Origin: Oribacterium sp. oral taxon 102
Lineage (GTDB): Bacteria > Bacillota > Clostridia > Lachnospirales > Lachnospiraceae
Reading direction: 5' to 3'
DNA: 64,000 bases
Assembly (NCBI RefSeq): GCF_013394775.1
Contig: NZ_JABXYT010000001.1
Location: 2,182,001-2,246,000, forward strand
Position 1 is the stretch's first letter. Every line of letters starts with the position of its first letter. The notes below the pieces were generated by a model. That model did not search any database and was not told the origin of the DNA. It saw only the letters and a list, made by a program, of their open reading frames with translations. The position numbers and the translations under genes were made by a program. Below, one piece after another: positions 1 through 64,000 of this stretch.

Positions 1-1201
1 GGTCATGGACGACGACGCCGTCGTCCGCGGTGACCGGGAGATGTTCGAGAAGCTCGACCTCTTCCAAGACTATCCTCTGGACGGTCACGCCCCCTACCTG
101 CCGCCGAAGTCGCTGAGCGCCTACTCCATGGCAGGCATCCGGACAGACCACGAGGCGACCAGCTTCGACTACGCACTGGAGGAGCTCCGAAACGGCATCC
201 ATGTGCATATCCGTGAGGGCAGCGCCGCGCGGAACGAAACGGCGATCGTCAGCGGCATCGTGAAGCACCATATCGATACGACGCACTTCTCCTTCTGTAC
301 GGACGACAAGCATATCGAGGATATCCTCCGCGAGGGGCACATCAATCACAATGTCCGGCTCGCCGTCTCTCTCGGCATGGAGCCGGTCGCCGCGATTCAG
401 ATGGCGACCATACACACGGCGCGGCACTACGGGCTCCGCACCCTCGGCGCAATCGCTGCGGGCTATCAGGCAGATCTCGTCGTCGTAGATAACCTCAGGG
501 ACTTCCGGGTTTCTCGGGTCTTTCATAAGGGCGTTCCGGTAAGCACAGACACGCCGAAGATCTACCCCTGCCCGAAGGCGCTGAAGCAGACCGTCCACCT
601 GAAGGAGCTGCACGCTGCGGATTTCCTGCTCCCGATCCGGAAGAAGGAAAGTGCAGTCATCGGTCTCACACCGGGACAGATCACGACAGAACGACTCCTC
701 GAGCAGTTCGAACAGACGGAGAACTTCGACTGCAGCACACACCCAGGCTTCCAGAAGATCGCCGCAGTGGAACGCCACAAAAACACCGGTCTGATCGGTG
801 TCGGGATCTGCCGCGGCTACGGCATCCGCGGCGGCGCGATCGCCTCCTCCGTTTCCCACGACTCTCACAACATTATCGTGATCGGGGACAATGAGCGGGA
901 TATGGCACTCGCGGTCAACGAGATCACCCGGGTACAGGGCGGCTACACGGTTGTAGCGGACGGTGCGGTCTATGAGACGCTCCCGCTCCCGATCATGGGG
1001 CTGATGAGCGACGCCGGCTTCACCGCCGTAGAGGAAAAGCTGCAGAGAATGAAGAAGAAGGCGATGGAAATGGGTGTCACGCCCGGCATCGCCCCGTTCA
1101 TCGCCCTTTCCTTCCTCGCGCTTCCGGTCATCCCGGAGCTTCGCATCACCCCGAGAGGACTCTGTGAGGTCACGGAAAAGGGCCCGAAGCTCTGCAAATA
1201 A
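1..1201 (+). CDS. ade: Adenine deaminase, C-terminal part (5' end outside window)
   Basis: Converts adenine to hypoxanthine plus ammonia (purine salvage), cytosolic. The visible part holds the amidohydrolase metal-site motifs DGHAP near residue 26, IRTDHE near 45 and FCTDDKH near 97. It then has the family's separate C-terminal domain ending in a conserved GIAPFIALSFLALPVIPELR-type stretch. Full-length family members are roughly 570-600 residues; only about 398 are visible. The frame is open at base 1, so the ATG at 5 is almost certainly internal. It is followed by a hairpin at 1241-1277. Identification is confident; only the N-terminus is missing. Confidence 0.93.
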   Translation, partial: VMDDDAVVRGDREMFEKLDLFQDYPLDGHAPYLPPKSLSAYSMAGIRTDHEATSFDYALEELRNGIHVHIREGSAARNETAIVSGIVKHHIDTTHFSFCTDDKHIEDILREGHINHNVRLAVSLGMEPVAAIQMATIHTARHYGLRTLGAIAAGYQADLVVVDNLRDFRVSRVFHKGVPVSTDTPKIYPCPKALKQTVHLKELHAADFLLPIRKKESAVIGLTPGQITTERLLEQFEQTENFDCSTHPGFQKIAAVERHKNTGLIGVGICRGYGIRGGAIASSVSHDSHNIIVIGDNERDMALAVNEITRVQGGYTVVADGAVYETLPLPIMGLMSDAGFTAVEEKLQRMKKKAMEMGVTPGIAPFIALSFLALPVIPELRITPRGLCEVTEKGPKLCK

Positions 1202-1240
1202 CCCGCGTAAAACAGGTAAGCTCCAGCAAAATAAAAGCCG

Positions 1241-1277
1241 CGTGCCTGCCCCCAATCAGAGATCGGGGGCAGGCACG
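1241..1277 (-). terminator. Rho-independent terminator of the antiporter gene
   Basis: A perfect 13-bp stem (arms CGTGCCTGCCCCC and its complement) with an 11-nt loop. On the minus strand it is followed by GCGGCTTTTATTTT, so it serves the antiporter ending at 1322. It could also slow transcription from ade on the plus strand, where no T-run follows. Confidence 0.7.
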
Positions 1278-1321
1278 TATTGACAAACCATGCTGCTTAC
1301 CTTATTCACATCGCTTTTTGC

Positions 1322-3079
1322 TTATACCTCTTGCCCGGCAATTCCATCTACAGATCCTGTTTCAGTCCTACATCCTCCGGAGGCAGTGTGACGCTTCCGT
1401 TCTCCGGCACGAAGCATGGGATTCCGATGCAGCACCAGCACATCCCCCTCACGCAGCCTCGTCTGTCCGTCCGGGATGATGATCTCACTGCCTCGCTCTA
1501 TCATGACCACCAGTCCGATATTTTTCTTGCCGCACTCCATCACCGTTCTTCCGTCCTGCTTCTTCCCTACAGTTTTCTCCGTCAGATGGACGCCCTCGAT
1601 GTCCGATGCACTCTTCGCTGCAAGGGTGATCCGATCCCCCGGAAGGATCTGCGTATCTCCCTTTGGCACGATATTCTCATAAACCATATATCCCCGGTCC
1701 CGCAGGCTTCCCGCAATGCCTGCCCGCATTTTCTGCCGATCCAGCCGGAATTCTCTCTCCCTTTGCAGAAGCACCAGCAGCGTATCCGGCGGGAAGGAGA
1801 GCTCCCGAAGCGCCTTTCCCGCCCACTGGTGTCCCTCGGGAACCGTAAACTGGATGAACTGTACCGGCTTCTGCTCCGAATAGTCGTTGAAGGTTTTCAG
1901 CACATCCTCATCTGCACTGATCATATCCAGCCGCTCCGCCAGGAAGGGCAGTGCCGTCCCCTGTACCAGTATGGAAAAGAGCACCACAGTAAGCACCAGA
2001 TGATAAATGTCGGTTCCCGATCCTTCTACTGCAAGGATCGCCATGATCGCAAACACAATGGACGCGGCACCCCGGAGCCCCGCGAAGGAAACCAGCAGAA
2101 CCTGGTTCCACCGGGCTCCGAGGGGGCGGAGCAGTCCAAGCACGACCAGCGGGCGAACCAGAAAGCTCATTACCACAGCGATCACCACAGCAGGCAGCAG
2201 CACCGAGGGAATGCGGGAGGGCGTAGCGAGGAGCCCTAAGAGAAAAAAGAGAAACATCTGCATCATCCCCGTTATGCCGTCGAAGAAATTCACCAGCTCC
2301 TTCTTCCCCGGTATCTCGGCATTTCCCAGAATGATCCCCACGAGATAGGCGGAGAGATAGCCGTTTCCTCCGAAATAGGCGGGAAGCGCATAGGCAAGCA
2401 GAGCGATCGCCACCACTGCCACCGTCCCATAGCCTCCGGTCGCGAAGGGAAAGCGCTTCAGAAAGGCTATGGCAAGTGCCGCGATCAGGAGCCCGCAGCC
2501 CACGCCGAAGCTCAGCTGCTTCCACAAAAGCAGGGGGATGGAATCCCCCGACGTCCCGCTGATCACTCCGATCATAATCATGGTCAGCATATAAGCGGCA
2601 GGGTCATTGGAGCCGGACTCGATCTCCAGAAGGGACGCAGTGCCGTACCTGAGATTCAGCCGCTTGCTTCGCAGGATAGAGAATACGGACGCGGCATCTG
2701 TTGATCCCAGAATCGCGCCGATCAGGACGCTCTCCGCCAGCTGCCAGCCCAGCAGCAGATGTGTAAAAAGCCCCGTGAGAAGCGCCGTCAGGAGAACGCC
2801 CGCCGACGCAAGCAGGGACGCCTGCCCCGCTACCGGCCTCGCCAATTTCCAGTTGGTGCCGAAGCCTCCATAGAACATGATAAAAATGAGGGCAACGCCC
2901 GCTCCGATCTCCGCGAAGCGGTAGTTCTCGAAGTCGATCCGGAATATCCCGTCGATCCCGAAAAGCATGCCGATAAGCATGAAGGCAAGCAGAGCCGGTA
3001 TACCGATGCGATCCGCAACCTTGTCGAAGAGAATGCAGGCAAGGATAACGATCGCGATAAATATCAGTAAAAACTCCAT
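1322..3079 (-). CDS. K+(Na+)/H+ antiporter, NhaP2/CvrA type
   Basis: Inner-membrane monovalent cation:proton antiporter of the CPA1 family. Residues about 1-385 are a run of hydrophobic helices typical of the Na_H_Exchanger domain (ILGSTDAASVFSILR carries the conserved acidic pair). Residues about 400-550 are a soluble TrkA_C-like regulatory region (FTVPEGHQWAGKALRELSFP, then PGDRITLAAK and REGDVLVLHR). This two-part layout and length (585 aa) match NhaP2/CvrA potassium/proton antiporters. It is a monocistronic minus-strand gene with its own terminator at 1241-1277. The transported ion is inferred from family only. Confidence 0.88.
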   Translation of the reverse strand: MEFLLIFIAIVILACILFDKVADRIGIPALLAFMLIGMLFGIDGIFRIDFENYRFAEIGAGVALIFIMFYGGFGTNWKLARPVAGQASLLASAGVLLTALLTGLFTHLLLGWQLAESVLIGAILGSTDAASVFSILRSKRLNLRYGTASLLEIESGSNDPAAYMLTMIMIGVISGTSGDSIPLLLWKQLSFGVGCGLLIAALAIAFLKRFPFATGGYGTVAVVAIALLAYALPAYFGGNGYLSAYLVGIILGNAEIPGKKELVNFFDGITGMMQMFLFFLLGLLATPSRIPSVLLPAVVIAVVMSFLVRPLVVLGLLRPLGARWNQVLLVSFAGLRGAASIVFAIMAILAVEGSGTDIYHLVLTVVLFSILVQGTALPFLAERLDMISADEDVLKTFNDYSEQKPVQFIQFTVPEGHQWAGKALRELSFPPDTLLVLLQREREFRLDRQKMRAGIAGSLRDRGYMVYENIVPKGDTQILPGDRITLAAKSASDIEGVHLTEKTVGKKQDGRTVMECGKKNIGLVVMIERGSEIIIPDGQTRLREGDVLVLHRNPMLRAGERKRHTASGGCRTETGSVDGIAGQEV

Positions 3080-3275
3080 CTTTCCTCCTGTGAGCCTGTC
3101 TCTCTGTCTATCCCCGCACTCCGCGCTGCATCCAGCATTTCAGGCATCCCCTTGATTTATCGCAGCAATGCAAGAATGCCGGCTTTCAGGGAAGCGTCGA
3201 TTTATTCACTACTCTTATGCCATGTACGCGGACATGGAGGAATCGGCGCTTCTTCAGAATGCGGAGCTCATGCGG

Positions 3276-4652
3276 TCAGGCTCTTCGCTTTTCAAGAATC
3301 TCCCGGGCAACGAAAACGCCGCTCGCGGAGGCGTGGGAAAGGGAATGCGTGATCCCACTGCCGTCCCCGATGATATAGAGCCCCTTATGCCGACTCTCCA
3401 GATGCTGATCCACGCTGACCTCCATATTGTAGAACTTGACCTCCACGCCATAGAGCAGCGTATCGTCATTCGCCGTCCCCGGCGCGATCTTGTCGAGAGC
3501 GTAGATCATTTCGATAATGCCGTCGAGGATCCGCTTCGGCAGCACAAGGCTCAGATCCCCCGGCGTCGCGTTCAGGGTCGGCGTCACAAAGGCCTCCGTG
3601 ATGCGGCTGTGTGTGGAGCGCTGTCCGCGGATCAGGTCGCCGAAGCGCTGCACCATGACACCGCCGCCGAGCATATTGCTGAGGCGCGCAATCGACTCTC
3701 CATAGCCGTTGGAATCCTTGAAGGGCTCTGAGAAATGCTTCGCCACCAGCAGCGCGAAATTGGTATTCTGCGTCTGCTTCGCCGGATCCTCATAGCTGTG
3801 CCCGTTTACGGTAATGATGCCGTTCGTATTCTCATTGACAACCGCCCCCTTCGGATTCATGCAGAAGGTCCGCACCAGATCCCCATACTTCTGGGTGCGG
3901 TATACGATCTTGCTCTCATAGAGCTCGTCTGTCAGATGGGAAAAGACCTCCGCCGGAAGCTCCACCCGAACGCCGAGATCCACTCGATTTGAGTTGACCG
4001 GAATCTCCAGATCCTTACAGATCGTTTCCATCCACTTGCTGCCGCTCCGTCCGACAGAGATCACGCAGTCCCTGCATCGGAGACTCCGCTTCCCGGTGCG
4101 GATCTCATAGCCGCCGGGTATGACCTCGACCTTCTCCACCGGCTCGTCAAAGCAGAAGTCGACCCTTTCCCGAAGATAAGCGTAAAGGTTCTCGAGCACG
4201 ACATAGTTAATATCCGTGCCGAGATGCCGCACCGAGGCATCCAGCAGATGCAGATCGTTCTGTATACAGAGCTTCTTGAATTTCGTGCCGCTCGTCGAGT
4301 AGAGCCTCGTCCCCTCCCCGCCATACGCCATATTGATCTCATCCACATAGCGCATCAGCTCGATTGCCTGCTTCTTCCCGATGTACTCATACAGCGTCCC
4401 GCCGAAGTCATTGGTAATATTGTATTTCCCGTCGGAAAAGGCGCCCGCGCCGCCGAAGCCGCTCATAATCGAGCAGCTCCGGCAGCCGATGCAGGACTTG
4501 ATTCGCTCTCCGTCAATCGGGCACTTTCTCCGATCAAGCGCGTGCCCCGCCTCGATCACGCCGATCTTCCGCTCCGGCTGCTGTTTCGTCAGCTCAAATG
4601 CCGAGAAAATCCCGCCCGGCCCCGCTCCGATAATCAATACGTCGTAATCCAT
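3276..4652 (-). CDS. FAD-dependent dehydrogenase (COG2509-like)
   Basis: A 458-aa flavoprotein. It starts with a dinucleotide-binding motif (VLIIGAGPGGIFSAFEL, residues 5-21). A Cys-rich segment CPIDGERIKSCIGCRSC near residues 44-60 and GFGGAGAFSDGKYN follow, hallmarks of the uncharacterised FAD-dehydrogenase family COG2509. A second FAD contact, GLYIIGDGSGITHSLSHASA, lies near the C-terminus. An AGGAGGG ribosome site precedes the ATG. The substrate is unknown. The gene stands alone between the antiporter and tRNA-Gly. Confidence 0.85.
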   Translation of the reverse strand: MDYDVLIIGAGPGGIFSAFELTKQQPERKIGVIEAGHALDRRKCPIDGERIKSCIGCRSCSIMSGFGGAGAFSDGKYNITNDFGGTLYEYIGKKQAIELMRYVDEINMAYGGEGTRLYSTSGTKFKKLCIQNDLHLLDASVRHLGTDINYVVLENLYAYLRERVDFCFDEPVEKVEVIPGGYEIRTGKRSLRCRDCVISVGRSGSKWMETICKDLEIPVNSNRVDLGVRVELPAEVFSHLTDELYESKIVYRTQKYGDLVRTFCMNPKGAVVNENTNGIITVNGHSYEDPAKQTQNTNFALLVAKHFSEPFKDSNGYGESIARLSNMLGGGVMVQRFGDLIRGQRSTHSRITEAFVTPTLNATPGDLSLVLPKRILDGIIEMIYALDKIAPGTANDDTLLYGVEVKFYNMEVSVDQHLESRHKGLYIIGDGSGITHSLSHASASGVFVAREILEKRRA

Positions 4653-4867
4653 TTTCCCTCCTGATAGAGAGCCTCCCCTATGCTATGCCATGCTCTGCTC
4701 TCCTCTGCGCGCCTTTTATAGAAGCGCCGGAAGCGCCCCTTCCGCAGGCTCTCCCTGTCCTGTCCCGATCCGCTTCCCTGACCTGTTACATCATACTAAA
4801 TCTCCCTTTATAAAGAAAGCGCTTTTCTCCCTGCATCCGAAAAAAACATAGTGCGGTAATTCAGGGC

Positions 4868-4896
4868 TTGACATCCCTCTGTTTTTTTAGTAAGGT
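4868..4896 (+). promoter_or_regulatory. Sigma-70-type promoter of tRNA-Gly
   Basis: TTGACA at 4868-4873 and TAAGGT at 4891-4896 with a 17-bp spacer, about 20 nt upstream of the tRNA 5' end. Confidence 0.75.
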
Positions 4897-4915
4897 ATAG
4901 AAGTTCTGAAATACT

Positions 4916-4987
4916 GCGCGAGTAGTAGAGTGGTACTACGTCTCCTTGCCAAGGAGAAGGTCGCGGGTCCGATTCCCGTCTCGCGCT
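4916..4987 (+). tRNA. tRNA-Gly (anticodon GCC)
   Basis: The cloverleaf folds by eye. The acceptor stem GCGCGAG (4916-4922) pairs with CTCGCGC (4980-4986). The anticodon stem TCTCC/GGAGA encloses the loop TTGCCAA, giving anticodon GCC. The T-arm is GCGGG-TCCGATT-CCCGT. CCA is not encoded: after the discriminator T the sequence is CGA. A promoter lies directly upstream and a terminator directly downstream, so it is a single-tRNA transcription unit. Confidence 0.96.
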
Positions 4988-4993
4988 CGATTG

Positions 4994-5034
4994 AAAAAGA
5001 AGGGGAGGTGTTGCTTCCCCTTCTTTTTATTTTT
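4994..5034. terminator. Bidirectional terminator between tRNA-Gly and the GNAT gene
   Basis: The stem AAAAAGAAGGGGA pairs with TCCCCTTCTTTTT around a short loop. It is T-rich on the plus strand (end of tRNA-Gly) and A/T-flanked on the minus strand (end of the acetyltransferase gene, whose stop lies in the hairpin), so it can serve both converging units. Confidence 0.85.
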
Positions 5035-5488
5035 CTTTGTATTTTTTCATCAAATGCCGCAGCTGCGGCATTTCCGGCGTTTCCACTATGGAAAAGCCCA
5101 GCGCCTCATAGAGGCTTCTCGCGGTCTTATTCCGATCATAAACAGTCAGAGAAATGCTTCCGATGCCCTCCTCTTCGAATACACATTCTATCAGTGCCTG
5201 CAGCGCCCGCTTTCCGAAGCCTCTTCCGGTTCGATCGGGATCGATGAGGAACCTCCCGATATGCACATTATCCTGCTCACGGCGAATTCTCTGTATGACT
5301 CCCAGAAATACATCCCCTTCAAAGATAGAGAACACCCCCTCCAATGCGCGCAGCTTCTCAGGACACAGCGGATAGGATATCCTATCCCCCATCCACTGCT
5401 CCTGAAAAGCGCTCCCTCTTTGATTAGACCAGCTGCACAGCAGCGCGGCATTCCGTTCCCCGATGCCTTTTTCGAGCCGGATTCCCAT
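5027..5488 (-). CDS. GNAT-family N-acetyltransferase
   Basis: A 153-aa protein of the acetyl-CoA-dependent GNAT fold. The acetyl-CoA loop is seen as DPDRTGRGFGKRALQALIE (about residues 84-102), followed by the typical C-terminal VYDRNKTARSLYEALGF motif. Target unknown. Its ATG overlaps the glf stop codon (TGATG), so it is translationally coupled as the third gene of the reductase-glf-GNAT unit. Confidence 0.85.
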   Translation of the reverse strand: MGIRLEKGIGERNAALLCSWSNQRGSAFQEQWMGDRISYPLCPEKLRALEGVFSIFEGDVFLGVIQRIRREQDNVHIGRFLIDPDRTGRGFGKRALQALIECVFEEEGIGSISLTVYDRNKTARSLYEALGFSIVETPEMPQLRHLMKKYKEK

Positions 5489-6609
5489 CAGCCAAGCTCC
5501 GCCCGGCTGCGCTCCAGCGCCGCTGCGATAACCTGATCCATATCATAGTAACGGTACTCTCCGAGACGCCCGCCGAAGAGGACGCGCTCCTCCTTCTCCG
5601 CGAGCGCACGGTAGCTCTGATAGAGCGTGCCGTTCTTCTCATCATTGACCGGGTAATACGGCTCGTCTCCGGGCTTCCACTCCGAGCTGTACTCCCGGCT
5701 GATTACCGTCTTCGGGAGCTCCCGTCCCTCCCTGTCCTTCCCGAACGTGAACCATTTATGCTCAATGATCCGTGTCCACGGCGTCTCCCGGTCGGTGTAG
5801 TTTACAGCGGCATTTCCCTGGAAATTCGGGATATCCAGCGTCTCCGTCTCGAAACGAACGGAACGATATTCCAGCGTGCCCAGACGGTAGCCGAAGTAGG
5901 CATCCACCGCACCGGTGTACAGCACTCGGTCTGCCATAGCATTCCACCGCTCCCGATCCGAGAGATAGTCCGTATTCAGACGCAGCTCTGTATCGCCGAG
6001 CAGATTCTCCACCAGCGCCGTATAGCCATCCTTCGGGATTCCCTGATAGAGCGCATTGAAGTAGTTGTTGTCGAAGGTAAAGCGCACCGGAAGCCGCTTG
6101 ATAATGAACGCCGGAAGCTCCGTGCACGGACGCCCCCACTGCTTCTCCGTATAGCCCTTGATCAGCTTCTCATAGATATCCGTCCCGACCAGACGGATCG
6201 CCTGCTCCTCGAGGTTCTTCGGCTCCGTGATGCCTGCCGCGCTCCTCTGCCGCTCGATCTCCGCCGCGGCCTCCTCCGGCGTCACGACATTCCACATTTT
6301 ATTAAAGGTATACATATTGAAGGGAAGCGAATAGAGCTCTCCGCGGAAGTTCGCTACCGGCGCATTCGTGAAGCGGTTGAACTCTGCGAAGCGGTTCACA
6401 TAGTCCCAAACCGTTCTGTCATTCGTATGGAAGATATGCGCGCCGTACTGGTGAACCTGTATACCCTCTACTTCCTTCGTATAAACATTTCCGGCAATCT
6501 GCGCTCTTTTGTCAATAACAAGCACGCGCTTTCCCGCCTTCCCCGCCTCCTGCGCGAAGACGGCGCCGTAGAGTCCCGCACCGACGATCAGATAATCATA
6601 ATGTTCCAT
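5488..6609 (-). CDS. glf: UDP-galactopyranose mutase
   Basis: Flavoenzyme that isomerises UDP-galactopyranose and UDP-galactofuranose, providing galactofuranose for surface glycans. It shows the N-terminal FAD motif YLIVGAGLYGAVFAQEA. Downstream it has the GLF-specific GAHIFHTND stretch, FNMYTFNKMW, EKQWGRP and the NYTDRETPWTRIIEHK block, and length (373 aa) is normal. I chose the ATG at 6609 (MEHYDY) because GGACGGAG precedes it; a TTG at 6627 would add six residues. It lies 14 bp after the reductase gene and overlaps the GNAT start. Confidence 0.93.
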   Translation of the reverse strand: MEHYDYLIVGAGLYGAVFAQEAGKAGKRVLVIDKRAQIAGNVYTKEVEGIQVHQYGAHIFHTNDRTVWDYVNRFAEFNRFTNAPVANFRGELYSLPFNMYTFNKMWNVVTPEEAAAEIERQRSAAGITEPKNLEEQAIRLVGTDIYEKLIKGYTEKQWGRPCTELPAFIIKRLPVRFTFDNNYFNALYQGIPKDGYTALVENLLGDTELRLNTDYLSDRERWNAMADRVLYTGAVDAYFGYRLGTLEYRSVRFETETLDIPNFQGNAAVNYTDRETPWTRIIEHKWFTFGKDREGRELPKTVISREYSSEWKPGDEPYYPVNDEKNGTLYQSYRALAEKEERVLFGGRLGEYRYYDMDQVIAAALERSRAELG

Positions 6610-6623
6610 GTTCTCCGTCCTTA

Positions 6624-7964
6624 TCAAAGCGCGAATAGATCATTCAGGCTCTCCGACATCGTCGGATGCGTAAAAATGAAGTCCCGCAGCACCGTGTATT
6701 TCATCCGCTGATCGATCGCCAGCTTCACCATATTGATAAGCTCATGGGACTCTGCGCAGAACAGCTCCGCACCGAGGATATAGCCCTCCGGATCGATCAG
6801 CGCTTTCAGCATTCCCTCCGTCCTGCGAAGCACCTTCGCCTTCGGAATCGACGCAGCAGGCATCGATACAACGCGGTAGGAAAGCCCCCTCTTTGTTGCC
6901 TCCACTTCATTGAGACCCACCCGGGAAAACGGCGGAGTCAGAAATACGGAATAGGAGAAGGCGCCCCGGTTTTCCGTCGTCCGCCCGCCCTCACTGAGCA
7001 GCGCCGAGAGCACAATGCGGCTGTCATCCAGCGAAATATAGGTGAACTGCAGCTTGCCGCAGACATCTCCGGCAGCCCAGATATGCTCTGCCGTAGTCCG
7101 AAGATGTGCGTCTGTCTCCACCGCGCCGCGCAAAGAGAGCTGCACGCCCGCCCGCTCCGCGTGGAGCGCCTCCGTGTTCGGGCGGCGTCCGGTCGCAAGC
7201 AGGATCGCATCACTCTCAAGAGAGGCTTCCGCACCCCCTATGCTATAATGCAGCGTCCCGCCCTCTATCCGGTGAATACCGACGCCGCGGAGGATCCGGA
7301 TGCCCTTTGCCTCCAGCACTGCCTGAATGCTCTCCGCAATATCCCTGTCCTCTCTCGGCAGGAAGAGATCTCCGTCCTGCAGGATCGTCACACGGCTCCC
7401 GAAATCCGCATACATGGAAGCGAATTCCAGCCCGATATAGCCGCCTCCCACGATACTGAGCCGCTCCGGAAGCTCCGAAAGTGCCATGATCGTCTCCGAC
7501 AGGAATACCTTTCCGCTCTCCCGCACCCCGGTGATCTCCGGAATCACCGGTACGGAGCCGGTATTGATCAGAAATTTCTCCGCCGAAAGCGTAAGACACC
7601 CGCCGGCGCTCTGCACCTCGATATGGTGGCTGTCAGTGAAGGAAGCGATTCCGTCAACCACCTCTACCCCTGCCTGCAAAAGCTTCTCATAGTTTGCTTT
7701 CCGGAGCGCCGCAGTCAATGCGCGCTTCTCTTCTATCGTCCTACGGTAATACGCCCGCTGCGCTTCGAAATCGCCCTTCGGCGCATTCTGCGCGTCGGTA
7801 ATCAGCCGCTTGGACGGGATGCAGCCAACATTGATGCAGGTTCCGCCATACATCTCTGCAGACTTCTCCACCAGCGCCACATGCTTTCCCTGCTTCGCAA
7901 GCTTCGCAGCGAGCGTCTTCCCCGCCTTTCCGAAGCCGATCACGATCATATCATAGCTCTTCAT
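6624..7964 (-). CDS. Pyridine nucleotide-disulfide oxidoreductase, RclA/hypothiocyanous-acid-reductase-like
   Basis: A 446-aa flavin disulfide reductase. The N-terminal IGFGKAGKTLAAKLAKQG FAD motif and the redox pair C43-C48 in GGTCINVGCIPSKR closely resemble E. coli RclA and related hypothiocyanous acid reductases. A second nucleotide motif, IVGGGYIGLEFASMYADFG, and AAGDVCGKLQFTYISLDDSR follow. The dimerisation domain ends in THPTMSESLNDLF, and here too the HP of the lipoamide-dehydrogenase family is kept. The likely role is defence against oxidative thiol-reactive halogen species; mercuric reductase is unlikely because no N-terminal metal domain or C-terminal CC pair is seen. It is first gene of a unit with glf and GNAT. 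Confidence 0.82.
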   Translation of the reverse strand: MKSYDMIVIGFGKAGKTLAAKLAKQGKHVALVEKSAEMYGGTCINVGCIPSKRLITDAQNAPKGDFEAQRAYYRRTIEEKRALTAALRKANYEKLLQAGVEVVDGIASFTDSHHIEVQSAGGCLTLSAEKFLINTGSVPVIPEITGVRESGKVFLSETIMALSELPERLSIVGGGYIGLEFASMYADFGSRVTILQDGDLFLPREDRDIAESIQAVLEAKGIRILRGVGIHRIEGGTLHYSIGGAEASLESDAILLATGRRPNTEALHAERAGVQLSLRGAVETDAHLRTTAEHIWAAGDVCGKLQFTYISLDDSRIVLSALLSEGGRTTENRGAFSYSVFLTPPFSRVGLNEVEATKRGLSYRVVSMPAASIPKAKVLRRTEGMLKALIDPEGYILGAELFCAESHELINMVKLAIDQRMKYTVLRDFIFTHPTMSESLNDLFAL

Positions 7965-8055
7965 CCTCTATCTTCCCTATCCTTTCCGTTTTTAATGCTG
8001 CCCGCGATTCTTCCGCGCACTCATGGCGCTAGTTTACAACAAAATTCCTATGATG

Positions 8056-8100
8056 AAAAGGGCATTTCCGCAGGCGAAAGCCCGGCAGAAATGCCCTTTT
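8056..8100 (-). terminator. Terminator of the zinc uptake operon
   Basis: AAAAGGGCATTTC (8056-8068) pairs with GAAATGCCCTTTT (8088-8100). On the minus strand it lies about 50 nt past the znuB stop and ends in TTTT. Confidence 0.8.
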
Positions 8101-8151
8101 CTATATCCTGTTCCATTCTCTTCTCTGTCTCTGCACTTCACCGCCCTGTTC

Positions 8152-9003
8152 TCATTTCCCGCCGCTCCGGAGCAGTCCTATGATATAGAACAGCGCAAAC
8201 ACGACGATATCCACCGCCACAATAGTCGAACCGACCGGCGTTCCGCCGAGAATCGAGATCAGGATCCCGAAGAGCGCGCAGAGCACGGAGAGCATGGCAG
8301 AGCAGATCGTAACCGCACGGAAATTCCGATAGACGCGCATCGCCGACAGCGCCGGAAAGATGATAAGCGCAGAGATCAGGAGAGAGCCGACGAGATTCAT
8401 CGCCAGCACAATAATTACCGCAATGATGACCGCAATCAGCAGATTGTAGCCATCGGCATTGGTTCCGACCGCCCTTGAGAAGTTCTCGTCGAAGGTAACG
8501 GCGAAGATCTTGTTGTAGAAGAACAGAAATATCGCCAGCACCAGCACAGAGAGTATCCCGCAGAGCCAGACCTCCCCGATCCGGAGCGTCAGGATAGAGG
8601 TCGAGCCGAAAAGCGTGCTGCACACATCCCCCGAGAGATTGGAGGAGCTGGAGAAGAGATTCATCAGAAGATAGCCGATCGCCAGCGCGCCGACAGAGAT
8701 CATCGCGATCGCGGCGTCGCCCTTGATCCTCGCGTTCTGTCCGGTTTTCAGCAGAAGCACCGCACAGAGTATCGTCACAGGAAAGACGAAGTACAGGTCA
8801 TTCGTGAGCTTCAGAATCGAAGCGATCGCCATTGCGCCGAACGCCACATGGCTCAGCCCGTCTCCGATGAAGGAGAAGCGCTTCAGTACCAGCGTGACCC
8901 CCAAAAGCGAGGAGCAGAGTGCGATCAATACCCCGACGATCAGCGCATAGCGAACGAAGGGGTAAGCGAAGTACAGCGCAAGTTTGTTAAAAAGCAGCGT
9001 CAT
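8152..9003 (-). CDS. znuB: Zinc/manganese ABC transporter permease
   Basis: ABC-3 family integral membrane permease (about 283 aa, 8-9 hydrophobic helices). The family signature is GDGLSHVAFGAMAIASIL near residues 45-62, and a conserved SALIIFPALSAMRV helix lies in the C-terminal half. The open frame reaches 9114, but the ATG at 9003 (MTLLFNKL) has an AAGGGGG ribosome site and fits family length. It overlaps the 3' end of znuC by 17 bp. It is the last gene of the operon, before the terminator at 8056-8100. Confidence 0.9.
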   Translation of the reverse strand: MTLLFNKLALYFAYPFVRYALIVGVLIALCSSLLGVTLVLKRFSFIGDGLSHVAFGAMAIASILKLTNDLYFVFPVTILCAVLLLKTGQNARIKGDAAIAMISVGALAIGYLLMNLFSSSSNLSGDVCSTLFGSTSILTLRIGEVWLCGILSVLVLAIFLFFYNKIFAVTFDENFSRAVGTNADGYNLLIAVIIAVIIVLAMNLVGSLLISALIIFPALSAMRVYRNFRAVTICSAMLSVLCALFGILISILGGTPVGSTIVAVDIVVFALFYIIGLLRSGGK

Positions 9004-9712
9004 GTTCCAGCCCCCTTCTGTAACGGTAATAGAATTTCCCCGTCTCACTCTCCACAAACGCGTCCCTGCTGCCGAAAAAGCTCGTCTGCCCGATATAGAG
9101 GATATGGCTCGCATAGCGGTATGCTGCCTCGATATCGTGAGAAATCATAATAATGCTGATCCCGTCCCTCTGATTCAGCTCCTGAATCAACCGATACATA
9201 TCTGCGGTAACCCTCGGATCCAGCCCCGCGACCGGCTCGTCCAGAAGCAGCAGCTTCTTCGTCGCACAGAGCGCCCGCGCGAGCAGCACTCTCTGCTGCT
9301 GCCCGCCGGACAGCTCTCTGTAGCAGCGGTCCCTGAGCGCCGAGACGCCGATCTTTTCCATGTTTCGCTCCGCTTCCTCCTTCTCCGCCCTGCTGTAGAA
9401 GGGACGCAGACCGCAGCTTCCCTGGAAGCCGGACAGCACGATCTCCCAGACCGAGGCAGGAAAATCCCTCTGTACCAGCGTCTGCTGCGGGAGATAGCCG
9501 ATCTCATTTTTCTTCAAACCGTCGCCCATGGACAGCTTCCCGCTGATCGGCGTCTGCAAGTGCAGAAGCGTCTTCATCAGTGTGCTTTTCCCTGCGCCGT
9601 TTTCTCCAATAATATAGAGGTAATCGCCTGACGAAAGCTGAAAGCTGATCGGAGCTGTTACCGTCTTCCCTTCATATCCGAAGCCCAGCTCCTCGCAAGT
9701 GATCAAAGCCAT
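8987..9712 (-). CDS. znuC: Zinc/manganese ABC transporter ATP-binding protein
   Basis: A 241-aa ABC ATPase. Walker A is GENGAGKST (about 36-44), the signature is LSGGQQQRVLLARAL and Walker B is LLLLDEPVAGLD, followed by the switch-region ISHD. It drives import through ZnuB. It sits 20 bp after znuA and overlaps znuB. Metal specificity (zinc) is inferred from the ZinT domain of the binding protein. Confidence 0.92.
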   Translation of the reverse strand: MALITCEELGFGYEGKTVTAPISFQLSSGDYLYIIGENGAGKSTLMKTLLHLQTPISGKLSMGDGLKKNEIGYLPQQTLVQRDFPASVWEIVLSGFQGSCGLRPFYSRAEKEEAERNMEKIGVSALRDRCYRELSGGQQQRVLLARALCATKKLLLLDEPVAGLDPRVTADMYRLIQELNQRDGISIIMISHDIEAAYRYASHILYIGQTSFFGSRDAFVESETGKFYYRYRRGLEHDAAF

Positions 9713-9731
9713 CTCCCCTGCCTCCTTACTC

Positions 9732-11318
9732 TTACCGGAGCGCCTCCTTCAGCACATCCAGATTCTTCTCCATAATCGACAGATAGGTCGCGCCGTTCTC
9801 CACATCCTTCGCTGTGGTCGACTGCATGGAATCCAGCGTCAGAACACTCTGGTTCTTCTCCTTCGTATTCTGGACGATCGTATCCGCGATTTTTCCGTCG
9901 GAGCTCTCGATCTTGAGCACGCTGTGCAGTCCCAGCTCGTCCATCTTCTTCGCGAGGAAGACAACGGTCTCGAAGCTCGCCTCTGTCTCGGCAGAGCAGC
10001 CTACAAATGCCGCATAGTAGTCCAGCCCGTAATCGTCCACCATATAGCGGAACGGGAAACGGTCGCCGAAAAGAACCGTCTTGTTCGGAGCTGCGTCCAC
10101 CGCGGACTGGTACTCCTGATCCAGCGCGGAAAGCTTCTCCGTATATGCCGCAGCATTTGCCATATAGCTGTCTCTGTGCGCGCCATCCAGCTCCGCGAGA
10201 TCCTCTGCGATCGCATTTACCAGCACCTTCGCATTCTTCAGAGAGAGCCAGACGTGCTCATCATACTCCTTTTCCTCCGCATGGTCATGCCCGATCAGCT
10301 CGTCGCAGACCTCCTCCGGGCTGAGCGCTGCCGGGAAGAAGGTCGGCCAGCGGTTTTCCGGATCCTCGATTGCATCGAAGCTCTCATTGCTCATACGAAT
10401 GTGGAAGTGTTCCGCCTCTGCCGGCTCGATCATATGGTCGTTGATCTCGACATAAAGCGGCGCGCCGGATGCCTTGTCCGCCGCCTCGAAGCGGTACATC
10501 GCCGCCTTGGTGCCGGTAGACCAGTTCTGGATATAATAGCCCACATAGTTATAGTCCGACTCTACGGTCTTGCCCGCATTGTCCGTGAAGGCAATGTGCT
10601 TCCCGTCGATCCTGATTCTGCTGTATTCCGACTCGTAGCCCTTGGCATAGTAGTCCTTGTACTCTGCCGCCGTCATCTTGCCGGACTCCGCCTTATGCTC
10701 GAAGGCCTCGTCCAGTGCGCCGGACTGCAGCAGCGGATAGCCGGACTGCCACTCGCCGGCCCAATCCGAGAGCGCCCTGTCCTTTACCTCACTATCCTCA
10801 AAGGTAGAGACCTCCTTACTGTGGTCATGCTCGTGTCCGTGCTCATGCTCATCCTCGTCTGCCTGCATGCCTTCCTTCACTTCCTCTTCCTTGATGCTGT
10901 CTCCCAGCACCGAAAGAAGGTTAATGACCTTCCGGTTCGGGTTGCTGGACTCTGCCAGCGCGTCCTCTACCCAGCCATCCGACTCACCGCCGACATAGAG
11001 GAAGAGATCGCAGGATGCGATCTTCATAATGTCGTCCACGGTCGGCTGGTAGCTGTGAAGATCCACGCCATTGTTCAGGAGCAGCGTGAGCTCGGCATTC
11101 TTCGCATCCTCGCCGAGAATCTCTCTCACCCAATCGTACTCCGGGAAGATGGTGCTGACCACCTTCAGTTTCTTCCCTGTTTCTGCTTCCATGGCTGCTG
11201 TCGTGTTCTCTGCCGCCGTGCTGCTCGCCGCTGCCGCATTCTCCGCCTGCTTCCCGCAGCCGATCAGGCATGCCGCCATCATTGCCGCTGCAGCCAGTAC
11301 CGATACAAATTTTCTCAT
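9732..11318 (-). CDS. znuA: Zinc-binding lipoprotein: ZnuA/AdcA with a ZinT domain nested in the His-rich loop
   Basis: Extracytoplasmic zinc receptor, 528 aa instead of about 310. Residues 1-21 are a lipoprotein signal (LIGC, lipid on C21). The N-terminal ZnuA lobe runs about 50-150, with ligand H88 in VDLHSYQPT. A His/acid-rich loop DEDEHEHGHEHDH spans 154-166. Residues about 168-345 are a full ZinT/YodA domain with H295, H304 and H306, the same 9- and 2-residue spacing as the ZinT zinc triad. The ZnuA fold then resumes with EHVWLS (H355) and continues to the C-terminus (ESSDGKIADTIVQNT). In streptococcal AdcA the ZinT domain is C-terminal; here it is inserted in the middle. Start ATG at 11318. 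Confidence 0.9.
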   Translation of the reverse strand: MRKFVSVLAAAAMMAACLIGCGKQAENAAAASSTAAENTTAAMEAETGKKLKVVSTIFPEYDWVREILGEDAKNAELTLLLNNGVDLHSYQPTVDDIMKIASCDLFLYVGGESDGWVEDALAESSNPNRKVINLLSVLGDSIKEEEVKEGMQADEDEHEHGHEHDHSKEVSTFEDSEVKDRALSDWAGEWQSGYPLLQSGALDEAFEHKAESGKMTAAEYKDYYAKGYESEYSRIRIDGKHIAFTDNAGKTVESDYNYVGYYIQNWSTGTKAAMYRFEAADKASGAPLYVEINDHMIEPAEAEHFHIRMSNESFDAIEDPENRWPTFFPAALSPEEVCDELIGHDHAEEKEYDEHVWLSLKNAKVLVNAIAEDLAELDGAHRDSYMANAAAYTEKLSALDQEYQSAVDAAPNKTVLFGDRFPFRYMVDDYGLDYYAAFVGCSAETEASFETVVFLAKKMDELGLHSVLKIESSDGKIADTIVQNTKEKNQSVLTLDSMQSTTAKDVENGATYLSIMEKNLDVLKEALR

Positions 11319-11396
11319 TTCCTACCTCCGAATCCTTCTGTTTCTGTCATACTGTAGAGAGGCGACTGTTCGCCGCTCCCCGGGAGACCCGGCACT

Positions 11397-11696
11397 CTAA
11401 TCATCCAGACGAACCTTCTGGCTGACCAGCGTCATCGGCGTACGATCCGTCTCCGGAATGCGGCAGCGCCTCCGCACCGACGGCAGAAGGAAAAGAAGCA
11501 GCGCAGCCCCGAGCACCGCGCCGCCGATCTGCCGCAGCACCCGCTCTGCCAGCTGCATACAGACGCAGATCGGGCAGTCCTCCCCGCTGCACCTGTGCCC
11601 CGCCTCCGCCGCGAGAAACAGTGCGGACAGGAGAAACGCAAGGAGCAGGAAAAGACAGAGCAGATACACGGTATATTTCTGTTTGTTTTCCTGCAT
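11397..11696 (-). CDS. Small Cys-rich membrane protein of the zinc operon
   Basis: A 99-aa protein not assigned to a named family. A hydrophobic helix spans about residues 9-29 and a second about 58-71. Between them is HRCSGEDCPICVCMQ, with a His and four Cys in 12 residues, probably outside the membrane and suited to metal binding. The C-terminus is basic (RRRCR). It is the first gene after the operator-promoter at 11780-11830 and upstream of znuA, so an accessory role in zinc uptake or sensing is a reasonable guess, not shown. Confidence 0.75.
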   Translation of the reverse strand: MQENKQKYTVYLLCLFLLLAFLLSALFLAAEAGHRCSGEDCPICVCMQLAERVLRQIGGAVLGAALLLFLLPSVRRRCRIPETDRTPMTLVSQKVRLDD

Positions 11697-11758
11697 CGCT
11701 TCGCCCTCCCTTCTCTTCCCTGTATCGACCGGCTCCGGCTGCCGCCCCTGTATCTTTT

Positions 11759-11830
11759 AAATTTGAAAACTGTTTTCAAATTTTACAACGCTTCCCCTGC
11801 CTTGTCAATATGAAAACCAATTTCACATTT
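11759..11830 (-). promoter_or_regulatory. Zinc operon promoter overlapped by two palindromic operators
   Basis: On the minus strand TTGACA (11808-11803) and TAAAAT (11785-11780) are separated by exactly 17 bp. The -10 overlaps a perfect 25-bp palindrome at 11759-11783: 12-nt arms AAATTTGAAAAC and complement around one T. The -35 lies against a second, imperfect copy (11807-11830, core ATGAAAAC...TTTCACAT). Palindromes over both promoter elements indicate repression; a Fur/Zur-family or AdcR-like zinc repressor is inferred. No regulator gene for it is in the window. Confidence 0.8.
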
Positions 11831-11890
11831 GATATCGGAGCATACGCATACCATGCTTTCCAAAAATGTGTATCGTCGGACACATCGCAA

Positions 11891-11940
11891 AAATAGGGGC
11901 TGTGGCAAAACGAGAAATCGTTTTGCCACAGCCCCTATTT
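11891..11940 (-). terminator. Long perfect hairpin terminator after mop
   Basis: A 23-bp perfect stem (GGGGCTGTGGCAAAACGA core) with a GAAA loop, followed on the minus strand by TTTTTGCG. It lies 24 bp past the mop stop. The length and perfection are unusual for a terminator, and the element may be a dispersed repeat. Confidence 0.75.
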
Positions 11941-11963
11941 CCTATGCTATATCACATTTTATT

Positions 11964-12380
11964 TCAGTCTACAGAAATCATGACATTCGTTGCCTTGATA
12001 ACCGCAACCGCTTCCTTGCCCGGCACGAGTCCCAGCTCCTTCACCGCTTCCATCGAAATGGTGGATGTGATTCCAATTCCGCCTGCCGTATCCAACTTAA
12101 CAATGGAATTGACGGTGCCATCCTTTACCGATACCACAGTTCCCTTGATCTGATTCCGCGCGCTGATCTTTACGAAGTCCAGCGCCATCATTACGTCCGT
12201 CGCTTTCACAACGGCTGTCGCGTCCTTACCCGGTACGAGTCCCAGCTCCCTGATGGACTCCATGGAAATGGTTGCAGAAATACAATTGCCGCCTGCCGCC
12301 TCTAATTTCACGATGCCGTTAACAGCCCCCTCGTTAATCTCCTTTACCCTGCCTTTTATCTGATTTCTTGCACTTAACAT
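11964..12380 (-). CDS. mop: Molybdenum-pterin/molybdate-binding protein, two Mop (TOBE) domains
   Basis: A 138-aa cytosolic oxyanion-binding protein made of two tandem Mop domains of about 68 residues. Each begins SARNQIKG and contains an NxIVKL strand, SxTISMExxxELGLVPGK and a VIKATxVM strand. Proteins of this type store molybdate or tungstate. The frame opens at 12425, but the ATG at 12380 (MLSARNQIKG) has a GGAGGAG ribosome site. It is transcribed alone behind a structured leader at 12404-12493. It is separate from the mod/moa block near 58-64 kb. Confidence 0.9.
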   Translation of the reverse strand: MLSARNQIKGRVKEINEGAVNGIVKLEAAGGNCISATISMESIRELGLVPGKDATAVVKATDVMMALDFVKISARNQIKGTVVSVKDGTVNSIVKLDTAGGIGITSTISMEAVKELGLVPGKEAVAVIKATNVMISVD

Positions 12381-12403
12381 CTGAGCTCCTCCATATCTTT
12401 TAC

Positions 12404-12493
12404 AAAAAAAGACCGGCACACGCATAGCCTCTCGTGTAGCACGGATGCAATGCGTTCCCCGTGCCTTCGGCTTGTATTACGTTGTATGCCGGT
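12404..12493 (-). promoter_or_regulatory. Structured 5' leader of mop with terminator-like end
   Basis: In the mop leader a 10-bp outer stem (ACCGGCATAC with GTGTGCCGGT, one G-U) closes about 60 nt and is followed directly by seven Ts (12410-12404). Inside is a second stem GCACGG...CCGTGC. A long conserved-looking interior closed by a stem that abuts a T-run is how terminating riboswitches are built. I could not match it to a class I can recall with certainty; a molybdate/tungstate or Moco sensor is the natural guess from the gene it precedes. Confidence 0.5.
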
Positions 12494-12506
12494 TAAAAGC
12501 TTTTAT

Positions 12507-12535
12507 ATTATAGCATAGCTTGATCTATTATTCCA
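12507..12535 (-). promoter_or_regulatory. Probable mop promoter
   Basis: A perfect TATAAT (minus strand, 12512-12507) lies just upstream of the leader hairpin; the -35 at 17 bp (TGGAAT) is poor. Confidence 0.45.
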
Positions 12536-12767
12536 TCTTCTCTTTTATTATCTGTAAATTTCATTTTAGGATTTACAGCATCAGGTGATATGCTAATCGT
12601 AACACGCTTTAATTTATGATATAATTATATTATATCCAAAGCTAACTGTGAAGGAGGCAGGCAGCTTTCCGGTAAGGTCAGTAAGCATCCCCCAAATAAA
12701 GAGCACTGCACTCGAAAGAAAAGACGAATGCCCCCAATGTATTCAAGATTGAGAAAGTGATTTAAAT

Positions 12768-13301
12768 ATGGATTACACCTATCACTATGACTCGCCGTTC
12801 GGCGGTATCACACTCGCAAGCGACGGTGACAGCCTGATCGGGCTTTGGTTCGACAACCAGAAATATTTTGCTGACACATTGGAGGATGAAGTCTTCGAGA
12901 CGGCTCTGCCGATTTTTGATGAAACTGCCAAATGGCTCGACATCTATTTCAGCGGCAAAGCACCGGATTTCACCCCACCGCTCACCATGCGCACGACGCA
13001 ATTTCGAAAAGAGGTATGGAAAATTATGCTCACCATTCCCTTCGGCCGAACTATGACCTACGGAGAGATTGCGGACAAAATAGCCAAACAACATGGACTT
13101 GATCGGATGTCCGCACAAGCAATTGGCGGAGCGGTCGGACATAACTCCATTTTGCTGATTATCCCCTGCCACCGTGTCGTCGGCACGAATGGGAGCCTCA
13201 CCGGGTACGCCGGAGGAATCGATAAGAAAGTAAAGCTGCTCACGATGGAAAATGCTGATATGACGAATTTCTTTGTGCCGAAGAGCGGAACCGCACTATG
13301 A
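12768..13301 (+). CDS. ogt: Methylated-DNA--protein-cysteine S-methyltransferase
   Basis: Suicide repair protein that takes the alkyl group from O6-alkylguanine. It is 177 aa with the catalytic Cys in IIPCHRVVGTNGSLTGYAGG (about residues 130-150). The helix-turn-helix-like DNA-binding part VWKIMLTIPFGRTMTYGEIA lies before it. Length is normal for Ogt without an Ada domain. It is a plus-strand single gene between two minus-strand units. Confidence 0.93.
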   Translation: MDYTYHYDSPFGGITLASDGDSLIGLWFDNQKYFADTLEDEVFETALPIFDETAKWLDIYFSGKAPDFTPPLTMRTTQFRKEVWKIMLTIPFGRTMTYGEIADKIAKQHGLDRMSAQAIGGAVGHNSILLIIPCHRVVGTNGSLTGYAGGIDKKVKLLTMENADMTNFFVPKSGTAL

Positions 13302-13318
13302 AACCGAGCAGCTTCGTC

Positions 13319-13760
13319 ATCTAATCATACTGTTGTCTATTCTTACGGATTGCTGTTTCGAGCTTGCTGATTTTTTTGCAAGCGTATCTTTGCTGATTTT
13401 TCTTACCATTACTTTCTTCCCTCCCGAAGTATCTCACTGATCTGGGTTGCCTTATATGTGAGAAGCTTCAATGCCAAACGCATTCAAGCTTTCTTTCTGT
13501 GTCTTCGTTACGGCATGAACCATTCGGTACACATTATCCAGCTGCCTGCACAGCCCTTGTCTTTTAATGCCGTGCGGAACAGCTTCTCTAAGCTATCGCG
13601 GCTTTTGTACAGGTTGATCGCCTGCTTTGCATTCATCTCCTCTGATGTGATGATGGCAAAATAACCGCACAGTTTCAGCTCGTTTTGACTTTCAACATAC
13701 TGGAATTTCACAGCTTCCGTGATACATCTGCTGAAACCGTTGTTGATACGACTCATGATC
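13319..13760 (-). pseudogene. Degraded IS1634-like transposase 3' end
   Basis: Minus-strand fragments in shifting frames spell the C-terminal part of a DDE transposase. KLCGYFAIITSEEMNAKQAINLYKSRDSLEKLF is split by frameshifts from TQKESLNAFGIEA, and KKISKLETAIRKNRQQYD then runs to a stop. The first block is the YKSRD...EKLFR region familiar from IS1634-type elements. No intact ORF or clear terminal repeat remains. Its edge lies inside or next to the 3' end of the downstream-reading glycosidase-like gene. Confidence 0.65.
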
Positions 13761-16589
13761 CAATACCTGTACAGGTAAGATATAACTGGCAACTTCATGA
13801 CTCTCACGAAGCAGACTCGCTCGTATCGGCTCTAAAGACATATTAGTTGTTCCCTCTATCAAAAGGCTTACCTGTCGGAGCTTCCCTTTTCCATTTTGCG
13901 GATACGGATGCTCTGACAGCATAATGCTGTTTTCACCTCCGGACAACTCATCAGGGACAGATATGTAGAAACCACCCACACCGTGTGTATTTGCCGCAAG
14001 ATCTCCGATCTCGTTGACTGCCTGTGTCTCTTCTGAAAACACAGGCTGATAATCCCAGATGTAGAATTTCTTTGAAGAGGCTTTCCAATTCTCGGGAACT
14101 TGTAACTTAACGCGTACATTTTCCCATGTTTCATCGCCACTATGTACAGCTACAAAGCGAAGCAGGAAAATATTGCAGTTCCCGCTATACAGCTTTGGCA
14201 TAACAATCCCATAAGGAGCAAAGACAATCTCATTCTCAGAAAAGCTTCGTAACTCTGCCTCTTCTATCTTTGGTTCCTCTGACATGAGCGTTTCTGTCCG
14301 ATAGGAGCGTGTCGCCTTTTTTCCCGCCGGTATAAGCACAGAATCTGTCTGCATTGTCTTCGAATTTCCCTCGGCTCCAGCACCACATCCACGGACGATA
14401 AATCGTAACCGGAAATCTTCTGCGTTGTGATTGACTACTTGAAATGTAGTCTCATTTTCATTCTCTACGTAGTCAACATCAAAATAAAACGCACCAATTC
14501 GGCAATCGGTTAATGCATAGGAAGTGAGAAGCCCCTGCGGCATAATGGTTATCTCATGATCCAATGCATTAAGTCGTATCCCGAACCACTGTTCTACGCT
14601 CTGCTGTATCCAGGCTCCCTGTCCTTGACTGCAGCGAGTCAAGCATCTCTTTTTGTTGTATGCTCGAGGCCACCAAAAAAGTGAACCCGTCTCATCCAAT
14701 TTTGAATACAGTAATGCTAATGTTTCCTTCATTTCCTGTCTGGTATGACTTCCTCCCAAGCGAAGAGTGCATCCTGTCGCGGATGGATTCATTCCAAAGT
14801 GAAGCTCTCGCATCGTCTGAAATTCCGGGTCGTAGCTTGTAATATAAAGAGACTTCGCAAAGCGGTGAAGGTTTACATATGGGACATAATCGAAATCATA
14901 TAACCCGTACAATGGTGCCAAAACTGTTGCTGTGTCTTCACCGCCGTAATAGAATAATTCCTCCGGTATATAAAACCTATCCTGATCCTCACCAAGATTT
15001 GTTCCGCCGGTGATTTGCTTACCAAACGGTCCATCTCCCTCCATCGTTGCTGCCATATCGACAGGCATCTGTGAAATCAATTGCTTAACATCCGTGTTAT
15101 CCTGCCCGGTCACAGACAGAATCATGCTCCAGCTCTTCAATGCATAATAGCATTGTACATTGCATCCATAATCGTATTTTCGGAATACAATTAAATCGCT
15201 TGCATAATGACTGCTGAAAAGCACATAATCTTTATGCTTATGAGCAAGTATTCCCTGATACACGCGCGCAAGATCCTCTACAATTTCCGGATTATCGCAG
15301 AAATAGCCCTTATTTCCCGTTAACTCCAGATATTTCCCTGCTATGAGTAATGGCGCAATATAAAAGAACATGCTATGATCTGAATAAAGGCTAAACCTCG
15401 GGGTATTCCTTTTTAAAAGATATTCGATCGCTCGCGGTCCAACTTCAGGGACAGAATACATAACACTGACCACATCCGGTTCAATATCAATGCCCCACAA
15501 TCGAGACAACGAGTGAGAAGGTGCTCCCTGCCAGTTCGTAAGCAAATCACCAGCTTCATTAAAAGACAGGCAATTAAAATTATCTAGGATAAAGCGAATA
15601 TGCATGTCGCTATATTTGAGCCCCATTGTCGTATCTTCTCGAATGCCGGATACGATTGTTCCAAGTCGCTTCTTCCAGAAATCCGCCGTTACATTAAGCC
15701 ATTCAAACGCGGTGTGCTGATAAAGAATCCCCAGATTTCTGTGTATTTCATCCCTTTTGGGGGTCAGTGCAATAACGGTAGTAAAAATCCTGCTTTCTCC
15801 AGCTTTTAGTACGAAAGGGCAATAGATACGAGGATTATTGGCCTCTCCTTCTTGCGTTCCTCCTAATAACTGAACAGCAGCACAGGCCTCCGGGTGCCAT
15901 AGAATCAGAAGCTTTTGGTCCCATTCGGATTTATAGGGACCTTGCGTATAATCCTCGAATCGTTTTCCATAATGCTCAAATTGATTAACAAAGCGCTGAT
16001 CGAAGCCGAGTCTCACCTTACCCGTCAACGTGCAGCCGGACGTATTCGCAACTTCCATACAAAACATAACTGCAGCCGGACCGGGGATCGGATGGATAGA
16101 GGAAATTGGCGCGGAATCCTTTTCCATTACAGGTGCAAAAGAAAAAACCTTGATAGTGGCTTCAGGATAGCTAGTTCTTGTTGTTGGGAGAAAATGATCT
16201 GTGTAAGCTGTCACAGAATTCTTATTGGCCGCGCTAAGCACAAGACCGTTTGCCATTTCCAACTCATAGCGCATTTTCCCCAGTAACAATGCAGTGTCAT
16301 TCTGATAATACTGCCCGATATGGCCGCCAAACTGCCCGCATATATTTTCACCGCCGGAAGGAACGGCATATATCCTATCATGCGGCGTACATATAAAATG
16401 CAGCCTTCCCATGGTATCTTGTCCAAGCAGTATTCGGCCGTTCGATTGAACAAAAAGCTGTCTTTCACTTAAAGACCAGTCTGTCTGTTCAGAGGTTTCA
16501 TCATACACTGCTTTAAAATATGGCGAGACATAGGAGTTCTTCCAGAACTCCCTCCAGTCTTTATAGATAATATCTCCACGCAAATACAT
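13692..16589 (-). CDS. Large six-hairpin (GH94-like) glycosidase/phosphorylase-like protein
   Basis: A 965-aa cytosolic protein without a signal peptide. The N-terminal third resembles the beta-sandwich domain of GH94-type enzymes (residues 1-300). The middle, about 330-650, is rich in Trp/Tyr/Asp (LLTNWQGAPSHSLSRLWGID, YSDHSMFFYIAPLLIAGKYLELTG) like an (alpha/alpha)6 barrel. The C-terminal 250 residues look beta-rich. I cannot place it in a specific family or name the catalytic acid. It sits 13 bp after a sugar ABC permease, so it probably processes the imported oligosaccharide. The last 20-30 codons run into transposase-remnant DNA, so the native C-terminus may be altered. Confidence 0.7.
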   Translation of the reverse strand: MYLRGDIIYKDWREFWKNSYVSPYFKAVYDETSEQTDWSLSERQLFVQSNGRILLGQDTMGRLHFICTPHDRIYAVPSGGENICGQFGGHIGQYYQNDTALLLGKMRYELEMANGLVLSAANKNSVTAYTDHFLPTTRTSYPEATIKVFSFAPVMEKDSAPISSIHPIPGPAAVMFCMEVANTSGCTLTGKVRLGFDQRFVNQFEHYGKRFEDYTQGPYKSEWDQKLLILWHPEACAAVQLLGGTQEGEANNPRIYCPFVLKAGESRIFTTVIALTPKRDEIHRNLGILYQHTAFEWLNVTADFWKKRLGTIVSGIREDTTMGLKYSDMHIRFILDNFNCLSFNEAGDLLTNWQGAPSHSLSRLWGIDIEPDVVSVMYSVPEVGPRAIEYLLKRNTPRFSLYSDHSMFFYIAPLLIAGKYLELTGNKGYFCDNPEIVEDLARVYQGILAHKHKDYVLFSSHYASDLIVFRKYDYGCNVQCYYALKSWSMILSVTGQDNTDVKQLISQMPVDMAATMEGDGPFGKQITGGTNLGEDQDRFYIPEELFYYGGEDTATVLAPLYGLYDFDYVPYVNLHRFAKSLYITSYDPEFQTMRELHFGMNPSATGCTLRLGGSHTRQEMKETLALLYSKLDETGSLFWWPRAYNKKRCLTRCSQGQGAWIQQSVEQWFGIRLNALDHEITIMPQGLLTSYALTDCRIGAFYFDVDYVENENETTFQVVNHNAEDFRLRFIVRGCGAGAEGNSKTMQTDSVLIPAGKKATRSYRTETLMSEEPKIEEAELRSFSENEIVFAPYGIVMPKLYSGNCNIFLLRFVAVHSGDETWENVRVKLQVPENWKASSKKFYIWDYQPVFSEETQAVNEIGDLAANTHGVGGFYISVPDELSGGENSIMLSEHPYPQNGKGKLRQVSLLIEGTTNMSLEPIRASLLRESHEVASYILPVQVLDHESYQQRFQQMYHGSCEIPVC

Positions 16590-16602
16590 TTTATTTTACT
16601 CC

Positions 16603-17433
16603 TTATCCCTTGACACCGGTCATCGTAATACCTTCAATCAGGTACCGCTGTCCAAGCATAAATACGAGGATGGCGGGCACTACGACCAGACACGCCGCAG
16701 CCATCATAAGTTGCCATTCTGCCCGGTAACTTCCAATGAAAAGCTGTAAGCCAAGTGCAACTGTATATTTAGAATCACTATTTAAATAAATCAGAGGGCC
16801 AAGAAAGTCATTCCATGTGTTCATGAAGGCGAAGATACCCACAACGACAAGTGCTGGTTTTGTGAGCGGCAGCATGATTTTAGTAAAAATCACAATATGT
16901 GTAGCACCGTCCATATATGCAGCTTCATCAAGGTCCTTTGGTATCGAAAGAAAGAACTGGCGAAGAAGGAAAATATAGAATGCACCGCCACCCAACCATG
17001 CGGGAATAATCAGCGGTGCCAGACTGTTTGTCAGCCCAATGGTTCGAAACATAAGAAAGGTGGGGATAATGGTTACGGCTACCGGAAGCATCATGCTGCC
17101 CATAATGCAGGCAAAAACAATGTTTTTTCCTCCCCAATCAATTCTGGATAGTCCATAAGCGCAAATGGAACTGGTGATAACTACACCGCTGACAACACCA
17201 ATGACAAGCTTTATAGAGTTTGCATAATACGTCAGAAAGGGGAGCGTTGAAAAAATATCTGCATAATTTTTCCATTGACAAGCTTTCGGAAGCCAATGAA
17301 TCGGCACCATGAAGATTTCCACATTCGTCATTAGAGAACTTCTAATCATCCATAGCAGCGGCATCAAGCACATAATGCTGCCAATAATGAGCAGCAAATA
17401 TAGGAAAATTCGTCCTGTTAATTTCTTCTTCAT
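16603..17433 (-). CDS. Carbohydrate ABC transporter permease, MalG type
   Basis: About 276 aa with six hydrophobic helices. The permease EAA motif is seen as DEAAYMDGATHIVIFTKIMLPLTKPALVV (about 175-203). It pairs with the MalF-type permease upstream. The ATG at 17433 (MKKKLTG) is preferred over the more distal start at 17463 because of a GGAGGT site and family length. It imports a sugar together with the binding protein at 18433-19869. Confidence 0.9.
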   Translation of the reverse strand: MKKKLTGRIFLYLLLIIGSIMCLMPLLWMIRSSLMTNVEIFMVPIHWLPKACQWKNYADIFSTLPFLTYYANSIKLVIGVVSGVVITSSICAYGLSRIDWGGKNIVFACIMGSMMLPVAVTIIPTFLMFRTIGLTNSLAPLIIPAWLGGGAFYIFLLRQFFLSIPKDLDEAAYMDGATHIVIFTKIMLPLTKPALVVVGIFAFMNTWNDFLGPLIYLNSDSKYTVALGLQLFIGSYRAEWQLMMAAACLVVVPAILVFMLGQRYLIEGITMTGVKG

Positions 17434-17438
17434 CCCGC

Positions 17439-18344
17439 CTATTGACCTCCGTAATAAACCCATTTCTTTTGCAGCTTAAACATCGCAGCTGTCAACAGCA
17501 TAATAATCCCAAACAGAATCCACGCAATGGCGCATGCACTTCCCATTCGCATAAACCGAAAAGCTTCACGATACAGATAGTAAACATAAAATAGGCTAGC
17601 GTTATTCGGGCCTCCTTGCGTAATGACATAGGCTTGAGTAAACACCTGGAATCCATTGATAATTCCCATAACTAAGTTATAAAAAATCGTTGGTGTCATC
17701 AAAGGAATGATTACGTGAAATAGTTTGGCAATTCCTCCTCCGCCATCAATCTCAACGGCTTCCATTAACTGCTTGGGAACATCCTGAATCCCTGCAAGGA
17801 AAATGACCATGGTGGACCCAACTGTCCATAAATTGGTGAAGACAAGTGTTGGAATAACGGTCTTCTCACTGGAAAGCCACTGGCACGTCGGCAATCCAAC
17901 AGCTTTTAGAAGCATATTTACGAGACCAAAATCCGAATTGAAAATCCAGAGCCATACCGCAGACATAGCAACAACAGGTACAATCGATGGAAGATAGAAG
18001 ATTGTTCGAAAAACACCCTTTCCCTTTACATCCGCATTGAGAAGTAAAGCGATCATAAACGCGACAATAAGCGAAGATGGCACAGAAAGCGCAACGTAGA
18101 TACATGTTACGGTCAGCGATTTATAGAAATATGGGTCTGTTCCGCTGAACATATTTGCGTAATTACCCGGTCCTATAAAGTTGCATTTAGAAATGACATT
18201 GTAATCTGTAAAACTGTAATACAAGCTTGTACACATCGGAATAAGCGCAAAGAAGATGAACCCGAGAATGCAAGGCAGACAAAATAGCACTCCCCAAATG
18301 TTTTCTCTTCTCCTACGTTTTTTATTGGTCAATAGTTTTTTCAC
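17439..18344 (-). CDS. Carbohydrate ABC transporter permease, MalF type
   Basis: About 301 aa with six membrane segments. The EAA loop is LMEAVEIDGGGGIAKLFHVIIPLMTPTIFYN. I chose the GTG at 18344 (VKKLLTNKK) because AGGAGG lies 7 nt upstream; the open frame reaches 18407. It has a basic N-terminus before helix 1. It is the second gene of the binding protein-permease-permease-glycosidase unit. No ATPase is encoded, as is usual when a shared MsmK-like ATPase exists elsewhere. Confidence 0.9.
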   Translation of the reverse strand: MKKLLTNKKRRRRENIWGVLFCLPCILGFIFFALIPMCTSLYYSFTDYNVISKCNFIGPGNYANMFSGTDPYFYKSLTVTCIYVALSVPSSLIVAFMIALLLNADVKGKGVFRTIFYLPSIVPVVAMSAVWLWIFNSDFGLVNMLLKAVGLPTCQWLSSEKTVIPTLVFTNLWTVGSTMVIFLAGIQDVPKQLMEAVEIDGGGGIAKLFHVIIPLMTPTIFYNLVMGIINGFQVFTQAYVITQGGPNNASLFYVYYLYREAFRFMRMGSACAIAWILFGIIMLLTAAMFKLQKKWVYYGGQ

Positions 18345-18432
18345 AATATGACCTCCTCTTAAGAAGAGCCTGATGAACCTCGCTTTGAGATTCTCCAGGC
18401 TCAGCATAAACCGTGTTTACGTTACATGCAGA

Positions 18433-19869
18433 TTAGGAACGATCTCCGTTGTAGGTTCCTTCTACAAGCCTGTCTACATTTGCCTTGATAGAATTCATCG
18501 CTTCCGCTGAAGTTTTAGTCCCTGCAAGCACCTCATCCATTGCGGCGGATACAAGAGTATCAATTTCGCTGAAGTTTTTAACATTGATTTCCGTAGCAAC
18601 TGTCAAATTGTTGACAACAGATTCCACGCATGCCTGCTTAAAACCCTTTGGCCTTGCAGAAAGATCTTCCGAAGCCCAGAAATTCAGCTTATCCTCATCG
18701 TCGTAGTAGATCTTCTGTACAGGCATCCAGATGGTACGAAACATTTCTGTAATCTCGTCTGAAGATTCCGGATTGGTAATCCACTTATACAGCTTAATTG
18801 TGGCATCCAAGTGTTCAGTAGACTTGAAAATGATCAGAGAGCCGCCATCCAGATAGGTTGTGTAATTTTCGCTGATCGGAAGTACGCCAACTCCCCAATT
18901 GCACCCTGCTTCAGACAGATCCAGATGATTCCAGCTTCCGTCCAGGTACATTGCTGCCTGTCCGGATGCAATCGCAGAAGCTGCAGACGGCATGGAATTA
19001 GAAGCAATTGAGCTTGGTGCTACATGATATACATTGATAAGATCCGCAAAATTCTGCAGAACCTCTGCCGCCTCCGTTTCCTGTAATCCAAATTCTGTGC
19101 ATTCTTCGTTTAAATATCCGCCTCCATTAGAGTAAATGAAGGACATATAGGTATTCCAGCTGGGTGCAAACATTACACCGTATTGCACGATATTATTGGA
19201 ATCAAAGGACGGATCTGCTGCATTTTTTCCGTTCCCATCCAAAGTCAGCTGTTGCGCAACGGAGACAAATTTGTCCCAAGACCAGGCATCATCAGTGGTT
19301 GTAGGTACTGTAATATCTGCCGCATCCATGATGTCTTTGTTGTACATCAGAGAAGGGCAAACATTCGCCATGATTGGTCCGGCAGATTCTGTTTCTGACC
19401 ACATCCACCAACAAGTGTCCAAATAATTTTCTGCTGCAAGATCCGGGTCTTCCTGCGCAAGATCAAAGAAATTGTAGATCAGTCCTTCTTCACCGAACTG
19501 GCATTTCCAAGAGGCCGAATAGCTGATATCCGGTGTCTCTCCAGCCGCAATCATGGAATTAATCTTTGTCAAAAAGTCATCGCTTGGAATATGAATCGCG
19601 TTGACTGTAATTTCCGGATAAGCCTGTTGAAACGTCTCAAGTGAAGCTTCAATAGCAGCTTGTTCTGCGCCACTGCCCCAATAGGTGAACGTAATCGCGC
19701 AAGGCTCCTCGCCATTGCTGTCCGTAGCCGCAACGCTGCCATTTGACGCCTCGTTCTGCTCGGCTGCTGCGGTGCTATCGGTTGAAGTTGAACCACAAGC
19801 AGTAATTGCTGAAATTACCGTTGCAGCTGCCAATAACGTTGTGATTAACTTTTTCTTCATAGATCCCAC
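18433..19869 (-). CDS. Sugar ABC transporter substrate-binding lipoprotein
   Basis: A 478-aa extracellular solute-binding protein of the family-1 type. A lipoprotein signal (AITACGS, lipid on Cys) is followed by a Ser/Thr/Ala/Glu-rich linker to about residue 55. The binding fold begins ITFTYWGSGAEQAAIEASLETF and contains SGQAAMYLDGSWNHL, the conserved hinge region. The GTG at 19869 sits about 5 nt after AAAGGGGG; an ATG three codons later is an alternative. A TATAAT-like box at 19953-19948 has a poor -35, which fits activation by the upstream YesN-type regulator. Confidence 0.9.
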   Translation of the reverse strand: MGSMKKKLITTLLAAATVISAITACGSTSTDSTAAAEQNEASNGSVAATDSNGEEPCAITFTYWGSGAEQAAIEASLETFQQAYPEITVNAIHIPSDDFLTKINSMIAAGETPDISYSASWKCQFGEEGLIYNFFDLAQEDPDLAAENYLDTCWWMWSETESAGPIMANVCPSLMYNKDIMDAADITVPTTTDDAWSWDKFVSVAQQLTLDGNGKNAADPSFDSNNIVQYGVMFAPSWNTYMSFIYSNGGGYLNEECTEFGLQETEAAEVLQNFADLINVYHVAPSSIASNSMPSAASAIASGQAAMYLDGSWNHLDLSEAGCNWGVGVLPISENYTTYLDGGSLIIFKSTEHLDATIKLYKWITNPESSDEITEMFRTIWMPVQKIYYDDEDKLNFWASEDLSARPKGFKQACVESVVNNLTVATEINVKNFSEIDTLVSAAMDEVLAGTKTSAEAMNSIKANVDRLVEGTYNGDRS

Positions 19870-20015
19870 GTTACCCCCTTTCTTGTTCAGGACTCTCTAT
19901 TTTCACTATGCTGTGGTTCTTCTGCAGAAGAGTTTTTCTATGCCTTTATTATAAGAAGGAGACGCCGTATGTTCTATCGCATATTAATGAGAAAGTAGGA
20001 CTTTTTTAAGAAATA

Positions 20016-20054
20016 CAAGGTCCTGTGAATGTATTACACATTCACAGGACCTTG
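20016..20054 (-). terminator. Hairpin after the histidine kinase gene
   Basis: A 16-bp perfect stem CAAGGTCCTGTGAATG with a 7-nt loop, 20 nt past the kinase stop. The following T content is modest (TATTTCTT). Confidence 0.65.
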
Positions 20055-20074
20055 ATATCAAAGTGCCGGTTTTT

Positions 20075-21904
20075 TTATTCACTTTTCTCCATCTCAGCCG
20101 GCACTGTTCTCGGAATCCGAATTATTACCATAGTTCCGTCATTGAGCTGGGAATGATATTCCACACCGTATTCCTTACCGTATATTATTTTAATTCTCTG
20201 GTTCACATTTGCGGTACCGATAGACTCGGAGTCATTCTCCAAAATTTCATGAATTTTATCCTCCGTCATGCCGCAGCCATTATCTTCAACATAAAAGATC
20301 ACTGTATTCCCCTCACATTCTGCACTGATTTCCAGCATTCCATCCTCTTGGAGATTTTTAAAGCCGTGCACCAATGCATTTTCTACAAAAGGCTGCAGAA
20401 ATAACTTGGGAACCTTCATCGTTAAAAGTTCTTCTGGAATGTCCACTTTAACATCGAACTTATCTGCATAACGGATTTTCATGATATACAGATAACGTTC
20501 CATCCATTCCATGTCGTCTTTCAAAGTCTCATATATTCCGGAATGATAACAGGAATATTGCAGCATTCTGGAAAGGTATACCAACATCTTGCTGGTTGCC
20601 TGCATATCTCCATCCAGGCAGGTCCAATTGATAATATTCAACGTGTTATAGATAAAATGCGGATTCAGCTGAGCATTGAGTGCTTTGATTTCTGTGTCTT
20701 TTTGCATCAGTTTGACCTCATAGTTCTCATGGATCAATGACACAATTGCATCTCCCATCTTCTCTATTTTTTTATAGAAGAAAGAAAACTCGTCCTTTTC
20801 ATTATAATCAATTTTCTGTCGAAATTCCCCCTCTCCAATTCGCTTGATGACTCCTACGACGCTATAAATCTTTTGATTGATACTGTTTGCCAGCAGAACA
20901 CTCATGGCAGCCAGAACAACCACCATCACACCAAAAGCCACTACGAGGGAGAGCATGTAACGCCTTTGAATGCCACCAATCAAACCGGATACAGGAATTT
21001 TCATTACCACATTCCAATCTGTTACGGTGCTTTTGCTACAGCTGCAGATATATTTGCGTCCATTCTCCTTCATCACGAAACTTTCGCCGTTCTCACCGAA
21101 TTGCCGATTTTTAAGGAGCGTCTCCGGATACTTCGCACCAGCTTCATAGTCTTCATCTGTGCAATAGACAATGGTACAATCATCATCAAGGATATAATAT
21201 TCTGCATCTTCCAGAATCCCGTTTGTGTTATATTTTGTTAATACCCTCTTCATGTATTGCGGCTGGAAGTTCACAACCAACACAGGGTTTTCCGTATAGC
21301 TGCTAAGCCGATCTACACGTCCGCTGGAGATATCGTTCAAATTCAAATACCTTGCCACAGAAAATAGTTTTCCATATGGCAGATTCGCATCATCAATGTT
21401 TTCTATGTGATACATCTTTGTGTAGCTGTAGGTCGGAATCCAGACACACCTTCCGCCTGCTTCATATGCTTTCTGCGCAATCTCACTTTCTGAAAAATCA
21501 GGATAATAATTCAGGCCTTCGGCACCAAACCTGTAAGTAGAAGTGACAAGATGCGCTGAATATATATCACTGTACCATGGGATAAAATCTCTGAGAATTG
21601 ATGTCACCTCCTGACTGGCCCTCTTTAATGCAAGTTCGTCTGACACGTCCAGATTTTTGAATAATTCAAACAAACGAGTATCCAGATTCAACTTTTCGGA
21701 TGCCTCTCGGATAATATCCAACTGGACGTCCAGTATATCACTAGTCTTTTGCACATTTTCAGCAAAACTTGCCAACGCCTCATTTTCTATTGTACGTTGA
21801 GTGTTGTCATACAGCGTGATTGTGACAATTCCAAGCAAAATTCCGATCGTAAGAAACGTTGTCAGCAATATCTGTGTTCTCAGCTTCAGGTGACTCCGTA
21901 TCAT
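20075..21904 (-). CDS. Sensor histidine kinase, YesM family
   Basis: A 609-aa membrane sensor. One helix lies at about 9-30, then an extracellular Cache-like region of about 260 residues, a second helix (LSLVVAFGVMVVVLAAMSVLLA) and a HAMP-like linker. The His_kinase box LNPHFIYNTLNIINW carries the phospho-His. The HATPase domain has VENALVHGFKN and VEDNGCGM. The ATG at 21904 (MIRSHLKL) is chosen over the 22021 frame start because it follows the regulator stop by 10 bp with an AGAGGAAGAGA site. It probably senses a sugar or the loaded binding protein and controls the adjacent ABC operon. Confidence 0.92.
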   Translation of the reverse strand: MIRSHLKLRTQILLTTFLTIGILLGIVTITLYDNTQRTIENEALASFAENVQKTSDILDVQLDIIREASEKLNLDTRLFELFKNLDVSDELALKRASQEVTSILRDFIPWYSDIYSAHLVTSTYRFGAEGLNYYPDFSESEIAQKAYEAGGRCVWIPTYSYTKMYHIENIDDANLPYGKLFSVARYLNLNDISSGRVDRLSSYTENPVLVVNFQPQYMKRVLTKYNTNGILEDAEYYILDDDCTIVYCTDEDYEAGAKYPETLLKNRQFGENGESFVMKENGRKYICSCSKSTVTDWNVVMKIPVSGLIGGIQRRYMLSLVVAFGVMVVVLAAMSVLLANSINQKIYSVVGVIKRIGEGEFRQKIDYNEKDEFSFFYKKIEKMGDAIVSLIHENYEVKLMQKDTEIKALNAQLNPHFIYNTLNIINWTCLDGDMQATSKMLVYLSRMLQYSCYHSGIYETLKDDMEWMERYLYIMKIRYADKFDVKVDIPEELLTMKVPKLFLQPFVENALVHGFKNLQEDGMLEISAECEGNTVIFYVEDNGCGMTEDKIHEILENDSESIGTANVNQRIKIIYGKEYGVEYHSQLNDGTMVIIRIPRTVPAEMEKSE

Positions 21905-21914
21905 TCTCTTCCTC

Positions 21915-23471
21915 TTAATCTCTTGCCGCCATCCTACGGTATTCTTCTGGTGTATAGCCGTAAAATTTTTTAAAAGCACGAATAAAATAGTTAGAATCCT
22001 TATATCCCACACGTCTGGCAATATCCTTGACCCTTATCGGCGACTTATTCTCAAGCAGCAGCTCCTTGGCTTTCTGCATACGAATCTCTGTCAGATATAC
22101 TGAGAAGCTTTTGCCAAAATGACTCTTAAACAAGGTACTGAAATACGCAGACGCAAAATAGTATTTTTCAGCCATCTGTTCCATTGTGATCTCATCCGCA
22201 TAATTACTGGCAAGGTATTCCTTGCAGTGCTCAAATACATCATCACCCCTTGTTTCTCTTTGAAAACCGACTTCTTTTCCAATCATCAAAAGAAAATGAT
22301 ACACAACCTCTTGTAAATTTTTAATGCTTTTCGCTTCGTGAACACCTGTAAGCATTTGATCCATCTCATTGTGGATATCATTGACAAGCATTGGCTCCAA
22401 TGCCTTTACAACGCGAAACAATAGCAACATAATCGCACGGCACAAAATCTTTGGCTCCGGATACTTTAGAGAACAATTCTCTGTCAGATATTTTTTTATC
22501 AAACCGAACGCAGCAATGATATCGTTTTTCTTTATTTTCTCCGTCAACGGTAAGAGCAAAGTGTCAGTTTCGGCTATATCTCCTTGAATTCTTTCGCAAA
22601 TTGAACGGAAATTGCAATAACGTCCAAAGTCATAGAAACTATATTGCCATACACACAGGGCCTCAGCATACGCTTCTACACTTTCCTGATAGATGTTTTG
22701 ATGTACCTCACCCAAATAAAAAGAAAAGGAGAATCCCGGAAAAATATCCGTAAGAGAACACGCAATGCCTTCAAACCATTGCTTGTCTCCAAGATGCCCC
22801 TGCATAACCAAAACACCAAACAAGTTCTCACTCTGTGTAAAACAATAGATGGAAACTCTTTGTACTGCCTGCTTCAGTGCCATACGAAATTCCCGAGGGC
22901 TAAATCCATGCCCTCTTGAATCGACTTGGCATAAAAAGAAATACCCTTCACTTTCAATGGGTAAAAGCTCGCGTATTCTGTTTTTCTGGTCAAAATTCTT
23001 GTCCAGCACAAAGCGCTGCATCAGATGTTCAAGATAGACATCTGCTGTTTCCTGCAGTTGGCTCTTCATATCTATCCTAATTTTTCTGTCTGCGTGTTGA
23101 CTTATAACGTCCGCACGCACCTTATCCAGACACCGTTTGACTTCTTCTCTGTCTACCGGCTTCAAAAGATAGTCTGATGCGCCATAATGAATCGCTTCCT
23201 TCGCATAGGAAAATTCTCTGTATCCGCTCAAAATGATGCTTGCAACATTTTCATACCTGGAATGTATCTCCTTCAGTAATGCCAAACCACTCATTCCATT
23301 CATTCGAATATCCGTGATCACAATGTCGTAATCAAGTATCTCCATTGCTTCCAACGCTTGTTCGCCGCCCTCAGCCTCCAAGAAAATGTCCTCCGGATAG
23401 AAGGTATATAACATTTTAATCAATGCTGAACGATGCGTTTTTTCATCATCTACAATCAATATTCTGAGCAT
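21915..23471 (-). CDS. Response regulator with AraC-type DNA-binding domain, YesN family
   Basis: A 518-aa transcription factor. The N-terminal receiver has DDE at 8-10 and phospho-acceptor D54 in IVITDIRMNG. A long middle region of unknown fold is followed by two helix-turn-helix motifs at the C-terminus (ITMEQMAEKYYFASAYFSTLFKS and IRVKDIARRVGYKDSNYFIR). It is the first gene of the two-component unit, with the kinase 10 bp downstream. It most likely activates the sugar uptake operon that begins at 19869. Confidence 0.93.
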   Translation of the reverse strand: MLRILIVDDEKTHRSALIKMLYTFYPEDIFLEAEGGEQALEAMEILDYDIVITDIRMNGMSGLALLKEIHSRYENVASIILSGYREFSYAKEAIHYGASDYLLKPVDREEVKRCLDKVRADVISQHADRKIRIDMKSQLQETADVYLEHLMQRFVLDKNFDQKNRIRELLPIESEGYFFLCQVDSRGHGFSPREFRMALKQAVQRVSIYCFTQSENLFGVLVMQGHLGDKQWFEGIACSLTDIFPGFSFSFYLGEVHQNIYQESVEAYAEALCVWQYSFYDFGRYCNFRSICERIQGDIAETDTLLLPLTEKIKKNDIIAAFGLIKKYLTENCSLKYPEPKILCRAIMLLLFRVVKALEPMLVNDIHNEMDQMLTGVHEAKSIKNLQEVVYHFLLMIGKEVGFQRETRGDDVFEHCKEYLASNYADEITMEQMAEKYYFASAYFSTLFKSHFGKSFSVYLTEIRMQKAKELLLENKSPIRVKDIARRVGYKDSNYFIRAFKKFYGYTPEEYRRMAARD

Positions 23472-23741
23472 ATTTTCTTGTATGATAATTTCAGAAGCTA
23501 AATCAACATTTTCCTTTCTTTTTGATTCTGTGGTTCAATACATTCAGATACTGTGGGACTTTTAATGTTTTCCTGTAGCTTTAACTACTTAACAGGAGTG
23601 TATTGCCGCTACCTTTATCTGAATTGTTTATCAGCTGGATGTGCCGGAGCTCTTTGCTCCTGAGTACTTATTTCAATCAAGTCTACGATGATAATCGCTG
23701 GTGAATGCTACAGTATCAGGAACCCGAAATGAGCTTTCCCT
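23472..23741. other. Intergenic region between response regulator and IS110
   Basis: AT-rich 270 bp that must hold the response-regulator promoter (minus strand) and the left non-coding end of the IS110-type element. I see no clear terminal repeats, as is normal for IS110, and could not fix the element boundary. Confidence 0.4.
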
Positions 23742-24905
23742 ATGTATTATGTAGGCATCGATATTGCCAAACTTAATCACTTCGCCTCTGTTGTTTCTTC
23801 AGAGGGAGAGGTACTCGTCAAGCCGTTCAAATTTACGAATGACAATGATGGCTTCTGTAAGCTGCTTTCCGTGCTCGCTTCATACGGACGCAGCAGCCTC
23901 ATCATTGGTCTTGAATCAACGGCACATTATGCTGACAAACTGGTTGAATTCCTCGTGTCTAAACGCTGCCAGGTCTGCGTTATCAACCCGATCCAGACTT
24001 CCACGATGCGTAAAAACAACATCCGGAAGACAAAGACCGATAAGGTGGATACGTTAGTTATTGCCAGAACATTGATTACTCAACCGCATAGATTCTTCTC
24101 GCAAGAGGATATCAGCCTCATGCATCTCAAGAATCTCGGTCGTTTCCGGCAGAAGAACATCAAGAAGCGTACTCGGCTCAAGATTCAACTCACGACTTAC
24201 ATGGATCGGGTCCTCCCGGAACTCCAATACTTCTTCAAATCCGGACTGCATCAGAAGGCTGTTTATGCGCTTCTGACTGAGGCTCCCACACCTGAACTGA
24301 TTTCTTCTATGCACTTGACTCATCCGGCTCATCTGCTCGAGGTTTCCTCCCACGGACACTTCAATAAAGAGCAGGCCAAGGAATTAAGAATTCTGGCACA
24401 GAACTCTGTCGGTTCCAGCGACAGAGCCCTATCCTTGCAAGTGACTCAATCTGTGGAACAGATCGAATTACCGGACAGGCAGATCAAAGATATCGAATCC
24501 CAAATGTCTGATATCATGCTTGGGCTCGATTCCGTTATTATGACCATTCCCGGCATCGGATATATCAATGGCGGAATGATCTTGGGCGAGATTGGCAACC
24601 CCCATCGCTTCTAAAAGCCCTGTCAGCTGCCCGCGTTTGCCGGACCAGATCCTTCTGTATATCAGTCCGGAAACTTCAATGCCAGCCACACCAGAATGTC
24701 TAAGCGTGGTTCCCGGGTTCTCCGGTATGCATTGATTAACGCAACGCACAACGTTGTGAAAAACAACGCGACCTTCAAGGCTTACTATGACTCTAAGATG
24801 TCCGAAGGCCGCTCTCACTACAATGCCCTTGGGCACTGTGCCGGCAAACTCGTCCGAATCATTTTTAAGATGCTGACGAGCGATGTACCATTCAACCTCG
24901 AATAA
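23742..24905 (+). pseudogene. IS110-family transposase interrupted by one in-frame stop
   Basis: The N-terminal DEDD domain begins YYVGIDIAKLNHFASVV and contains GLESTAHYADKLVEFL. A Transposase_20 part carries IMTIPGIGYINGGMILGEIG. After HRF the codon at 24612-24614 is TAA. Reading on in the same frame gives KPCQLPAFAGPDPSVYQSGNFNASHTR and the normal IS110 C-terminus to 24905. So the only defect is one nonsense codon where a Ser-type codon is expected (TCA to TAA would be a single change). About 387 codons in total, normal length. Confidence 0.85.
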
Positions 24906-25084
24906 GTTCTAATTCGAGATCATGGTAGATTTTTCAAAGTACCCGTAAGGGGGCTCTGTTAGAGTTACCCTTTTTCGGTCACAGATAAAAAAGGTAATTT
25001 TCCGCTAATTCATGCTTGACTTTTCATAGCTGGTCTCCTACTCGTTTTTTGACGCAAGGGGACACGGACATTTTCCTGGACTGT

Positions 25085-25311
25085 CTAAACGGCAATCCCA
25101 AGCGATGTCCTGTACCCTGCAGGACTTATAAATCCCACTGATTCCTTGATTCTGTCTTCATTATACCAGCGAAGATATTTATCCAGTTCCTTCATGAAGT
25201 TTTCAAGACTCACTCCCATCCAGTCTCTGCCATAGAAGAACTCATTCTTAATCTTTCGAACAGCCCTTCACATGCCGAGTTATCAGGAGAGCATCCTCCT
25301 ATAATAAAGTT
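25085..25311 (-). pseudogene. IS3-family (IS150-like) orfB 3' remnant
   Basis: Minus-strand text GGCSPDNSACEGLF, then a one-base frameshift, then RKIKNEFFYGRDWMGVSLENFMKELDKYLRWYNEDRIKESVGFISPAGYRTSLG. This is the C-terminal integrase part (last catalytic Glu region) of an IS3-type transposase. The matching 5' part lies at 25733-25975, so an element was split and partly deleted. Confidence 0.8.
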
Positions 25312-25327
25312 GTAGATAATATATAAT

Positions 25328-25415
25328 AAGTTTCGCAAAGCGATTGGAGCTTTCCCTGATGGTCAAAGTGCTTTGATGCTGGTCTGTGCTCGACTGCGCC
25401 ATATCAGGTTTTATG
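25328..25415 (+). pseudogene. IS256 (Mutator)-type transposase C-terminal scrap
   Basis: The plus-strand reading KFRKAIGAFPDGQSALMLVCARLRHI matches the end of IS256-type transposases. It is abruptly flanked by unrelated DNA on both sides. Confidence 0.65.
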
Positions 25416-25464
25416 AAAACATTAACATTGAGTGCTTACAATGCGGAAGTTCATATTTATACTC

Positions 25465-25640
25465 TTACCTTCCCCACGATCTTCAAAACGTGAGAAGTAC
25501 CTTCTAGATCTTGTGCTCCACGATGAGCAATTCAGGATATATAACAATATAATCTCCCGCAACCAATGTAATCTTACTCATTCTTCTAGGCACTTTCCAA
25601 AACATCACATCTTTTTTTCATCATATTCTTCCTCGTATAA
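25465..25640 (-). pseudogene. Stray copy of the 3' end of the YhcH-domain gene
   Basis: The minus strand reads DVMFWKVPRRMSKITLVAGDYIVIYPE, then after a one-base deletion AHRGAQDLEGTSHVLKIVGKV. This parallels residues 248-296 of the protein encoded at 30334-31230 (DVMFWDIPSRMSKTTLLAGD and AHRGARDLEETKHVLKIVGKV). A second indel lies in an A-run near 25615. It is a diverged relict of a paralogous gene, not a recent duplicate. Confidence 0.8.
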
Positions 25641-25732
25641 TAAGTGTATAACCAGTATAAATGATGGTTATGCGCTTAGCCTTTCTATAGGTTTATAGAT
25701 GATCTGAGACACCCGGATAAATCCTTTCCATC

Positions 25733-25975
25733 TCATCTACATTGGTGCCAGCGGATGCCAAAAAGATCTTTATAACCGTCGATGAAGCGGTAAGTCATTA
25801 ACCGATCTCCTTCGCACCAATGAGAGACGGCGGTTTTAGAAACACCATACTCTGCAGTAATGCTCTTGTAGCTTCGCCCCTCTTCAAGATGCAGCCGGAC
25901 GATCTTACGCTTAAATTCCGGTTCATACTTTCGTGATATAATGATTTGCTCCTTTACTAAGCTTATTATACTCAT
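25733..25975 (-). pseudogene. IS3-family orfA/orfB 5' remnant
   Basis: Eighty codons reading RKYEPEFKRKIVRLHLEEGRSYKSITAEYGVSKTAVSHWC (orfA helix-turn-helix) are joined directly to MTYRFIDGYKDLFGIRW, which looks like the start of orfB, and then a stop. The rest of orfA and most of orfB are missing. Confidence 0.75.
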
Positions 25976-26066
25976 TAAGTCACTGGTGTTACAACGTTAT
26001 GATATCACCTCAGTTTTTTAGTAAAGGCGCCTTGTTGCTTTGTTACTTAAAAGGATGGTGGTTCGG

Positions 26067-27116
26067 CTATTCAGAAAACATTTCCTGATATCTACGTTTC
26101 ATTTTTACCCCATACTTGATTTCAACTTTCGGAAGCTCTTCACCCAGCAACTGTTTGATTCTCAAATACGGCAAATTCATTCCTGCTTTTTTGAAAATTT
26201 TCATGGTGGCTGCAACTCTAGGATTCACCTCCATTAAAACAGGATGTCCATTTTCATCTGCCTTAAAATCAAAATCTGCGTTCCCATCTATGCCAAGAGC
26301 CTCACAAACAGCTTTTGCAATTTCGATTGCTTCTTTATTTTCCTTGATTTCAGCCACTTGCGGAATGCTCGCCAAATTAACAGTACTTTCTCTATATCCA
26401 GCGTATATAACCTTTCCGTTGTCACCAATAATATCAACAGACCCTTCTACACCAGGTAAGTATTCCATAGCCATCATTTCTGGCATACTATTCTTTTCTC
26501 TTAATGTAGAAAGTAATTCTTCCATTGTGGTATACATGGAATTGGGCTTTTCACCAAACAAAATATCAAATCTTGATACATCTGATTTAATAATCCTTAT
26601 ACCTCTCGATCCTGATAAGTTTGTTGCTTTAACACATACCGATTTTTCCGGATATCCGCAATACTTGCAAGCTTCTATTAAATCATCTGCGCATCTCACT
26701 AGAGCAAACTTAGGTACTGGAAAATTATTTTCCTTTAAAAAAGAATAAAAGCGATATTTATCCGTGGCAATCTCAATGCTCTTTCTATTAGATAATGACA
26801 CTTTTGTGTCTATTGCATCAAATTTCTCTTTGTTTTCTAACAACTTTAAAAGCTCATTAGACATTCCAGGAATCAGAACATCGACTTTTTCTTTCTCACA
26901 AATCTCTAGTAATGAATCTATGTATCCAGGTTCAATAGCTTTGGGTGTAACATACAGCTTATCAATAAGAGGAATCATAGTTTCGTCATACGCCATATCC
27001 GCTCCTATGACGCGAATATTTCTTTCACCATTGTCTTTTAAGCAGTCAATAAATGCAGGCGTATATATCGCTCCACACGCAGTATATAACACCGTGATAT
27101 CTCTCAACTTTTCCAT
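26067..27116 (-). CDS. ATP-grasp carboxylate ligase-like protein
   Basis: About 349 aa of the carbamoyl-phosphate-synthase-like ATP-grasp fold. The N-terminal pre-ATP-grasp region has TACGAIYTPAFIDCLK and DVLIPGMSNELLKLL. The nucleotide-binding lysine is in SVCVKATNLSGSRGIRI, and the metal/ATP site is ALGIDGNADFDFKADENGHPVLMEVNPRVA. Such proteins ligate a carboxylate to an amine or similar nucleophile; substrate unknown. The start follows the decarboxylase stop with overlap (a GTG at 27122 or ATG at 27116; ATG preferred). It is last gene of the polysaccharide locus, next to insertion-sequence debris. Confidence 0.82.
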   Translation of the reverse strand: MEKLRDITVLYTACGAIYTPAFIDCLKDNGERNIRVIGADMAYDETMIPLIDKLYVTPKAIEPGYIDSLLEICEKEKVDVLIPGMSNELLKLLENKEKFDAIDTKVSLSNRKSIEIATDKYRFYSFLKENNFPVPKFALVRCADDLIEACKYCGYPEKSVCVKATNLSGSRGIRIIKSDVSRFDILFGEKPNSMYTTMEELLSTLREKNSMPEMMAMEYLPGVEGSVDIIGDNGKVIYAGYRESTVNLASIPQVAEIKENKEAIEIAKAVCEALGIDGNADFDFKADENGHPVLMEVNPRVAATMKIFKKAGMNLPYLRIKQLLGEELPKVEIKYGVKMKRRYQEMFSE

Positions 27117-27118
27117 AA

Positions 27119-28348
27119 TCACAACACATAAGTATCAAGTATATAATCAAAGGATTCCTTCTCTTTGATTAATTCGAGACTTTCTCCTTCCATAGAAATC
27201 ATAGCGCAATTAGGTAATATGAATGGTGGCTTGTCAACATTTGAATAACCGCCAACATTTCCAAAAATAATATTATCTCCTGTGCCTAATGTTCCGTTAT
27301 AGCCTATATACATCTTATCGTGTTCTAGACAAGTATATCCTACAAATTCACCATCGACAATTTGTTCTTGATTTTTGTTATTATGGATAACATTAATTGG
27401 AAGTTTCTTTAAATAGCTAATTTCGCCCAGATTATGTTTTGAGCAATCTAACACTACAAAATCTTTTCCTCTGATGTGCTTTATACTCGACACAGTAGCA
27501 ATAAAATCAATATAATGATTGATTAATGTTGTGCCCGGTTCAGTAAAGAGTATAGGCTTGTTATCATATGTATAGTCCTTATAATGCTCATTTATAACCA
27601 TGCCAATCGCCTGTGCATAGTCCAAATACTTTGGTAGATCCTTTCCAAATTGAATAGCAAGTTCATCATCCATTTCTCCAAACATGCCACTTCCTAGATC
27701 GATATACTTTAATTTCTTTCCATCAAAATACTTATCTATAATCTTCAGAGCTTCCTTTATCCTGTTTGTCCACGCCATAACAGTTCTCGACTGGCCTACA
27801 TGTATATGTATACCTTGTACGTCAAGATTATCTGCAGTTTGAATCAATCCTAACGCTTTTTCAAAATCTCCACTTGTTACATCAATTCCAAAACGTGAAA
27901 CAAAGCTTTGCCCAATATCAACATTTAATCTCAACCCAATTTTGATATTGATTTTAGAGTTCTGTTTTGCCAAGTCAACTATTCTAGTTAATTCATCCAA
28001 ATTATCCACATTAAGCATGCCTCCATTCAGAAGCATTTCGTTTCCTAATTTCCCCTTAATTGGACCATTATAAATAATATGGTCATCTTCATATCCAACT
28101 TTCTTCGCTATGTAATATTCCATGTCGGATACCACCTCTGCGTACCCGCCTAGTTCCTTTACTAATTTACAAATATACGGAGCATAATTCGTCTTATATG
28201 AATAAGATAACTCATATTTTTCGTAATTAGTTTTCATAGCACTAAAAAAAGCTCTATAATTTTCAATGAAAGCCCTCTTATCAAACACATATATAGGACT
28301 TCCGTATAACTGTAAGGCATTATTGATAGTCTGTTTATTATTAATCAT
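27119..28348 (-). CDS. PLP-dependent amino-acid decarboxylase, LysA/DAP-decarboxylase-like
   Basis: A 409-aa fold-type III PLP enzyme. The Schiff-base Lys is in LSYSYKTNYAPYI (about residue 52), the phosphate/PLP barrel motif is GIHIHVGQSRT, and EPGTTLINHY is the family's EPG motif. The C-terminal Cys/substrate region is GYTCLEHDKMYIGYNG. Its AT-rich context inside a polysaccharide locus, next to an ATP-grasp ligase it overlaps, argues against housekeeping lysine synthesis. It more likely makes or acts on an amino-acid-derived decoration (inference). Confidence 0.85.
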   Translation of the reverse strand: MINNKQTINNALQLYGSPIYVFDKRAFIENYRAFFSAMKTNYEKYELSYSYKTNYAPYICKLVKELGGYAEVVSDMEYYIAKKVGYEDDHIIYNGPIKGKLGNEMLLNGGMLNVDNLDELTRIVDLAKQNSKINIKIGLRLNVDIGQSFVSRFGIDVTSGDFEKALGLIQTADNLDVQGIHIHVGQSRTVMAWTNRIKEALKIIDKYFDGKKLKYIDLGSGMFGEMDDELAIQFGKDLPKYLDYAQAIGMVINEHYKDYTYDNKPILFTEPGTTLINHYIDFIATVSSIKHIRGKDFVVLDCSKHNLGEISYLKKLPINVIHNNKNQEQIVDGEFVGYTCLEHDKMYIGYNGTLGTGDNIIFGNVGGYSNVDKPPFILPNCAMISMEGESLELIKEKESFDYILDTYVL

Positions 28349-28381
28349 TGTGCTCTCCTATCTGCTGTCCTCTTTACCTCT

Positions 28382-29095
28382 CTATATCTTCACAAACACC
28401 ACTTCCGGCTCATTATTGATTCTCGGCATTATTTCCGTCCCGGCAATACCACGGCTTACAATAAGTTTTTTATCGTGTATTCCACTTGTGTACTTAGGAA
28501 ACAATCCCTGCCCAGGAGCGTATAAGCCACGACCAAGAATTCTAACCTGCCCACCATGAGCATGACCTGAAACAATCAAATCTATTTTTCTGTTTTTCAA
28601 GTGCGGCTCATAGTATTCTGGATGATGAGATAGTAGAATTTTATATCCATCTAATTTCTCAAACTCATCTATAAACTCCACATCCGGCACCTGACTGATC
28701 TTCTTATCATGATAATTGCGTCCCGATGAAAGTCCTCCAATATATAAATCTCCTGCTTTCACATAACGATTCTCTACTACAACAGCATCGGATTTATAAA
28801 GCATCTTAATTTCGTCAGCGGTAAGCCGCTTCTCATGATTTCCTAAAGAGAAATACGTGGGTGCTATTGTACTTATCCGGTTCAGAAGCCCGACACCATC
28901 ATTTACAAATCTCTCATGATCTCTCGCCTTTTCAATAGCAGCACCATCTACAAGGTCACCAGGAATTAAAATCAGATCAGTTTTATTCTTCTCTATAATC
29001 GTCAGAAACTCAGTAACTCTGCTATTATGGATGTCAGCTAATACCGCCAAGACCATCCCATATTCCTTTCCAAGTTCATACCAAGTTTCCACCAT
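28382..29095 (-). CDS. Metallophosphoesterase, YaeI-like
   Basis: A 237-aa calcineurin-type phosphoesterase with the full motif set: LADIHNS, GDLVDG, LGNHEK, LSHHPEYY and VSGHAHGGQVR (the last ending in the usual GLYAPGQGLFPKYTSG). YaeI relatives have an N-terminal membrane helix; this one has none, so it is probably cytosolic. It may dephosphorylate an intermediate of the locus or be a passenger. Start ATG at 29095 follows AAGGCGA, 12 bp after the PIG-L stop. Confidence 0.88.
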   Translation of the reverse strand: MVETWYELGKEYGMVLAVLADIHNSRVTEFLTIIEKNKTDLILIPGDLVDGAAIEKARDHERFVNDGVGLLNRISTIAPTYFSLGNHEKRLTADEIKMLYKSDAVVVENRYVKAGDLYIGGLSSGRNYHDKKISQVPDVEFIDEFEKLDGYKILLSHHPEYYEPHLKNRKIDLIVSGHAHGGQVRILGRGLYAPGQGLFPKYTSGIHDKKLIVSRGIAGTEIMPRINNEPEVVFVKI

Positions 29096-29107
29096 TGTTA
29101 ATTCGCC

Positions 29108-29779
29108 TTATCTTCCAATCAGCTTAGTGCCTTCGCTAAAGTCCATCTCAATTCTTAATACTTCAAATGCTTCTGCAAACTTCTTTCCAATTTCATATCC
29201 TCTGAAACCGCATCTACATCTTACACCTTCAACCCAATCTTCACCAGCGAACTTATTGTACTCAGACTTGTGCTCTCTTAAAGAATTAAGCTTCTTTTCC
29301 AACGTCTGCTCAATATCAACATAAAGATCCGGTTTAAATGCAACATAAGATCTTCCCGACGGTGTGATAGGCTCATAGAAGAATACCGTATTTCTTCTTC
29401 TCGCTGCTGCGATTGTCGCATTAGACACGCCTGCATGAGCCTGATGAGTATCAAATGGATGATGTGTAAAGATAACATCCGGATTATAATCGGTAATGCA
29501 CACATCAATGGCATTTACAACATCAGAATGCCATGGAATATCTTTTGTAGGGAAGTCCAGAATCTCGATATCATGAACGCCAAGAACATGCAAAGCATTA
29601 GTTCCTTCCTTGACTGCCACATCATTGCCTCTCTGAACAACACCATTAATGTTGGTGTATCCTGATTTACTCATAATGAGCACCTTAACTTGGTGTCCAT
29701 TCTCAATTGCCTTTGCAAGAGTACCTCCACAAGCAATCTCAATATCATCCAAATGTGCTCCAACTGCTAAAATTTTCAT
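29108..29779 (-). CDS. PIG-L (LmbE) family deacetylase
   Basis: A 223-aa zinc-dependent de-N-acetylase-like enzyme. The AHLDDIEIACGG motif (residues 8-19) supplies the Asp/Asp/His site. FTHHPFDTHQAHAGVSNATI and VAFKPDLYVDIEQTLEKKLNSLREHKSEY follow as in sugar deacetylases of surface-glycan loci. It most likely removes an N-acyl group from a sugar precursor made by the neighbouring genes. Confidence 0.9.
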   Translation of the reverse strand: MKILAVGAHLDDIEIACGGTLAKAIENGHQVKVLIMSKSGYTNINGVVQRGNDVAVKEGTNALHVLGVHDIEILDFPTKDIPWHSDVVNAIDVCITDYNPDVIFTHHPFDTHQAHAGVSNATIAAARRRNTVFFYEPITPSGRSYVAFKPDLYVDIEQTLEKKLNSLREHKSEYNKFAGEDWVEGVRCRCGFRGYEIGKKFAEAFEVLRIEMDFSEGTKLIGR

Positions 29780-29849
29780 TTTATTATTTCCTTTCCAATA
29801 GTTGTTTTAAATATGTTGTTTTTTACCAAATTGTTCAGCTGACAATGTA

Positions 29850-30331
29850 ATAATCGATATCAAGTATAAACTCTGTCTTCTGTCTGCATGAGATATAGAA
29901 ATAGATTAGCAAATTCAGGATATTCCATTTTCAAAGTTTCAAAGCTTGTCCGAAAACAAGCTATATTTGAGCCCGGTCCATTTGTCCATTCTTTGAATAA
30001 GCCAAACTTAGTCTATCCACTAATTTCTCATTCTGATATTCTTTATATACACTTTCCAAGATATAAATTCGATTTTTCAAAGGAAGCATACTCAAAAATG
30101 TATAAATATTTTCCTTGTCAAATTTATGCTCATCTTGCAAGAAATACCTAAAAAATCTATTCTACAATATGTATCGCCTTGCCTATAATATCCTGCAAGT
30201 CATGATCACTTACTTTTCCACTGAAATGAGAGCTCTCTCCACCAATTTTATAAATATCCTGAATATCACCGGCTGCCTCTTCGCTGTATTTTTCCTTTAT
30301 AATCTTTTGTTTTCTTCCCCAATTGCTAGCA
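29850..30331 (-). pseudogene. Decayed coding remnant, family not recognised
   Basis: This 480-bp stretch has no intact gene but shows protein-like text in three minus-strand segments, in order. First EKYSEEAAGDIQDIYKIGGESSHFSG..., in frame after the stop of the HAD-YhcH gene. Then FLQDEHKFDKENIYTFLSMLPLKNR.... Last GLFKEWTNGPGSNIACFRTSFETLKMEYPEFANLFLYLMQTED, to a stop. Segments are separated by stops and a frameshift. I do not recognise the family. Confidence 0.4.
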
Positions 30332-30333
30332 CT

Positions 30334-31230
30334 CTATATTCTAACTTTACCCACAATCTTCAGTACATGCTTTGTTTCTTCTAAATCCCGTGCTCCACGA
30401 TGAGCGGTTTCTGGATAAAGAACTATGCAATCTCCAGCAAGCAATGTGGTTTTGCTCATTCTCGAAGGTATATCCCAGAACATTACATCCTTCTCCTCGT
30501 CATAATCTTCTTTTAGGGAAAGTCTAGATATATCAACAAAATCCATACCCTCCTCACCAAAAACTACAAGCTGAATATCTATATATTTTCTGTGTGACTC
30601 GAGTTTGCACTGCTCTGCTGTTTTTGTATCATAGCTTTGAATGCTGTAATAGAATTCGTTATCCACATCTACTCTTTTGCCAGCATCTGTTTCCGATACC
30701 CTAAGTTCCTTTAAATATCTAACGGCTTTTTCAACTCTGCTCTGAATCTCAGCTTCATCGCTTCTATCAGAAACAAGCCACTCAGCAAAATCTCTAAGAG
30801 CGCCTTCACCTGCTTTATTTGCACAGACATAATCGGCAACGGCCTTGACTTCTCTTACAGCATCGGCTGGGCAAGCCACTATGCCACCTGCTTCTTTTAT
30901 TGGGTTCATACACTTCAAATCAAGAGTATCATCGCCAAAATAAGCACAGCTTCCAAGTCCATCCTCTCCTACTATTTCTTTTAAAGTAGTAAGTTTATCA
31001 AGCTTTCCCTGGTATACTTCTTTAATTCCTAATTCATCACATCTGTGTTGAACAATCGAACTGTTTCTCGCTGTAATAATAACTGGTGTGATATCTCTTG
31101 GTTTTAAAATATAGTTTATTACCATACCGTCCTTAATGGAGAAAGCCTTCATAGCCTCTCCATCAGGACCCATATATATTTTGCCGTCGGTGAGTGTTCC
31201 ATCGACATCCATAATTAAATACTTAACCAT
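30334..31230 (-). CDS. KdsC-type HAD phosphatase fused to a YhcH/NanQ anomerase-like domain
   Basis: A 298-aa two-domain protein. Residues 1-155 are an HAD phosphatase of the KdsC (Kdo-8-phosphate phosphatase) class: D8 and D10 in MDVDGTLTDG, T53 in IITARNSS, K77/K79 region, GDDTLDL at 99-105. Residues about 165-298 are a YhcH/YjgK/YiaL domain with ESHRKYIDIQ (211-220) and H277/H288. YhcH (NanQ) is known as a sialate anomerase. The fusion therefore suggests one polypeptide that dephosphorylates an ulosonic acid phosphate and interconverts its anomers before CMP activation. It has a GGAGGT ribosome site and lies 30 bp after the ThDP gene. Confidence 0.9.
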   Translation of the reverse strand: MVKYLIMDVDGTLTDGKIYMGPDGEAMKAFSIKDGMVINYILKPRDITPVIITARNSSIVQHRCDELGIKEVYQGKLDKLTTLKEIVGEDGLGSCAYFGDDTLDLKCMNPIKEAGGIVACPADAVREVKAVADYVCANKAGEGALRDFAEWLVSDRSDEAEIQSRVEKAVRYLKELRVSETDAGKRVDVDNEFYYSIQSYDTKTAEQCKLESHRKYIDIQLVVFGEEGMDFVDISRLSLKEDYDEEKDVMFWDIPSRMSKTTLLAGDCIVLYPETAHRGARDLEETKHVLKIVGKVRI

Positions 31231-31260
31231 CTTTAACCTCCAATGCCGATGCCTACATTT

Positions 31261-32860
31261 TTACGCACCGATTAAAGCATTTACTTTCTCTAACATTTCT
31301 TCATCAAGATCCGGTTTGATTGTACAGCTCTCCCACTTAATCTTAGGGATAAGGAGAGTTCCTGGAGTAATCATAATGTTCAATAAACAAGGCTCATCAT
31401 CCATTAACCAATCTTTATACTCATCTAGTTTCTCATAGCTACTAACTTCAGCAGCCTTAAGGCCGTATGCATTCGCAACTTTTACAAAATCCGGAACTGT
31501 ATACCCACTTTCTGCTGTCGTTATGCAATATCTATCATTATAAGAACCGTGCTGAATCTCACTTATCTTACCGAGTTCCTTATTGTTGACCACAAGAACC
31601 TTAATTGGCAGTTTTTCTCTTCTTACAGTCTCAAGTTCCTGGATATTCATCTGTAAGCCACCGTCACCAGTGATGCAGTATGCTATGCCATTTCCCGTGC
31701 TGATTGATGAACCAATAGCGTATGGAAGACCAACTCCCATTGCCCCGTAGCTTCCGCCAATAACAATTCTTCCTTCGGTTCCCTTGAATGAAAGTGACTG
31801 TGCAGCCCAACAAACTGTCTGTCCAATGTCAATTGTAACAATTGGATTTTTCGGAAGCAACTCGGAAATCTTCTTCATCAGCTTATTGCCTTCAGTGTCA
31901 TCATAATCATCAAGAAGATTCTTTGCTTCTATACAGTTATTCCACCAGCCACTATAGTCTGGAATTTCTTCGGCTATCAACTGCTCCATAAACGCCTTAG
32001 CATCCATATTATAGTCTTCTTCATCATCCTTTACTACCCGTGCCAATTCATATTGATCAACGTCACAACGAATCAATTTAGCCTTTGGAGCAAACAATTC
32101 CTTTTTGTGACCAATTTGTCTTAATCCAAGACGAGCACCAACGGAGATGACTAGGTCGCATTCATTCAACATCATATTAGCAACTCGATTGCCATAGGTA
32201 CCGATGAATCCAATTCTATATTCATCCTGAATCATATCCACAGTATTCATTGTGGCAAGAACAGGAATGTGTGTTTTTTTAATAAATTCATAAATAAGCT
32301 CAGATATACCAGCTGCTCTTGCGCCATTACCTACAATCAATATTGGTTTTCTGGATGTCATATGGAAAATCAATGACCACACCTCCCTTTCTTCCTGTAG
32401 TAGCTAATTTATAAGCTCTTGAAATAATATCCGGAAATGTCTCCGCAAGGTTTGGAGATACAGAATACTTTGTTATATGCTTCGTCATAGATACGATTTC
32501 CATCTCCTGGAAACCATTTTGACGAACGCCCGAAAAACCTCTTTGCTCATTAGTAGGAACGTTGCCGCTTATCCCCATAAGAGGTACACCATCAAACCAA
32601 GCATCAGCTAGACCTCCGAACGCATTCACAGCACCCGGACCGGAAGTCGTAAAATAAACTCCAAGCTTACCACTTGTTCTAGCATAGCCATCAGCCGCAT
32701 AAGCGCACCCCTGCTCGTTATAACAAACGTGTACTTTTATTTCATCTTTTCTAGCGTATAAGGCATCCATAAAAGGTACAATGTAGCCCCCAGAATAGCC
32801 AAATACGTCAGTGACACCATTTTTAATGAGGTAATCAACTAAGTATTCCGAACAATTCAT
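31261..32860 (-). pseudogene. ThDP-dependent acetolactate-synthase-like enzyme, frameshifted between domains
   Basis: Two overlapping minus-strand ORFs. 32327-32860 (177 aa) is the PYR domain with catalytic Glu49 in CYNEQGCAYAADG and VIDFPYDIQ at its end. 31261-32382 (373 aa) is the central domain (KPILIVGNGARAAG) plus the PP domain with the ThDP motif GDGGLQMNIQ...NN. The interdomain linker (about 30-40 residues in IlvB-type enzymes) is missing and the frame changes at the join. This indicates a small deletion with frameshift, or, less likely, a split enzyme with coupled translation. Substrate unknown. The neighbouring aldolase and CMP synthetase suggest a role in building an unusual sugar acid. 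Confidence 0.75.
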
Positions 32861-32887
32861 AAAATCCCAACCTTCCTAAGTAATCTA

Positions 32888-33572
32888 TCAAACAAGAGAA
32901 AATTTGCCGCACATACTTGTGAATTTGTTGCCAGCTATCTTTTTTGTTTTAGAACTAAAGCTTAAAGAGAAACCAATAAGAACCATAATTAAAATCAATC
33001 TATCGGTTTTAATGTCAAGTGCGGTCAATACAATTGGAGAAATCATGCATACAGACATCAGCGCTGTAAGAAGTTCTTTTCTATCATCAAGCTGCTCTTC
33101 AAAAAACAGTCCCAAGCAATAGACCAAAACTCCAAGTGCCAGGCCTCCAATCGCTCTAAAATAGCTTATTGGTGCAAAAACAGGATATCTTCCTAAAACG
33201 AAATACCACAAAAACATAAGCCAAAGAAAGCGTGCCATACACTTTAATCGGAGTTTTTCAAACAAATATCGCCAAGACCGGCAAGATTGGCAGCATTGTA
33301 GCTAAGTGCCACAGAATGCCAAGCATCAACAACTGCGTTGCTGTGCCCCCCGATCAGTTTGGCCTTCTCAAAATAGCATACAGTAAAATATCCACTCAAA
33401 GCGAAAAACGCTTCAACAAATATTCTTCCATACATGAACGGGTATTGTTTTATTTCATACAAATGGTAAGAATAGAAAATCATAATGATAACAGCCATCA
33501 GCAAGCGATATATATATCTATCAAACCATTCCTGACATGTTCTTTCTCTACGTTCGCTGTATTCATTGCCAT
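32888..33572 (-). pseudogene. Broken membrane acyltransferase (acyltransferase-3-like)
   Basis: Reading frames in order are MAMNTANVEKEHVRNGLIDIY, then after a two-base slip RLLMAVIIMIFYSYHLYEI and GRIFVEAFFALSGYFTVCYF. After further frame changes and an internal loss come hydrophobic segments of 32888-33265. The HLYEI...FFALSGYF start is typical of membrane O-acyltransferases of surface glycans, which are about 340-380 aa; only about 228 codons remain. The ATG overlaps the aldolase stop (TGATG). Confidence 0.65.
33508..33517. repeat. (AT)5 dinucleotide tract at a frameshift
   Basis: Five AT units inside the 5' part of the broken acyltransferase gene; four units would keep the frame from IDIY into RLLMAVII. 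Confidence 0.6.
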
Positions 33573-34609
33573 CACCACTTTACACAATTTTTATATTTGT
33601 CATAGATTCCATCTAAAACTGAAAAATCTGTTTTCGAGTAACCTGTTCCATATCTGGTACGCTGCTGTGGAGACAATTCCTCAACAACATCAAACATTTC
33701 GTTAGCTGTACAATTATGAGCTTTCTTTAAATGATAAACATTATCTACATGAGAATGCTTTGTCCCACACACATACATCGGAAGATCATATCCATAATCA
33801 ACATCACCTAAAATTGGCGTGATATATGTATCAATCGTCTTAAGCAGTGTTTGAAGGTCATAATGACCACCGCAGTTTTTATTAATGTAATCAGCAAGAA
33901 GCTCCGTCTTTGCGTTGCCTGCTCCTCTTCCCATTCCGAAAAGAGATCCATCAACAATGATATCTCTGTCACACTCTTCGGCTAGTTCAATCATTCTCTC
34001 AGCCAAGGCGCAAGAAAGGCCAAGGTTATCGTGTGAATGAAGACCAATCTTAATACCCTTATCAAGCAGACTATCAACTTGTTTAAAAATATGTACGAGG
34101 TCAGTCATGTACATAGTGCCAAAAGTATCCACAATAGAGAATGATGCAGGCTTAACCTTATTGACCTTTTCAATTAATGCGGCACGAGCCTCATCTGTAT
34201 AGCTGATAGAATCCATTGGATTAAACTGAACAAGATATCCTTTTTCCTTAGCTCCCTTGCAAAATTCAATGGAAGCATCAATCTCATGCTGTGCAAAGGA
34301 AATTCTAAGCCACTTAAATGACTTGCCATCATAGTCATCAAGATTTTCTAATGAATATCTACTGTTATCACAGAAACCAAGGAATTGTGTATGTTTTCTA
34401 TCTTCTGGAAGATACTTTCTTGCATCTACTGAATTTGCATAAACTAAAGTTTCGCCAGTTACATTTGTCTGTAAAAAACCAGTCTCTGCAAAATCAATAC
34501 CTGCATCAGCAAGTCCTTTCATAATTCCTTTTACAAATTCAGGATTAGAGTTCTTATTAAAAAGATATCCTCCGTCTCGAATTGTACAATCTGTTATCTG
34601 TACGCTCAT
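33572..34609 (-). CDS. HMG-CoA-lyase-type (DRE-TIM) aldolase
   Basis: A 345-aa metal-dependent aldolase of the HMGL-like family, closest in layout to 4-hydroxy-2-oxovalerate aldolases. It has the catalytic/metal start ITDCTIRDGGY (residues 5-15), FAETGFLQTN, metal ligands in IGLHSHDNLGLS and DGSLFGMGRGAGNAKTELL. Family enzymes join pyruvate (or acetyl-CoA) to an aldehyde or oxo acid, or the reverse. Its start overlaps the stop of the CMP-synthetase-like gene by 4 bp, so the two are probably made together. In this context it is the candidate carbon-carbon bond former for a 2-oxo-3-deoxy sugar acid. Confidence 0.87.
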   Translation of the reverse strand: MSVQITDCTIRDGGYLFNKNSNPEFVKGIMKGLADAGIDFAETGFLQTNVTGETLVYANSVDARKYLPEDRKHTQFLGFCDNSRYSLENLDDYDGKSFKWLRISFAQHEIDASIEFCKGAKEKGYLVQFNPMDSISYTDEARAALIEKVNKVKPASFSIVDTFGTMYMTDLVHIFKQVDSLLDKGIKIGLHSHDNLGLSCALAERMIELAEECDRDIIVDGSLFGMGRGAGNAKTELLADYINKNCGGHYDLQTLLKTIDTYITPILGDVDYGYDLPMYVCGTKHSHVDNVYHLKKAHNCTANEMFDVVEELSPQQRTRYGTGYSKTDFSVLDGIYDKYKNCVKW

Positions 34610-35259
34610 TTTTTCAACATCTCCTTATAAATCGCATTACATATTTCGAAGTCTTCAGGATAGTCGATATCCATAGCTTCAATCTTATCTACTTCCTTGA
34701 TGAACGGATGAGAACCAAGTCTTCTGTTATGCTTTATAAAGGACTCTTTAGTAAAGACATAGGCAATAGAAGTTTCTCCATAAATCAAAGGAAGATCCTG
34801 TGTCCGAGGGAAATGGTCTGGATCAAAGTTGATTGGCTTTCCATTCTCCCACATAAATGTTCTTAATGCCTCTGCACAAAAAGCCGAATCATATTCTCCA
34901 CTCGCAACCTTATCTACGCATTCTTCAATTGTGGAAACTTTAGCAAAAGGCGAAGTGGTGTGTGCATTCACATAAATATCTGCATCAACGGTATTCATGA
35001 ATTCTTTGATGAAGTCGTTGGCATTGATACCATCACCATCGAGGTACTCCGGACGTTTGAGATATTTAACGCCAGGTAAAACATATGGGATAACCGCATC
35101 ATCTGAGCAATAAATATAGACCTCATCAATATTCTTAGCTTCTAAGCAAGCCTTCTGAATAAAATGCATTAATGGTGTTCCATCAAAGAATGGTTTTATG
35201 TTCTTTCCCGGAACTCTCTTCGAACCCAATTTAATCGGAATTAAAGCAACTGTTTTCAT
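34606..35259 (-). CDS. CMP-sugar (acylneuraminate/Kdo-type) cytidylyltransferase
   Basis: A 217-aa nucleotidyltransferase of the NeuA family, activating a 2-keto sugar acid with CTP. The N-terminal ALIPIKLGSKRVPGKNIKPF is the nucleotide-binding signature, and GDGINANDFIKEFM, YVNAHTTSPF and DIDYPEDFEICNAIY at the C-terminus are all typical. No nonulosonate synthase (NeuB) or NeuC is in the window. The actual sugar is therefore unlikely to be plain sialic acid. An AGGTGGGG site precedes the ATG. Confidence 0.88.
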   Translation of the reverse strand: MKTVALIPIKLGSKRVPGKNIKPFFDGTPLMHFIQKACLEAKNIDEVYIYCSDDAVIPYVLPGVKYLKRPEYLDGDGINANDFIKEFMNTVDADIYVNAHTTSPFAKVSTIEECVDKVASGEYDSAFCAEALRTFMWENGKPINFDPDHFPRTQDLPLIYGETSIAYVFTKESFIKHNRRLGSHPFIKEVDKIEAMDIDYPEDFEICNAIYKEMLKK

Positions 35260-35316
35260 TTTATATCCCCACCTTTTATAAAAAATAAATTCAATGTATT
35301 TAATTCTTGTTAATAA

Positions 35317-36726
35317 CTACGTGGCTTTATTTTTTTCAGTTTTTATCAATTTAAAGACTGCGCTAAAAACACTTATAATTCCGTTTTTATTCAGCCATAT
35401 AATCAATAAAATAATCGGTATCTGAATTAAAACATTTATATCAAAAATTTCAACCGTGCATTGTAAAACAAGTAAGCCCCATATCAAAACTAAATTTTTT
35501 TCATCACCAATTACTCCATGTGATATTTTGCTCTTTCTAATTATATAAATAACATAACTTGATGCAGCTGTTGCTATTGTTGCTCCTTGAACTCCCAATA
35601 TATAAATTAGACCAACATTCAATATCAAATTAAGCACCGCCCCTACCATAGTAGAGAGAGATAAAATTTTGGTGTTTTTCTGTGCTGCAAGAATTGATCC
35701 TAGCATGCCTGAAGCATTGTTAAACACACAGCCGAGTAAAAGGAATGGTACATATTGCCACGCTATGAAAAAATCTTTTGCATATAAAATTAATGCTAGT
35801 GGTTTTAAAAGAACAATTAAAGCAGAGCATGCTAAACACATCAATACGTTCACAAAAGAAAAAGCTTTTCCATAGAATGCTGCTGAATCAGCTTTATCAT
35901 ATTCTTTTATTGCTGAAATCTGCCAAGCCTGAAGAAATATATTCTGTAAAGTCCCTATAATTTGTGGAATTTTATAGGAAACAGATAAAATTCCACTTGC
36001 CGCAACACCACACATTCCAGCCACAACATATTTGTCAGAAGTATTATTAACTAACCACCCAACAACTGAAGCAATCAGCGGCATAGAGTAAATAAGCATT
36101 TCCTTCTGTATTTTCCCACTACTGCCAAATGAAACCAGACGCGCAATGTCTAGTCTAAAAGCAAGATATATTGCAGGAACTAGCAATGCCAAAGTATTGG
36201 CATAAAAGAATCCCTCCAACCCTGCTTTAACAACAATCAGAAAGAAAACATTACATAGTATCACCGAAACAGTGCCAATTAATCCGGCAATTCCTATATC
36301 GAAAACTTTTTCATTTCCTTGTGCAAGTTGATTTAAATATTGATAAATGGAATACGCAATATAGTATAAACAAATTATCCAACATAATTTCTCTATTATT
36401 TCACCACAAATTTTTGCTGCAATGAAAACGCCAACTATCGATAATGCCAAATTTATTATGATAAATTTTAGTCCAATACTTGCCACCTTAGAGACATCAT
36501 AATTTTTATCTAGAGAAAATCGCATTACCGCATCACAAATATTTAAGGTCAATATTGGAAAAACAAAAGACACCGTAGTAACAACTAAATCATATGTTCC
36601 ATACTCTTCAGTTGTTAAAATATTTGTATAAAGTGGAACTAACAAAAAAACAAGTATTTTGGACGCAAAATTACTAATCGTTAGTAATCCTAAATTTTTT
36701 ATTAAGTACTTTAACTTATTCTCCAT
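35317..36726 (-). CDS. wzx: Polysaccharide repeat-unit flippase (Wzx-like)
   Basis: A 469-aa MATE/oligosaccharide-flippase-type membrane protein with about 12-14 hydrophobic helices. It begins LIKNLGLLTISNFASKILVFLLVPLYTNILTTEEYGTYDLV, the normal start of this family. It should move the lipid-linked repeat unit across the membrane for Wzy. Confidence 0.88.
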   Translation of the reverse strand: MENKLKYLIKNLGLLTISNFASKILVFLLVPLYTNILTTEEYGTYDLVVTTVSFVFPILTLNICDAVMRFSLDKNYDVSKVASIGLKFIIINLALSIVGVFIAAKICGEIIEKLCWIICLYYIAYSIYQYLNQLAQGNEKVFDIGIAGLIGTVSVILCNVFFLIVVKAGLEGFFYANTLALLVPAIYLAFRLDIARLVSFGSSGKIQKEMLIYSMPLIASVVGWLVNNTSDKYVVAGMCGVAASGILSVSYKIPQIIGTLQNIFLQAWQISAIKEYDKADSAAFYGKAFSFVNVLMCLACSALIVLLKPLALILYAKDFFIAWQYVPFLLLGCVFNNASGMLGSILAAQKNTKILSLSTMVGAVLNLILNVGLIYILGVQGATIATAASSYVIYIIRKSKISHGVIGDEKNLVLIWGLLVLQCTVEIFDINVLIQIPIILLIIWLNKNGIISVFSAVFKLIKTEKNKAT

Positions 36727-36745
36727 TTATCATCATCTCATACGT

Positions 36746-37831
36746 TTATATAATCTTTTCCATTTCTCGTTCAGATTCTATCACTAAAACATTATGACAA
36801 TATCGCCTGCCAAAATCACCATTTATTATGGTTTGGATAGTATTAACAGTCTCGCAAGCGCTCTTATTGGCACCAAGATTACATAACGGGTATATATAGC
36901 AAATTTTTGGAGAATTACTTTGTGTCAAGCTAATTGAAAGCGCACTGCATGAATACCCAGTTATTAACACATGTTTAGAAAAATCCTTCCCCAATTGAAT
37001 AGCTTCCCACGGAATACCTGAATTTTCATCCACATTGAGTCCTGCTCTTATAAAACGTTCTGGATTATCTCTTGGATGTGCTTTAACTATCAAATTTTCA
37101 TTTCCAACAAATTTGGCTACTTTTAGAACAGCATCTATTTCCCCTATAGAGCCTCCGCCTTCAAAATCATATACACTGGTTAAACAGATATATTTAAATT
37201 TTTCATAATCGGTACTTTTAGTATCATTCTCAAATAAATCATTCAAGATATTAGCCATCTCGCTGCTATCTGAAATCCGCGGTATTTGAACAGCATTCAA
37301 CTTTCCGTTATAAAGAGTTGGATAATAGCAATAAAAATTACTCGCAGAACATTCTAAAGGACTGAGGTTTAAAAGGGATCTAATTTTAAAAGCCAACCTA
37401 GATTTAACAGTTTTAATATTCCAATCATCATAAGATACAATACCTTCTTCATATCTTGAGGCAATAATTTTAGGATTAATTTTATACAATTTTGCAAACA
37501 GCGTATAAATTTCGTCTGTTTGAGAATAGTAAATTATTTCATCAACAGATTCATTAGGAAAATCCCTCCAGATATCATCGTTCCCATTTATATAATGCAA
37601 CACCAGCTTACATTTATTGGCTATAGATTTATTCTCAACATTTTTAGTTTTGATGTAATATGTTTCGTCAAACAATCCCATGCCACGTATTTTAGGATAT
37701 ATCTTTGCCAAACCATTTGTATGATCAGAAATCGCAACACAAAACTTATCATCCGAGAATAATGTCAATTTCAGTTGTATGCATTCAATTAGCTGTGAAT
37801 ATGTGTTACATATAAATAATCTGGTACTCAA
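36746..37831 (-). CDS. Sialyltransferase-like (GT52-type) glycosyltransferase
   Basis: A 361-aa protein with the two motifs of bacterial CMP-donor transferases. The D/E-D/E-G motif is seen as RYEEGIVSY (about 144-152) and the HP motif as LIVKAHPRDNP (about 245-255), followed by a Ser-rich GYSCSALSISL. The N-terminus RLFICNTYSQLIECI is also typical of GT52. A TTG at 37831 preceded by GAGGG is the likely start; it overlaps the stop of the previous gene. It is the natural user of the CMP-sugar made by the product of 34606-35259. Confidence 0.75.
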   Translation of the reverse strand: MSTRLFICNTYSQLIECIQLKLTLFSDDKFCVAISDHTNGLAKIYPKIRGMGLFDETYYIKTKNVENKSIANKCKLVLHYINGNDDIWRDFPNESVDEIIYYSQTDEIYTLFAKLYKINPKIIASRYEEGIVSYDDWNIKTVKSRLAFKIRSLLNLSPLECSASNFYCYYPTLYNGKLNAVQIPRISDSSEMANILNDLFENDTKSTDYEKFKYICLTSVYDFEGGGSIGEIDAVLKVAKFVGNENLIVKAHPRDNPERFIRAGLNVDENSGIPWEAIQLGKDFSKHVLITGYSCSALSISLTQSNSPKICYIYPLCNLGANKSACETVNTIQTIINGDFGRRYCHNVLVIESEREMEKII

Positions 37832-38544
37832 ACTTTTCCCTCATTTCCTGCAATTACTTTCTTTTTAAAATCATCAAATGATTTATATATTGGTTTGCTG
37901 TCACACACATCATTTATGACATCCTGTAAACAGTCTCCATCAACCCTTGCGTTTTTCAGAATATCGCGCTTATTTTCGCATTCCCACAAAGAAAGAAACC
38001 ATCCCATTTCTTCTTCTTTTAAAGGTCTACCCAGATAACAGCTTTCTCGTTCATAAAATAGTTTTGCATTACGCTCAAAATTAGACATGCATTTATTATA
38101 GTATTCATCCAAAGTACATATCACTTTAGCCGGATTCCCAGCAACAACAACATTTGAAGGAATATCAGAAGTCACAACGCTTCCCGCACCAATTACAACA
38201 TTATCGCCAATATTACAATCCATACAAATAATAGCATTCATACCTATGAAAACGTTATTTCCTATCCGAGTAACCCCTACTTTAAACGGCATTGAATGAT
38301 ATACTGGTCTCAAAACAGCATAACTATAATCGTGAGCTAAAATTTTAACCCCTTCAGTAATTCTACAATATTCTCCAATCTCAATATAATTTAACGAGCT
38401 CTCATCTACCGGATACCTGTTAGGTACGTAGAAAAAAGTTCCTTTACCAATTTTAGCCCCTCCACGTCTTAAAAAGTCTATATAAACTTGGTTATTGTAA
38501 TGATTAGGCCAAATTAATTGTCTGATAGCGCCTTTAATTCCCAT
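37828..38544 (-). CDS. Left-handed beta-helix acyltransferase
   Basis: About 238 aa. Hexapeptide repeats run from about residue 35 to 145 (IGEYCRITEGVKI, IGNNVFIGMNAIICMDCNIGDNVVIGAGSVVTSDIPSNVVVAGNPAK), as in O-acetyltransferases of the CapG/WcaF kind. A C-terminal extension of about 90 residues is unassigned. The ATG at 38544 is chosen because AGGAAGGGGG lies 6 nt upstream; a GTG at 38571 would overlap wzy. Confidence 0.87.
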   Translation of the reverse strand: MGIKGAIRQLIWPNHYNNQVYIDFLRRGGAKIGKGTFFYVPNRYPVDESSLNYIEIGEYCRITEGVKILAHDYSYAVLRPVYHSMPFKVGVTRIGNNVFIGMNAIICMDCNIGDNVVIGAGSVVTSDIPSNVVVAGNPAKVICTLDEYYNKCMSNFERNAKLFYERESCYLGRPLKEEEMGWFLSLWECENKRDILKNARVDGDCLQDVINDVCDSKPIYKSFDDFKKKVIAGNEGKV

Positions 38545-38567
38545 GTACGCCCCCTTCCTTACAGCAT

Positions 38568-39800
38568 TCACGAATTCCTTAACTGAGATAAAGGAATTAA
38601 TAGCAACAGTACCTGGCAGACAAAATAATCTGCTGTATTATCAGTCAAATACGTAACAAATAAATACAAAACCATTGCCATATATATAGTTGCTGTTCTT
38701 TTTGAAAATTTAGAGAAAAAGCGATTAGGTAGATACAACAAATAATATGCAAACCATAATATACTGCCTATAATTCCATAAGAAATATATGTTGCCAGAA
38801 TATCATTGTGTAAACCCGAGATCGACTGCATATACATAACTTCTGATGCATCCCAGTTTTCTATAACTTTGCTAATTCCTGCTATACCCCACCCCATATG
38901 TGAAATGCCAAAAGTAGTTCTTCTTGTAAAATATCCAAAGATAATATCTCTACCTGATGAACTAATATTGTACTTAAGCAACATTGCAAAGAAAACACTA
39001 TTATAGATTAGAGCAATATAAAGCATGCAGATTAAAATTCCGCAACTTCCCAAAGTTGCAAGACTTTTTTTTGACAATCCTCTCTTTCTAACGAATAAAG
39101 CAAAAATTCCTGCAACAACAATTGCAAATATTCCAATTCTTTTGTCCCCTAAAAGGAAACTAATAGTAAGGAAAAAAACCAATAATTTTTTATTTGATCT
39201 ACGCTCTGCGTCAAAAAATAGATAATAGATTATTAGCATGCCTATAGCAAAAGTAAGTTCGTGAACTTCAAAAAAGTTTTCCTGCGTGTCAGCCAAAATG
39301 GATAGGAAACTATTAGCAATACCGGAAATACCAACTCTAATCAGGGCACAAACTAAGATAATAATTGCGTCAGCTACAACAGCTCTTGTAATGCAATCCA
39401 AACTCTTTTTACCTATATATTTCCACATCAAAAAACATGTAGTCCAGATACAAAATCTATCTATGAAAACAAACAAAGACCTTGACCAGTAATGCACACC
39501 ATATATTTGAGGAACTTCACTAAAACCAAGCGCCAAACATTCTGTCAAAATCATTAGAGCAAATAAAGGAATAGACAGTTTCAAAAATCTATTGGAAACA
39601 TTTTTCGTTACAGCAAAAGAGCGTCTATGTGTCAAATAATATGCAATAAACAAAAAGCATAATATATATTTAGAAAAATATAGTATTTTAAATAAAAATC
39701 CGTATGAGATTCCAAATAATCGGGTACTTTGATTGCCAATAAGGGCAAAAAGAATCACAAGGGTCCCTATTAACTCACTGTATTTTATCTTCATACGCAT
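38568..39800 (-). CDS. wzy: O-antigen/polysaccharide polymerase (Wzy-like)
   Basis: About 410 aa, highly hydrophobic with roughly 11 helices and a larger external loop in the C-terminal half (NISSSGRDIIFGYFTRRTTFGISHMGWGI). That pattern and position are those of Wzy polymerases; sequence conservation in this group is low. The ATG at 39800 follows AGGTG by 7 nt and the previous gene's stop by 4 bp. Confidence 0.75.
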   Translation of the reverse strand: MRMKIKYSELIGTLVILFALIGNQSTRLFGISYGFLFKILYFSKYILCFLFIAYYLTHRRSFAVTKNVSNRFLKLSIPLFALMILTECLALGFSEVPQIYGVHYWSRSLFVFIDRFCIWTTCFLMWKYIGKKSLDCITRAVVADAIIILVCALIRVGISGIANSFLSILADTQENFFEVHELTFAIGMLIIYYLFFDAERRSNKKLLVFFLTISFLLGDKRIGIFAIVVAGIFALFVRKRGLSKKSLATLGSCGILICMLYIALIYNSVFFAMLLKYNISSSGRDIIFGYFTRRTTFGISHMGWGIAGISKVIENWDASEVMYMQSISGLHNDILATYISYGIIGSILWFAYYLLYLPNRFFSKFSKRTATIYMAMVLYLFVTYLTDNTADYFVCQVLLLLIPLSQLRNS

Positions 39801-39804
39801 ATAA

Positions 39805-40836
39805 TCACCTGCCTGTCTTGAGCACAATCAAAGCCTCTGCAAGCCATGCCATATGATTTCTGACAAAGAACACAAACGCTCGTCTTGGAAAACTTTCTCC
39901 CTTGAAATTTCCTTTTTCAATTATACTTATTAGTCTATTGTCGTTTAAACATCTATAGATAACTGACATTTTGTTCTTGTAATCAGACGCATACAACTGT
40001 TTCAAATCCGCAATTACAAAAGAAATATATGGCGATACTAATCTTGACTCTATGATTGGGTTATAACCCTTTTTTCTAACTAAATTAACGCATTTAGTAT
40101 AGAATTCGATATTTTTTTCTTCTCTGTCCAGTCTTATTGTATGCGATAGAGAGTTTTCATTCATACGATAATACATAGTAAAAACCGGAATTTCCACTAC
40201 ACACCGAACTGCACTACACAAATCTATGAACGAGTATGTATCCTCAGATATTATTTCTCTCTCAGAAGCACATCGCCAATCTTTTCTTTTTAGTAGTTTA
40301 GCCGAAAAGAAAGGTCCGCTCATACATAGACTAAATCCAACCTTTTTTTTAGAATTGGGGTCTGGAGCAATAATGTTTGGTAAAAATTCGTCAAAAATTT
40401 CCGAATCGCGATATATCTTATATTGAATTGGTAACGCATTGACTATAAGCTCTCCGCTCTCTTTAACCCCATATTCTCCACTTCCAACAATATCCGCATC
40501 TTCTTTCTCTGCTGTCTCAACCAAAAGATTGATTGCATTTTTTTCAATATAATCATCACTATCTAGAAATAAAATATATTTACCTGAGGCAATCTCTAAT
40601 CCCGAATTTCTCGCTTCTCCTAGTCCTTGATTTATTTCTTTATGTAACACCTTGATTCGATTATCTTTCAAACTCCAACTATCACATTTTTGAGGACAAC
40701 TATCCGGGGATTTGTCATCTACTAATACTATTTCTAAGTTTTTATATGATTGTGAAACCACGCTTTCTATACAACAATCTAAATATTTTTCCACGTTATA
40801 AACTGGGATAATAATTGTAACAAGACATTCATTCAT
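39805..40836 (-). CDS. Glycosyltransferase family 2
   Basis: A 343-aa inverting GT-A enzyme. It begins VTIIIPVYNVEKYLDCCIESVVSQSY. It carries VDDKSPDSC and the metal-binding LFLDSDDYIEKNA at about 94-106. The C-terminal part has a basic amphipathic helix. Sugar donor and acceptor are unknown. Confidence 0.92.
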   Translation of the reverse strand: MNECLVTIIIPVYNVEKYLDCCIESVVSQSYKNLEIVLVDDKSPDSCPQKCDSWSLKDNRIKVLHKEINQGLGEARNSGLEIASGKYILFLDSDDYIEKNAINLLVETAEKEDADIVGSGEYGVKESGELIVNALPIQYKIYRDSEIFDEFLPNIIAPDPNSKKKVGFSLCMSGPFFSAKLLKRKDWRCASEREIISEDTYSFIDLCSAVRCVVEIPVFTMYYRMNENSLSHTIRLDREEKNIEFYTKCVNLVRKKGYNPIIESRLVSPYISFVIADLKQLYASDYKNKMSVIYRCLNDNRLISIIEKGNFKGESFPRRAFVFFVRNHMAWLAEALIVLKTGR

Positions 40837-40840
40837 AAAT

Positions 40841-42013
40841 TCACTTTTTTTCTATTTCGTCTATTATCTTTTGTGAAATAATCGATGTATCATAATTTTT
40901 TGCTGTTTCCAAGCAATGAAAGGACAATTGTGTTTTATTATCTTCAACGAATTTCATTGCATCCGCGAAAGAATCAGGACTTAGTTTTTCTGCCACTTTA
41001 CCCGTAACGCCATCAACTATTTGTGCCTCAAGTCCCGGAACTGAAAAGCATACTACTGGTAACCCAGACGCATAAGCCTCTAATACTGCTAACGAAACAC
41101 CCTCACCCTTTGAACTAATTAAAAATGCATCGGCGTTCTCCAATAATTTGAAAGTTTCGGCATGCGGCTTTGTTCCCTCAAGGATAACTTGTCCAGTTAA
41201 ATTTAACCGGTTTATGGTCTCCTCTACATTAAATCTATCCGGTCCATCACCAATCAAACACAAATTTGCAGTACTCTTATATCGATCAATAAATATCCTA
41301 AAAGCCTCTATCATTTGTGAAACATTCTTTTCTTGGCTTAATCTGCCAACATAAATAAAAGTTTCAATTCGCTCTTCTTTTCGTTTTTCAATTCGCCTAA
41401 CGATATTTTCATGATTAAATTTTTCAATTCTTATTGGACTTCCAATTCCAACGAAAGTTGCTTTACTTTTTTTTCTCATAGTAGCACTATAATTCTGTGC
41501 ACTTTTATCATCGGTTACTAGAAAAACTATATCCGCCATTCTTTGGGACAACCAATAAAATGGCTTTTGAATTCCAACCATCAAGGAATGATTTGTTTTA
41601 TAGCTTAGACCATGTTGATGGTATACCTTAACTGTATTTCTTTCATACTTATTTCCTAAAACAGCACCAACAAAGCAACTCCCAGTATGCGCATAAATCA
41701 CATCATATTTTTTTATTTTAAATTCTTTACAAGTCAATATGCTTAGTCCTAACCAATAATTTGGAATCACCTTATTCTTAGTCTGAACATTACCATATAT
41801 ATTTAGTTTATGCTCAACTCCACAAACGTTTATTGTTTCCACAGAAATTCCATCGACACTAACTCCCCACAAGTCAACATCGTATTCTTCACATAAATGC
41901 CCTAATATAGATAATTCATATTCCAGCATTCCACCCATTGGCCAATTCAAAAAATTAGAGTTATCGATAAAAGCCATTTTTTTCTTGATTTTGTTTTCCA
42001 TAAAAATTCCCAT
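40841..42013 (-). CDS. Glycosyltransferase family 4 (GT-B)
   Basis: A 390-aa retaining-type transferase with an N-terminal acceptor domain (GGMLEYELSILGHL). The C-terminal donor domain reads TFIYVGRLSQEKNVSQMIEAF, then ISSKGEGVSLAVLEAYASGLPVV with the conserved EX7E pair. Start ATG at 42013 or four codons later at 42001; neither has a strong ribosome site. Confidence 0.91.
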   Translation of the reverse strand: MGIFMENKIKKKMAFIDNSNFLNWPMGGMLEYELSILGHLCEEYDVDLWGVSVDGISVETINVCGVEHKLNIYGNVQTKNKVIPNYWLGLSILTCKEFKIKKYDVIYAHTGSCFVGAVLGNKYERNTVKVYHQHGLSYKTNHSLMVGIQKPFYWLSQRMADIVFLVTDDKSAQNYSATMRKKSKATFVGIGSPIRIEKFNHENIVRRIEKRKEERIETFIYVGRLSQEKNVSQMIEAFRIFIDRYKSTANLCLIGDGPDRFNVEETINRLNLTGQVILEGTKPHAETFKLLENADAFLISSKGEGVSLAVLEAYASGLPVVCFSVPGLEAQIVDGVTGKVAEKLSPDSFADAMKFVEDNKTQLSFHCLETAKNYDTSIISQKIIDEIEKK

Positions 42014-42017
42014 CTAA

Positions 42018-42713
42018 TTATTCATTTCTATATTTAATTATTTTTGCCGGGACCCCACCAATCACACAATTTTGCGGAAACACTCCCGTAACAACAGCAT
42101 TTGCAGCAACTATAGTACCATCTGCAATTGTTGCTCCATCAAGAAATACTACTCCTGCTCCAATCCAGCAATTATTACCTATTCTAATGCCTTGATGTGT
42201 AACACCTTGTTCTCTAATCAATTTTGTCATATCTGAAAAATTGTGGTTTTCAGAGTGGAATCGAATAAACTGCCCAGCTACTACATCATCACCAATTTCA
42301 ATTCCACCTGCTGCTCCGAATGAACAATCATTTCCAAATGTAGTTCTATTGCCGATTTTTATACCTTTACCAATATCCTGAAGACTACCTGTACATTCAA
42401 TTCTTGTGTTCCTGCCGATGACAACATTTTCTCCAATATCGACACCCTCTTTAGAAAGAGCATCTATATATACGCCATCTTGTAACTTTGTTTTGTTACC
42501 TATCCTAAGATGCTTCTTTTCAATAACATTCACATGTTTTCCAATGAAAACATTCTTTGCTATTTTTTTATGTCCAAAGGAAAAAATACTCCCTCTAATC
42601 ATCATCCAACCATATTTCCAACATTGCAACAATATGTATCTTTTATCAATATCTGGATCAAGTTGAAAGCCATCTTTTCCCGCGATCTTCAACAATACAT
42701 CCAAAATACTCAT
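42018..42713 (-). CDS. Left-handed beta-helix O-acetyltransferase (WbbJ-like)
   Basis: A 231-aa acyltransferase. Hexapeptide repeats extend over most of residues 50-225, ending IGNNCWIGAGVVFLDGATIADGTIVAANAVVTGVFP, with the catalytic His in RFHSENHNF. It probably O-acetylates a repeat-unit sugar. Confidence 0.9.
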   Translation of the reverse strand: MSILDVLLKIAGKDGFQLDPDIDKRYILLQCWKYGWMMIRGSIFSFGHKKIAKNVFIGKHVNVIEKKHLRIGNKTKLQDGVYIDALSKEGVDIGENVVIGRNTRIECTGSLQDIGKGIKIGNRTTFGNDCSFGAAGGIEIGDDVVAGQFIRFHSENHNFSDMTKLIREQGVTHQGIRIGNNCWIGAGVVFLDGATIADGTIVAANAVVTGVFPQNCVIGGVPAKIIKYRNE

Positions 42714-42728
42714 ATTGTACTTTCTTCC

Positions 42729-44074
42729 TCACTTTTCCCATCCATAGCAATTTATTTCAATTTGTCTTGACATATCCTCGACCTGCATAATTGTCTGTTT
42801 TTCTACAATTATACGATTCATCTCGCGAAGCTTATCCACTGTAATATCTTGCAAAATCATAGCCAACTTCGAAGCATCCATATCTTCAATAATAATGCCG
42901 GCGCCATTTACCAAAATATCTTTAGCACCTACGTTCCCACTTATAATCACAGGAATTCCATAACTAAGTGCTTCTAAAACCGTAAATCCAAAGGTCTCAT
43001 ACCAGATACTTGGTGCTACAAGGATATCTGTATCTTCAAAGATTTTCTCTAACTCTGCATACGCATATCTACTATGTGTTTTTATATACGGCGACATCTC
43101 TATAGGAGTAAAATGAACATCTAAGCAAAAATTCTGTTTTTTACTCCATAATTCATCAAGTGCCGCCTGGAGAAGAAAAAACCCTTTGCCCCCCCCTGTG
43201 GTCCTAAGTAGCGAATTCTAATAAAATCGTTTGAATACTCTTTTATTCTTTTATTATCTTTTATACCTGAATGCATAACTGGAATCACGCAATTATTGGG
43301 AAGCTCAAACACAGATTCATACACTTTTTTGGTTATACTACTGTTGTAATGTATTACATCCATCATTTTTAAGAGCGAATAATAGTAGTTTCGCAGTTTC
43401 TCGTAATCCTCTGTTAGTCCAATTACTCCTGTGTCATTATCCACTTTAGACTCACTCAAGAAATTATCTCTATGGCTTTTTCTTAGTCTTTTAATAATTT
43501 CCACATCTTTTAAATATCGATAAATAGGAGATTGAAGGATTTTTATTTTAACTAAACTTAACGCTGTGGTATTACATACTCCGCAATACTCGTAGCTATT
43601 AACACAATCGCATATTTTTCCTTGTCGAAACATTGTAACCTTCGGGCAAATAGGGAAGAAATCGTGTGCCGTAAATATAAGGCGAATTTTCATCCGTTTT
43701 GCTGTTTCCAGAAAACTCCTATGAAGTCCCATCAGTGTATGGACATGAATAACATCCGGTTGAAATTCGCTCAATATTTTTTCATATATATTACTATTAA
43801 CATCCTTAGTGAATTCATCAATGTTAATAATCCCCTCATCAAACGAAATTGGCAATGGATTCACCAGTTCTAAGCTGAGAATACTTTGACCGTCAAAATC
43901 AACCTTACTTGTTCTTATCGATGTTTTTTTGCTTATAAACCCCATTTGCCCAGGCCAAAGTAACGCTATCGAATGTCCTTCTTTTGCCTGTTGAACCATA
44001 AGGTCGACGCAAAATTTAGTTAATCCGCCTGACCTATATGGTGGGAATCCTAATGAATAATGCATCACCTTCAT
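42729..44074 (-). pseudogene. Glycosyltransferase family 4, frameshifted at a G8 tract
   Basis: Part 1 (43121-44074) is the N-terminal half (SLGFPPYRSGGLTKFCVDLM, then IHVHTLMGLHRSFLE and a Cys-rich segment). It runs into RIRYLGPQGG at a run of eight Gs and ends early. Part 2 (42729-43097) is the donor domain (LEKIFEDTDILVAPSIWYETFGFTVLEALSYGIPVI). Seven Gs would join them without a gap as GPQGGKGFFLLQAALDELW. The gene is thus off by a single base at a homopolymer: switched off by slippage, a true mutation, or a sequencing error. Start ATG 44074 follows GGGAGT. Confidence 0.85.
43189..43196. repeat. Homopolymer tract C8 (G8 on coding strand)
   Basis: Eight Cs on the plus strand at the frameshift point of the GT4 gene; a seven-base tract restores the full reading frame. 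Confidence 0.85.
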
Positions 44075-44150
44075 AATGTTCAACTCCCGTATTGTTTATC
44101 TCCAAATCTCCGCATATCTACCACTGATATATTCCCGGCTATATGCAGTC

Positions 44151-45395
44151 TTAATCTTTTTTATATATCTGTTTTTTATTCTCCGCAGTAAACACTTCTT
44201 CATACTGCCCGCAGATTTTATCCCACGTGTACTCTTCAGCAACACGCTGCTTGGCTCTCCGTCCTAACTTCTTAATCTCATCAGTACTCATCTGGTCTGC
44301 CTTATCAATAAGCTCTGCCAACATTCCATCTTCACGGCTCCAATAAAGTGCACAGTCCTCAGCAACTTCTTTATTAAATCCAACATCCACGAGCAGATTC
44401 AGACCAGTACTTCCCAGTGCTTCGATAAGGCTCGGATTCGTACCGCCAACCGTGTGGCCATGGAAATATGCGTAAGCATTTTCTCTAATCTTCTTTAGCA
44501 ACTCCTGGTCATACACGGTGCCAACAAACTTGATTCTCTTATCGCTCTTAAAGTGCAGTTTCTCCTCCAGCTCATTCAGAAACTTATCGTTTACATTCGT
44601 AATCAGTGCGAAATCACGTTCACTCTTACTCTTCATGAACTCACGGATCATTACTTCAAAAGAGTTCTCCGGTACAAAGCGACCAACTGCCAGGTAATAC
44701 TCCTTTTTCTTCAGCCCTTTTTCTCTATACCAGTTCACTAACTTCTCGTCATCGTCTGTCAACTTACTAAGCGTTAAATCTGCTCCATAAGCAATGAATA
44801 TAGTCTTCGGATCAGCACCACGCACTCCTCTGCCGTCATAACTTTGATGAATATACTTCTCGATGTTCACAGAATCACAAATGACAAGGTCAGAATACTT
44901 GACCATCATCCGTTCCGAAGCCTTCCAGTAAGCTCTCACAGGTTTCGACCACTTTGCTCTCATCCATTCATGTCCATCTGGATTCAGATAAACCTTTCCG
45001 CCTAACTTGTGGATTTCCTTGTAGAAGTGCTTCATGAACGGCCCGATACGGCATGCCATGATGTACACAATCGGATGCGGGATGTGATTCTTTTTGATGT
45101 GTTCGCAGCAGGCTTTAAGTGCTGCACAATCGTAATAAATTGCCTGAGCCGGTCCAATCTGAGGAATTTTGATTTTAAAGCAGTGAGCATTATGGAATTC
45201 AAACTCGTGGTCATTGAGCTTCGACACACCTTCGAGCTTGGTCTCATCCATGCATCCATCACCGTTTACTTTGCAGGCAACATGATACTTAATATTCTTT
45301 TTATTCTGATGATACTCTGTGAGCTTATAAACAAATGTCTCATAACCGCCATATGCTCCGAGACTTTTCGCACCGACAAGGTATACATGCTGCAC
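44151..45395 (-). CDS. DUF1972/GT4 rhamnosyltransferase-like glycosyltransferase
   Basis: A 414-aa GT-B enzyme whose start HVYLVGAKSLGAYGGYETFVYKLTEY is that of the Cps2T/WchF group (beta-1,4-rhamnosyltransferases, usually second sugar in the repeat unit). The donor domain has YLAVGRFVPENSFEVMIREF and HGHTVGGTNPSLIEALGSTGL. The start codon is a GTG at 45395 behind a GAGGGAGAG stretch. Acceptor and donor are inferred only from family. Confidence 0.85.
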   Translation of the reverse strand: MQHVYLVGAKSLGAYGGYETFVYKLTEYHQNKKNIKYHVACKVNGDGCMDETKLEGVSKLNDHEFEFHNAHCFKIKIPQIGPAQAIYYDCAALKACCEHIKKNHIPHPIVYIMACRIGPFMKHFYKEIHKLGGKVYLNPDGHEWMRAKWSKPVRAYWKASERMMVKYSDLVICDSVNIEKYIHQSYDGRGVRGADPKTIFIAYGADLTLSKLTDDDEKLVNWYREKGLKKKEYYLAVGRFVPENSFEVMIREFMKSKSERDFALITNVNDKFLNELEEKLHFKSDKRIKFVGTVYDQELLKKIRENAYAYFHGHTVGGTNPSLIEALGSTGLNLLVDVGFNKEVAEDCALYWSREDGMLAELIDKADQMSTDEIKKLGRRAKQRVAEEYTWDKICGQYEEVFTAENKKQIYKKD

Positions 45396-45748
45396 TTTAG
45401 TTTCTCTCCCTCTATTTCTTGTAACCTACTTGCCAACTCATCAGGAGAGCAAAGAACCTATCCATACTTCCCGTCATCCCTAGCTCACCCTTCGATCTCT
45501 TAATAACTTCCCGACCTTAAAGCCAGGTAAAATGTACCCTTCCGGGAACCCCCTCAGCAGACCGATGGGAATTATCCCCATTTTACCCTCTGCCAATCAA
45601 GTCCACGGATTGGTACTACAACCTTTTCCCAAATAATATTAAAGAAATTCAAAAGGAATGACAGGTTTTCGTCTGACAATCCATTCAGTGATTCTATTAC
45701 CTGTGCCTGTAATACTGACATATCCCGCGCTCCTTACCCCTCCGGCCC
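45396..45748 (-). promoter_or_regulatory. Non-coding 350-bp leader with a structured inverted repeat
   Basis: No gene is seen between the glycosylphosphotransferase and the first glycosyltransferase. On the minus strand GGTAAAATG (45587-45579) and CATTTTACC (45534-45526) form an outer stem. Between them are GGGGATAATTCCC-type and GGGGGTTCCC-type stems. This looks like a leader or processive-antitermination element for the long downstream operon, or a relict. It also marks the boundary between GC-rich and AT-rich DNA. Confidence 0.4.
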
Positions 45749-47227
45749 TCACCTTGACCCCTTCCGCATCACCACTACCCAGACGGTCTTCAGCAGGATC
45801 TTCACATCCAGCCACAGGCTCCAGTTTCGGATATACTCCGTATCCAGCCGCACTACATCCTCGAAATCTCTGATGTCACTCCTGCCGCTGATCTGCCAGA
45901 GCCCTGTGATGCCCGGCTTGATCGCAAGCCGCGCCCTGTGATGAATGTCGTACTGCTCATACTCTTCGAGTGTGGGCGGGCGCGTCCCGACGAGGGACAT
46001 ATCGCCCCGCAGGACATTCCAGAACTGCGGGAATTCGTCGAGACTGCTGCTTCGGAGGAAATGGCCGAGCCCATGTCTCGTCCCATCGGGACCGCTGCCG
46101 ATGATGCGGGGATCCGCTTCCAGCTTGAACATAAGGCCCTTCATCTCGTTTTTCGCCATCAGCTCCGCCTTGCGCTGCTCCGCGTCCTGATACATGCTGC
46201 GGAACTTATAGATAGCAAAGATCCTTCCGTTCCTGCCGACACGTTTCTGACGAAAGAGGATCGGTCCGGGATCCGCAAGATAGATCATCGGCGCCAGAAA
46301 GATGCAGAGGATACCGGTGAGCAGCACACCGAGAAGCCCTCCCGTGATATCCATCAGCCGCTTCAGTCCTTCCTCTACCGCTGACACATCATTGGTATAG
46401 CTGGTCAGGACGTCAATCCCCGCAATCTGCTCGTGGTACCTCGCCCCGGGAAGATCATCCAGTACCGCGTATTCGATATGCACCGTCAGCCCCATCAGCG
46501 CGCAGTCATGAAGCAGCGCTTTCGGCAGCGCTTCCCGCTCCGAAATGCTGAGCAGAACCTCGTCCACGACATTCGCCGCAAGATAGGCAGGCAGCTCCTC
46601 GGCCTTGGCGACGATCGGAACATCCAGGATATATTGTGTCGAAGCCGCAGGAGAAGCTGCTGCATCATTCCATGCAGCCTGCTCTCCGACATCCTCCTCT
46701 CCGAGGAGAACCACGCCGCAGACCTCGAAGTCAAGCATGCGCTTCTTCAGCTTCTCCAGCACCCGTTCCGCGTTCTCCCTGCCCGCTACGAGCAGGAGCT
46801 GTCTGGAAGTACTCTTCATGTGGCGCTTCAGAATCTGCTTCCATAGCAGACGCTCGGCATAAACCGTCAGGAAGGACAGCAGCCAGGTATACACGATGAC
46901 CAGCCGCGACAGGATATCGCTTGCCTTGATGAAGAACAGCAGGATCACAGTGAAGCTGAGAACCAGACCGATATGCTTGAAAACTGCGACGAGCTCCTCC
47001 AGCGGTCCTCTCCGGAGCACTCCGCGGTAGGCGGAACCGAATACGGCGATCAGGATGTGCATCATAGCGATCAGCAGGAAAGCGCTGCGATATGCCTCCT
47101 GCCCCCACAGCCGCATATTGTTCTGGCGAAAATAGAAACCCAGAAGCAGCGATGCCAGCAGACAAAGCAGATCCAGTATGAGAAAATCAATATGCTTTAT
47201 CAGGCTTCCCGGTCGTTTCCGATACAT
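45749..47227 (-). CDS. Polyprenyl glycosylphosphotransferase (initiating sugar transferase)
   Basis: A 492-aa WbaP/CpsE-type enzyme that loads the first sugar phosphate onto undecaprenyl phosphate. Four N-terminal helices (about 12-130) and a CoA_binding-like middle domain are followed by a fifth helix. The catalytic domain reads [31 protein letters not shown], then [24 protein letters not shown] and [23 protein letters not shown] precedes the ATG. It is the promoter-proximal gene of the locus and has the GC-rich composition of the flanks. Confidence 0.94.
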
Positions 47228-47327
47228 TGCAGTCCTCCCCGAATATCATCTTAGTATATCATAGGAGATTTTTGCCGTCACCTTAATATTCCCTTATCTC
47301 TATCTGTCGTCTCCGGGACAAATATGC

Positions 47328-47372
47328 AAAAGCCCCCGGAAACCCATACCTGCATGGATTCCCGGGAGCCTT
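47328..47372 (-). terminator. Terminator of the rplJL operon
   Basis: A stem of about 19 bp (GGCTCCCGGGAATCCAT with ATGGGTTTCCGGGGGCT, a few mismatches) is followed by TTTTGC on the minus strand, just after the rplL stop. Confidence 0.8.
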
Positions 47373-47385
47373 TCCCGAAAGCTTA

Positions 47386-47763
47386 TTACTTAAGGGTAAC
47401 CTTCGCGCCCTCTGCCTCAAGCTTCGCCTTGAGCTCATCAGCCTCTGCCTTGGAAACACCCTCCTTGAGAACCTTCGGAGCTGCCTCGACAGCCTCCTTC
47501 GCCTCCTTCAGCCCAAGACCGGTAGCCTCACGAACGACCTTGATGACCTTGATCTTGTTCGGACCTGCCTCGGTGAGCTCTACGTCAAACTCGGTCTTCT
47601 CCTCAGCTGCCGCTGCGCCTGCACCACCCGCTGCTGCCACTACCACGCCTGCAGCTGCAGATACGCCGAACTCCTCCTCACAAGCCTTAACCAGCTCATT
47701 CAGCTCGAGAACAGAAAGCTCCTTGATCGCTGCGATAAACTCTTCCGTTGTTAACTTAGCCAT
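47386..47763 (-). CDS. rplL: 50S ribosomal protein L7/L12
   Basis: 125 aa. The N-terminal dimer domain is [30 protein letters not shown]. An Ala/Gly-rich hinge ([20 protein letters not shown]) is followed by the factor-binding C-terminal domain [25 protein letters not shown]. The start at 47763 (MAKLTTEE) has GGAGGAA upstream. It is followed by a terminator instead of rpoB. Confidence 0.98.
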
Positions 47764-47856
47764 TTTGATTTCCTCCATTTTTAGATTTATGCCTTCAGGC
47801 ACAGATTGTGAAATGCTGTTTCATGATATCATCCGATCGGAAGCGGATGAAAGGAC

Positions 47857-48351
47857 TCATGCCGCGTCGCCGCTCTTCTCCGCGATCTGATTGAGAACAC
47901 GGGCAAGATTGGTGATCGGAGACTGCATGGAGCCGAGAAGCCTTCCAAGCAGCTCCTCTCTGGATGGGATCTCCGAGAGAGCCTGTACTGCCTTCTCATC
48001 GTAGTAAACGCCCTCTACCACAGCTCCCCGCAGCTCCAGCGCCGGGGCGGTCTTCGCGAACTTCGCAATGATCCTCGCCGCGGCTGTAGCATCGTCCTTG
48101 CAGACTGCGATCGCATTCGGTCCCTCAAGGATACCGTCAAGCTGCGCGTAATCGCTGCCCTCTGCCGCTCTCTTGACCAGCGTGTTCTTGAAGACCTTGT
48201 ACGCTACGCCGGCTTCTCTCAGCTGCTTACGGAGCTCCGTATCCTGTGCAACAGTCAGACCGCGATAGTCTACGACGGTTACGGATACCGCGTTATCAAG
48301 GAGTCCCTTGATCTCGTCGATAATCGGCTGCTTAAGTTCTACCTTTGCCAT
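47857..48351 (-). CDS. rplJ: 50S ribosomal protein L10
   Basis: 164 aa: VELKQPIIDEIKGLLDNAVSVTVVDYRGLTVAQDTELRKQLREAGVAYKVFKNTLVKRA is the L10 RNA-binding domain, and the C-terminal helix LARVLNQIAEK binds L12 dimers. The ATG at 48351 follows AAGGAGGAAAA. The frame extends upstream through the leader but that part is not protein-like. Confidence 0.97.
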   Translation of the reverse strand: MAKVELKQPIIDEIKGLLDNAVSVTVVDYRGLTVAQDTELRKQLREAGVAYKVFKNTLVKRAAEGSDYAQLDGILEGPNAIAVCKDDATAAARIIAKFAKTAPALELRGAVVEGVYYDEKAVQALSEIPSREELLGRLLGSMQSPITNLARVLNQIAEKSGDAA

Positions 48352-48516
48352 TTCGATTTTCCTCCTTTTTTTGAATTTCGTATTATAACCGCGAAATAAG
48401 ATACAATCGCAAGCGATTGTTCTGAACCGCTTAAAGCTCCTCTCCGGAGGGGCATCACGGGTCTGTGACCCGCGGATGCCCCGTGCGGCTCTCCCCTGAA
48501 CATAGTTCAGGGACAG

Positions 48517-48620
48517 AAAAAATCCCATATCCGAAGATATGGGATCTACAAACAAACTCATGTCTGTATCTGTCCTCGGCAGGCGCATCCTCTGTCTTAC
48601 AATACTTTACCTGCTGTCTT
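48517..48620 (-). ncRNA. Ribosomal L10 leader with attenuator
   Basis: Minus strand: the CCTGCCGAGGACAG block (about 48590-48575) resembles the L10-binding part of Firmicute rplJ leaders. It is followed by a 10-bp hairpin with a TTCG loop (48545-48522) and six Ts (48522-48517). Excess L10 would favour the terminator and stop rplJL transcription. Further hairpins (CCTGAAC-TAT-GTTCAGG; GGGGCATC...GATGCCCC) follow before rplJ. Confidence 0.75.
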
Positions 48621-48728
48621 CGGGTTAATACCTGAGACAGGATAGCACAGAGAATGCATAGCTGTCAAGGTTTTTCGTATTTTCAGCGCAAGCTTTCAGC
48701 ACAGCCTGCACACAGCAGGCCTCGAGGC

Positions 48729-49421
48729 TTACGCGCCGAACTGGAGCGGATCCAGCTTCACGCCGGGTCCCATGGTGGAGGTCAGGGTAGCGGACTTCAT
48801 ATAGGTCCCCTTCAGGCTGGACGGTCTCGCCTTCACGATCGCCGCCATCAGCGCGTCCAGATTCTGCTTCAGCGCGTCCTCGGTGAAGGAAGCCTTGCCG
48901 ACCGGAACATGGATGATATTCGCCTTGTCCAGTCTGTACTCTACCTTACCTGCCTTAGTATCTGCGATCGCCTTCGTGACATCCATGGTAACCGTACCGG
49001 TCTTCGGGTTCGGCATGAGGCCCTTCGGGCCGAGCAGACGTCCGATCCGTCCGACCACGCCCATCATATCCGGCGTCGCGATCACGACATCATAATCAAA
49101 CCAGCCATCCTGAATTCTCGGGATGAGCTCCTCTGCTCCTACGAAATCCGCACCGGCTGCAAGTGCTTCGTCAGCCTTTGCGCCCTTTGCGAATACGAGG
49201 ATCCTGACCTTCTTGCCGGTTCCGGCAGGAAGAACGACGGAGCCGCGAACCTGCTGATCGGCATGTCTGCCGTCACATCCGGTTCTGATGTGGAGCTCCA
49301 CGGTCTCGTCGAATTTAGCGGTTGCATTCTTCTTTACCAGCTGAATCGCATCAAGCTCTGCGTATCTTGCCTGTCTGTCAACAGTCTTTGCTACTTCAGC
49401 ATATCTCTTACCAATTTTCAT
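48729..49421 (-). CDS. rplA: 50S ribosomal protein L1
   Basis: 230 aa; contains [49 protein letters not shown] and [14 protein letters not shown], the conserved L1 blocks. It lies 20 bp after rplK. L1 normally also represses its own operon by binding the mRNA. Confidence 0.98.
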
Positions 49422-49441
49422 ATCAGTTCAGCCTCCTTCAA

Positions 49442-49867
49442 TTACTGTTCTACTGTGACGCCCATGGATCTGCAGGTACCTGCGATCATTGACATAGCAG
49501 CCTCAAGAGATGCAGCGTTCAGATCCTTCATCTTGGTCTCTGCAATCTTCTGAAGATCAGCCTTGCTGATGGTTGCAACCTTGTTCTTGTTCGGCTGGCC
49601 GGAAGCCTTCTGAAGCTTACAAGCCTTCTTGATCAGAACGGCTGCAGGAGGAGTCTTCGTGATGAAGCTGAAGCTTCTGTCCGCATAAACTGTGATGACA
49701 ACCGGGATGATCAGATCACCCTCATTGGCTGTTCTCGCATTGAACTCCTTCGTGAATGCAACGATATTTACGCCGTGCTGTCCGAGTGCCGGACCGACGG
49801 GGGGTGCTGGGGTTGCTTTACCAGCGGGAATCTGTAACTTGATATAACCTGTAACCTTCTTTGCCAT
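49442..49867 (-). CDS. rplK: 50S ribosomal protein L11
   Basis: 141 aa, beginning [37 protein letters not shown], with the C-terminal rRNA-binding [13 protein letters not shown]. The ATG at 49867 follows AAGGAGG; the longer open frame is leader. Confidence 0.98.
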
Positions 49868-49911
49868 CTTAGGCACCTCCTTGTGGTAATTGCGGGTAAA
49901 CCCTCCCACGA

Positions 49912-49930
49912 GCCTGAAATCCTTTCAGGC
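49912..49930 (-). promoter_or_regulatory. Hairpin in the rplK leader
   Basis: GCCTGAAA-GGA-TTTCAGGC on the minus strand, about 45 nt before the rplK start and followed by TCGTGGGAGGG. It could be the L1-binding regulatory site or a simple spacer hairpin. Confidence 0.4.
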
Positions 49931-49982
49931 GGTGGCTATACTGTAATCCTCGGGATCACTCCCGTCGGGTATTACCAATCTG

Positions 49983-50513
49983 TCATCTCAGCTTCTGAAC
50001 CTCTCCGTAGGATAACTCTACCGGAGTGTCCCGACCGAACATCTCAACATTGATCGTAACGGTCTTCTTCTGCTCATTGATTTCGATGATCGTACCGATC
50101 GTATCCTTCCATGCTCCGGAAGTGACATTCACCGTATCTCCGACCACGAAATCAACCAGTACCTCGGATTCTCTGTAACCAAGGGTGAGAATCTCCTCCT
50201 CTGAAAGCGGAACCGGTTTGGATCCCGGACCGACAAAACCGGTCACGCCGCGGGTATTCCGCACGACATACCATGTTTCGTCGTTCATAACCATATTCAC
50301 CAGCACATAGCCCGGAAACATCTTCTTGTCAGTCTTCTTCTCGACGCCGTTCTTCATCTCAATCACCGGCTGCATCGGAACGCTGACCTCCAGAATCACA
50401 TCCTGTAATCCGCGATTTTCAATCGTCTTTTCGAGGTCCATCTTTACCTTGTTCTCATAGCCTGAGTAGGTATGCGCCACATACCAGCGAGCCTCTGAAT
50501 TCTTCTCTGACAT
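49983..50513 (-). CDS. nusG: Transcription termination/antitermination protein NusG
   Basis: 176 aa: the NGN domain (RWYVAHTYSGYENKVKMDLEKTI) with MFPGYVLVNMVMNDETWYVVRNTRGVTGFVG, then the KOW domain VGDTVNVTSGAWKDTIGTIIEIN. The ATG at 50513 has AAAGGTGG upstream, and the secE stop lies 12 bp before it. Confidence 0.97.
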   Translation of the reverse strand: MSEKNSEARWYVAHTYSGYENKVKMDLEKTIENRGLQDVILEVSVPMQPVIEMKNGVEKKTDKKMFPGYVLVNMVMNDETWYVVRNTRGVTGFVGPGSKPVPLSEEEILTLGYRESEVLVDFVVGDTVNVTSGAWKDTIGTIIEINEQKKTVTINVEMFGRDTPVELSYGEVQKLR

Positions 50514-50524
50514 TGAAACCACCT

Positions 50525-50722
50525 TTACTTAAGAATATATCCGAGTCCTGTCTTCATAACGAGGTCGAGAGCAGCAATCAGTCCGCCAATCAGGAAGCTG
50601 GCAATGATGACTGCAGCGCTCTGCTTCACAACATCCTGCCTGGTCGGGAAAATAATCTTGTTATATTCCGTCCTTAAGCCCCCGAGGAAGCTCTTGAAAA
50701 AGGATGTCTTCTCGTTTTGCAT
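50525..50722 (-). CDS. secE: Preprotein translocase subunit SecE
   Basis: 65-aa single-span Sec subunit: a cytosolic amphipathic part FFKSFLGGLRTEYNKIIFPTRQDVVKQS, then the membrane helix VIIASFLIGGLIAALDLVM. Its ATG overlaps the rpmG stop (TAATG). Confidence 0.95.
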   Translation of the reverse strand: MQNEKTSFFKSFLGGLRTEYNKIIFPTRQDVVKQSAAVIIASFLIGGLIAALDLVMKTGLGYILK

Positions 50723-50871
50723 TACTTTGTCTCCTTGTGCAGGGTGTGCTTCTTGCAGAATCTGCAGTACTTGTTCACTTCCATACGATCCGGATGAAGC
50801 TTCTTTTCCTTCGTAATAAAGTAGTTCCTCTGCTTACATTCTGTACATGCTAAAATAATCTTTGTACGCAC
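50722..50871 (-). CDS. rpmG: 50S ribosomal protein L33
   Basis: 49 aa from a GTG start behind [29 protein letters not shown], then [22 protein letters not shown]. Both zinc CxxC pairs are present (C-type L33). It is the first gene of the secE-nusG-rplKA operon. Confidence 0.95.
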
Positions 50872-50924
50872 GGCTTTTCACCTCCAATGATTTTAACTTC
50901 GCATGACTACGAAATTAATGCAAT

Positions 50925-50946
50925 AAAAAATAGGGCAACGCCCCTA
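50925..50946 (-). terminator. Start-proximal terminator in the rpmG operon leader
   Basis: Minus strand: AGGGGC-GTT-GCCCT then six Ts, beginning only a few bases after the predicted transcription start. Suggests attenuation of the operon. Confidence 0.55.
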
Positions 50947-50957
50947 AATACCACTGA

Positions 50958-50986
50958 ACTATACCATGCCACGCCGCCTGCGTCAA
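50958..50986 (-). promoter_or_regulatory. Promoter of the rpmG-secE-nusG-rplKA operon
   Basis: TTGACG (50986-50981) and TATAGT (50963-50958) on the minus strand with a 17-bp spacer. Confidence 0.8.
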
Positions 50987-51038
50987 GCAGCTTTCCTTGG
51001 AGCATAAGGGGAAATTGCGTTTTTCCCATATAATTTTT

Positions 51039-51067
51039 TTGCATTTCTCTATAAAAAAGTTTATACT
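51039..51067 (+). promoter_or_regulatory. Promoter of the lysR-type gene
   Basis: TTGCAT (51039-51044), 17-bp spacer, TATACT (51062-51067), about 60 bp before the ATG. Confidence 0.65.
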
Positions 51068-51128
51068 ATCTACATCAAGAGTATAGTAGCATAGAGAAGG
51101 GAATCATCGCAAGGAGAAAGGAATCACT

Positions 51129-52043
51129 ATGGATTTAAAGCGAATCGAAAATATCATCCGAATTGCAGAGGAACGAAATATCACACGCGCAGCGGACAAG
51201 CTCTTCCTCTCCCAGCCGGCTCTGAACCTGCAGCTCCTCAATCTGGAAAAGGAGCTCGGCACGAAGCTCTTCTACCGGAGAGGCAACGAATGGTCCATCA
51301 CCGAGGCCGGCCGCATCTATGTCGAGACCGCCCGCAGGATGCTGGCGCTGAAAAAGGACTGCTATTCCAGAATCTCCGATATCGCGAAGCTGCACAATGA
51401 GGAGATCGCCATCGGTGCCTCCGGCATTCAGGGAGACCATATGATGACCTCGATCTATGGGAAATTTCACCGGCAATTCCCGAATGTCAAGCTGCAGCTG
51501 AATATCATGAAGGGACTGAAGGCGCAGGAGCTGGTGCGGAACAGCACGATCGATCTCGGCATCATCCTGATGGGCGATAAGCAGAGCTATCATTTGCAGT
51601 ATGATCTCCTCGCGAGGGTCGAGGTGCTGCTCGCGATCGCCGCGGACAGCCCTTATCTCTCGCATCTCGAGCGGGAGGAGAACGGCGAGGAGGTCATGGA
51701 TCTCCGTCATCTGCAGGATGTCCCCTTCGTACTCGGCGCGAAGGACTCTACCGAGCGCTATGTCTCCGAGCAGGCGTTCGAGCGGGCAGGCGTCGATGAT
51801 CCTGCCGTATATATGGAGGCGGAGGGCATCAGCTATCCGATGGCGATGGTCGCCGCCGGAGAGTGCTGCTCCCTGATCGGCGCTTACAACAAACCGGTCA
51901 TGCCTGTCGGCATCCGCCTCGTCAAGCTGAAGAGCCATCCCATGATGAACGCGCTCGCCGTGAGAAGGAAGGATACGCATCTCTCCGAGCCGATGGAGCT
52001 GCTGATCCGGCTCGCGAGGGAATACTGGGAGCAGTTCAGCTGA
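51129..52043 (+). CDS. LysR-family transcriptional regulator
   Basis: 304 aa. The N-terminal winged helix is MDLKRIENIIRIAEERNITRAADKLFLSQPALNLQLLNLEKELGTKLFYR. The effector-binding domain starts at about 90 (EIAIGASGIQGDHMM) and has an LYSR-substrate fold. An AAGGAGAAAG site precedes the ATG. Effector and targets are unknown. It is transcribed away from the ribosomal operon and has no adjacent metabolic gene on its divergent side. Confidence 0.93.
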   Translation: MDLKRIENIIRIAEERNITRAADKLFLSQPALNLQLLNLEKELGTKLFYRRGNEWSITEAGRIYVETARRMLALKKDCYSRISDIAKLHNEEIAIGASGIQGDHMMTSIYGKFHRQFPNVKLQLNIMKGLKAQELVRNSTIDLGIILMGDKQSYHLQYDLLARVEVLLAIAADSPYLSHLEREENGEEVMDLRHLQDVPFVLGAKDSTERYVSEQAFERAGVDDPAVYMEAEGISYPMAMVAAGECCSLIGAYNKPVMPVGIRLVKLKSHPMMNALAVRRKDTHLSEPMELLIRLAREYWEQFS

Positions 52044-52046
52044 AGC

Positions 52047-52793
52047 CTAAGAGCCGTGAGACGAAGCATCGCTTTTGGCGCAGAGGCAGAAGCTGTAGAT
52101 GCGCTCCGCCCCTGCCGCACGAAGCGCATTCGCACAGCTTTCCATCGTCGCGCCGGTAGTGAGAATATCGTCCACGAGGAGCAGCGCCCGCGCATTCTCC
52201 GGGAGCTTGCCCGGGAAGATCGCCGTACGGAGCGCCTGCCGTCTCTGTCCCGCGTCCAGCTCCTTCAGCGCCTGTGTATTCCGCCTCCTGCGAAGTGCCT
52301 GCGGGTAAACCGGCAGCCCCAGCCGCCTGCCGATCCCCCTCGCCAGGAGCTCCGCCTGATTGTAGCCCCTCTGTATCCTCCTTTTCCGATGCACCGGTAC
52401 CGGAACCAGTCCGTCCACCCGCAGCCGCCTGAGCTGCTCTCCCAGCCTCCGCACCGTCTCCTCTGCGTAAAAATCCAGATACTCCCGGCGTCCCTTGTAT
52501 TTGATATCCGCCATGGAACGCATCGTCTCTTCATTATAGTCCAGAAGCACCAGCCCGTATTCGAAATGAAAGCTGTGCCGCCGGCAGTTCCCGCAGAGCT
52601 CCTCTGCGCTGTCTGCGATGCGCCGCCCGCAGCCTCTGCAGCGCGGCTCCGAGACGAAACGGAGGCGGCTGTAGCAGTCCGGACAGATTTTCCGGCTCCG
52701 ACGGCAGTCCTGCTCTACGATTTCCGCGCAGACCGGGCAACGGCGGGGAAAAACCCATTCCAGCGCCCGCATATACAGCGGCTCTTCCTCCAT
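52047..52793 (-). CDS. comF: ComF-family phosphoribosyltransferase-like protein
   Basis: About 248 aa. The N-terminal double zinc ribbon has CPVCAEIV...CRRSRKICPDC and CRGCGRRI...CGNC (residues 16-69). The C-terminal PRTase domain has LVPVPVHRKRRIQRGYNQAELLARGI and the PRPP loop LLVDDILTTGATMESC. It is a ComFC homologue; role in DNA uptake or in primosome/PriA-linked repair. The ATG at 52793 has AGGAGGAAGGA upstream. It lies 19 bp after recD2. Confidence 0.9.
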   Translation of the reverse strand: MEEEPLYMRALEWVFPRRCPVCAEIVEQDCRRSRKICPDCYSRLRFVSEPRCRGCGRRIADSAEELCGNCRRHSFHFEYGLVLLDYNEETMRSMADIKYKGRREYLDFYAEETVRRLGEQLRRLRVDGLVPVPVHRKRRIQRGYNQAELLARGIGRRLGLPVYPQALRRRRNTQALKELDAGQRRQALRTAIFPGKLPENARALLLVDDILTTGATMESCANALRAAGAERIYSFCLCAKSDASSHGS

Positions 52794-52812
52794 TCCTTCC
52801 TCCTCTCCGGCG

Positions 52813-55113
52813 TCAAAGCTCCTCGAGCTCTCCGTTTTCCGCGAAATAGTCCAGCATTTCCTCCATGCTCTTTGATTCCGCCTCCTCTTCCCCCGTACCC
52901 GAAAGCCGCCTGAGCTGCTCCGCGAGTGCAGAGTAGCGCTTCGCCTCCGATTCATTCCGGCACATCGCCGCAAAAACCTCCGGGCTCCCGACGAGACAGA
53001 CGCAGCGCTTCGCACGGGTCACCGCCGTATAGAGGAGGTTTCGGTTCATCAGCATTCTGGGGCCCTGATACATCGGCAGGATGACCGCCGGATACTCCGA
53101 GCCCTGCGACTTGTGTATCGTAATCGCATAGGCAAGCTCGAGATTCTCACAGTCCTTGAAGGGGTACTCCACGAAGCGCTCCTCATACTGCACGGTCAGC
53201 GTCTCCGAGAAACGATTGATCTCTGTGATAATGCCGATATCGCCATTGAAGACGCCCTCGCCCCGCTCCGTCGGAATCCCGTACTTCCCCCGGATCTCCC
53301 AGCTCAGATTATAGTCGTTCCGCACCTGCATGACCTTATCGCCGACACGGAATACCGTGCCGCCGATCTCCCGCTCCGCCCTGTCCGGGGTCTTCGGGTT
53401 CAGCTGCTCCTGCAGAAGCCGGTTCAGGTTCTCCACGCCGAGCGCGCCCTTTCGCTGCGGAGTCATCACCTGCATGGAGAGCGGCTCTGCCCCGAGGTAT
53501 TGCGGGAGCTTATCGGTGAGCAGCGCCGTCACAGCGCGAAAAATCTGCTCCGGCCCTGCGCTCCGGATGAAGAGGAAGTCTCTGGATGGCTTGCCGAGAT
53601 CCACCGGCTGTCCCTCATTGATCCGGTGGGCATTCACGACGATATCCGACTCCATCGCCTGTCGGAAAATGTGCCGGAGCCTTACCGTCGGGAAGACCTC
53701 CGCGCGAATCAGGTCGCGGAGCACATTCCCGCAGCCGACCGAGGGAAGCTGATCCGCGTCCCCGACGAGAATCAGCCGCGTCCCCGGCACGATTGCCGAG
53801 AGCAGCGAATGCATCAGGAAGAGATCGACCATACTCATTTCATCAATGATGACGACGTCCGCCTCCAGCGGCTGCTCCGCATTTCGCTGGAAATGCCCCT
53901 TTGCCGCGCCTCTCTCTCCCTCGCCGTCCTCCGGACGCCCCTGATATTCGAGCATCCGGTGAATGGTCTTCGCCTCCCAGCCGGTTGCCTCCGACATTCG
54001 CTTCGCCGCCCGTCCGGTCGGTGCCGCGAGCAGTATCGTCCTGCCCTCTCTCTCGAAGAGCCTGAGGATCGTGCGGATCGTTGTGGTTTTTCCGGTTCCA
54101 GGGCCTCCGGTCATGATCAGGAGCCCCGATTCCGCCGCGATACGGACAGCCTGCCGCTGCAGGCTGTCCAGCGTGATCCCTTCCTCCGCAGTGATCTCCT
54201 CGATCTCCGCGTCCAGCTGCGCCGGATCTGCCGCGTCCTCACAGTCCTGCAGGCGGAGAAGCTGCGCTGCCGTCTGCAGCTCCGTGTAGTAAACACCTGC
54301 CCGATAGACTCTGTCCTCCGAGACCTTCAGCTTCCCACCAAGCTGCAGCGCGGAAAGCTGCCCGCCGAGCTCCGAGATCCGAATCCCCAGCAGCTCCTCC
54401 GCCGCGCGTGAGAGGCTCTCCATCGGGAGATAACAGTGTCCGGCGAGCTCCGCCTGCAAAAGCGTATAGAGCAGTCCCGCCTGAATACGAAAATCGGAAT
54501 CCGCCCCGATACCCGCTCTCCGTGCGATCTCATCGCATTTCTGGAAGCCGATCCCCTCAATGTCCTCGGCAAGGCGGTAGGGATTCTCCCGGATCTGTTC
54601 ATACATCCGGCTGCCGTAGGATGCGAAGATCTTTCCCGCCAGCCGGACGGAGATGCCGTAGTTCTGCAGAAACATCACCGCGTCCTGCATATCCCGCTTC
54701 GCGTTGACTGCCGCCGCGATGTCCATCGCCTTTTTCATGGAGATGCCCTTGATCTCCGCGAGGCGCTCCGGCTCCTCCGCGATGATGCGCATCGTATCCG
54801 TCCCGAATTTCTTCAGTATTTTCTCAGCAAAAGAAGGCCCGATACCCTTGATGGCTCCCGAGCCCAAATACCGCTTCACCGCCTCCTCTGTCTTCGGCTC
54901 CACCGCCTGATAGCTCTCGATCACGAACTGCTTCCCGTAGATCGGATGCTGCGTCTCATGCCCGGAGGCGCGGATCGTCTCTCCCGCGGAAATCTCCGGA
55001 AGCGTCCCCACGAGCGTGCGCTCCTTCCCGTCCGCAACGCCCATCATCACAGTATAGCCGCTCTCCTCGCTCCGGAAGATAATATGGTCAATATAGCCCT
55101 CGAACTGCTCCAA
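52813..55113 (-). CDS. recD2: ATP-dependent DNA helicase RecD2
   Basis: 766-aa SF1B helicase. An N-terminal RecD2-specific region with helix-hairpin-helix motifs (LGSGAIKGIGPSFAEKILKKFG) is followed by Walker A MTGGPGTGKTTTIRTIL and DEMSMVDLFLMHSLL. The C-terminal motor has GDADQLPSVGCGNVL and ELAYAITIHKSQGSEYPAVI. The preferred start is a TTG at 55113 (LEQFEGYIDHI) with GGAGG 7 nt upstream; the frame opens at 55149. It lies between mreB and comF in one unit. Confidence 0.94.
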   Translation of the reverse strand: MEQFEGYIDHIIFRSEESGYTVMMGVADGKERTLVGTLPEISAGETIRASGHETQHPIYGKQFVIESYQAVEPKTEEAVKRYLGSGAIKGIGPSFAEKILKKFGTDTMRIIAEEPERLAEIKGISMKKAMDIAAAVNAKRDMQDAVMFLQNYGISVRLAGKIFASYGSRMYEQIRENPYRLAEDIEGIGFQKCDEIARRAGIGADSDFRIQAGLLYTLLQAELAGHCYLPMESLSRAAEELLGIRISELGGQLSALQLGGKLKVSEDRVYRAGVYYTELQTAAQLLRLQDCEDAADPAQLDAEIEEITAEEGITLDSLQRQAVRIAAESGLLIMTGGPGTGKTTTIRTILRLFEREGRTILLAAPTGRAAKRMSEATGWEAKTIHRMLEYQGRPEDGEGERGAAKGHFQRNAEQPLEADVVIIDEMSMVDLFLMHSLLSAIVPGTRLILVGDADQLPSVGCGNVLRDLIRAEVFPTVRLRHIFRQAMESDIVVNAHRINEGQPVDLGKPSRDFLFIRSAGPEQIFRAVTALLTDKLPQYLGAEPLSMQVMTPQRKGALGVENLNRLLQEQLNPKTPDRAEREIGGTVFRVGDKVMQVRNDYNLSWEIRGKYGIPTERGEGVFNGDIGIITEINRFSETLTVQYEERFVEYPFKDCENLELAYAITIHKSQGSEYPAVILPMYQGPRMLMNRNLLYTAVTRAKRCVCLVGSPEVFAAMCRNESEAKRYSALAEQLRRLSGTGEEEAESKSMEEMLDYFAENGELEEL

Positions 55114-55163
55114 TCCTACTCCTCCCTCCGGCTGTGCAATCTGCCGCACAGCGCGCCGAGGGC

Positions 55164-56168
55164 CTACAGATCCTCATCCTCCCCCGCGGTATAATCGATA
55201 AACCTGCCGGTTCCGATCGCGACCGCGGTCAGCGGATCCTCTGAGATCACGGTATTGATCCCGGTCTTCTCCTGCATCAGACGATCCAGCCCGTAGAGAA
55301 GAGACCCGCCGCCGGTCATCACGATGCCCCTCTCATAGATATCTGCCGCGAGCTCCGGCGGCGTACGCTCCAGCACATTGTGCACGGCGTTCACGATCAT
55401 CATCGCCGGCTCCAGCAGCGCGTCCAGAATCTCGTCCGCGCTGACGGTCACCGTCTTCGGCAGCGCTGTCACGAGGTTTCTGCCTCGAACATCCATCGTC
55501 ACATTCTCCGGACGCTTGCTCGCGCAGCCGATATTGATCTTGATGTCCTCCGCGGTACGCTCTCCGATCAGGAGGTTGTGCTTCTTCCGCATATACCGCA
55601 GGATCGCCTCATCGAAGTCATCCCCCGCCACCTTGATCGACTCGGAGACCACCGGCCCGTCGAGGGCAATGACGGCAATGTCGGAGGTGCCGCCGCCGAT
55701 GTCGATAATCATATTGCCCTGCGGCTTCGAAATGTCGATGCCGGCGCCGATCGCTGCAGCAACCGGCTCCTCAATGATGGTCACCTCTCGCGCCCCCGCG
55801 TGATATGCCGCGTCCTCCACCGCCTTTTTTTCCACCTCCGTCGCGCCGGACGGGATGCAGACAGAGATGCGCGGCTTCCGAAGCGTCCTCCTGCCCACAG
55901 CCTTATTGATGAAGTATTTCAGCATTTTCTCGGTCAATGTGTAGTCCGAGATCACGCCCTGCCGGAGCGGGCGCACTGCCACGATATTCTCCGGCGTCCT
56001 GCCGAGCATGAGGCGGGCATCCTCACCGTAGGCGAGCACCTTATTCTGCTCGCGGTTGACCGCTACCACGGACGGCTCCTTGAGTACGACGCCGCGTCCC
56101 TTTATATACACCAGAATGCTGGATGTGCCCAGATCGATCCCTATATCATTCGAAATCAATGAAAACAT
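55164..56168 (-). CDS. mreB: Rod-shape protein MreB/Mbl
   Basis: 334-aa bacterial actin. It has phosphate-1 motif DIGIDLGTSSILVYIKGRG, connect-1 PSGATEVEKKAVEDAAYHAGA, phosphate-2 NMIIDIGGGTSDIAVIAL, and the adenosine motif GIVMTGGGSLLYGLD. The ATG at 56168 follows GGAGGATAAG. mreCD do not follow; recD2 does, so this is probably a solitary Mbl-type paralogue. Confidence 0.94.
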   Translation of the reverse strand: MFSLISNDIGIDLGTSSILVYIKGRGVVLKEPSVVAVNREQNKVLAYGEDARLMLGRTPENIVAVRPLRQGVISDYTLTEKMLKYFINKAVGRRTLRKPRISVCIPSGATEVEKKAVEDAAYHAGAREVTIIEEPVAAAIGAGIDISKPQGNMIIDIGGGTSDIAVIALDGPVVSESIKVAGDDFDEAILRYMRKKHNLLIGERTAEDIKINIGCASKRPENVTMDVRGRNLVTALPKTVTVSADEILDALLEPAMMIVNAVHNVLERTPPELAADIYERGIVMTGGGSLLYGLDRLMQEKTGINTVISEDPLTAVAIGTGRFIDYTAGEDEDL

Positions 56169-56264
56169 CTTATCCTCCAAATCACAAACAAACGCATTTT
56201 AAGTATAGCGGATTCCCTGAAAATTGGAAAGCCCCGATTTCCGCCCGCAGGGTATGTTTCAAAC

Positions 56265-56297
56265 AAAAAGACGCTCCCGATCTTTCGGGAACGTCTC
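56265..56297 (-). terminator. Terminator of the sodium symporter gene
   Basis: Stem GACGTTCCCG / CGGGAGCGTC (one mismatch) with a short loop, followed by TTTTTG on the minus strand. Confidence 0.82.
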
Positions 56298-56335
56298 TTC
56301 ACCTAAGCTCTGGATATAAGGGATTTTCTGTTTTC

Positions 56336-57709
56336 TCAGATCGAGATCCAGCCCAACACGCTTGCCACTGAGCTGAAGAGAATGATCGCGACGAAGAAGG
56401 GGCATAGGTACTTGATCATGAAGTTGAAGACACGGCGGCGGCGGAACTTCGCCCCGTTCTTCATGAGCTCTTCCGCGATCCGGTCCACGCCGATCACACG
56501 CACCACCAGAAGGCAGGTTGCCATCGCTGCCAGCGGCATCATGACTGAATTCGTCAGGAAATCGAAGAAATCCAAAAACTGCATCCCGACCACACGCACC
56601 ATCGCGAGCGGTCCGTAGCCGAGAGCGCTGAGCGTGCCGAGCAGCAGCATGACTGCCGCCACGATAATGCTCGCCTTTTTGCGGCTCCAGCCGAACTCGT
56701 CCTCGCAGGTGGATACCGCACTTTCCGAAAGCGCGATCGAGCTGGTCAGTGCCGCGAAAAAAACCAGCAGGAAGAAAATGATGCCCGCGCCGGTTCCGAA
56801 GCCCATGCTGGCGAAAATCTTCGGCATGGTGATGAACATCAGGGACGGGCCCGCCTTCAGGACGCCCGGATCGCCGCCGGAAAAAGCAAATACCGCCGGA
56901 ATGATCATCAGCCCCGCAAGAATTGCGATCATGGTATCGAAGGTCTCCACATTTTCCGTCGCGCTCTCAATGGAGAAGTCATCCTTCATATAAGAGCCGA
57001 AGGTCACCAGTATCCCCATCGCGATCGACAGGGAATAGAACATCTGCCCCATAGCCGCCACCACTGTCATCCAGGAGAAGCGGGAGAGATCCGGCACGAG
57101 GAAATAGCGAACCCCGGCGAGCGCGCCCGGACGGCTCATCGAGTAAACGGCAATCACTGCCGCCAGTACGACGAGCAACGGCATCATAAAGGAGGATACT
57201 CTCTCGATCCCGTTCTGCACGCCCATATAGATGATCCCCATCGTCGTGAGCGCAAAGAGCAGAAACCAGAGCTCCACCGGAAGTCCGGAGCTGATGAAGC
57301 CGGAAAAATAGCTGTCCGCCGCCAGCGCCTGTGCCTCTCCGTGGCAGTATGCCACGAGGTATTTCAGCACCCAGCCGCCGATCACCGAATAGTACGGGAC
57401 GATCAGAAGCGGGATCACGGCGTTCATCCAGCCTCCTGCCCTGAACATCCAGTCCTTTCCGAAATGCCGATAGGCACCGACCGGGCTCTTCTTCGTCATT
57501 CTGCCGATCGCACTCTCCGCGACGATCATGGTGTAGCCAAAGGTCAGCACCAGCAGCAGATACACAAGCAGGAAGATCCCGCCGCCATACTTCGCCGCAA
57601 GATACGGGAAACGCCAGATATTGCCGAGCCCGACCGCAGAGCCTGCCGCGGACAGGATAAAACCGAGCTTTGAGGAAAAGCTGCTTCGCTTTTTCGAATC
57701 GTTGTTCAT
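56336..57709 (-). CDS. Neurotransmitter:sodium symporter (NSS/SNF) family transporter
   Basis: 457-aa LeuT-fold sodium-dependent transporter, probably for amino acids, with about 11-12 helices. The family start FILSAAGSAVGLGNIWRFPYLAAKYGGGIFLLVYLL (sodium/substrate site of helix 1) is followed by MGQMFYSLSIAMGILVTFGSYMK in helix 6. A single gene with its own terminator at 56265-56297. Confidence 0.93.
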   Translation of the reverse strand: MNNDSKKRSSFSSKLGFILSAAGSAVGLGNIWRFPYLAAKYGGGIFLLVYLLLVLTFGYTMIVAESAIGRMTKKSPVGAYRHFGKDWMFRAGGWMNAVIPLLIVPYYSVIGGWVLKYLVAYCHGEAQALAADSYFSGFISSGLPVELWFLLFALTTMGIIYMGVQNGIERVSSFMMPLLVVLAAVIAVYSMSRPGALAGVRYFLVPDLSRFSWMTVVAAMGQMFYSLSIAMGILVTFGSYMKDDFSIESATENVETFDTMIAILAGLMIIPAVFAFSGGDPGVLKAGPSLMFITMPKIFASMGFGTGAGIIFFLLVFFAALTSSIALSESAVSTCEDEFGWSRKKASIIVAAVMLLLGTLSALGYGPLAMVRVVGMQFLDFFDFLTNSVMMPLAAMATCLLVVRVIGVDRIAEELMKNGAKFRRRRVFNFMIKYLCPFFVAIILFSSVASVLGWISI

Positions 57710-57837
57710 ACTACCTCTCTTATCATGCTTCTGATTCTCATGCGATATACCGCACTGTATCGTCCATACTTCGCTTCATCGCTCAGCAGGGGGATTTATC
57801 AGCTCTTAACTCTATCATATCAGCCCCCGGAATGCAA

Positions 57838-57871
57838 ATCAGAAGCAATCGCAGACGATTGCTTCTGATTC
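57838..57871 (-). terminator. Hairpin after the cysteine desulfurase gene
   Basis: 15-bp perfect stem AATCAGAAGCAATCG with a 4-nt loop, 54 bp past the stop; T-run after it is weak (TTTGCATT), so termination may be partial. Confidence 0.55.
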
Positions 57872-57925
57872 ACGACCATTCGCTTTCCCAAGCCATGCGA
57901 AATCCGACGGCCGGGCAATGCGAAG

Positions 57926-59065
57926 CTACGATTCCTGCTGCGTGCGGAGTTCCCGTACGATCTCCCGCAGACTGTCCGCTGTGAGATCCGTCTCCTCTCT
58001 CGTTGTCTCTCTCCCGAGACTAAGACGCAGACTGCCGTAGGCATCCGCGTGACTGAGCCCGAGTGCACGCAGCACATGACTCGGCTCCAGCGAACCGCTG
58101 GAGCACGCCGCACCGGAGCCGGCGCAGATCCCCTGCTGATCCAGCCGGATCAAAAGAGATTCCCCCTCCACGCCGCGGATGCAGAAGTTCACATTGTTCG
58201 GGAGGCGTTCCCGACGGTCCCCATTCAGGAAGCAGTCCGGGATTTCCCGCTCGATACGGGCAATGAGGTGATCCCGGAGCACGCTCTCCCGCGCCGCCCG
58301 CTCGCTCATATCCGAAAAGGCAAGCTCCGCCGCCCTTGCAAAGCCCGCGATCCCCGCGACATTCTCTGTCCCGGCACGCTTTCCCCGCTCCTGCGCGCCG
58401 CCGTGAAGCAGTGCCGGCAGCCGCACGCTGCGGCGCAGATAGAGGAGCCCCACTCCCTTCGGCCCATAGAGCTTGTGCGCACTCGCGGACAGAAGGTCGA
58501 TGTGCATTCCCTCAATGTCGATCGGAATCTGTCCGAATGCCTGCACCGCATCCGTATGGAAGAGGATGCCGTGCCGATGTGCAATCGTTCCCAGCTCTGC
58601 GATAGGCTGCACTGTCCCGATCTCATTGTTTGCCGCCATGATGCTGATCAGGAAGGTGTCCTCCCGAATCTCCCGCTCCAATGTCTCCGGACGCACGAAG
58701 CCCCGCCTGTCCACCGGGAGGTAGCTGACGGAAAAGCCCCGCCTCTCGAGATATTTGCAGCTGTTCAATACGGCGTGATGCTCGATAGCGGAGGTGATGA
58801 TGTGCCCCCCTCCCGCATTCTCCGCAGCGGCAAGCAGCGCCCAGTTGTCCGCCTCCGTCCCGCCCGAGGTGAAATAGAGCTCCATCGGGCGGACGCCGAG
58901 CAGAGAGGCGAGCCGCCGCCGGCTGTCCTCCACCGCCTTCCTCGCACGCTGTCCGAACCGATAAATCGAGGAGGCATTGCCGTAGCACTCCGTCAGATAG
59001 GGCAGCATCTCCTGAAGTGCCTCACGGGAGAGCGCGGTCGTCGCCGCATTGTCCATATAGATCAT
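57926..59065 (-). CDS. Cysteine desulfurase, NifS/IscS family
   Basis: 379-aa PLP enzyme that moves sulfur from cysteine onto an acceptor. It has IYMDNAATTALSREALQEMLPYL at the start and SAHKLYGPKGVGLLYLR with the PLP Lys. The catalytic Cys loop is GSGAACSSGSLEPSHVLRALGL. The ATG at 59065 overlaps the moaC stop (ATGA), tying it to the molybdenum block. A role in cofactor or molybdoenzyme sulfuration is likelier than general Fe-S assembly, but both are possible. Confidence 0.92.
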   Translation of the reverse strand: MIYMDNAATTALSREALQEMLPYLTECYGNASSIYRFGQRARKAVEDSRRRLASLLGVRPMELYFTSGGTEADNWALLAAAENAGGGHIITSAIEHHAVLNSCKYLERRGFSVSYLPVDRRGFVRPETLEREIREDTFLISIMAANNEIGTVQPIAELGTIAHRHGILFHTDAVQAFGQIPIDIEGMHIDLLSASAHKLYGPKGVGLLYLRRSVRLPALLHGGAQERGKRAGTENVAGIAGFARAAELAFSDMSERAARESVLRDHLIARIEREIPDCFLNGDRRERLPNNVNFCIRGVEGESLLIRLDQQGICAGSGAACSSGSLEPSHVLRALGLSHADAYGSLRLSLGRETTREETDLTADSLREIVRELRTQQES

Positions 59066-59598
59066 CGTCTGTCTCCGTCGAAGAAAAAGTCTCCGCTCTT
59101 CCCGCCCTGCTTCTCCACGAGGCGGATCTCTTCCAGCGTCATCCGCTTGTCGATCGCCTTGCACATATCATAGATCGTCAGAAGCGCTGTGGAGACACCG
59201 GTCAGCGCCTCCATTTCGACGCCGGTCTGTCCCTCCGTTTTCACCTCGCAGAACGCAGTAATGCAGCGACGCGCTGCATCCGGCTCGAACCAGAGCCGCG
59301 CGTTGGAGAGATTCAGAAGATGACACATCGGGATCAGCTCCGCCGTGCGCTTGCAGCCCATGATTCCCGCCACCTGCGCCACCGTCAGCACGTCCCCCTT
59401 CCTTACCTTCCGTCCCTCGATCGCCCGGAATACCTCCTCCGAGACCCGGATCCGTCCCATGGCGAGCGCGCGGCGGCACGACGCCGCCTTGCCCGACACA
59501 TCCACCATCCGCGCATTGCCCTGCGCATCGAAGTGGGTGAATTCCCCCTCTGTCTGCGATGCCGGATGCCTCGCAGCCTCATTCCCAATGCTTTCCAT
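59062..59598 (-). CDS. moaC: Cyclic pyranopterin monophosphate synthase MoaC
   Basis: 178 aa; acts after MoaA in molybdopterin synthesis. It contains FTHFDAQGNARMVDVSGKAAS, MGCKRTAELIPMCHLLNLS (active site) and GQTGVEMEALTGVSTALLTIYDMCKA. It has an N-terminal extension of about 15 residues relative to most MoaC. It overlaps the desulfurase gene by 4 bp and follows modC. Confidence 0.96.
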   Translation of the reverse strand: MESIGNEAARHPASQTEGEFTHFDAQGNARMVDVSGKAASCRRALAMGRIRVSEEVFRAIEGRKVRKGDVLTVAQVAGIMGCKRTAELIPMCHLLNLSNARLWFEPDAARRCITAFCEVKTEGQTGVEMEALTGVSTALLTIYDMCKAIDKRMTLEEIRLVEKQGGKSGDFFFDGDRR

Positions 59599-59650
59599 GC
59601 CTGCTCTCCCTCTTTCTCACTGCAAAGCCCGCCGCCTGACAGGATCGCCG

Positions 59651-60796
59651 CTACACACTCTCCTGCAAAAAAAGCAGCTCCCTCTCCGGAAGCTCCAGAA
59701 AATCCGGAAGCCCTCTATGATCCAGCTCCTCCCACAGCTCCCGCTGCGCAAACCAGCACAGAGCATTCTCATTCTGTCCGCTGTCCTCCGATCGGGAAGG
59801 CTGTGCGGCTTCGTGCGATTCGGACCCGCCGCCCGCGGCCGCCCCCCTCTCCTCATCCTCTGTTTCCGGTTCAAAATAATAGTTTCTCTCGAACGGAAGC
59901 TCCGCGATACTGCTGAGCCGGAAGCGAATGCAGTTTTTCCGCCGCTCCCCATAGACCGGCAGGAAGCAGTGCGCGCGGAAGCCGACATGGGAAAGCCGCT
60001 CCGGAATCTCCCGCTCCGTATAGAGCGTGATGCCCCAATCGGAAGCAGTGAGCATATGCGCGTCGATTCGCTCCGCTCTGGAAATATTTTTACAGCCGGT
60101 CAGCATTGCCGTCGTTTTCGTACCCGGATCCGCGAAGAGCTCCTTCGTCGCCCCCTGCCGGTCTACCCGTCCGTCGGAAATTGTCAGAATCTCCTCGCTG
60201 AAGCGATAGAGCTCATCCCTCGAATGCGAAACCATGATAACGATGCCCTCATAGTCCGAGAGCTGCTCCCGAAGCTCCTCCTGCATCCGGTCTCGAAGGT
60301 AGATATCCAGCGCAGAGAAGGGCTCGTCCAGCAGGATCGCACCTGGGCGGTATGCCAGGATGCGCGCCAGCGCTACTCTCTGCTGCTGCCCGCCGGAGAG
60401 CTCCCTCGGATACCTCCTCCGGAGCCCGGAAAGCCTGCACCGCTCCATAAGCGCCGAGACCCTCCGTTCTCGCTCCGCTCTCCCGAGCTGTCCCAGCCCG
60501 CAGGCGATATTCTCCTCTACCGTCATGGTCGGAAAGAGCGCATAGCTCTGAAAAAGATAGCCGACCCGCCGCTTCTGCGCAGGAAGGTTGATCCGCCGCT
60601 CCGCATCGAAAAGCAGCCGGTCGTCGAGCAGAATGCTGCCTCGATCCGGCTGCACGATTCCTGCGATGCAGCGAAGACTCATGCTCTTCCCGGAGCCGGA
60701 GGCCCCTAAGATGCCGATGCGGCGCGCCTCGGAACGGAAGCGCACATCCAGATGGAAGGAATTCAGCCTTTTTTCTATTTTTACGTCCAGCGGCAT
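59651..60796 (-). CDS. modC: Molybdate ABC transporter ATP-binding protein
   Basis: About 381 aa. Walker A is GILGASGSGKSMSL (about 29-42), the signature LSGGQQQRVALARILA and Walker B AILLDEPFSALD. The C-terminal region from about 225 lacks the usual SARN-type Mop/TOBE signature. It instead has MLTGCKNISRAERID, a HCFLPVYGERR segment and an acidic/Ser/Gly-rich low-complexity stretch (about 320-355). The ATG at 60796 overlaps the modB end by 16 bp. Confidence 0.9.
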   Translation of the reverse strand: MPLDVKIEKRLNSFHLDVRFRSEARRIGILGASGSGKSMSLRCIAGIVQPDRGSILLDDRLLFDAERRINLPAQKRRVGYLFQSYALFPTMTVEENIACGLGQLGRAERERRVSALMERCRLSGLRRRYPRELSGGQQQRVALARILAYRPGAILLDEPFSALDIYLRDRMQEELREQLSDYEGIVIMVSHSRDELYRFSEEILTISDGRVDRQGATKELFADPGTKTTAMLTGCKNISRAERIDAHMLTASDWGITLYTEREIPERLSHVGFRAHCFLPVYGERRKNCIRFRLSSIAELPFERNYYFEPETEDEERGAAAGGGSESHEAAQPSRSEDSGQNENALCWFAQRELWEELDHRGLPDFLELPERELLFLQESV

Positions 60797-61479
60797 CGCT
60801 TCCCCCCCTCTCCCACGGACAGCACATTCAGAAGAAAAATCGCCGCGAACGCGATCCCCAGCATAATCAGCACCCATATGCCCGCCGTCTTGTAGTTCTG
60901 ATCCTGAATAACCATGGCGATACGCTGGGAAATCGTCGCCGTTTTCCCGGGGATGTTTCCCGCCAGCATGCTCGTCGCGCCATACTCGCCCATCGCGCGG
61001 GCGAAGCTCAGGATCGTCCCGGCGCGAAGGCCGGGTGAGGCGACCGGCAGGATGATCCGCCAGAAAATCTTCCGCTCCGACATCCCGAGCGTCCGCGCCG
61101 CATGAATCAGGTCGACATCGACCAGCTCGAAGGCAGCACGGGCACTCCGGTACATCAGCGGAAGCGTAATGACGGTCGCCGCGATGATGCAGCCGAGCCA
61201 CGACTGCACCACCTTGATGCCGAACTGCTCATAGAGCAGTATGCCGAGCGGCCGCCGCCGGCTGAACAGCAGCAGAAGAAAGAAGCCTGCCGCGGTAGGC
61301 GGGAGCACCATAGGCAGCGTCAGAAGCCCGTCCAGCACCGCCTGCACCGTACCCCGCTGCACCCGCATGATCCGACGCGCCGCATAAATCCCCAGAAAGA
61401 AGGACAGCAGAGCGGCGACCGCTCCGGTCTTCACAGAGATCCAGAGCGGACTCCAGTCCAGCGATCGCAGAAAATCCAT
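60781..61479 (-). CDS. modB: Molybdate ABC transporter permease
   Basis: 232 aa with five to six membrane helices. The permease loop is FELVDVDLIHAARTLGMSERKIFWRIILPVASPGLRAG, and FARAMGEYGATSMLAGNIPGKT is the ModB-type C-terminal motif. It starts directly at the modA stop and overlaps modC, so modABC is one transcript. Confidence 0.95.
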   Translation of the reverse strand: MDFLRSLDWSPLWISVKTGAVAALLSFFLGIYAARRIMRVQRGTVQAVLDGLLTLPMVLPPTAAGFFLLLLFSRRRPLGILLYEQFGIKVVQSWLGCIIAATVITLPLMYRSARAAFELVDVDLIHAARTLGMSERKIFWRIILPVASPGLRAGTILSFARAMGEYGATSMLAGNIPGKTATISQRIAMVIQDQNYKTAGIWVLIMLGIAFAAIFLLNVLSVGEGGKRCRWT

Positions 61480-62412
61480 TTACTTTACCTCAGTACTGAA
61501 ATTGTAGTGCCGGAATACCGCCTTGGAATCCTCGGAGCATACAAAATCGATGAAGTCCTTCGCTGCGGCAGCCTCCGCCTCGCTCGCCTCGTCATTCTTC
61601 ACCTGTGCGATCGGATAGATCACATCGCCGGTCAGCTCGTTGCTGACATGCTCGAGGATATCCAGATCTGCCTCATGGCCATAGGTATCAGAGTAATAGC
61701 ACATGCCGACCTCGCAGGAGCCCTCCGTCACAGCGGCAAGCACCTTCGAAACATTGGACTGCTCGGAGATCTCCACGCCGCCGAGCGCCTCGGAGACCTG
61801 CTGCGTCGTGATCTCCGCCGCCTCTGTGCCCTCCGGCAGGATCTCCAGCTTCTGGAGCGCGATTCTCGTATATCTGCCTGCCGGTACGGAACCGTCTGCC
61901 AGCGCGATGGACTTCGCGTCCTTAAGCGTCTCGAGTCCCTTGACCTTCGTGCCGCTGTCCTTCCGGCTGACTACAACGAGCTGGTTATTCACTACATTTC
62001 TCCGGGTTCCCTCTACGAGGAGATTATCCTTCTCCTCCAACGTATTCATCTGCTTCTGCGCGGCAGAGAAGAATACGTCGCAGGCATAGCCCTCTTCGAT
62101 CTGGGTCAGCAGCTTTCCGGAGGAATCTGCGTTGATCAGGATCTTCACCTCCGGATGTGCCGCCTCATACTTCTCCGCAAGCTCCGTCATCGCTGCATTC
62201 AGAGAGGCTGCCGCAAAGACCTGCAGCTCTGCCTTCTCTCCCTTGCTTTCCGCAGTTGTCTCCGCTACAGCTGTGGTCTCCGCAGCCGTCGTCTCTGCAC
62301 TCTGCTGTGCTGCCGTCGTCTCCGCGGTCTTCGCCGCGCCGCCGCAGGCTGTAAGCCCGAGCAGCAGAAGTCCTGCAAATACTGCCATACCCTGTCTGAT
62401 GTTCTTCTTCAT
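61480..62412 (-). CDS. modA: Molybdate-binding lipoprotein
   Basis: 310 aa. A signal peptide with lipobox LLLGLTACGG is followed by a Thr/Ala/Glu-rich linker (about 25-60). The ModA fold begins ELQVFAAASLNAAMTELAEKYEAAHPEVKILINADSSGKLLTQIEEG (S and D/S oxyanion contacts) and has SEQSNVSKVLAAVTEGSCEVGMCYYSD. The ATG at 62412 has AGGAGAGGAAAG upstream; the frame opens 24 bp earlier. Confidence 0.94.
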   Translation of the reverse strand: MKKNIRQGMAVFAGLLLLGLTACGGAAKTAETTAAQQSAETTAAETTAVAETTAESKGEKAELQVFAAASLNAAMTELAEKYEAAHPEVKILINADSSGKLLTQIEEGYACDVFFSAAQKQMNTLEEKDNLLVEGTRRNVVNNQLVVVSRKDSGTKVKGLETLKDAKSIALADGSVPAGRYTRIALQKLEILPEGTEAAEITTQQVSEALGGVEISEQSNVSKVLAAVTEGSCEVGMCYYSDTYGHEADLDILEHVSNELTGDVIYPIAQVKNDEASEAEAAAAKDFIDFVCSEDSKAVFRHYNFSTEVK

Positions 62413-62446
62413 CTTTCCTCTCCTTTTCTGCTGCAAGAGTCATCCG

Positions 62447-62516
62447 GGGAAGCACTGATTAAATCGGCAAAGTTACGTGCCAAGGAACATGCGTCGTGAA
62501 TAAATCAGTGATTCCC
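62447..62516. repeat. Imperfect inverted repeat, possible miniature mobile element
   Basis: 19-bp arms (GGGAAGCACTGATTAAATC and GGGAATCACTGATTTATTC read inward, 16/19 identical) enclose about 32 bp that include GGCAAAGTTACGTGCC. It lies between the MOSC-MogA stop and modA, where the mod promoter should be. Confidence 0.5.
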
Positions 62517-62581
62517 TAACAGCGGCTCCTGTAAGCCATTTGCGCAATTTATGATTCAAGCCGCATCCTTTCGGCGCCGCC

Positions 62582-63505
62582 TCAATCCGTTTCTGTCCCC
62601 CGCAGTATCCCGAGTCCGTGCGGCAGCACCGGGAGCAGGTATCTAAGCTCCTCTCGGCATGCCTTCGGACTCCCCGGCAGATTCACGATGAGCGTGCCGC
62701 CGCGGATGCCCGCTGTCTGCCGGCTGAGCATCGCCCTCTCGGTAATATGCAGGCTGTAGGCGCGGAGCGCCTCTCCGATGCCCGGCACCTCCCGCTCGCA
62801 GACCTCCTTCGTCGCCTCCGGCGTGAGATCCCGCGGGGAAAATCCGGTGCCGCCCGTCGTGAGGATCAGGCTCAGCTGTCTCTGATCTGCCAGCCGGATG
62901 AGCTCCGCAGTGAGCTTCGCCCTGCCGTCCGGCAGCACCAGCCTCTCCCGCACCAGATATCCGTTTTCCCGAAGAAGCGCCTCGATCAGCGGTCCGGACC
63001 GGTCGTCATACTCTCCCGCGGATGCCCGATCGGAGAGCGTGATAACCGCCGCCGTGAACGGACGATCCGGTGCTGCCGGAATCAGCTCTACGGGATCTCC
63101 GGGACGGACGATGCCGCCCCTTATGACCTCGGCGAAGACACCCTCCCGCGGCATGATGCAGTCTCCCATCTTCTTGAAGATCTCACAATGACTGTGGCAC
63201 GCCTTCCCGATCTGGCTAAGCTCCAGAAGGCAGTCCCCGATCCGAATGCCGCTTCCCACCGGGATCCGCTTCAGATCGAAGCCCTCCACGACGATATTCT
63301 CCCCGAAAGCGCCGAAGTCAACCACTGCCCCTCTCTTTCGGAACGCGTCGATCTGCTCAAAGGCAAGCAGGCTGACCTGACGATGCCATTTCCCGGCGTG
63401 CGCGTCCCCCTCTATGCCCCAGCTCTCCCGAAGCCGGATCTCTGCAGCCGCCTTCTTCTGCGTCCCCTTCCGTTCGCTGACGCAGACTGCCAGTACCTTC
63501 CCCAC
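62582..63505 (-). CDS. MOSC domain fused to MogA/MoaB molybdopterin adenylyltransferase
   Basis: 307-aa bifunctional protein. Residues 1-140 are a MOSC domain (GIEGDAHAGKWHRQVSLLAFEQID, FGENIVVEGFDL, GKACHSHCEIFKKMGDCIMPREGVFA). Residues about 150-300 are a MogA/MoaB domain (AAVITLSDRASAGEYDDRSGPLIEALL, ILTTGGTGFSPRDLTPEAT, TLIVNLPGSPKACREEL). It adenylylates molybdopterin before molybdate insertion; the MOSC part may handle sulfur or bind cofactor. It starts 1 bp after the moaA stop. Confidence 0.94.
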   Translation of the reverse strand: MGKVLAVCVSERKGTQKKAAAEIRLRESWGIEGDAHAGKWHRQVSLLAFEQIDAFRKRGAVVDFGAFGENIVVEGFDLKRIPVGSGIRIGDCLLELSQIGKACHSHCEIFKKMGDCIMPREGVFAEVIRGGIVRPGDPVELIPAAPDRPFTAAVITLSDRASAGEYDDRSGPLIEALLRENGYLVRERLVLPDGRAKLTAELIRLADQRQLSLILTTGGTGFSPRDLTPEATKEVCEREVPGIGEALRAYSLHITERAMLSRQTAGIRGGTLIVNLPGSPKACREELRYLLPVLPHGLGILRGTETD

Positions 63506-63506
63506 T

Positions 63507-64000
63507 TCAGCCTCCTATCCTTACCATTTCCTTCTCTTCCGTGATCTCTGAAATATGCTCGAAATGATGCGCCTCCGGCTTGCCTGCGACCGCCTCCCGG
63601 ATCGCTCTTTCGAGTCGGCGCTGCCGTTCTATGTCACCGCTGCTCCCGCCGTCCCGCAGAATCGGCATCAGATCCACACTCTCCCCGTAGCAGAGGCAGG
63701 GCTTCAGCTTCCCGACAGAGGTCAGACGGATGCGGTTGCAGGCACCGCAGAATTTCCCATGCATTGCACTGATGAAGCCAATCGTACCCTGAAAGCCCGG
63801 AATCCGGATATAGACCGCCGGCCCGTTCCCATGCGTCCGCTCGTCCCATTCCAGTCCGCTATAGCTCTCCCGGAAGCGCTGCAGAAGCTCCTCATTGTAG
63901 ACCGCCGGAAATTTTCTGCCGTAGCCGATCGGCATCATTTCAATGAAGCGAACGTCCAGCGGACGCGTGCGTGCAAGCTCCGCGAGCGCCCTCCATTCCC
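63507..64000 (-). CDS. moaA: GTP 3',8-cyclase MoaA, C-terminal part (5' end outside window)
   Basis: Radical-SAM enzyme of molybdopterin synthesis. The visible part includes PLDVRFIEMMPIGYG, read through the frame up to the window edge. The second 4Fe-4S cluster segment is HGKFCGACNRIRLTSVGKLKPCLC. The N-terminal radical-SAM CxxxCxxC lies beyond the window. The frame is open at 64000, so the ATG at 63938 is internal. Confidence 0.95.
   Translation of the reverse strand, partial: EWRALAELARTRPLDVRFIEMMPIGYGRKFPAVYNEELLQRFRESYSGLEWDERTHGNGPAVYIRIPGFQGTIGFISAMHGKFCGACNRIRLTSVGKLKPCLCYGESVDLMPILRDGGSSGDIERQRRLERAIREAVAGKPEAHHFEHISEITEEKEMVRIGG

Follow-up and report, generated by a model that had tools for sequence, protein, structure and literature searches.

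The window, by which is meant the whole 64,000-nt stretch analysed (Oribacterium sp. oral taxon 102, NZ_JABXYT010000001.1, positions 2,182,001-2,246,000), carries at positions 26067-37831 genes for a NeuA-like CMP-sugar synthetase, an HMGL/DRE-TIM aldolase, a ThDP enzyme and a KdsC-YhcH fusion, all on the (-) strand, as a preliminary description had it. The synthetase is the first core gene (34606-35259, 217 aa; PF02348, 60 bits, above cut-off), and its reading frame overlaps that of the aldolase (33572-34609, 345 aa; PF00682, 76 bits) by 4 bp. The ThDP enzyme is encoded in two pieces, piece 1 with the PYR domain (32327-32860, 177 aa; PF02776, 125 bits) and piece 2 with the TH3 and PP domains (31261-32373; PF00205, 89 bits; PF02775, 114 bits). 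About 700 bp, with two short open reading frames lacking a Pfam match, lie between the aldolase and the ThDP gene, in the window only. The fusion (30334-31230; TIGR01670 and PF04074 matches) consists of a KdsC-type HAD phosphatase domain (30760-31230; TIGR01670, 132 bits, over cut-off) with conserved D8 and D10, and a YhcH/NanQ-type anomerase domain of the DUF386 family (30334-30750; PF04074, 102 bits, cut-off 26.5; TIGR00022, over cut-off). A membrane protein with the appearance of a Wzx flippase (35317-36726, same strand) provides a surface-glycan context and is not core; related open reading frames are present in two of the loci described below (L003, L008). It sits between the NeuA gene and a candidate CMP-sugar transferase that is polysialyltransferase-like (36746-37831, same strand).

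How specific are these assignments? The NeuA-like protein matches PpNeuA (PDB 9t4z, E 5e-14) and a CMP-NeuAc synthetase (1qwj), is the only CTP_transf_3 match of the genome at E<=1e-10, and falls far under equivalog cut-offs (PseF, 77 vs 206 bits). The YhcH domain does not reach the N-acetylneuraminate anomerase equivalog NF040884 (68 vs 160 bits); among the matches listed, 120 homologues carry PF04074 with query coverage of 94-100%. The transferase had been labelled GT52-like with CMP-donor motifs. Its CMP-donor type stands, and E-E-G, H-P and S motifs, presumably those of CMP-donor transferases, are seen in the alignment; the family matched is PF07388 (31.2 bits, cut-off 23.3), with no GT52 match reported. 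Its fold model (pLDDT 49) is too poor for use. Of eight PF07388 genes that score over cut-off, six have a CMP-synthetase gene no more than 12 kb away. The PIG-L deacetylase (29108-29779, (-) strand; PF02585, 85 bits), earlier listed with the set, is locus-specific: together with the phosphoesterase, PLP decarboxylase and ATP-grasp genes (26067-29779) it has no match at E<=1e-5 in any of the seven related loci (stretches of 3.6-21 kb), and these four are therefore not taken as core genes or pathway members.

The core gene order is repeated in relatives from Lachnospiraceae/Clostridia and Bacteroidales. Eight loci, the window and seven related ones, constitute what is termed here form A; one is truncated by a contig end (L006) and one is decayed, without a NeuA match (L005). 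NeuA is directly upstream of the aldolase in all six loci with an undecayed 5' side (the window, L002, L003, L004, L007 and L008), and this adjacency exceeds chance. The aldolase-NeuA linkage on which the preliminary description had let its proposal depend is thus kept across relatives. KdsC-type sequence is found in 8/8 loci, with an open frame in seven; YhcH is unfused in L007 and L008. Candidate CMP-sugar transferases are present in the six intact loci, three of the matches being weak. Sampling for close aldolases returned only the organism's own at E<=1e-80 among 397 genomes of the family; at E<=1e-30, 398 genomes of the phylum gave two distant aldolases besides its own. A protein of the cultured species Butyrivibrio proteoclasticus is likewise a member of the aldolase family, at 82% identity. 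Homologues of three core proteins number at least 2087-2865 per protein in the database at E<=1e-20, distant ones included; the gene set is hence not an isolated oddity. Viral contigs contained no relatives of the aldolase or of ThDP piece 1, PHROGs gave no matches for four proteins, a plasmid search gave three records at <=30% identity, and a search of E. coli gave no match.

The aldolase was compared with known structures. Model (AlphaFold, pLDDT 88) and alignment give it an HOA fold with a DRE-TIM metal site, and the top Foldseek matches of the model are 4-hydroxy-2-oxovalerate aldolases (E 2e-17, TM 0.77-0.82). The first 12 rows comprise 11 chains of four such enzymes and 3dxi; the next row is a homocitrate synthase, with an E-value about four orders of magnitude weaker. 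On this ranking an acyl-CoA Claisen function (homocitrate or isopropylmalate synthase) was dropped as first choice. The likeness to enzymes of the DmpG and AmnG type covers the fold over near full length (TM ~0.78) and the metal-site R, D and HxH; R11, D12, H191 and H193 are retained in 118-120 of the 120 homologues among the matches listed. The structural comparison supports the pyruvate-aldolase assignment made earlier. The enzyme has no histidine aligned to His21 of DmpG, which we take to be the catalytic base. Tyr15 occupies this position in the window aldolase and in 120/120 homologues among the matches listed, so aldol chemistry is not assured. Scores are under the curated-family cut-offs (TIGR03217, 74 vs 286 bits; PRK08195, 81 vs 229). 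Catabolic 4-hydroxy-2-oxovalerate aldolases act with an acyl-CoA-forming aldehyde dehydrogenase; none was noticed at the window locus. By sequence, the top PDB match is Bacteroides BVU_2661 (3dxi, 95 bits), which differs in being an uncharacterised 'putative aldolase' whose structure covers an N-terminal domain cut from a larger protein. For the aldolases of ~530 aa, hhalign gives a match between their C-terminal portion and MptE-like proteins a probability of 10%.

Could the usual synthase be encoded elsewhere? The genome (2.53 Mb, two contigs, 96% complete) has no match to NeuB (PF03102), KdsA (TIGR01362) or Epimerase_2/NeuC-WecB at E<=0.001, and tblastn with NeuB and KdsA found none in the window and 22 related loci, where both positive controls were found. 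The absence first noted in the window, to which a neuB or kdsA beyond its ends would have been the counter-evidence, is therefore genome-wide. Of the original gene set, the core genes, the overlap and these absences stand; the GT52 label, the PIG-L membership and the ThDP enzyme as one gene do not. Among 61 CMP-sugar synthetase genes in 116 relatives, 40 are near NeuB, two near KdsA, six near the aldolase family and 13 near none; no gene is near both. NeuB or KdsA occurs within 12 kb of 0/6 aldolase-linked and 42/55 other CMP-synthetase genes (Fisher p 5e-4 with genes treated as independent; 41/55 and p 7e-4 without one sub-cut-off NeuB fragment). At five of the six aldolase-linked places, distant aldolases lie next to KdsB/NeuA with no ThDP gene seen. 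In the tree these five fall in about three further lineages, and the aldolase has been joined to CMP genes in about four.

We judge it slightly more probable than the contrary that the core makes a CMP-activated ulosonic-acid-like sugar without PEP, the aldolase replacing NeuB/KdsA. For this replacement speak the position of NeuB/KdsA that the aldolase occupies in relatives and the lack of neuB and kdsA in the genome; against it speaks Tyr15. The reactions, substrates and product that we infer would be as follows. The metal-dependent aldolase would join pyruvate to a phosphorylated sugar carbonyl, giving the 2-oxo-4-hydroxy-acid end (C1-C4) that is otherwise the product of NeuB/KdsA. A ThDP carboligase of the YerE/AHAS type, acting either ahead of the aldolase step or following it, would build or branch the chain with an acyl unit taken from a 2-oxo acid. 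KdsC would take off the phosphate, YhcH would equilibrate open and ring forms, and NeuA would couple CMP to the sugar. Transfer to a surface glycan would fall to a CMP-sugar transferase that is particular to each locus, of PF07388 type here and from other families in relatives. PMC8141875 describes anomerisation of Neu5Ac and Kdn by YhcH. With the NeuB/KdsA pathways to CMP-ulosonic acids (sialic, legionaminic and pseudaminic acid; Kdo) the locus shares a NeuA-family synthetase, a KdsC-type phosphatase and candidate CMP-sugar transferases; it differs in having the HMGL aldolase and the ThDP enzyme in a genome without a PEP-dependent synthase or NeuC-type epimerase.

For the ThDP enzyme, whose suggested part in supplying or extending the aldehyde is conjecture, the nearest precedent is the YerE/ErwE-type carboligation with 4-hydroxy-2-oxo acids (PMC12247030), a parallel absent from the preliminary description. 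There, ErwE joins a hydroxy-functionalised 2-oxo acid to CDP-4-keto-3,6-dideoxyglucose to give erwiniose; in vitro an analogue ketone was used, and favoured donors include 4-hydroxy-2-oxobutanoate. The YerE/ErwE/JanthE pathways (yersiniose, erwiniose; same source) likewise have a ThDP carboligase of this superfamily in a surface-glycan locus, but with CDP where the window has CMP; KdsC-YhcH and the ThDP split set the window apart. Might the aldolase's 4-hydroxy-2-oxo acid, dephosphorylated by KdsC, itself be the ThDP donor, to be decarboxylated and joined to a ketone or 2-oxo acid, with NeuA activating the branched product? C1 of the aldol product would then be lost. The donors of ErwE offer a precedent, and JanthE, whose structure 8rph is the top PDB match of piece 2, takes 4-hydroxy-2-oxovalerate (with benzaldehyde). 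Ten aldolase places lack a CMP gene, and of these nine have a ThDP gene and six a CDP-glucose-pathway gene; aldolase, HAD phosphatase, ThDP and CDP-glucose genes occur together in L031 and L032, and the nearest aldolase outside form A in the tree (L024) is from a CDP/ThDP locus. The CMP-less places and L024 favour a YerE-like over a NeuB-like logic. However, it is not obvious that NeuA would then be offered a 2-ulosonic acid, or YhcH a substrate, and the ThDP gene is unseen at the five distant aldolase-CMP-synthetase loci. CDP-deoxy-keto-sugar genes were not found beside the ThDP enzyme in form A: tblastn of L032 RfbF, RfbG and RfbH against the eight loci gave no RfbF and, for RfbG/RfbH, only 24% (L008) and 27% (L007), the positive control reaching 61-68%. 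We regard this scheme as unlikely, though it is the most serious of the alternatives.

The ThDP enzyme lies on the expected strand, but as two overlapping open reading frames and not the single gene first described, nor the single polypeptide of a YerE-like carboligase; piece 1 is a separate frame in 8/8 loci. Piece 2 is open from 32382 and has a conserved TTG start, 8 nt past a Shine-Dalgarno-like GGAGG within piece 1 (32382-32386, (-) strand). In every form A locus the TTG lies within piece 1, 8 nt past GGNGG, with an overlap of 47 nt, and translation of piece 2 is probably started by ribosomes reaching this embedded signal, judging from the sequence. The PYR-TH3-PP set is complete across the two pieces, each over cut-off. 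Domain content and active-site motifs resemble large subunits of acetohydroxyacid synthase (AHAS) II type; the alignment of piece 1 with the Arabidopsis AHAS runs to roughly position 175 of the chain, and the second Arg of RFDDR in AHAS, presumably the acceptor Arg, has Arg88 as its aligned counterpart. Unlike AHAS, the window enzyme would be two polypeptides from overlapping genes, the linker is largely missing, and Ile276 and Lys272 replace a Trp and a Met that we take to be acceptor-pocket residues. The overlap in the +1 frame and the loss of most of the usual inter-domain linker might suggest gene decay, or programmed +1 frameshifting, in place of two subunits. This is improbable. The geometry is identical in eight loci from several phyla, which also rules out a frameshift mutation or assembly error; piece 2 homologues are of near-equal length (357-391 aa in 120/120 among the matches listed), and catalytic motifs are intact, GDG being kept in all 120. 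Decay is excluded at the family level, single copies such as L005 having decayed, and the constant GGNGG-8 nt-TTG favours a restart over frameshifting.

Least probable of all is scavenging, which has precedents in other bacteria: NeuA would activate an ordinary sialic acid or Kdo so acquired, and another sugar of the same glycan would employ the aldolase, the ThDP enzyme and KdsC. In its favour, 13 of the 61 CMP-synthetase genes lack a nearby synthase, which makes the lack of NeuB no rarity (several of the 13 come from short contigs, or from genomes that carry NeuB at another place), and the genome has three NanA-family matches, all under cut-off. Against it, NeuA and the aldolase overlap or adjoin in 6/6 intact loci, a scavenged sugar needs no KdsC, and distant aldolases have paired independently with KdsB/NeuA.

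Returning to the PEP-independent route, we propose tentatively, as a possibility short of an even chance, that an HMGL aldolase in place of NeuB/KdsA (about four lineages) and, in the clade of the window, a heterodimeric carboligase of AHAS/YerE type together give a C-branched or chain-extended CMP-keto-acid sugar. We know of no C-branched CMP-activated keto-acid sugar and of no such two-gene heterodimeric ThDP carboligase. The pathway had been put forward as a candidate undescribed one, and the gene set was not found described in the open-access PMC literature searched, where long result lists were covered in part; the claim is kept within that scope. NeuB and KdsA serve as genome markers for sialic-acid-like and Kdo pathways, so loci with an aldolase instead would be overlooked. 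If true, the proposal would represent a new way to keto-acid and sialic-acid-like sugars, from pyruvate, would add a ThDP enzyme divided between its PYR and TH3 domains, and would connect the C-branched sugar pathways of YerE and ErwE with those of CMP-sugars.

The core genes lie on the - strand, on the left side of a surface-glycan locus, in a host genome of 2.53 Mb and two contigs (window G000:C1:2182001-2246000). They encode a NeuA-like protein (34606-35259), an aldolase of the HMGL/DRE-TIM type (33572-34609), a ThDP enzyme in two pieces (32327-32860 and 31261-32382) and a KdsC-YhcH protein (30334-31230); between the core and a transferase gene (36746-37831, -) lies a flippase-like gene. 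The preliminary description, which had placed this gene set on one strand, holds with corrections: the core genes are confirmed, the ThDP enzyme is two open reading frames, and the PIG-L gene lies beyond the core with phosphoesterase, PLP decarboxylase and ATP-grasp genes, all four being without a match (E<=1e-5) in the available stretches of all seven related loci. The ATP-grasp and PLP-dependent decarboxylase genes (26067-28348, -) overlap by 4 bp and perhaps serve to add an amino-acid-derived group to the glycan.

Several other sequences mark the window. Two overlapping hydrophobic open reading frames without a Pfam match, present in the window only, between the aldolase and ThDP piece 1 (32888-33265 and 33244-33504, -), are possibly remnants of a membrane acyltransferase. 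There is also a remnant of the 3' end of a second KdsC-YhcH (25460-25617, -), whose two fragments, in two frames, share 72% and 83% identity with residues 246-298. A GT4-type glycosyltransferase gene in two pieces (42729-43097 and 43121-44083, -; N part PF13439, C part PF00534) is either broken or an assembly error, and an IS110-family transposase domain (PF01548; 23742-24614, +) borders the glycan locus.

One scan of genome contigs yielded seven related loci (L002-L008; Clostridia, Lachnospiraceae, Spirochaetales and Bacteroidales), and the conserved core arrangement of these and the window is termed form A. The linkage of aldolase and NeuA recurs in other genomes: NeuA directly precedes the aldolase in 6/8 form A loci, the exceptions being L006, at a contig end, and L005 (Spirochaetales bin, 10001-13412), which is decayed, with an aldolase lacking its first 25 residues, no NeuA and a ThDP piece 2 interrupted by a stop at codon 38. 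A tandem pair of NeuA-like genes precedes the aldolase in L007 (8646-9984). A KdsC-type sequence lies downstream in all eight, immediately so except in L007, where one acyltransferase gene intervenes. Six of these sequences are fused to YhcH and those of L007 and L008 are not; the one in L005 is shortened at its end, and the one in L006 is interrupted, its frame opening only about 71 codons in. Form A is rare in sampled genomes, with one carrier among 116 relatives, one among 398 genomes of the phylum and one among 397 of the family, each time the window's own genome. Protein-database matches at E<=1e-20 (aldolase, at least 2865; ThDP piece 2, at least 2438; KdsC-YhcH, 2087) take in relatives more distant than form A, and 120 homologues were listed per protein.

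The absence of a PEP-dependent synthase and of a NeuC-type epimerase, first remarked for the window, extends to the whole genome, including the surroundings of the window. NeuB (PF03102), KdsA (TIGR01362) and Epimerase_2 (PF02350) have no match there; control matches were obtained in 9/14, 9/14 (over cut-off in four) and 11/14 genomes, respectively. Three NanA-family matches in this genome are all below cut-off. With nine relatives' synthases as queries (seven NeuB-type, two KdsA), tblastn at E<=1e-4 found none in the window or in 22 loci, and recovered both positive controls.

Does the aldolase stand in for these synthases? A sample of 116 genomes holds 61 CTP_transf_3 (CMP) genes (E<=1e-10), 47 NeuB places, three KdsA over cut-off and 16 aldolase places (E<=1e-30). 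NeuB places below 55 bits mostly coincide with weak TIGR01362 matches and were therefore left out as resembling DAHP synthases; a fragment below cut-off in one genome (G106) was retained because it adjoins a CMP gene. Within 12 kb of the 61 CMP genes, NeuB is found at 40, KdsA at two, the aldolase family at six and none at 13, some of these being on short contigs or having NeuB elsewhere in the genome; synthase and aldolase are never found together. A PEP-synthase is near 0/6 aldolase-linked CMP genes versus 42/55 others (Fisher p 5e-4, the CMP genes being incompletely independent and the 12 kb limit our choice), or 41/55 without the G106 fragment (p 7e-4). This comparison supports the inference that, beside CMP genes, the aldolase substitutes for NeuB/KdsA.

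Five aldolases of about 530 aa in these relatives (L025-L029) adjoin KdsB- or NeuA-like genes, with KdsC next in L028 and, in L029, another HAD-like gene (names partly by reading); no ThDP gene was seen beside them in the 10-20 kb read. A phylogeny of 23 aldolases groups form A as a single clade (100/99), and the other CMP-linked aldolases fall as L027 with L029, L026 with L028, and L025, giving about four lineages including form A, the deepest forks being weak. The nearest outside row to form A (95/92) is L024, from a CDP/ThDP locus. Ten of the 16 aldolase places are not near a CMP gene; nine of these have a ThDP gene by BLAST (L024, L030-L035, L037 and L038), six have one or more CDP-glucose-pathway genes that pass the NCBIfam cut-off (L024, L030, L031, L032, L035 and L037), and the L036 aldolase lies, by reading, among GDP-sugar genes. 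Aldolases of about 500-545 aa (L024-L033, L035) carry an extra C-terminal part of about 190 residues, without a Pfam match in the two searched whole (L010 and L032) and with at most a weak, doubtful likeness to MptE-like proteins; L037 (6466-9666, -) has an aldolase-GT2 glycosyltransferase fusion of 1066 aa.

The window aldolase does not reach curated aldolase family cut-offs. Its structure model (23 sequences, pLDDT 88) first matches 4-hydroxy-2-oxovalerate aldolases (E 2e-17, TM 0.77-0.82), with homocitrate synthases well behind (E 2e-12). In an alignment with DmpG, R11, D12, H191 and H193 occupy the positions of R17, D18 and the HxH motif; these metal-site residues are common to both, but the position of DmpG H21 is Tyr15 in 120/120 homologues listed. 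In modelled fold and metal site the protein resembles an aldolase, a putative member of the 4-hydroxy-2-oxovalerate aldolase family.

ThDP piece 1 alone has AHAS as its best PDB match, and piece 2 has 8rph (143.8 bits), then AHAS II 5ahk (140.9). Lys272 and Ile276 stand where AHAS has other residues, which belong to its acceptor pocket. The 8rph protein is JanthE, a YerE-like enzyme that takes 4-hydroxy-2-oxovalerate as donor with benzaldehyde (PMC12188165). The available portion of PMC12247030 describes ErwE, assigned to erwiniose, as preferring donors such as 4-hydroxy-2-oxobutanoate, with an analogue ketone as in-vitro acceptor, and names no aldolase for the donor step. These examples support the idea that ThDP enzymes of glycan loci may draw on pyruvate aldol products; they are also the basis of the main rival, in which the aldol product would be the ThDP donor. 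YerE/ErwE systems differ in their RfbFGH-type CDP-sugar genes: in the eight form A loci, nothing closely matches RfbF, RfbG or RfbH. For the proposed pathway, the part played by the ThDP enzyme, the sugar product and the reactions themselves are what we infer.

How is the split ThDP enzyme made? Piece 1 aligns up to chain position 175 of Arabidopsis AHAS and piece 2 from 213 (196 and 229 in 5ahk), so that a linker of 37 or 32 residues compares with about 11 in the window, divided between two chains. Two relatives with an unsplit enzyme (L034 and L038) retain the linker. In 8/8 form A loci GGNGG stands 8 nt upstream of a TTG within piece 1; piece 2 starts at this TTG, in the +1 frame, and overlaps piece 1 by 47 nt up to the stop of the latter. 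By inspection, the TTG is the sole ATG/GTG/TTG before the first conserved motif in L004 and L007. From these sequence features, our reading is that the enzyme would be two subunits produced by translational restart; programmed frameshifting joining the pieces is a possible alternative. A mutation is rejected, since the split has the same geometry in 8/8 loci, piece 2 is of constant length (357-391 aa in 120/120 homologues listed, proteins up to about 650 aa being eligible) and the catalytic motifs, GDG and AHAS-like Arg88, are kept in 120/120 listed, all of which indicates an old split.

The transferase of the window, described earlier as having CMP-donor motifs, stands as a CMP-donor-type candidate over the PF07388 cut-off. 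Its counterpart in L008 is below that cut-off (27% identity over 373 aa), and that in L002 has no Pfam match (24% identity, E 3e-13). MptE-like (Maf) proteins are CMP-sugar transferases and GT99 is a Kdo transferase; PF01973 (MptE-like) is over cut-off directly ahead of NeuA in L003 and L004, and a GT99 N-domain, below cut-off, is directly ahead of the tandem NeuA genes in L007. Candidate CMP-sugar transferases are thus found in 6/6 intact form A loci, three of them weak. Across the 116 genomes, 6/8 PF07388 and 20/36 PF01973 matches over cut-off have a CMP gene within 12 kb. According to PMC8141875, Escherichia coli YhcH acts on Neu5Ac and Kdn by opening their ring forms. At 68 of 160 bits, the YhcH domain of the window falls short of the cut-off for N-acetylneuraminate anomerases and may therefore act on a different substrate. 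The proposed pathway would represent a variant of known CMP-sugar routes, with an aldolase where NeuB/KdsA is usual.
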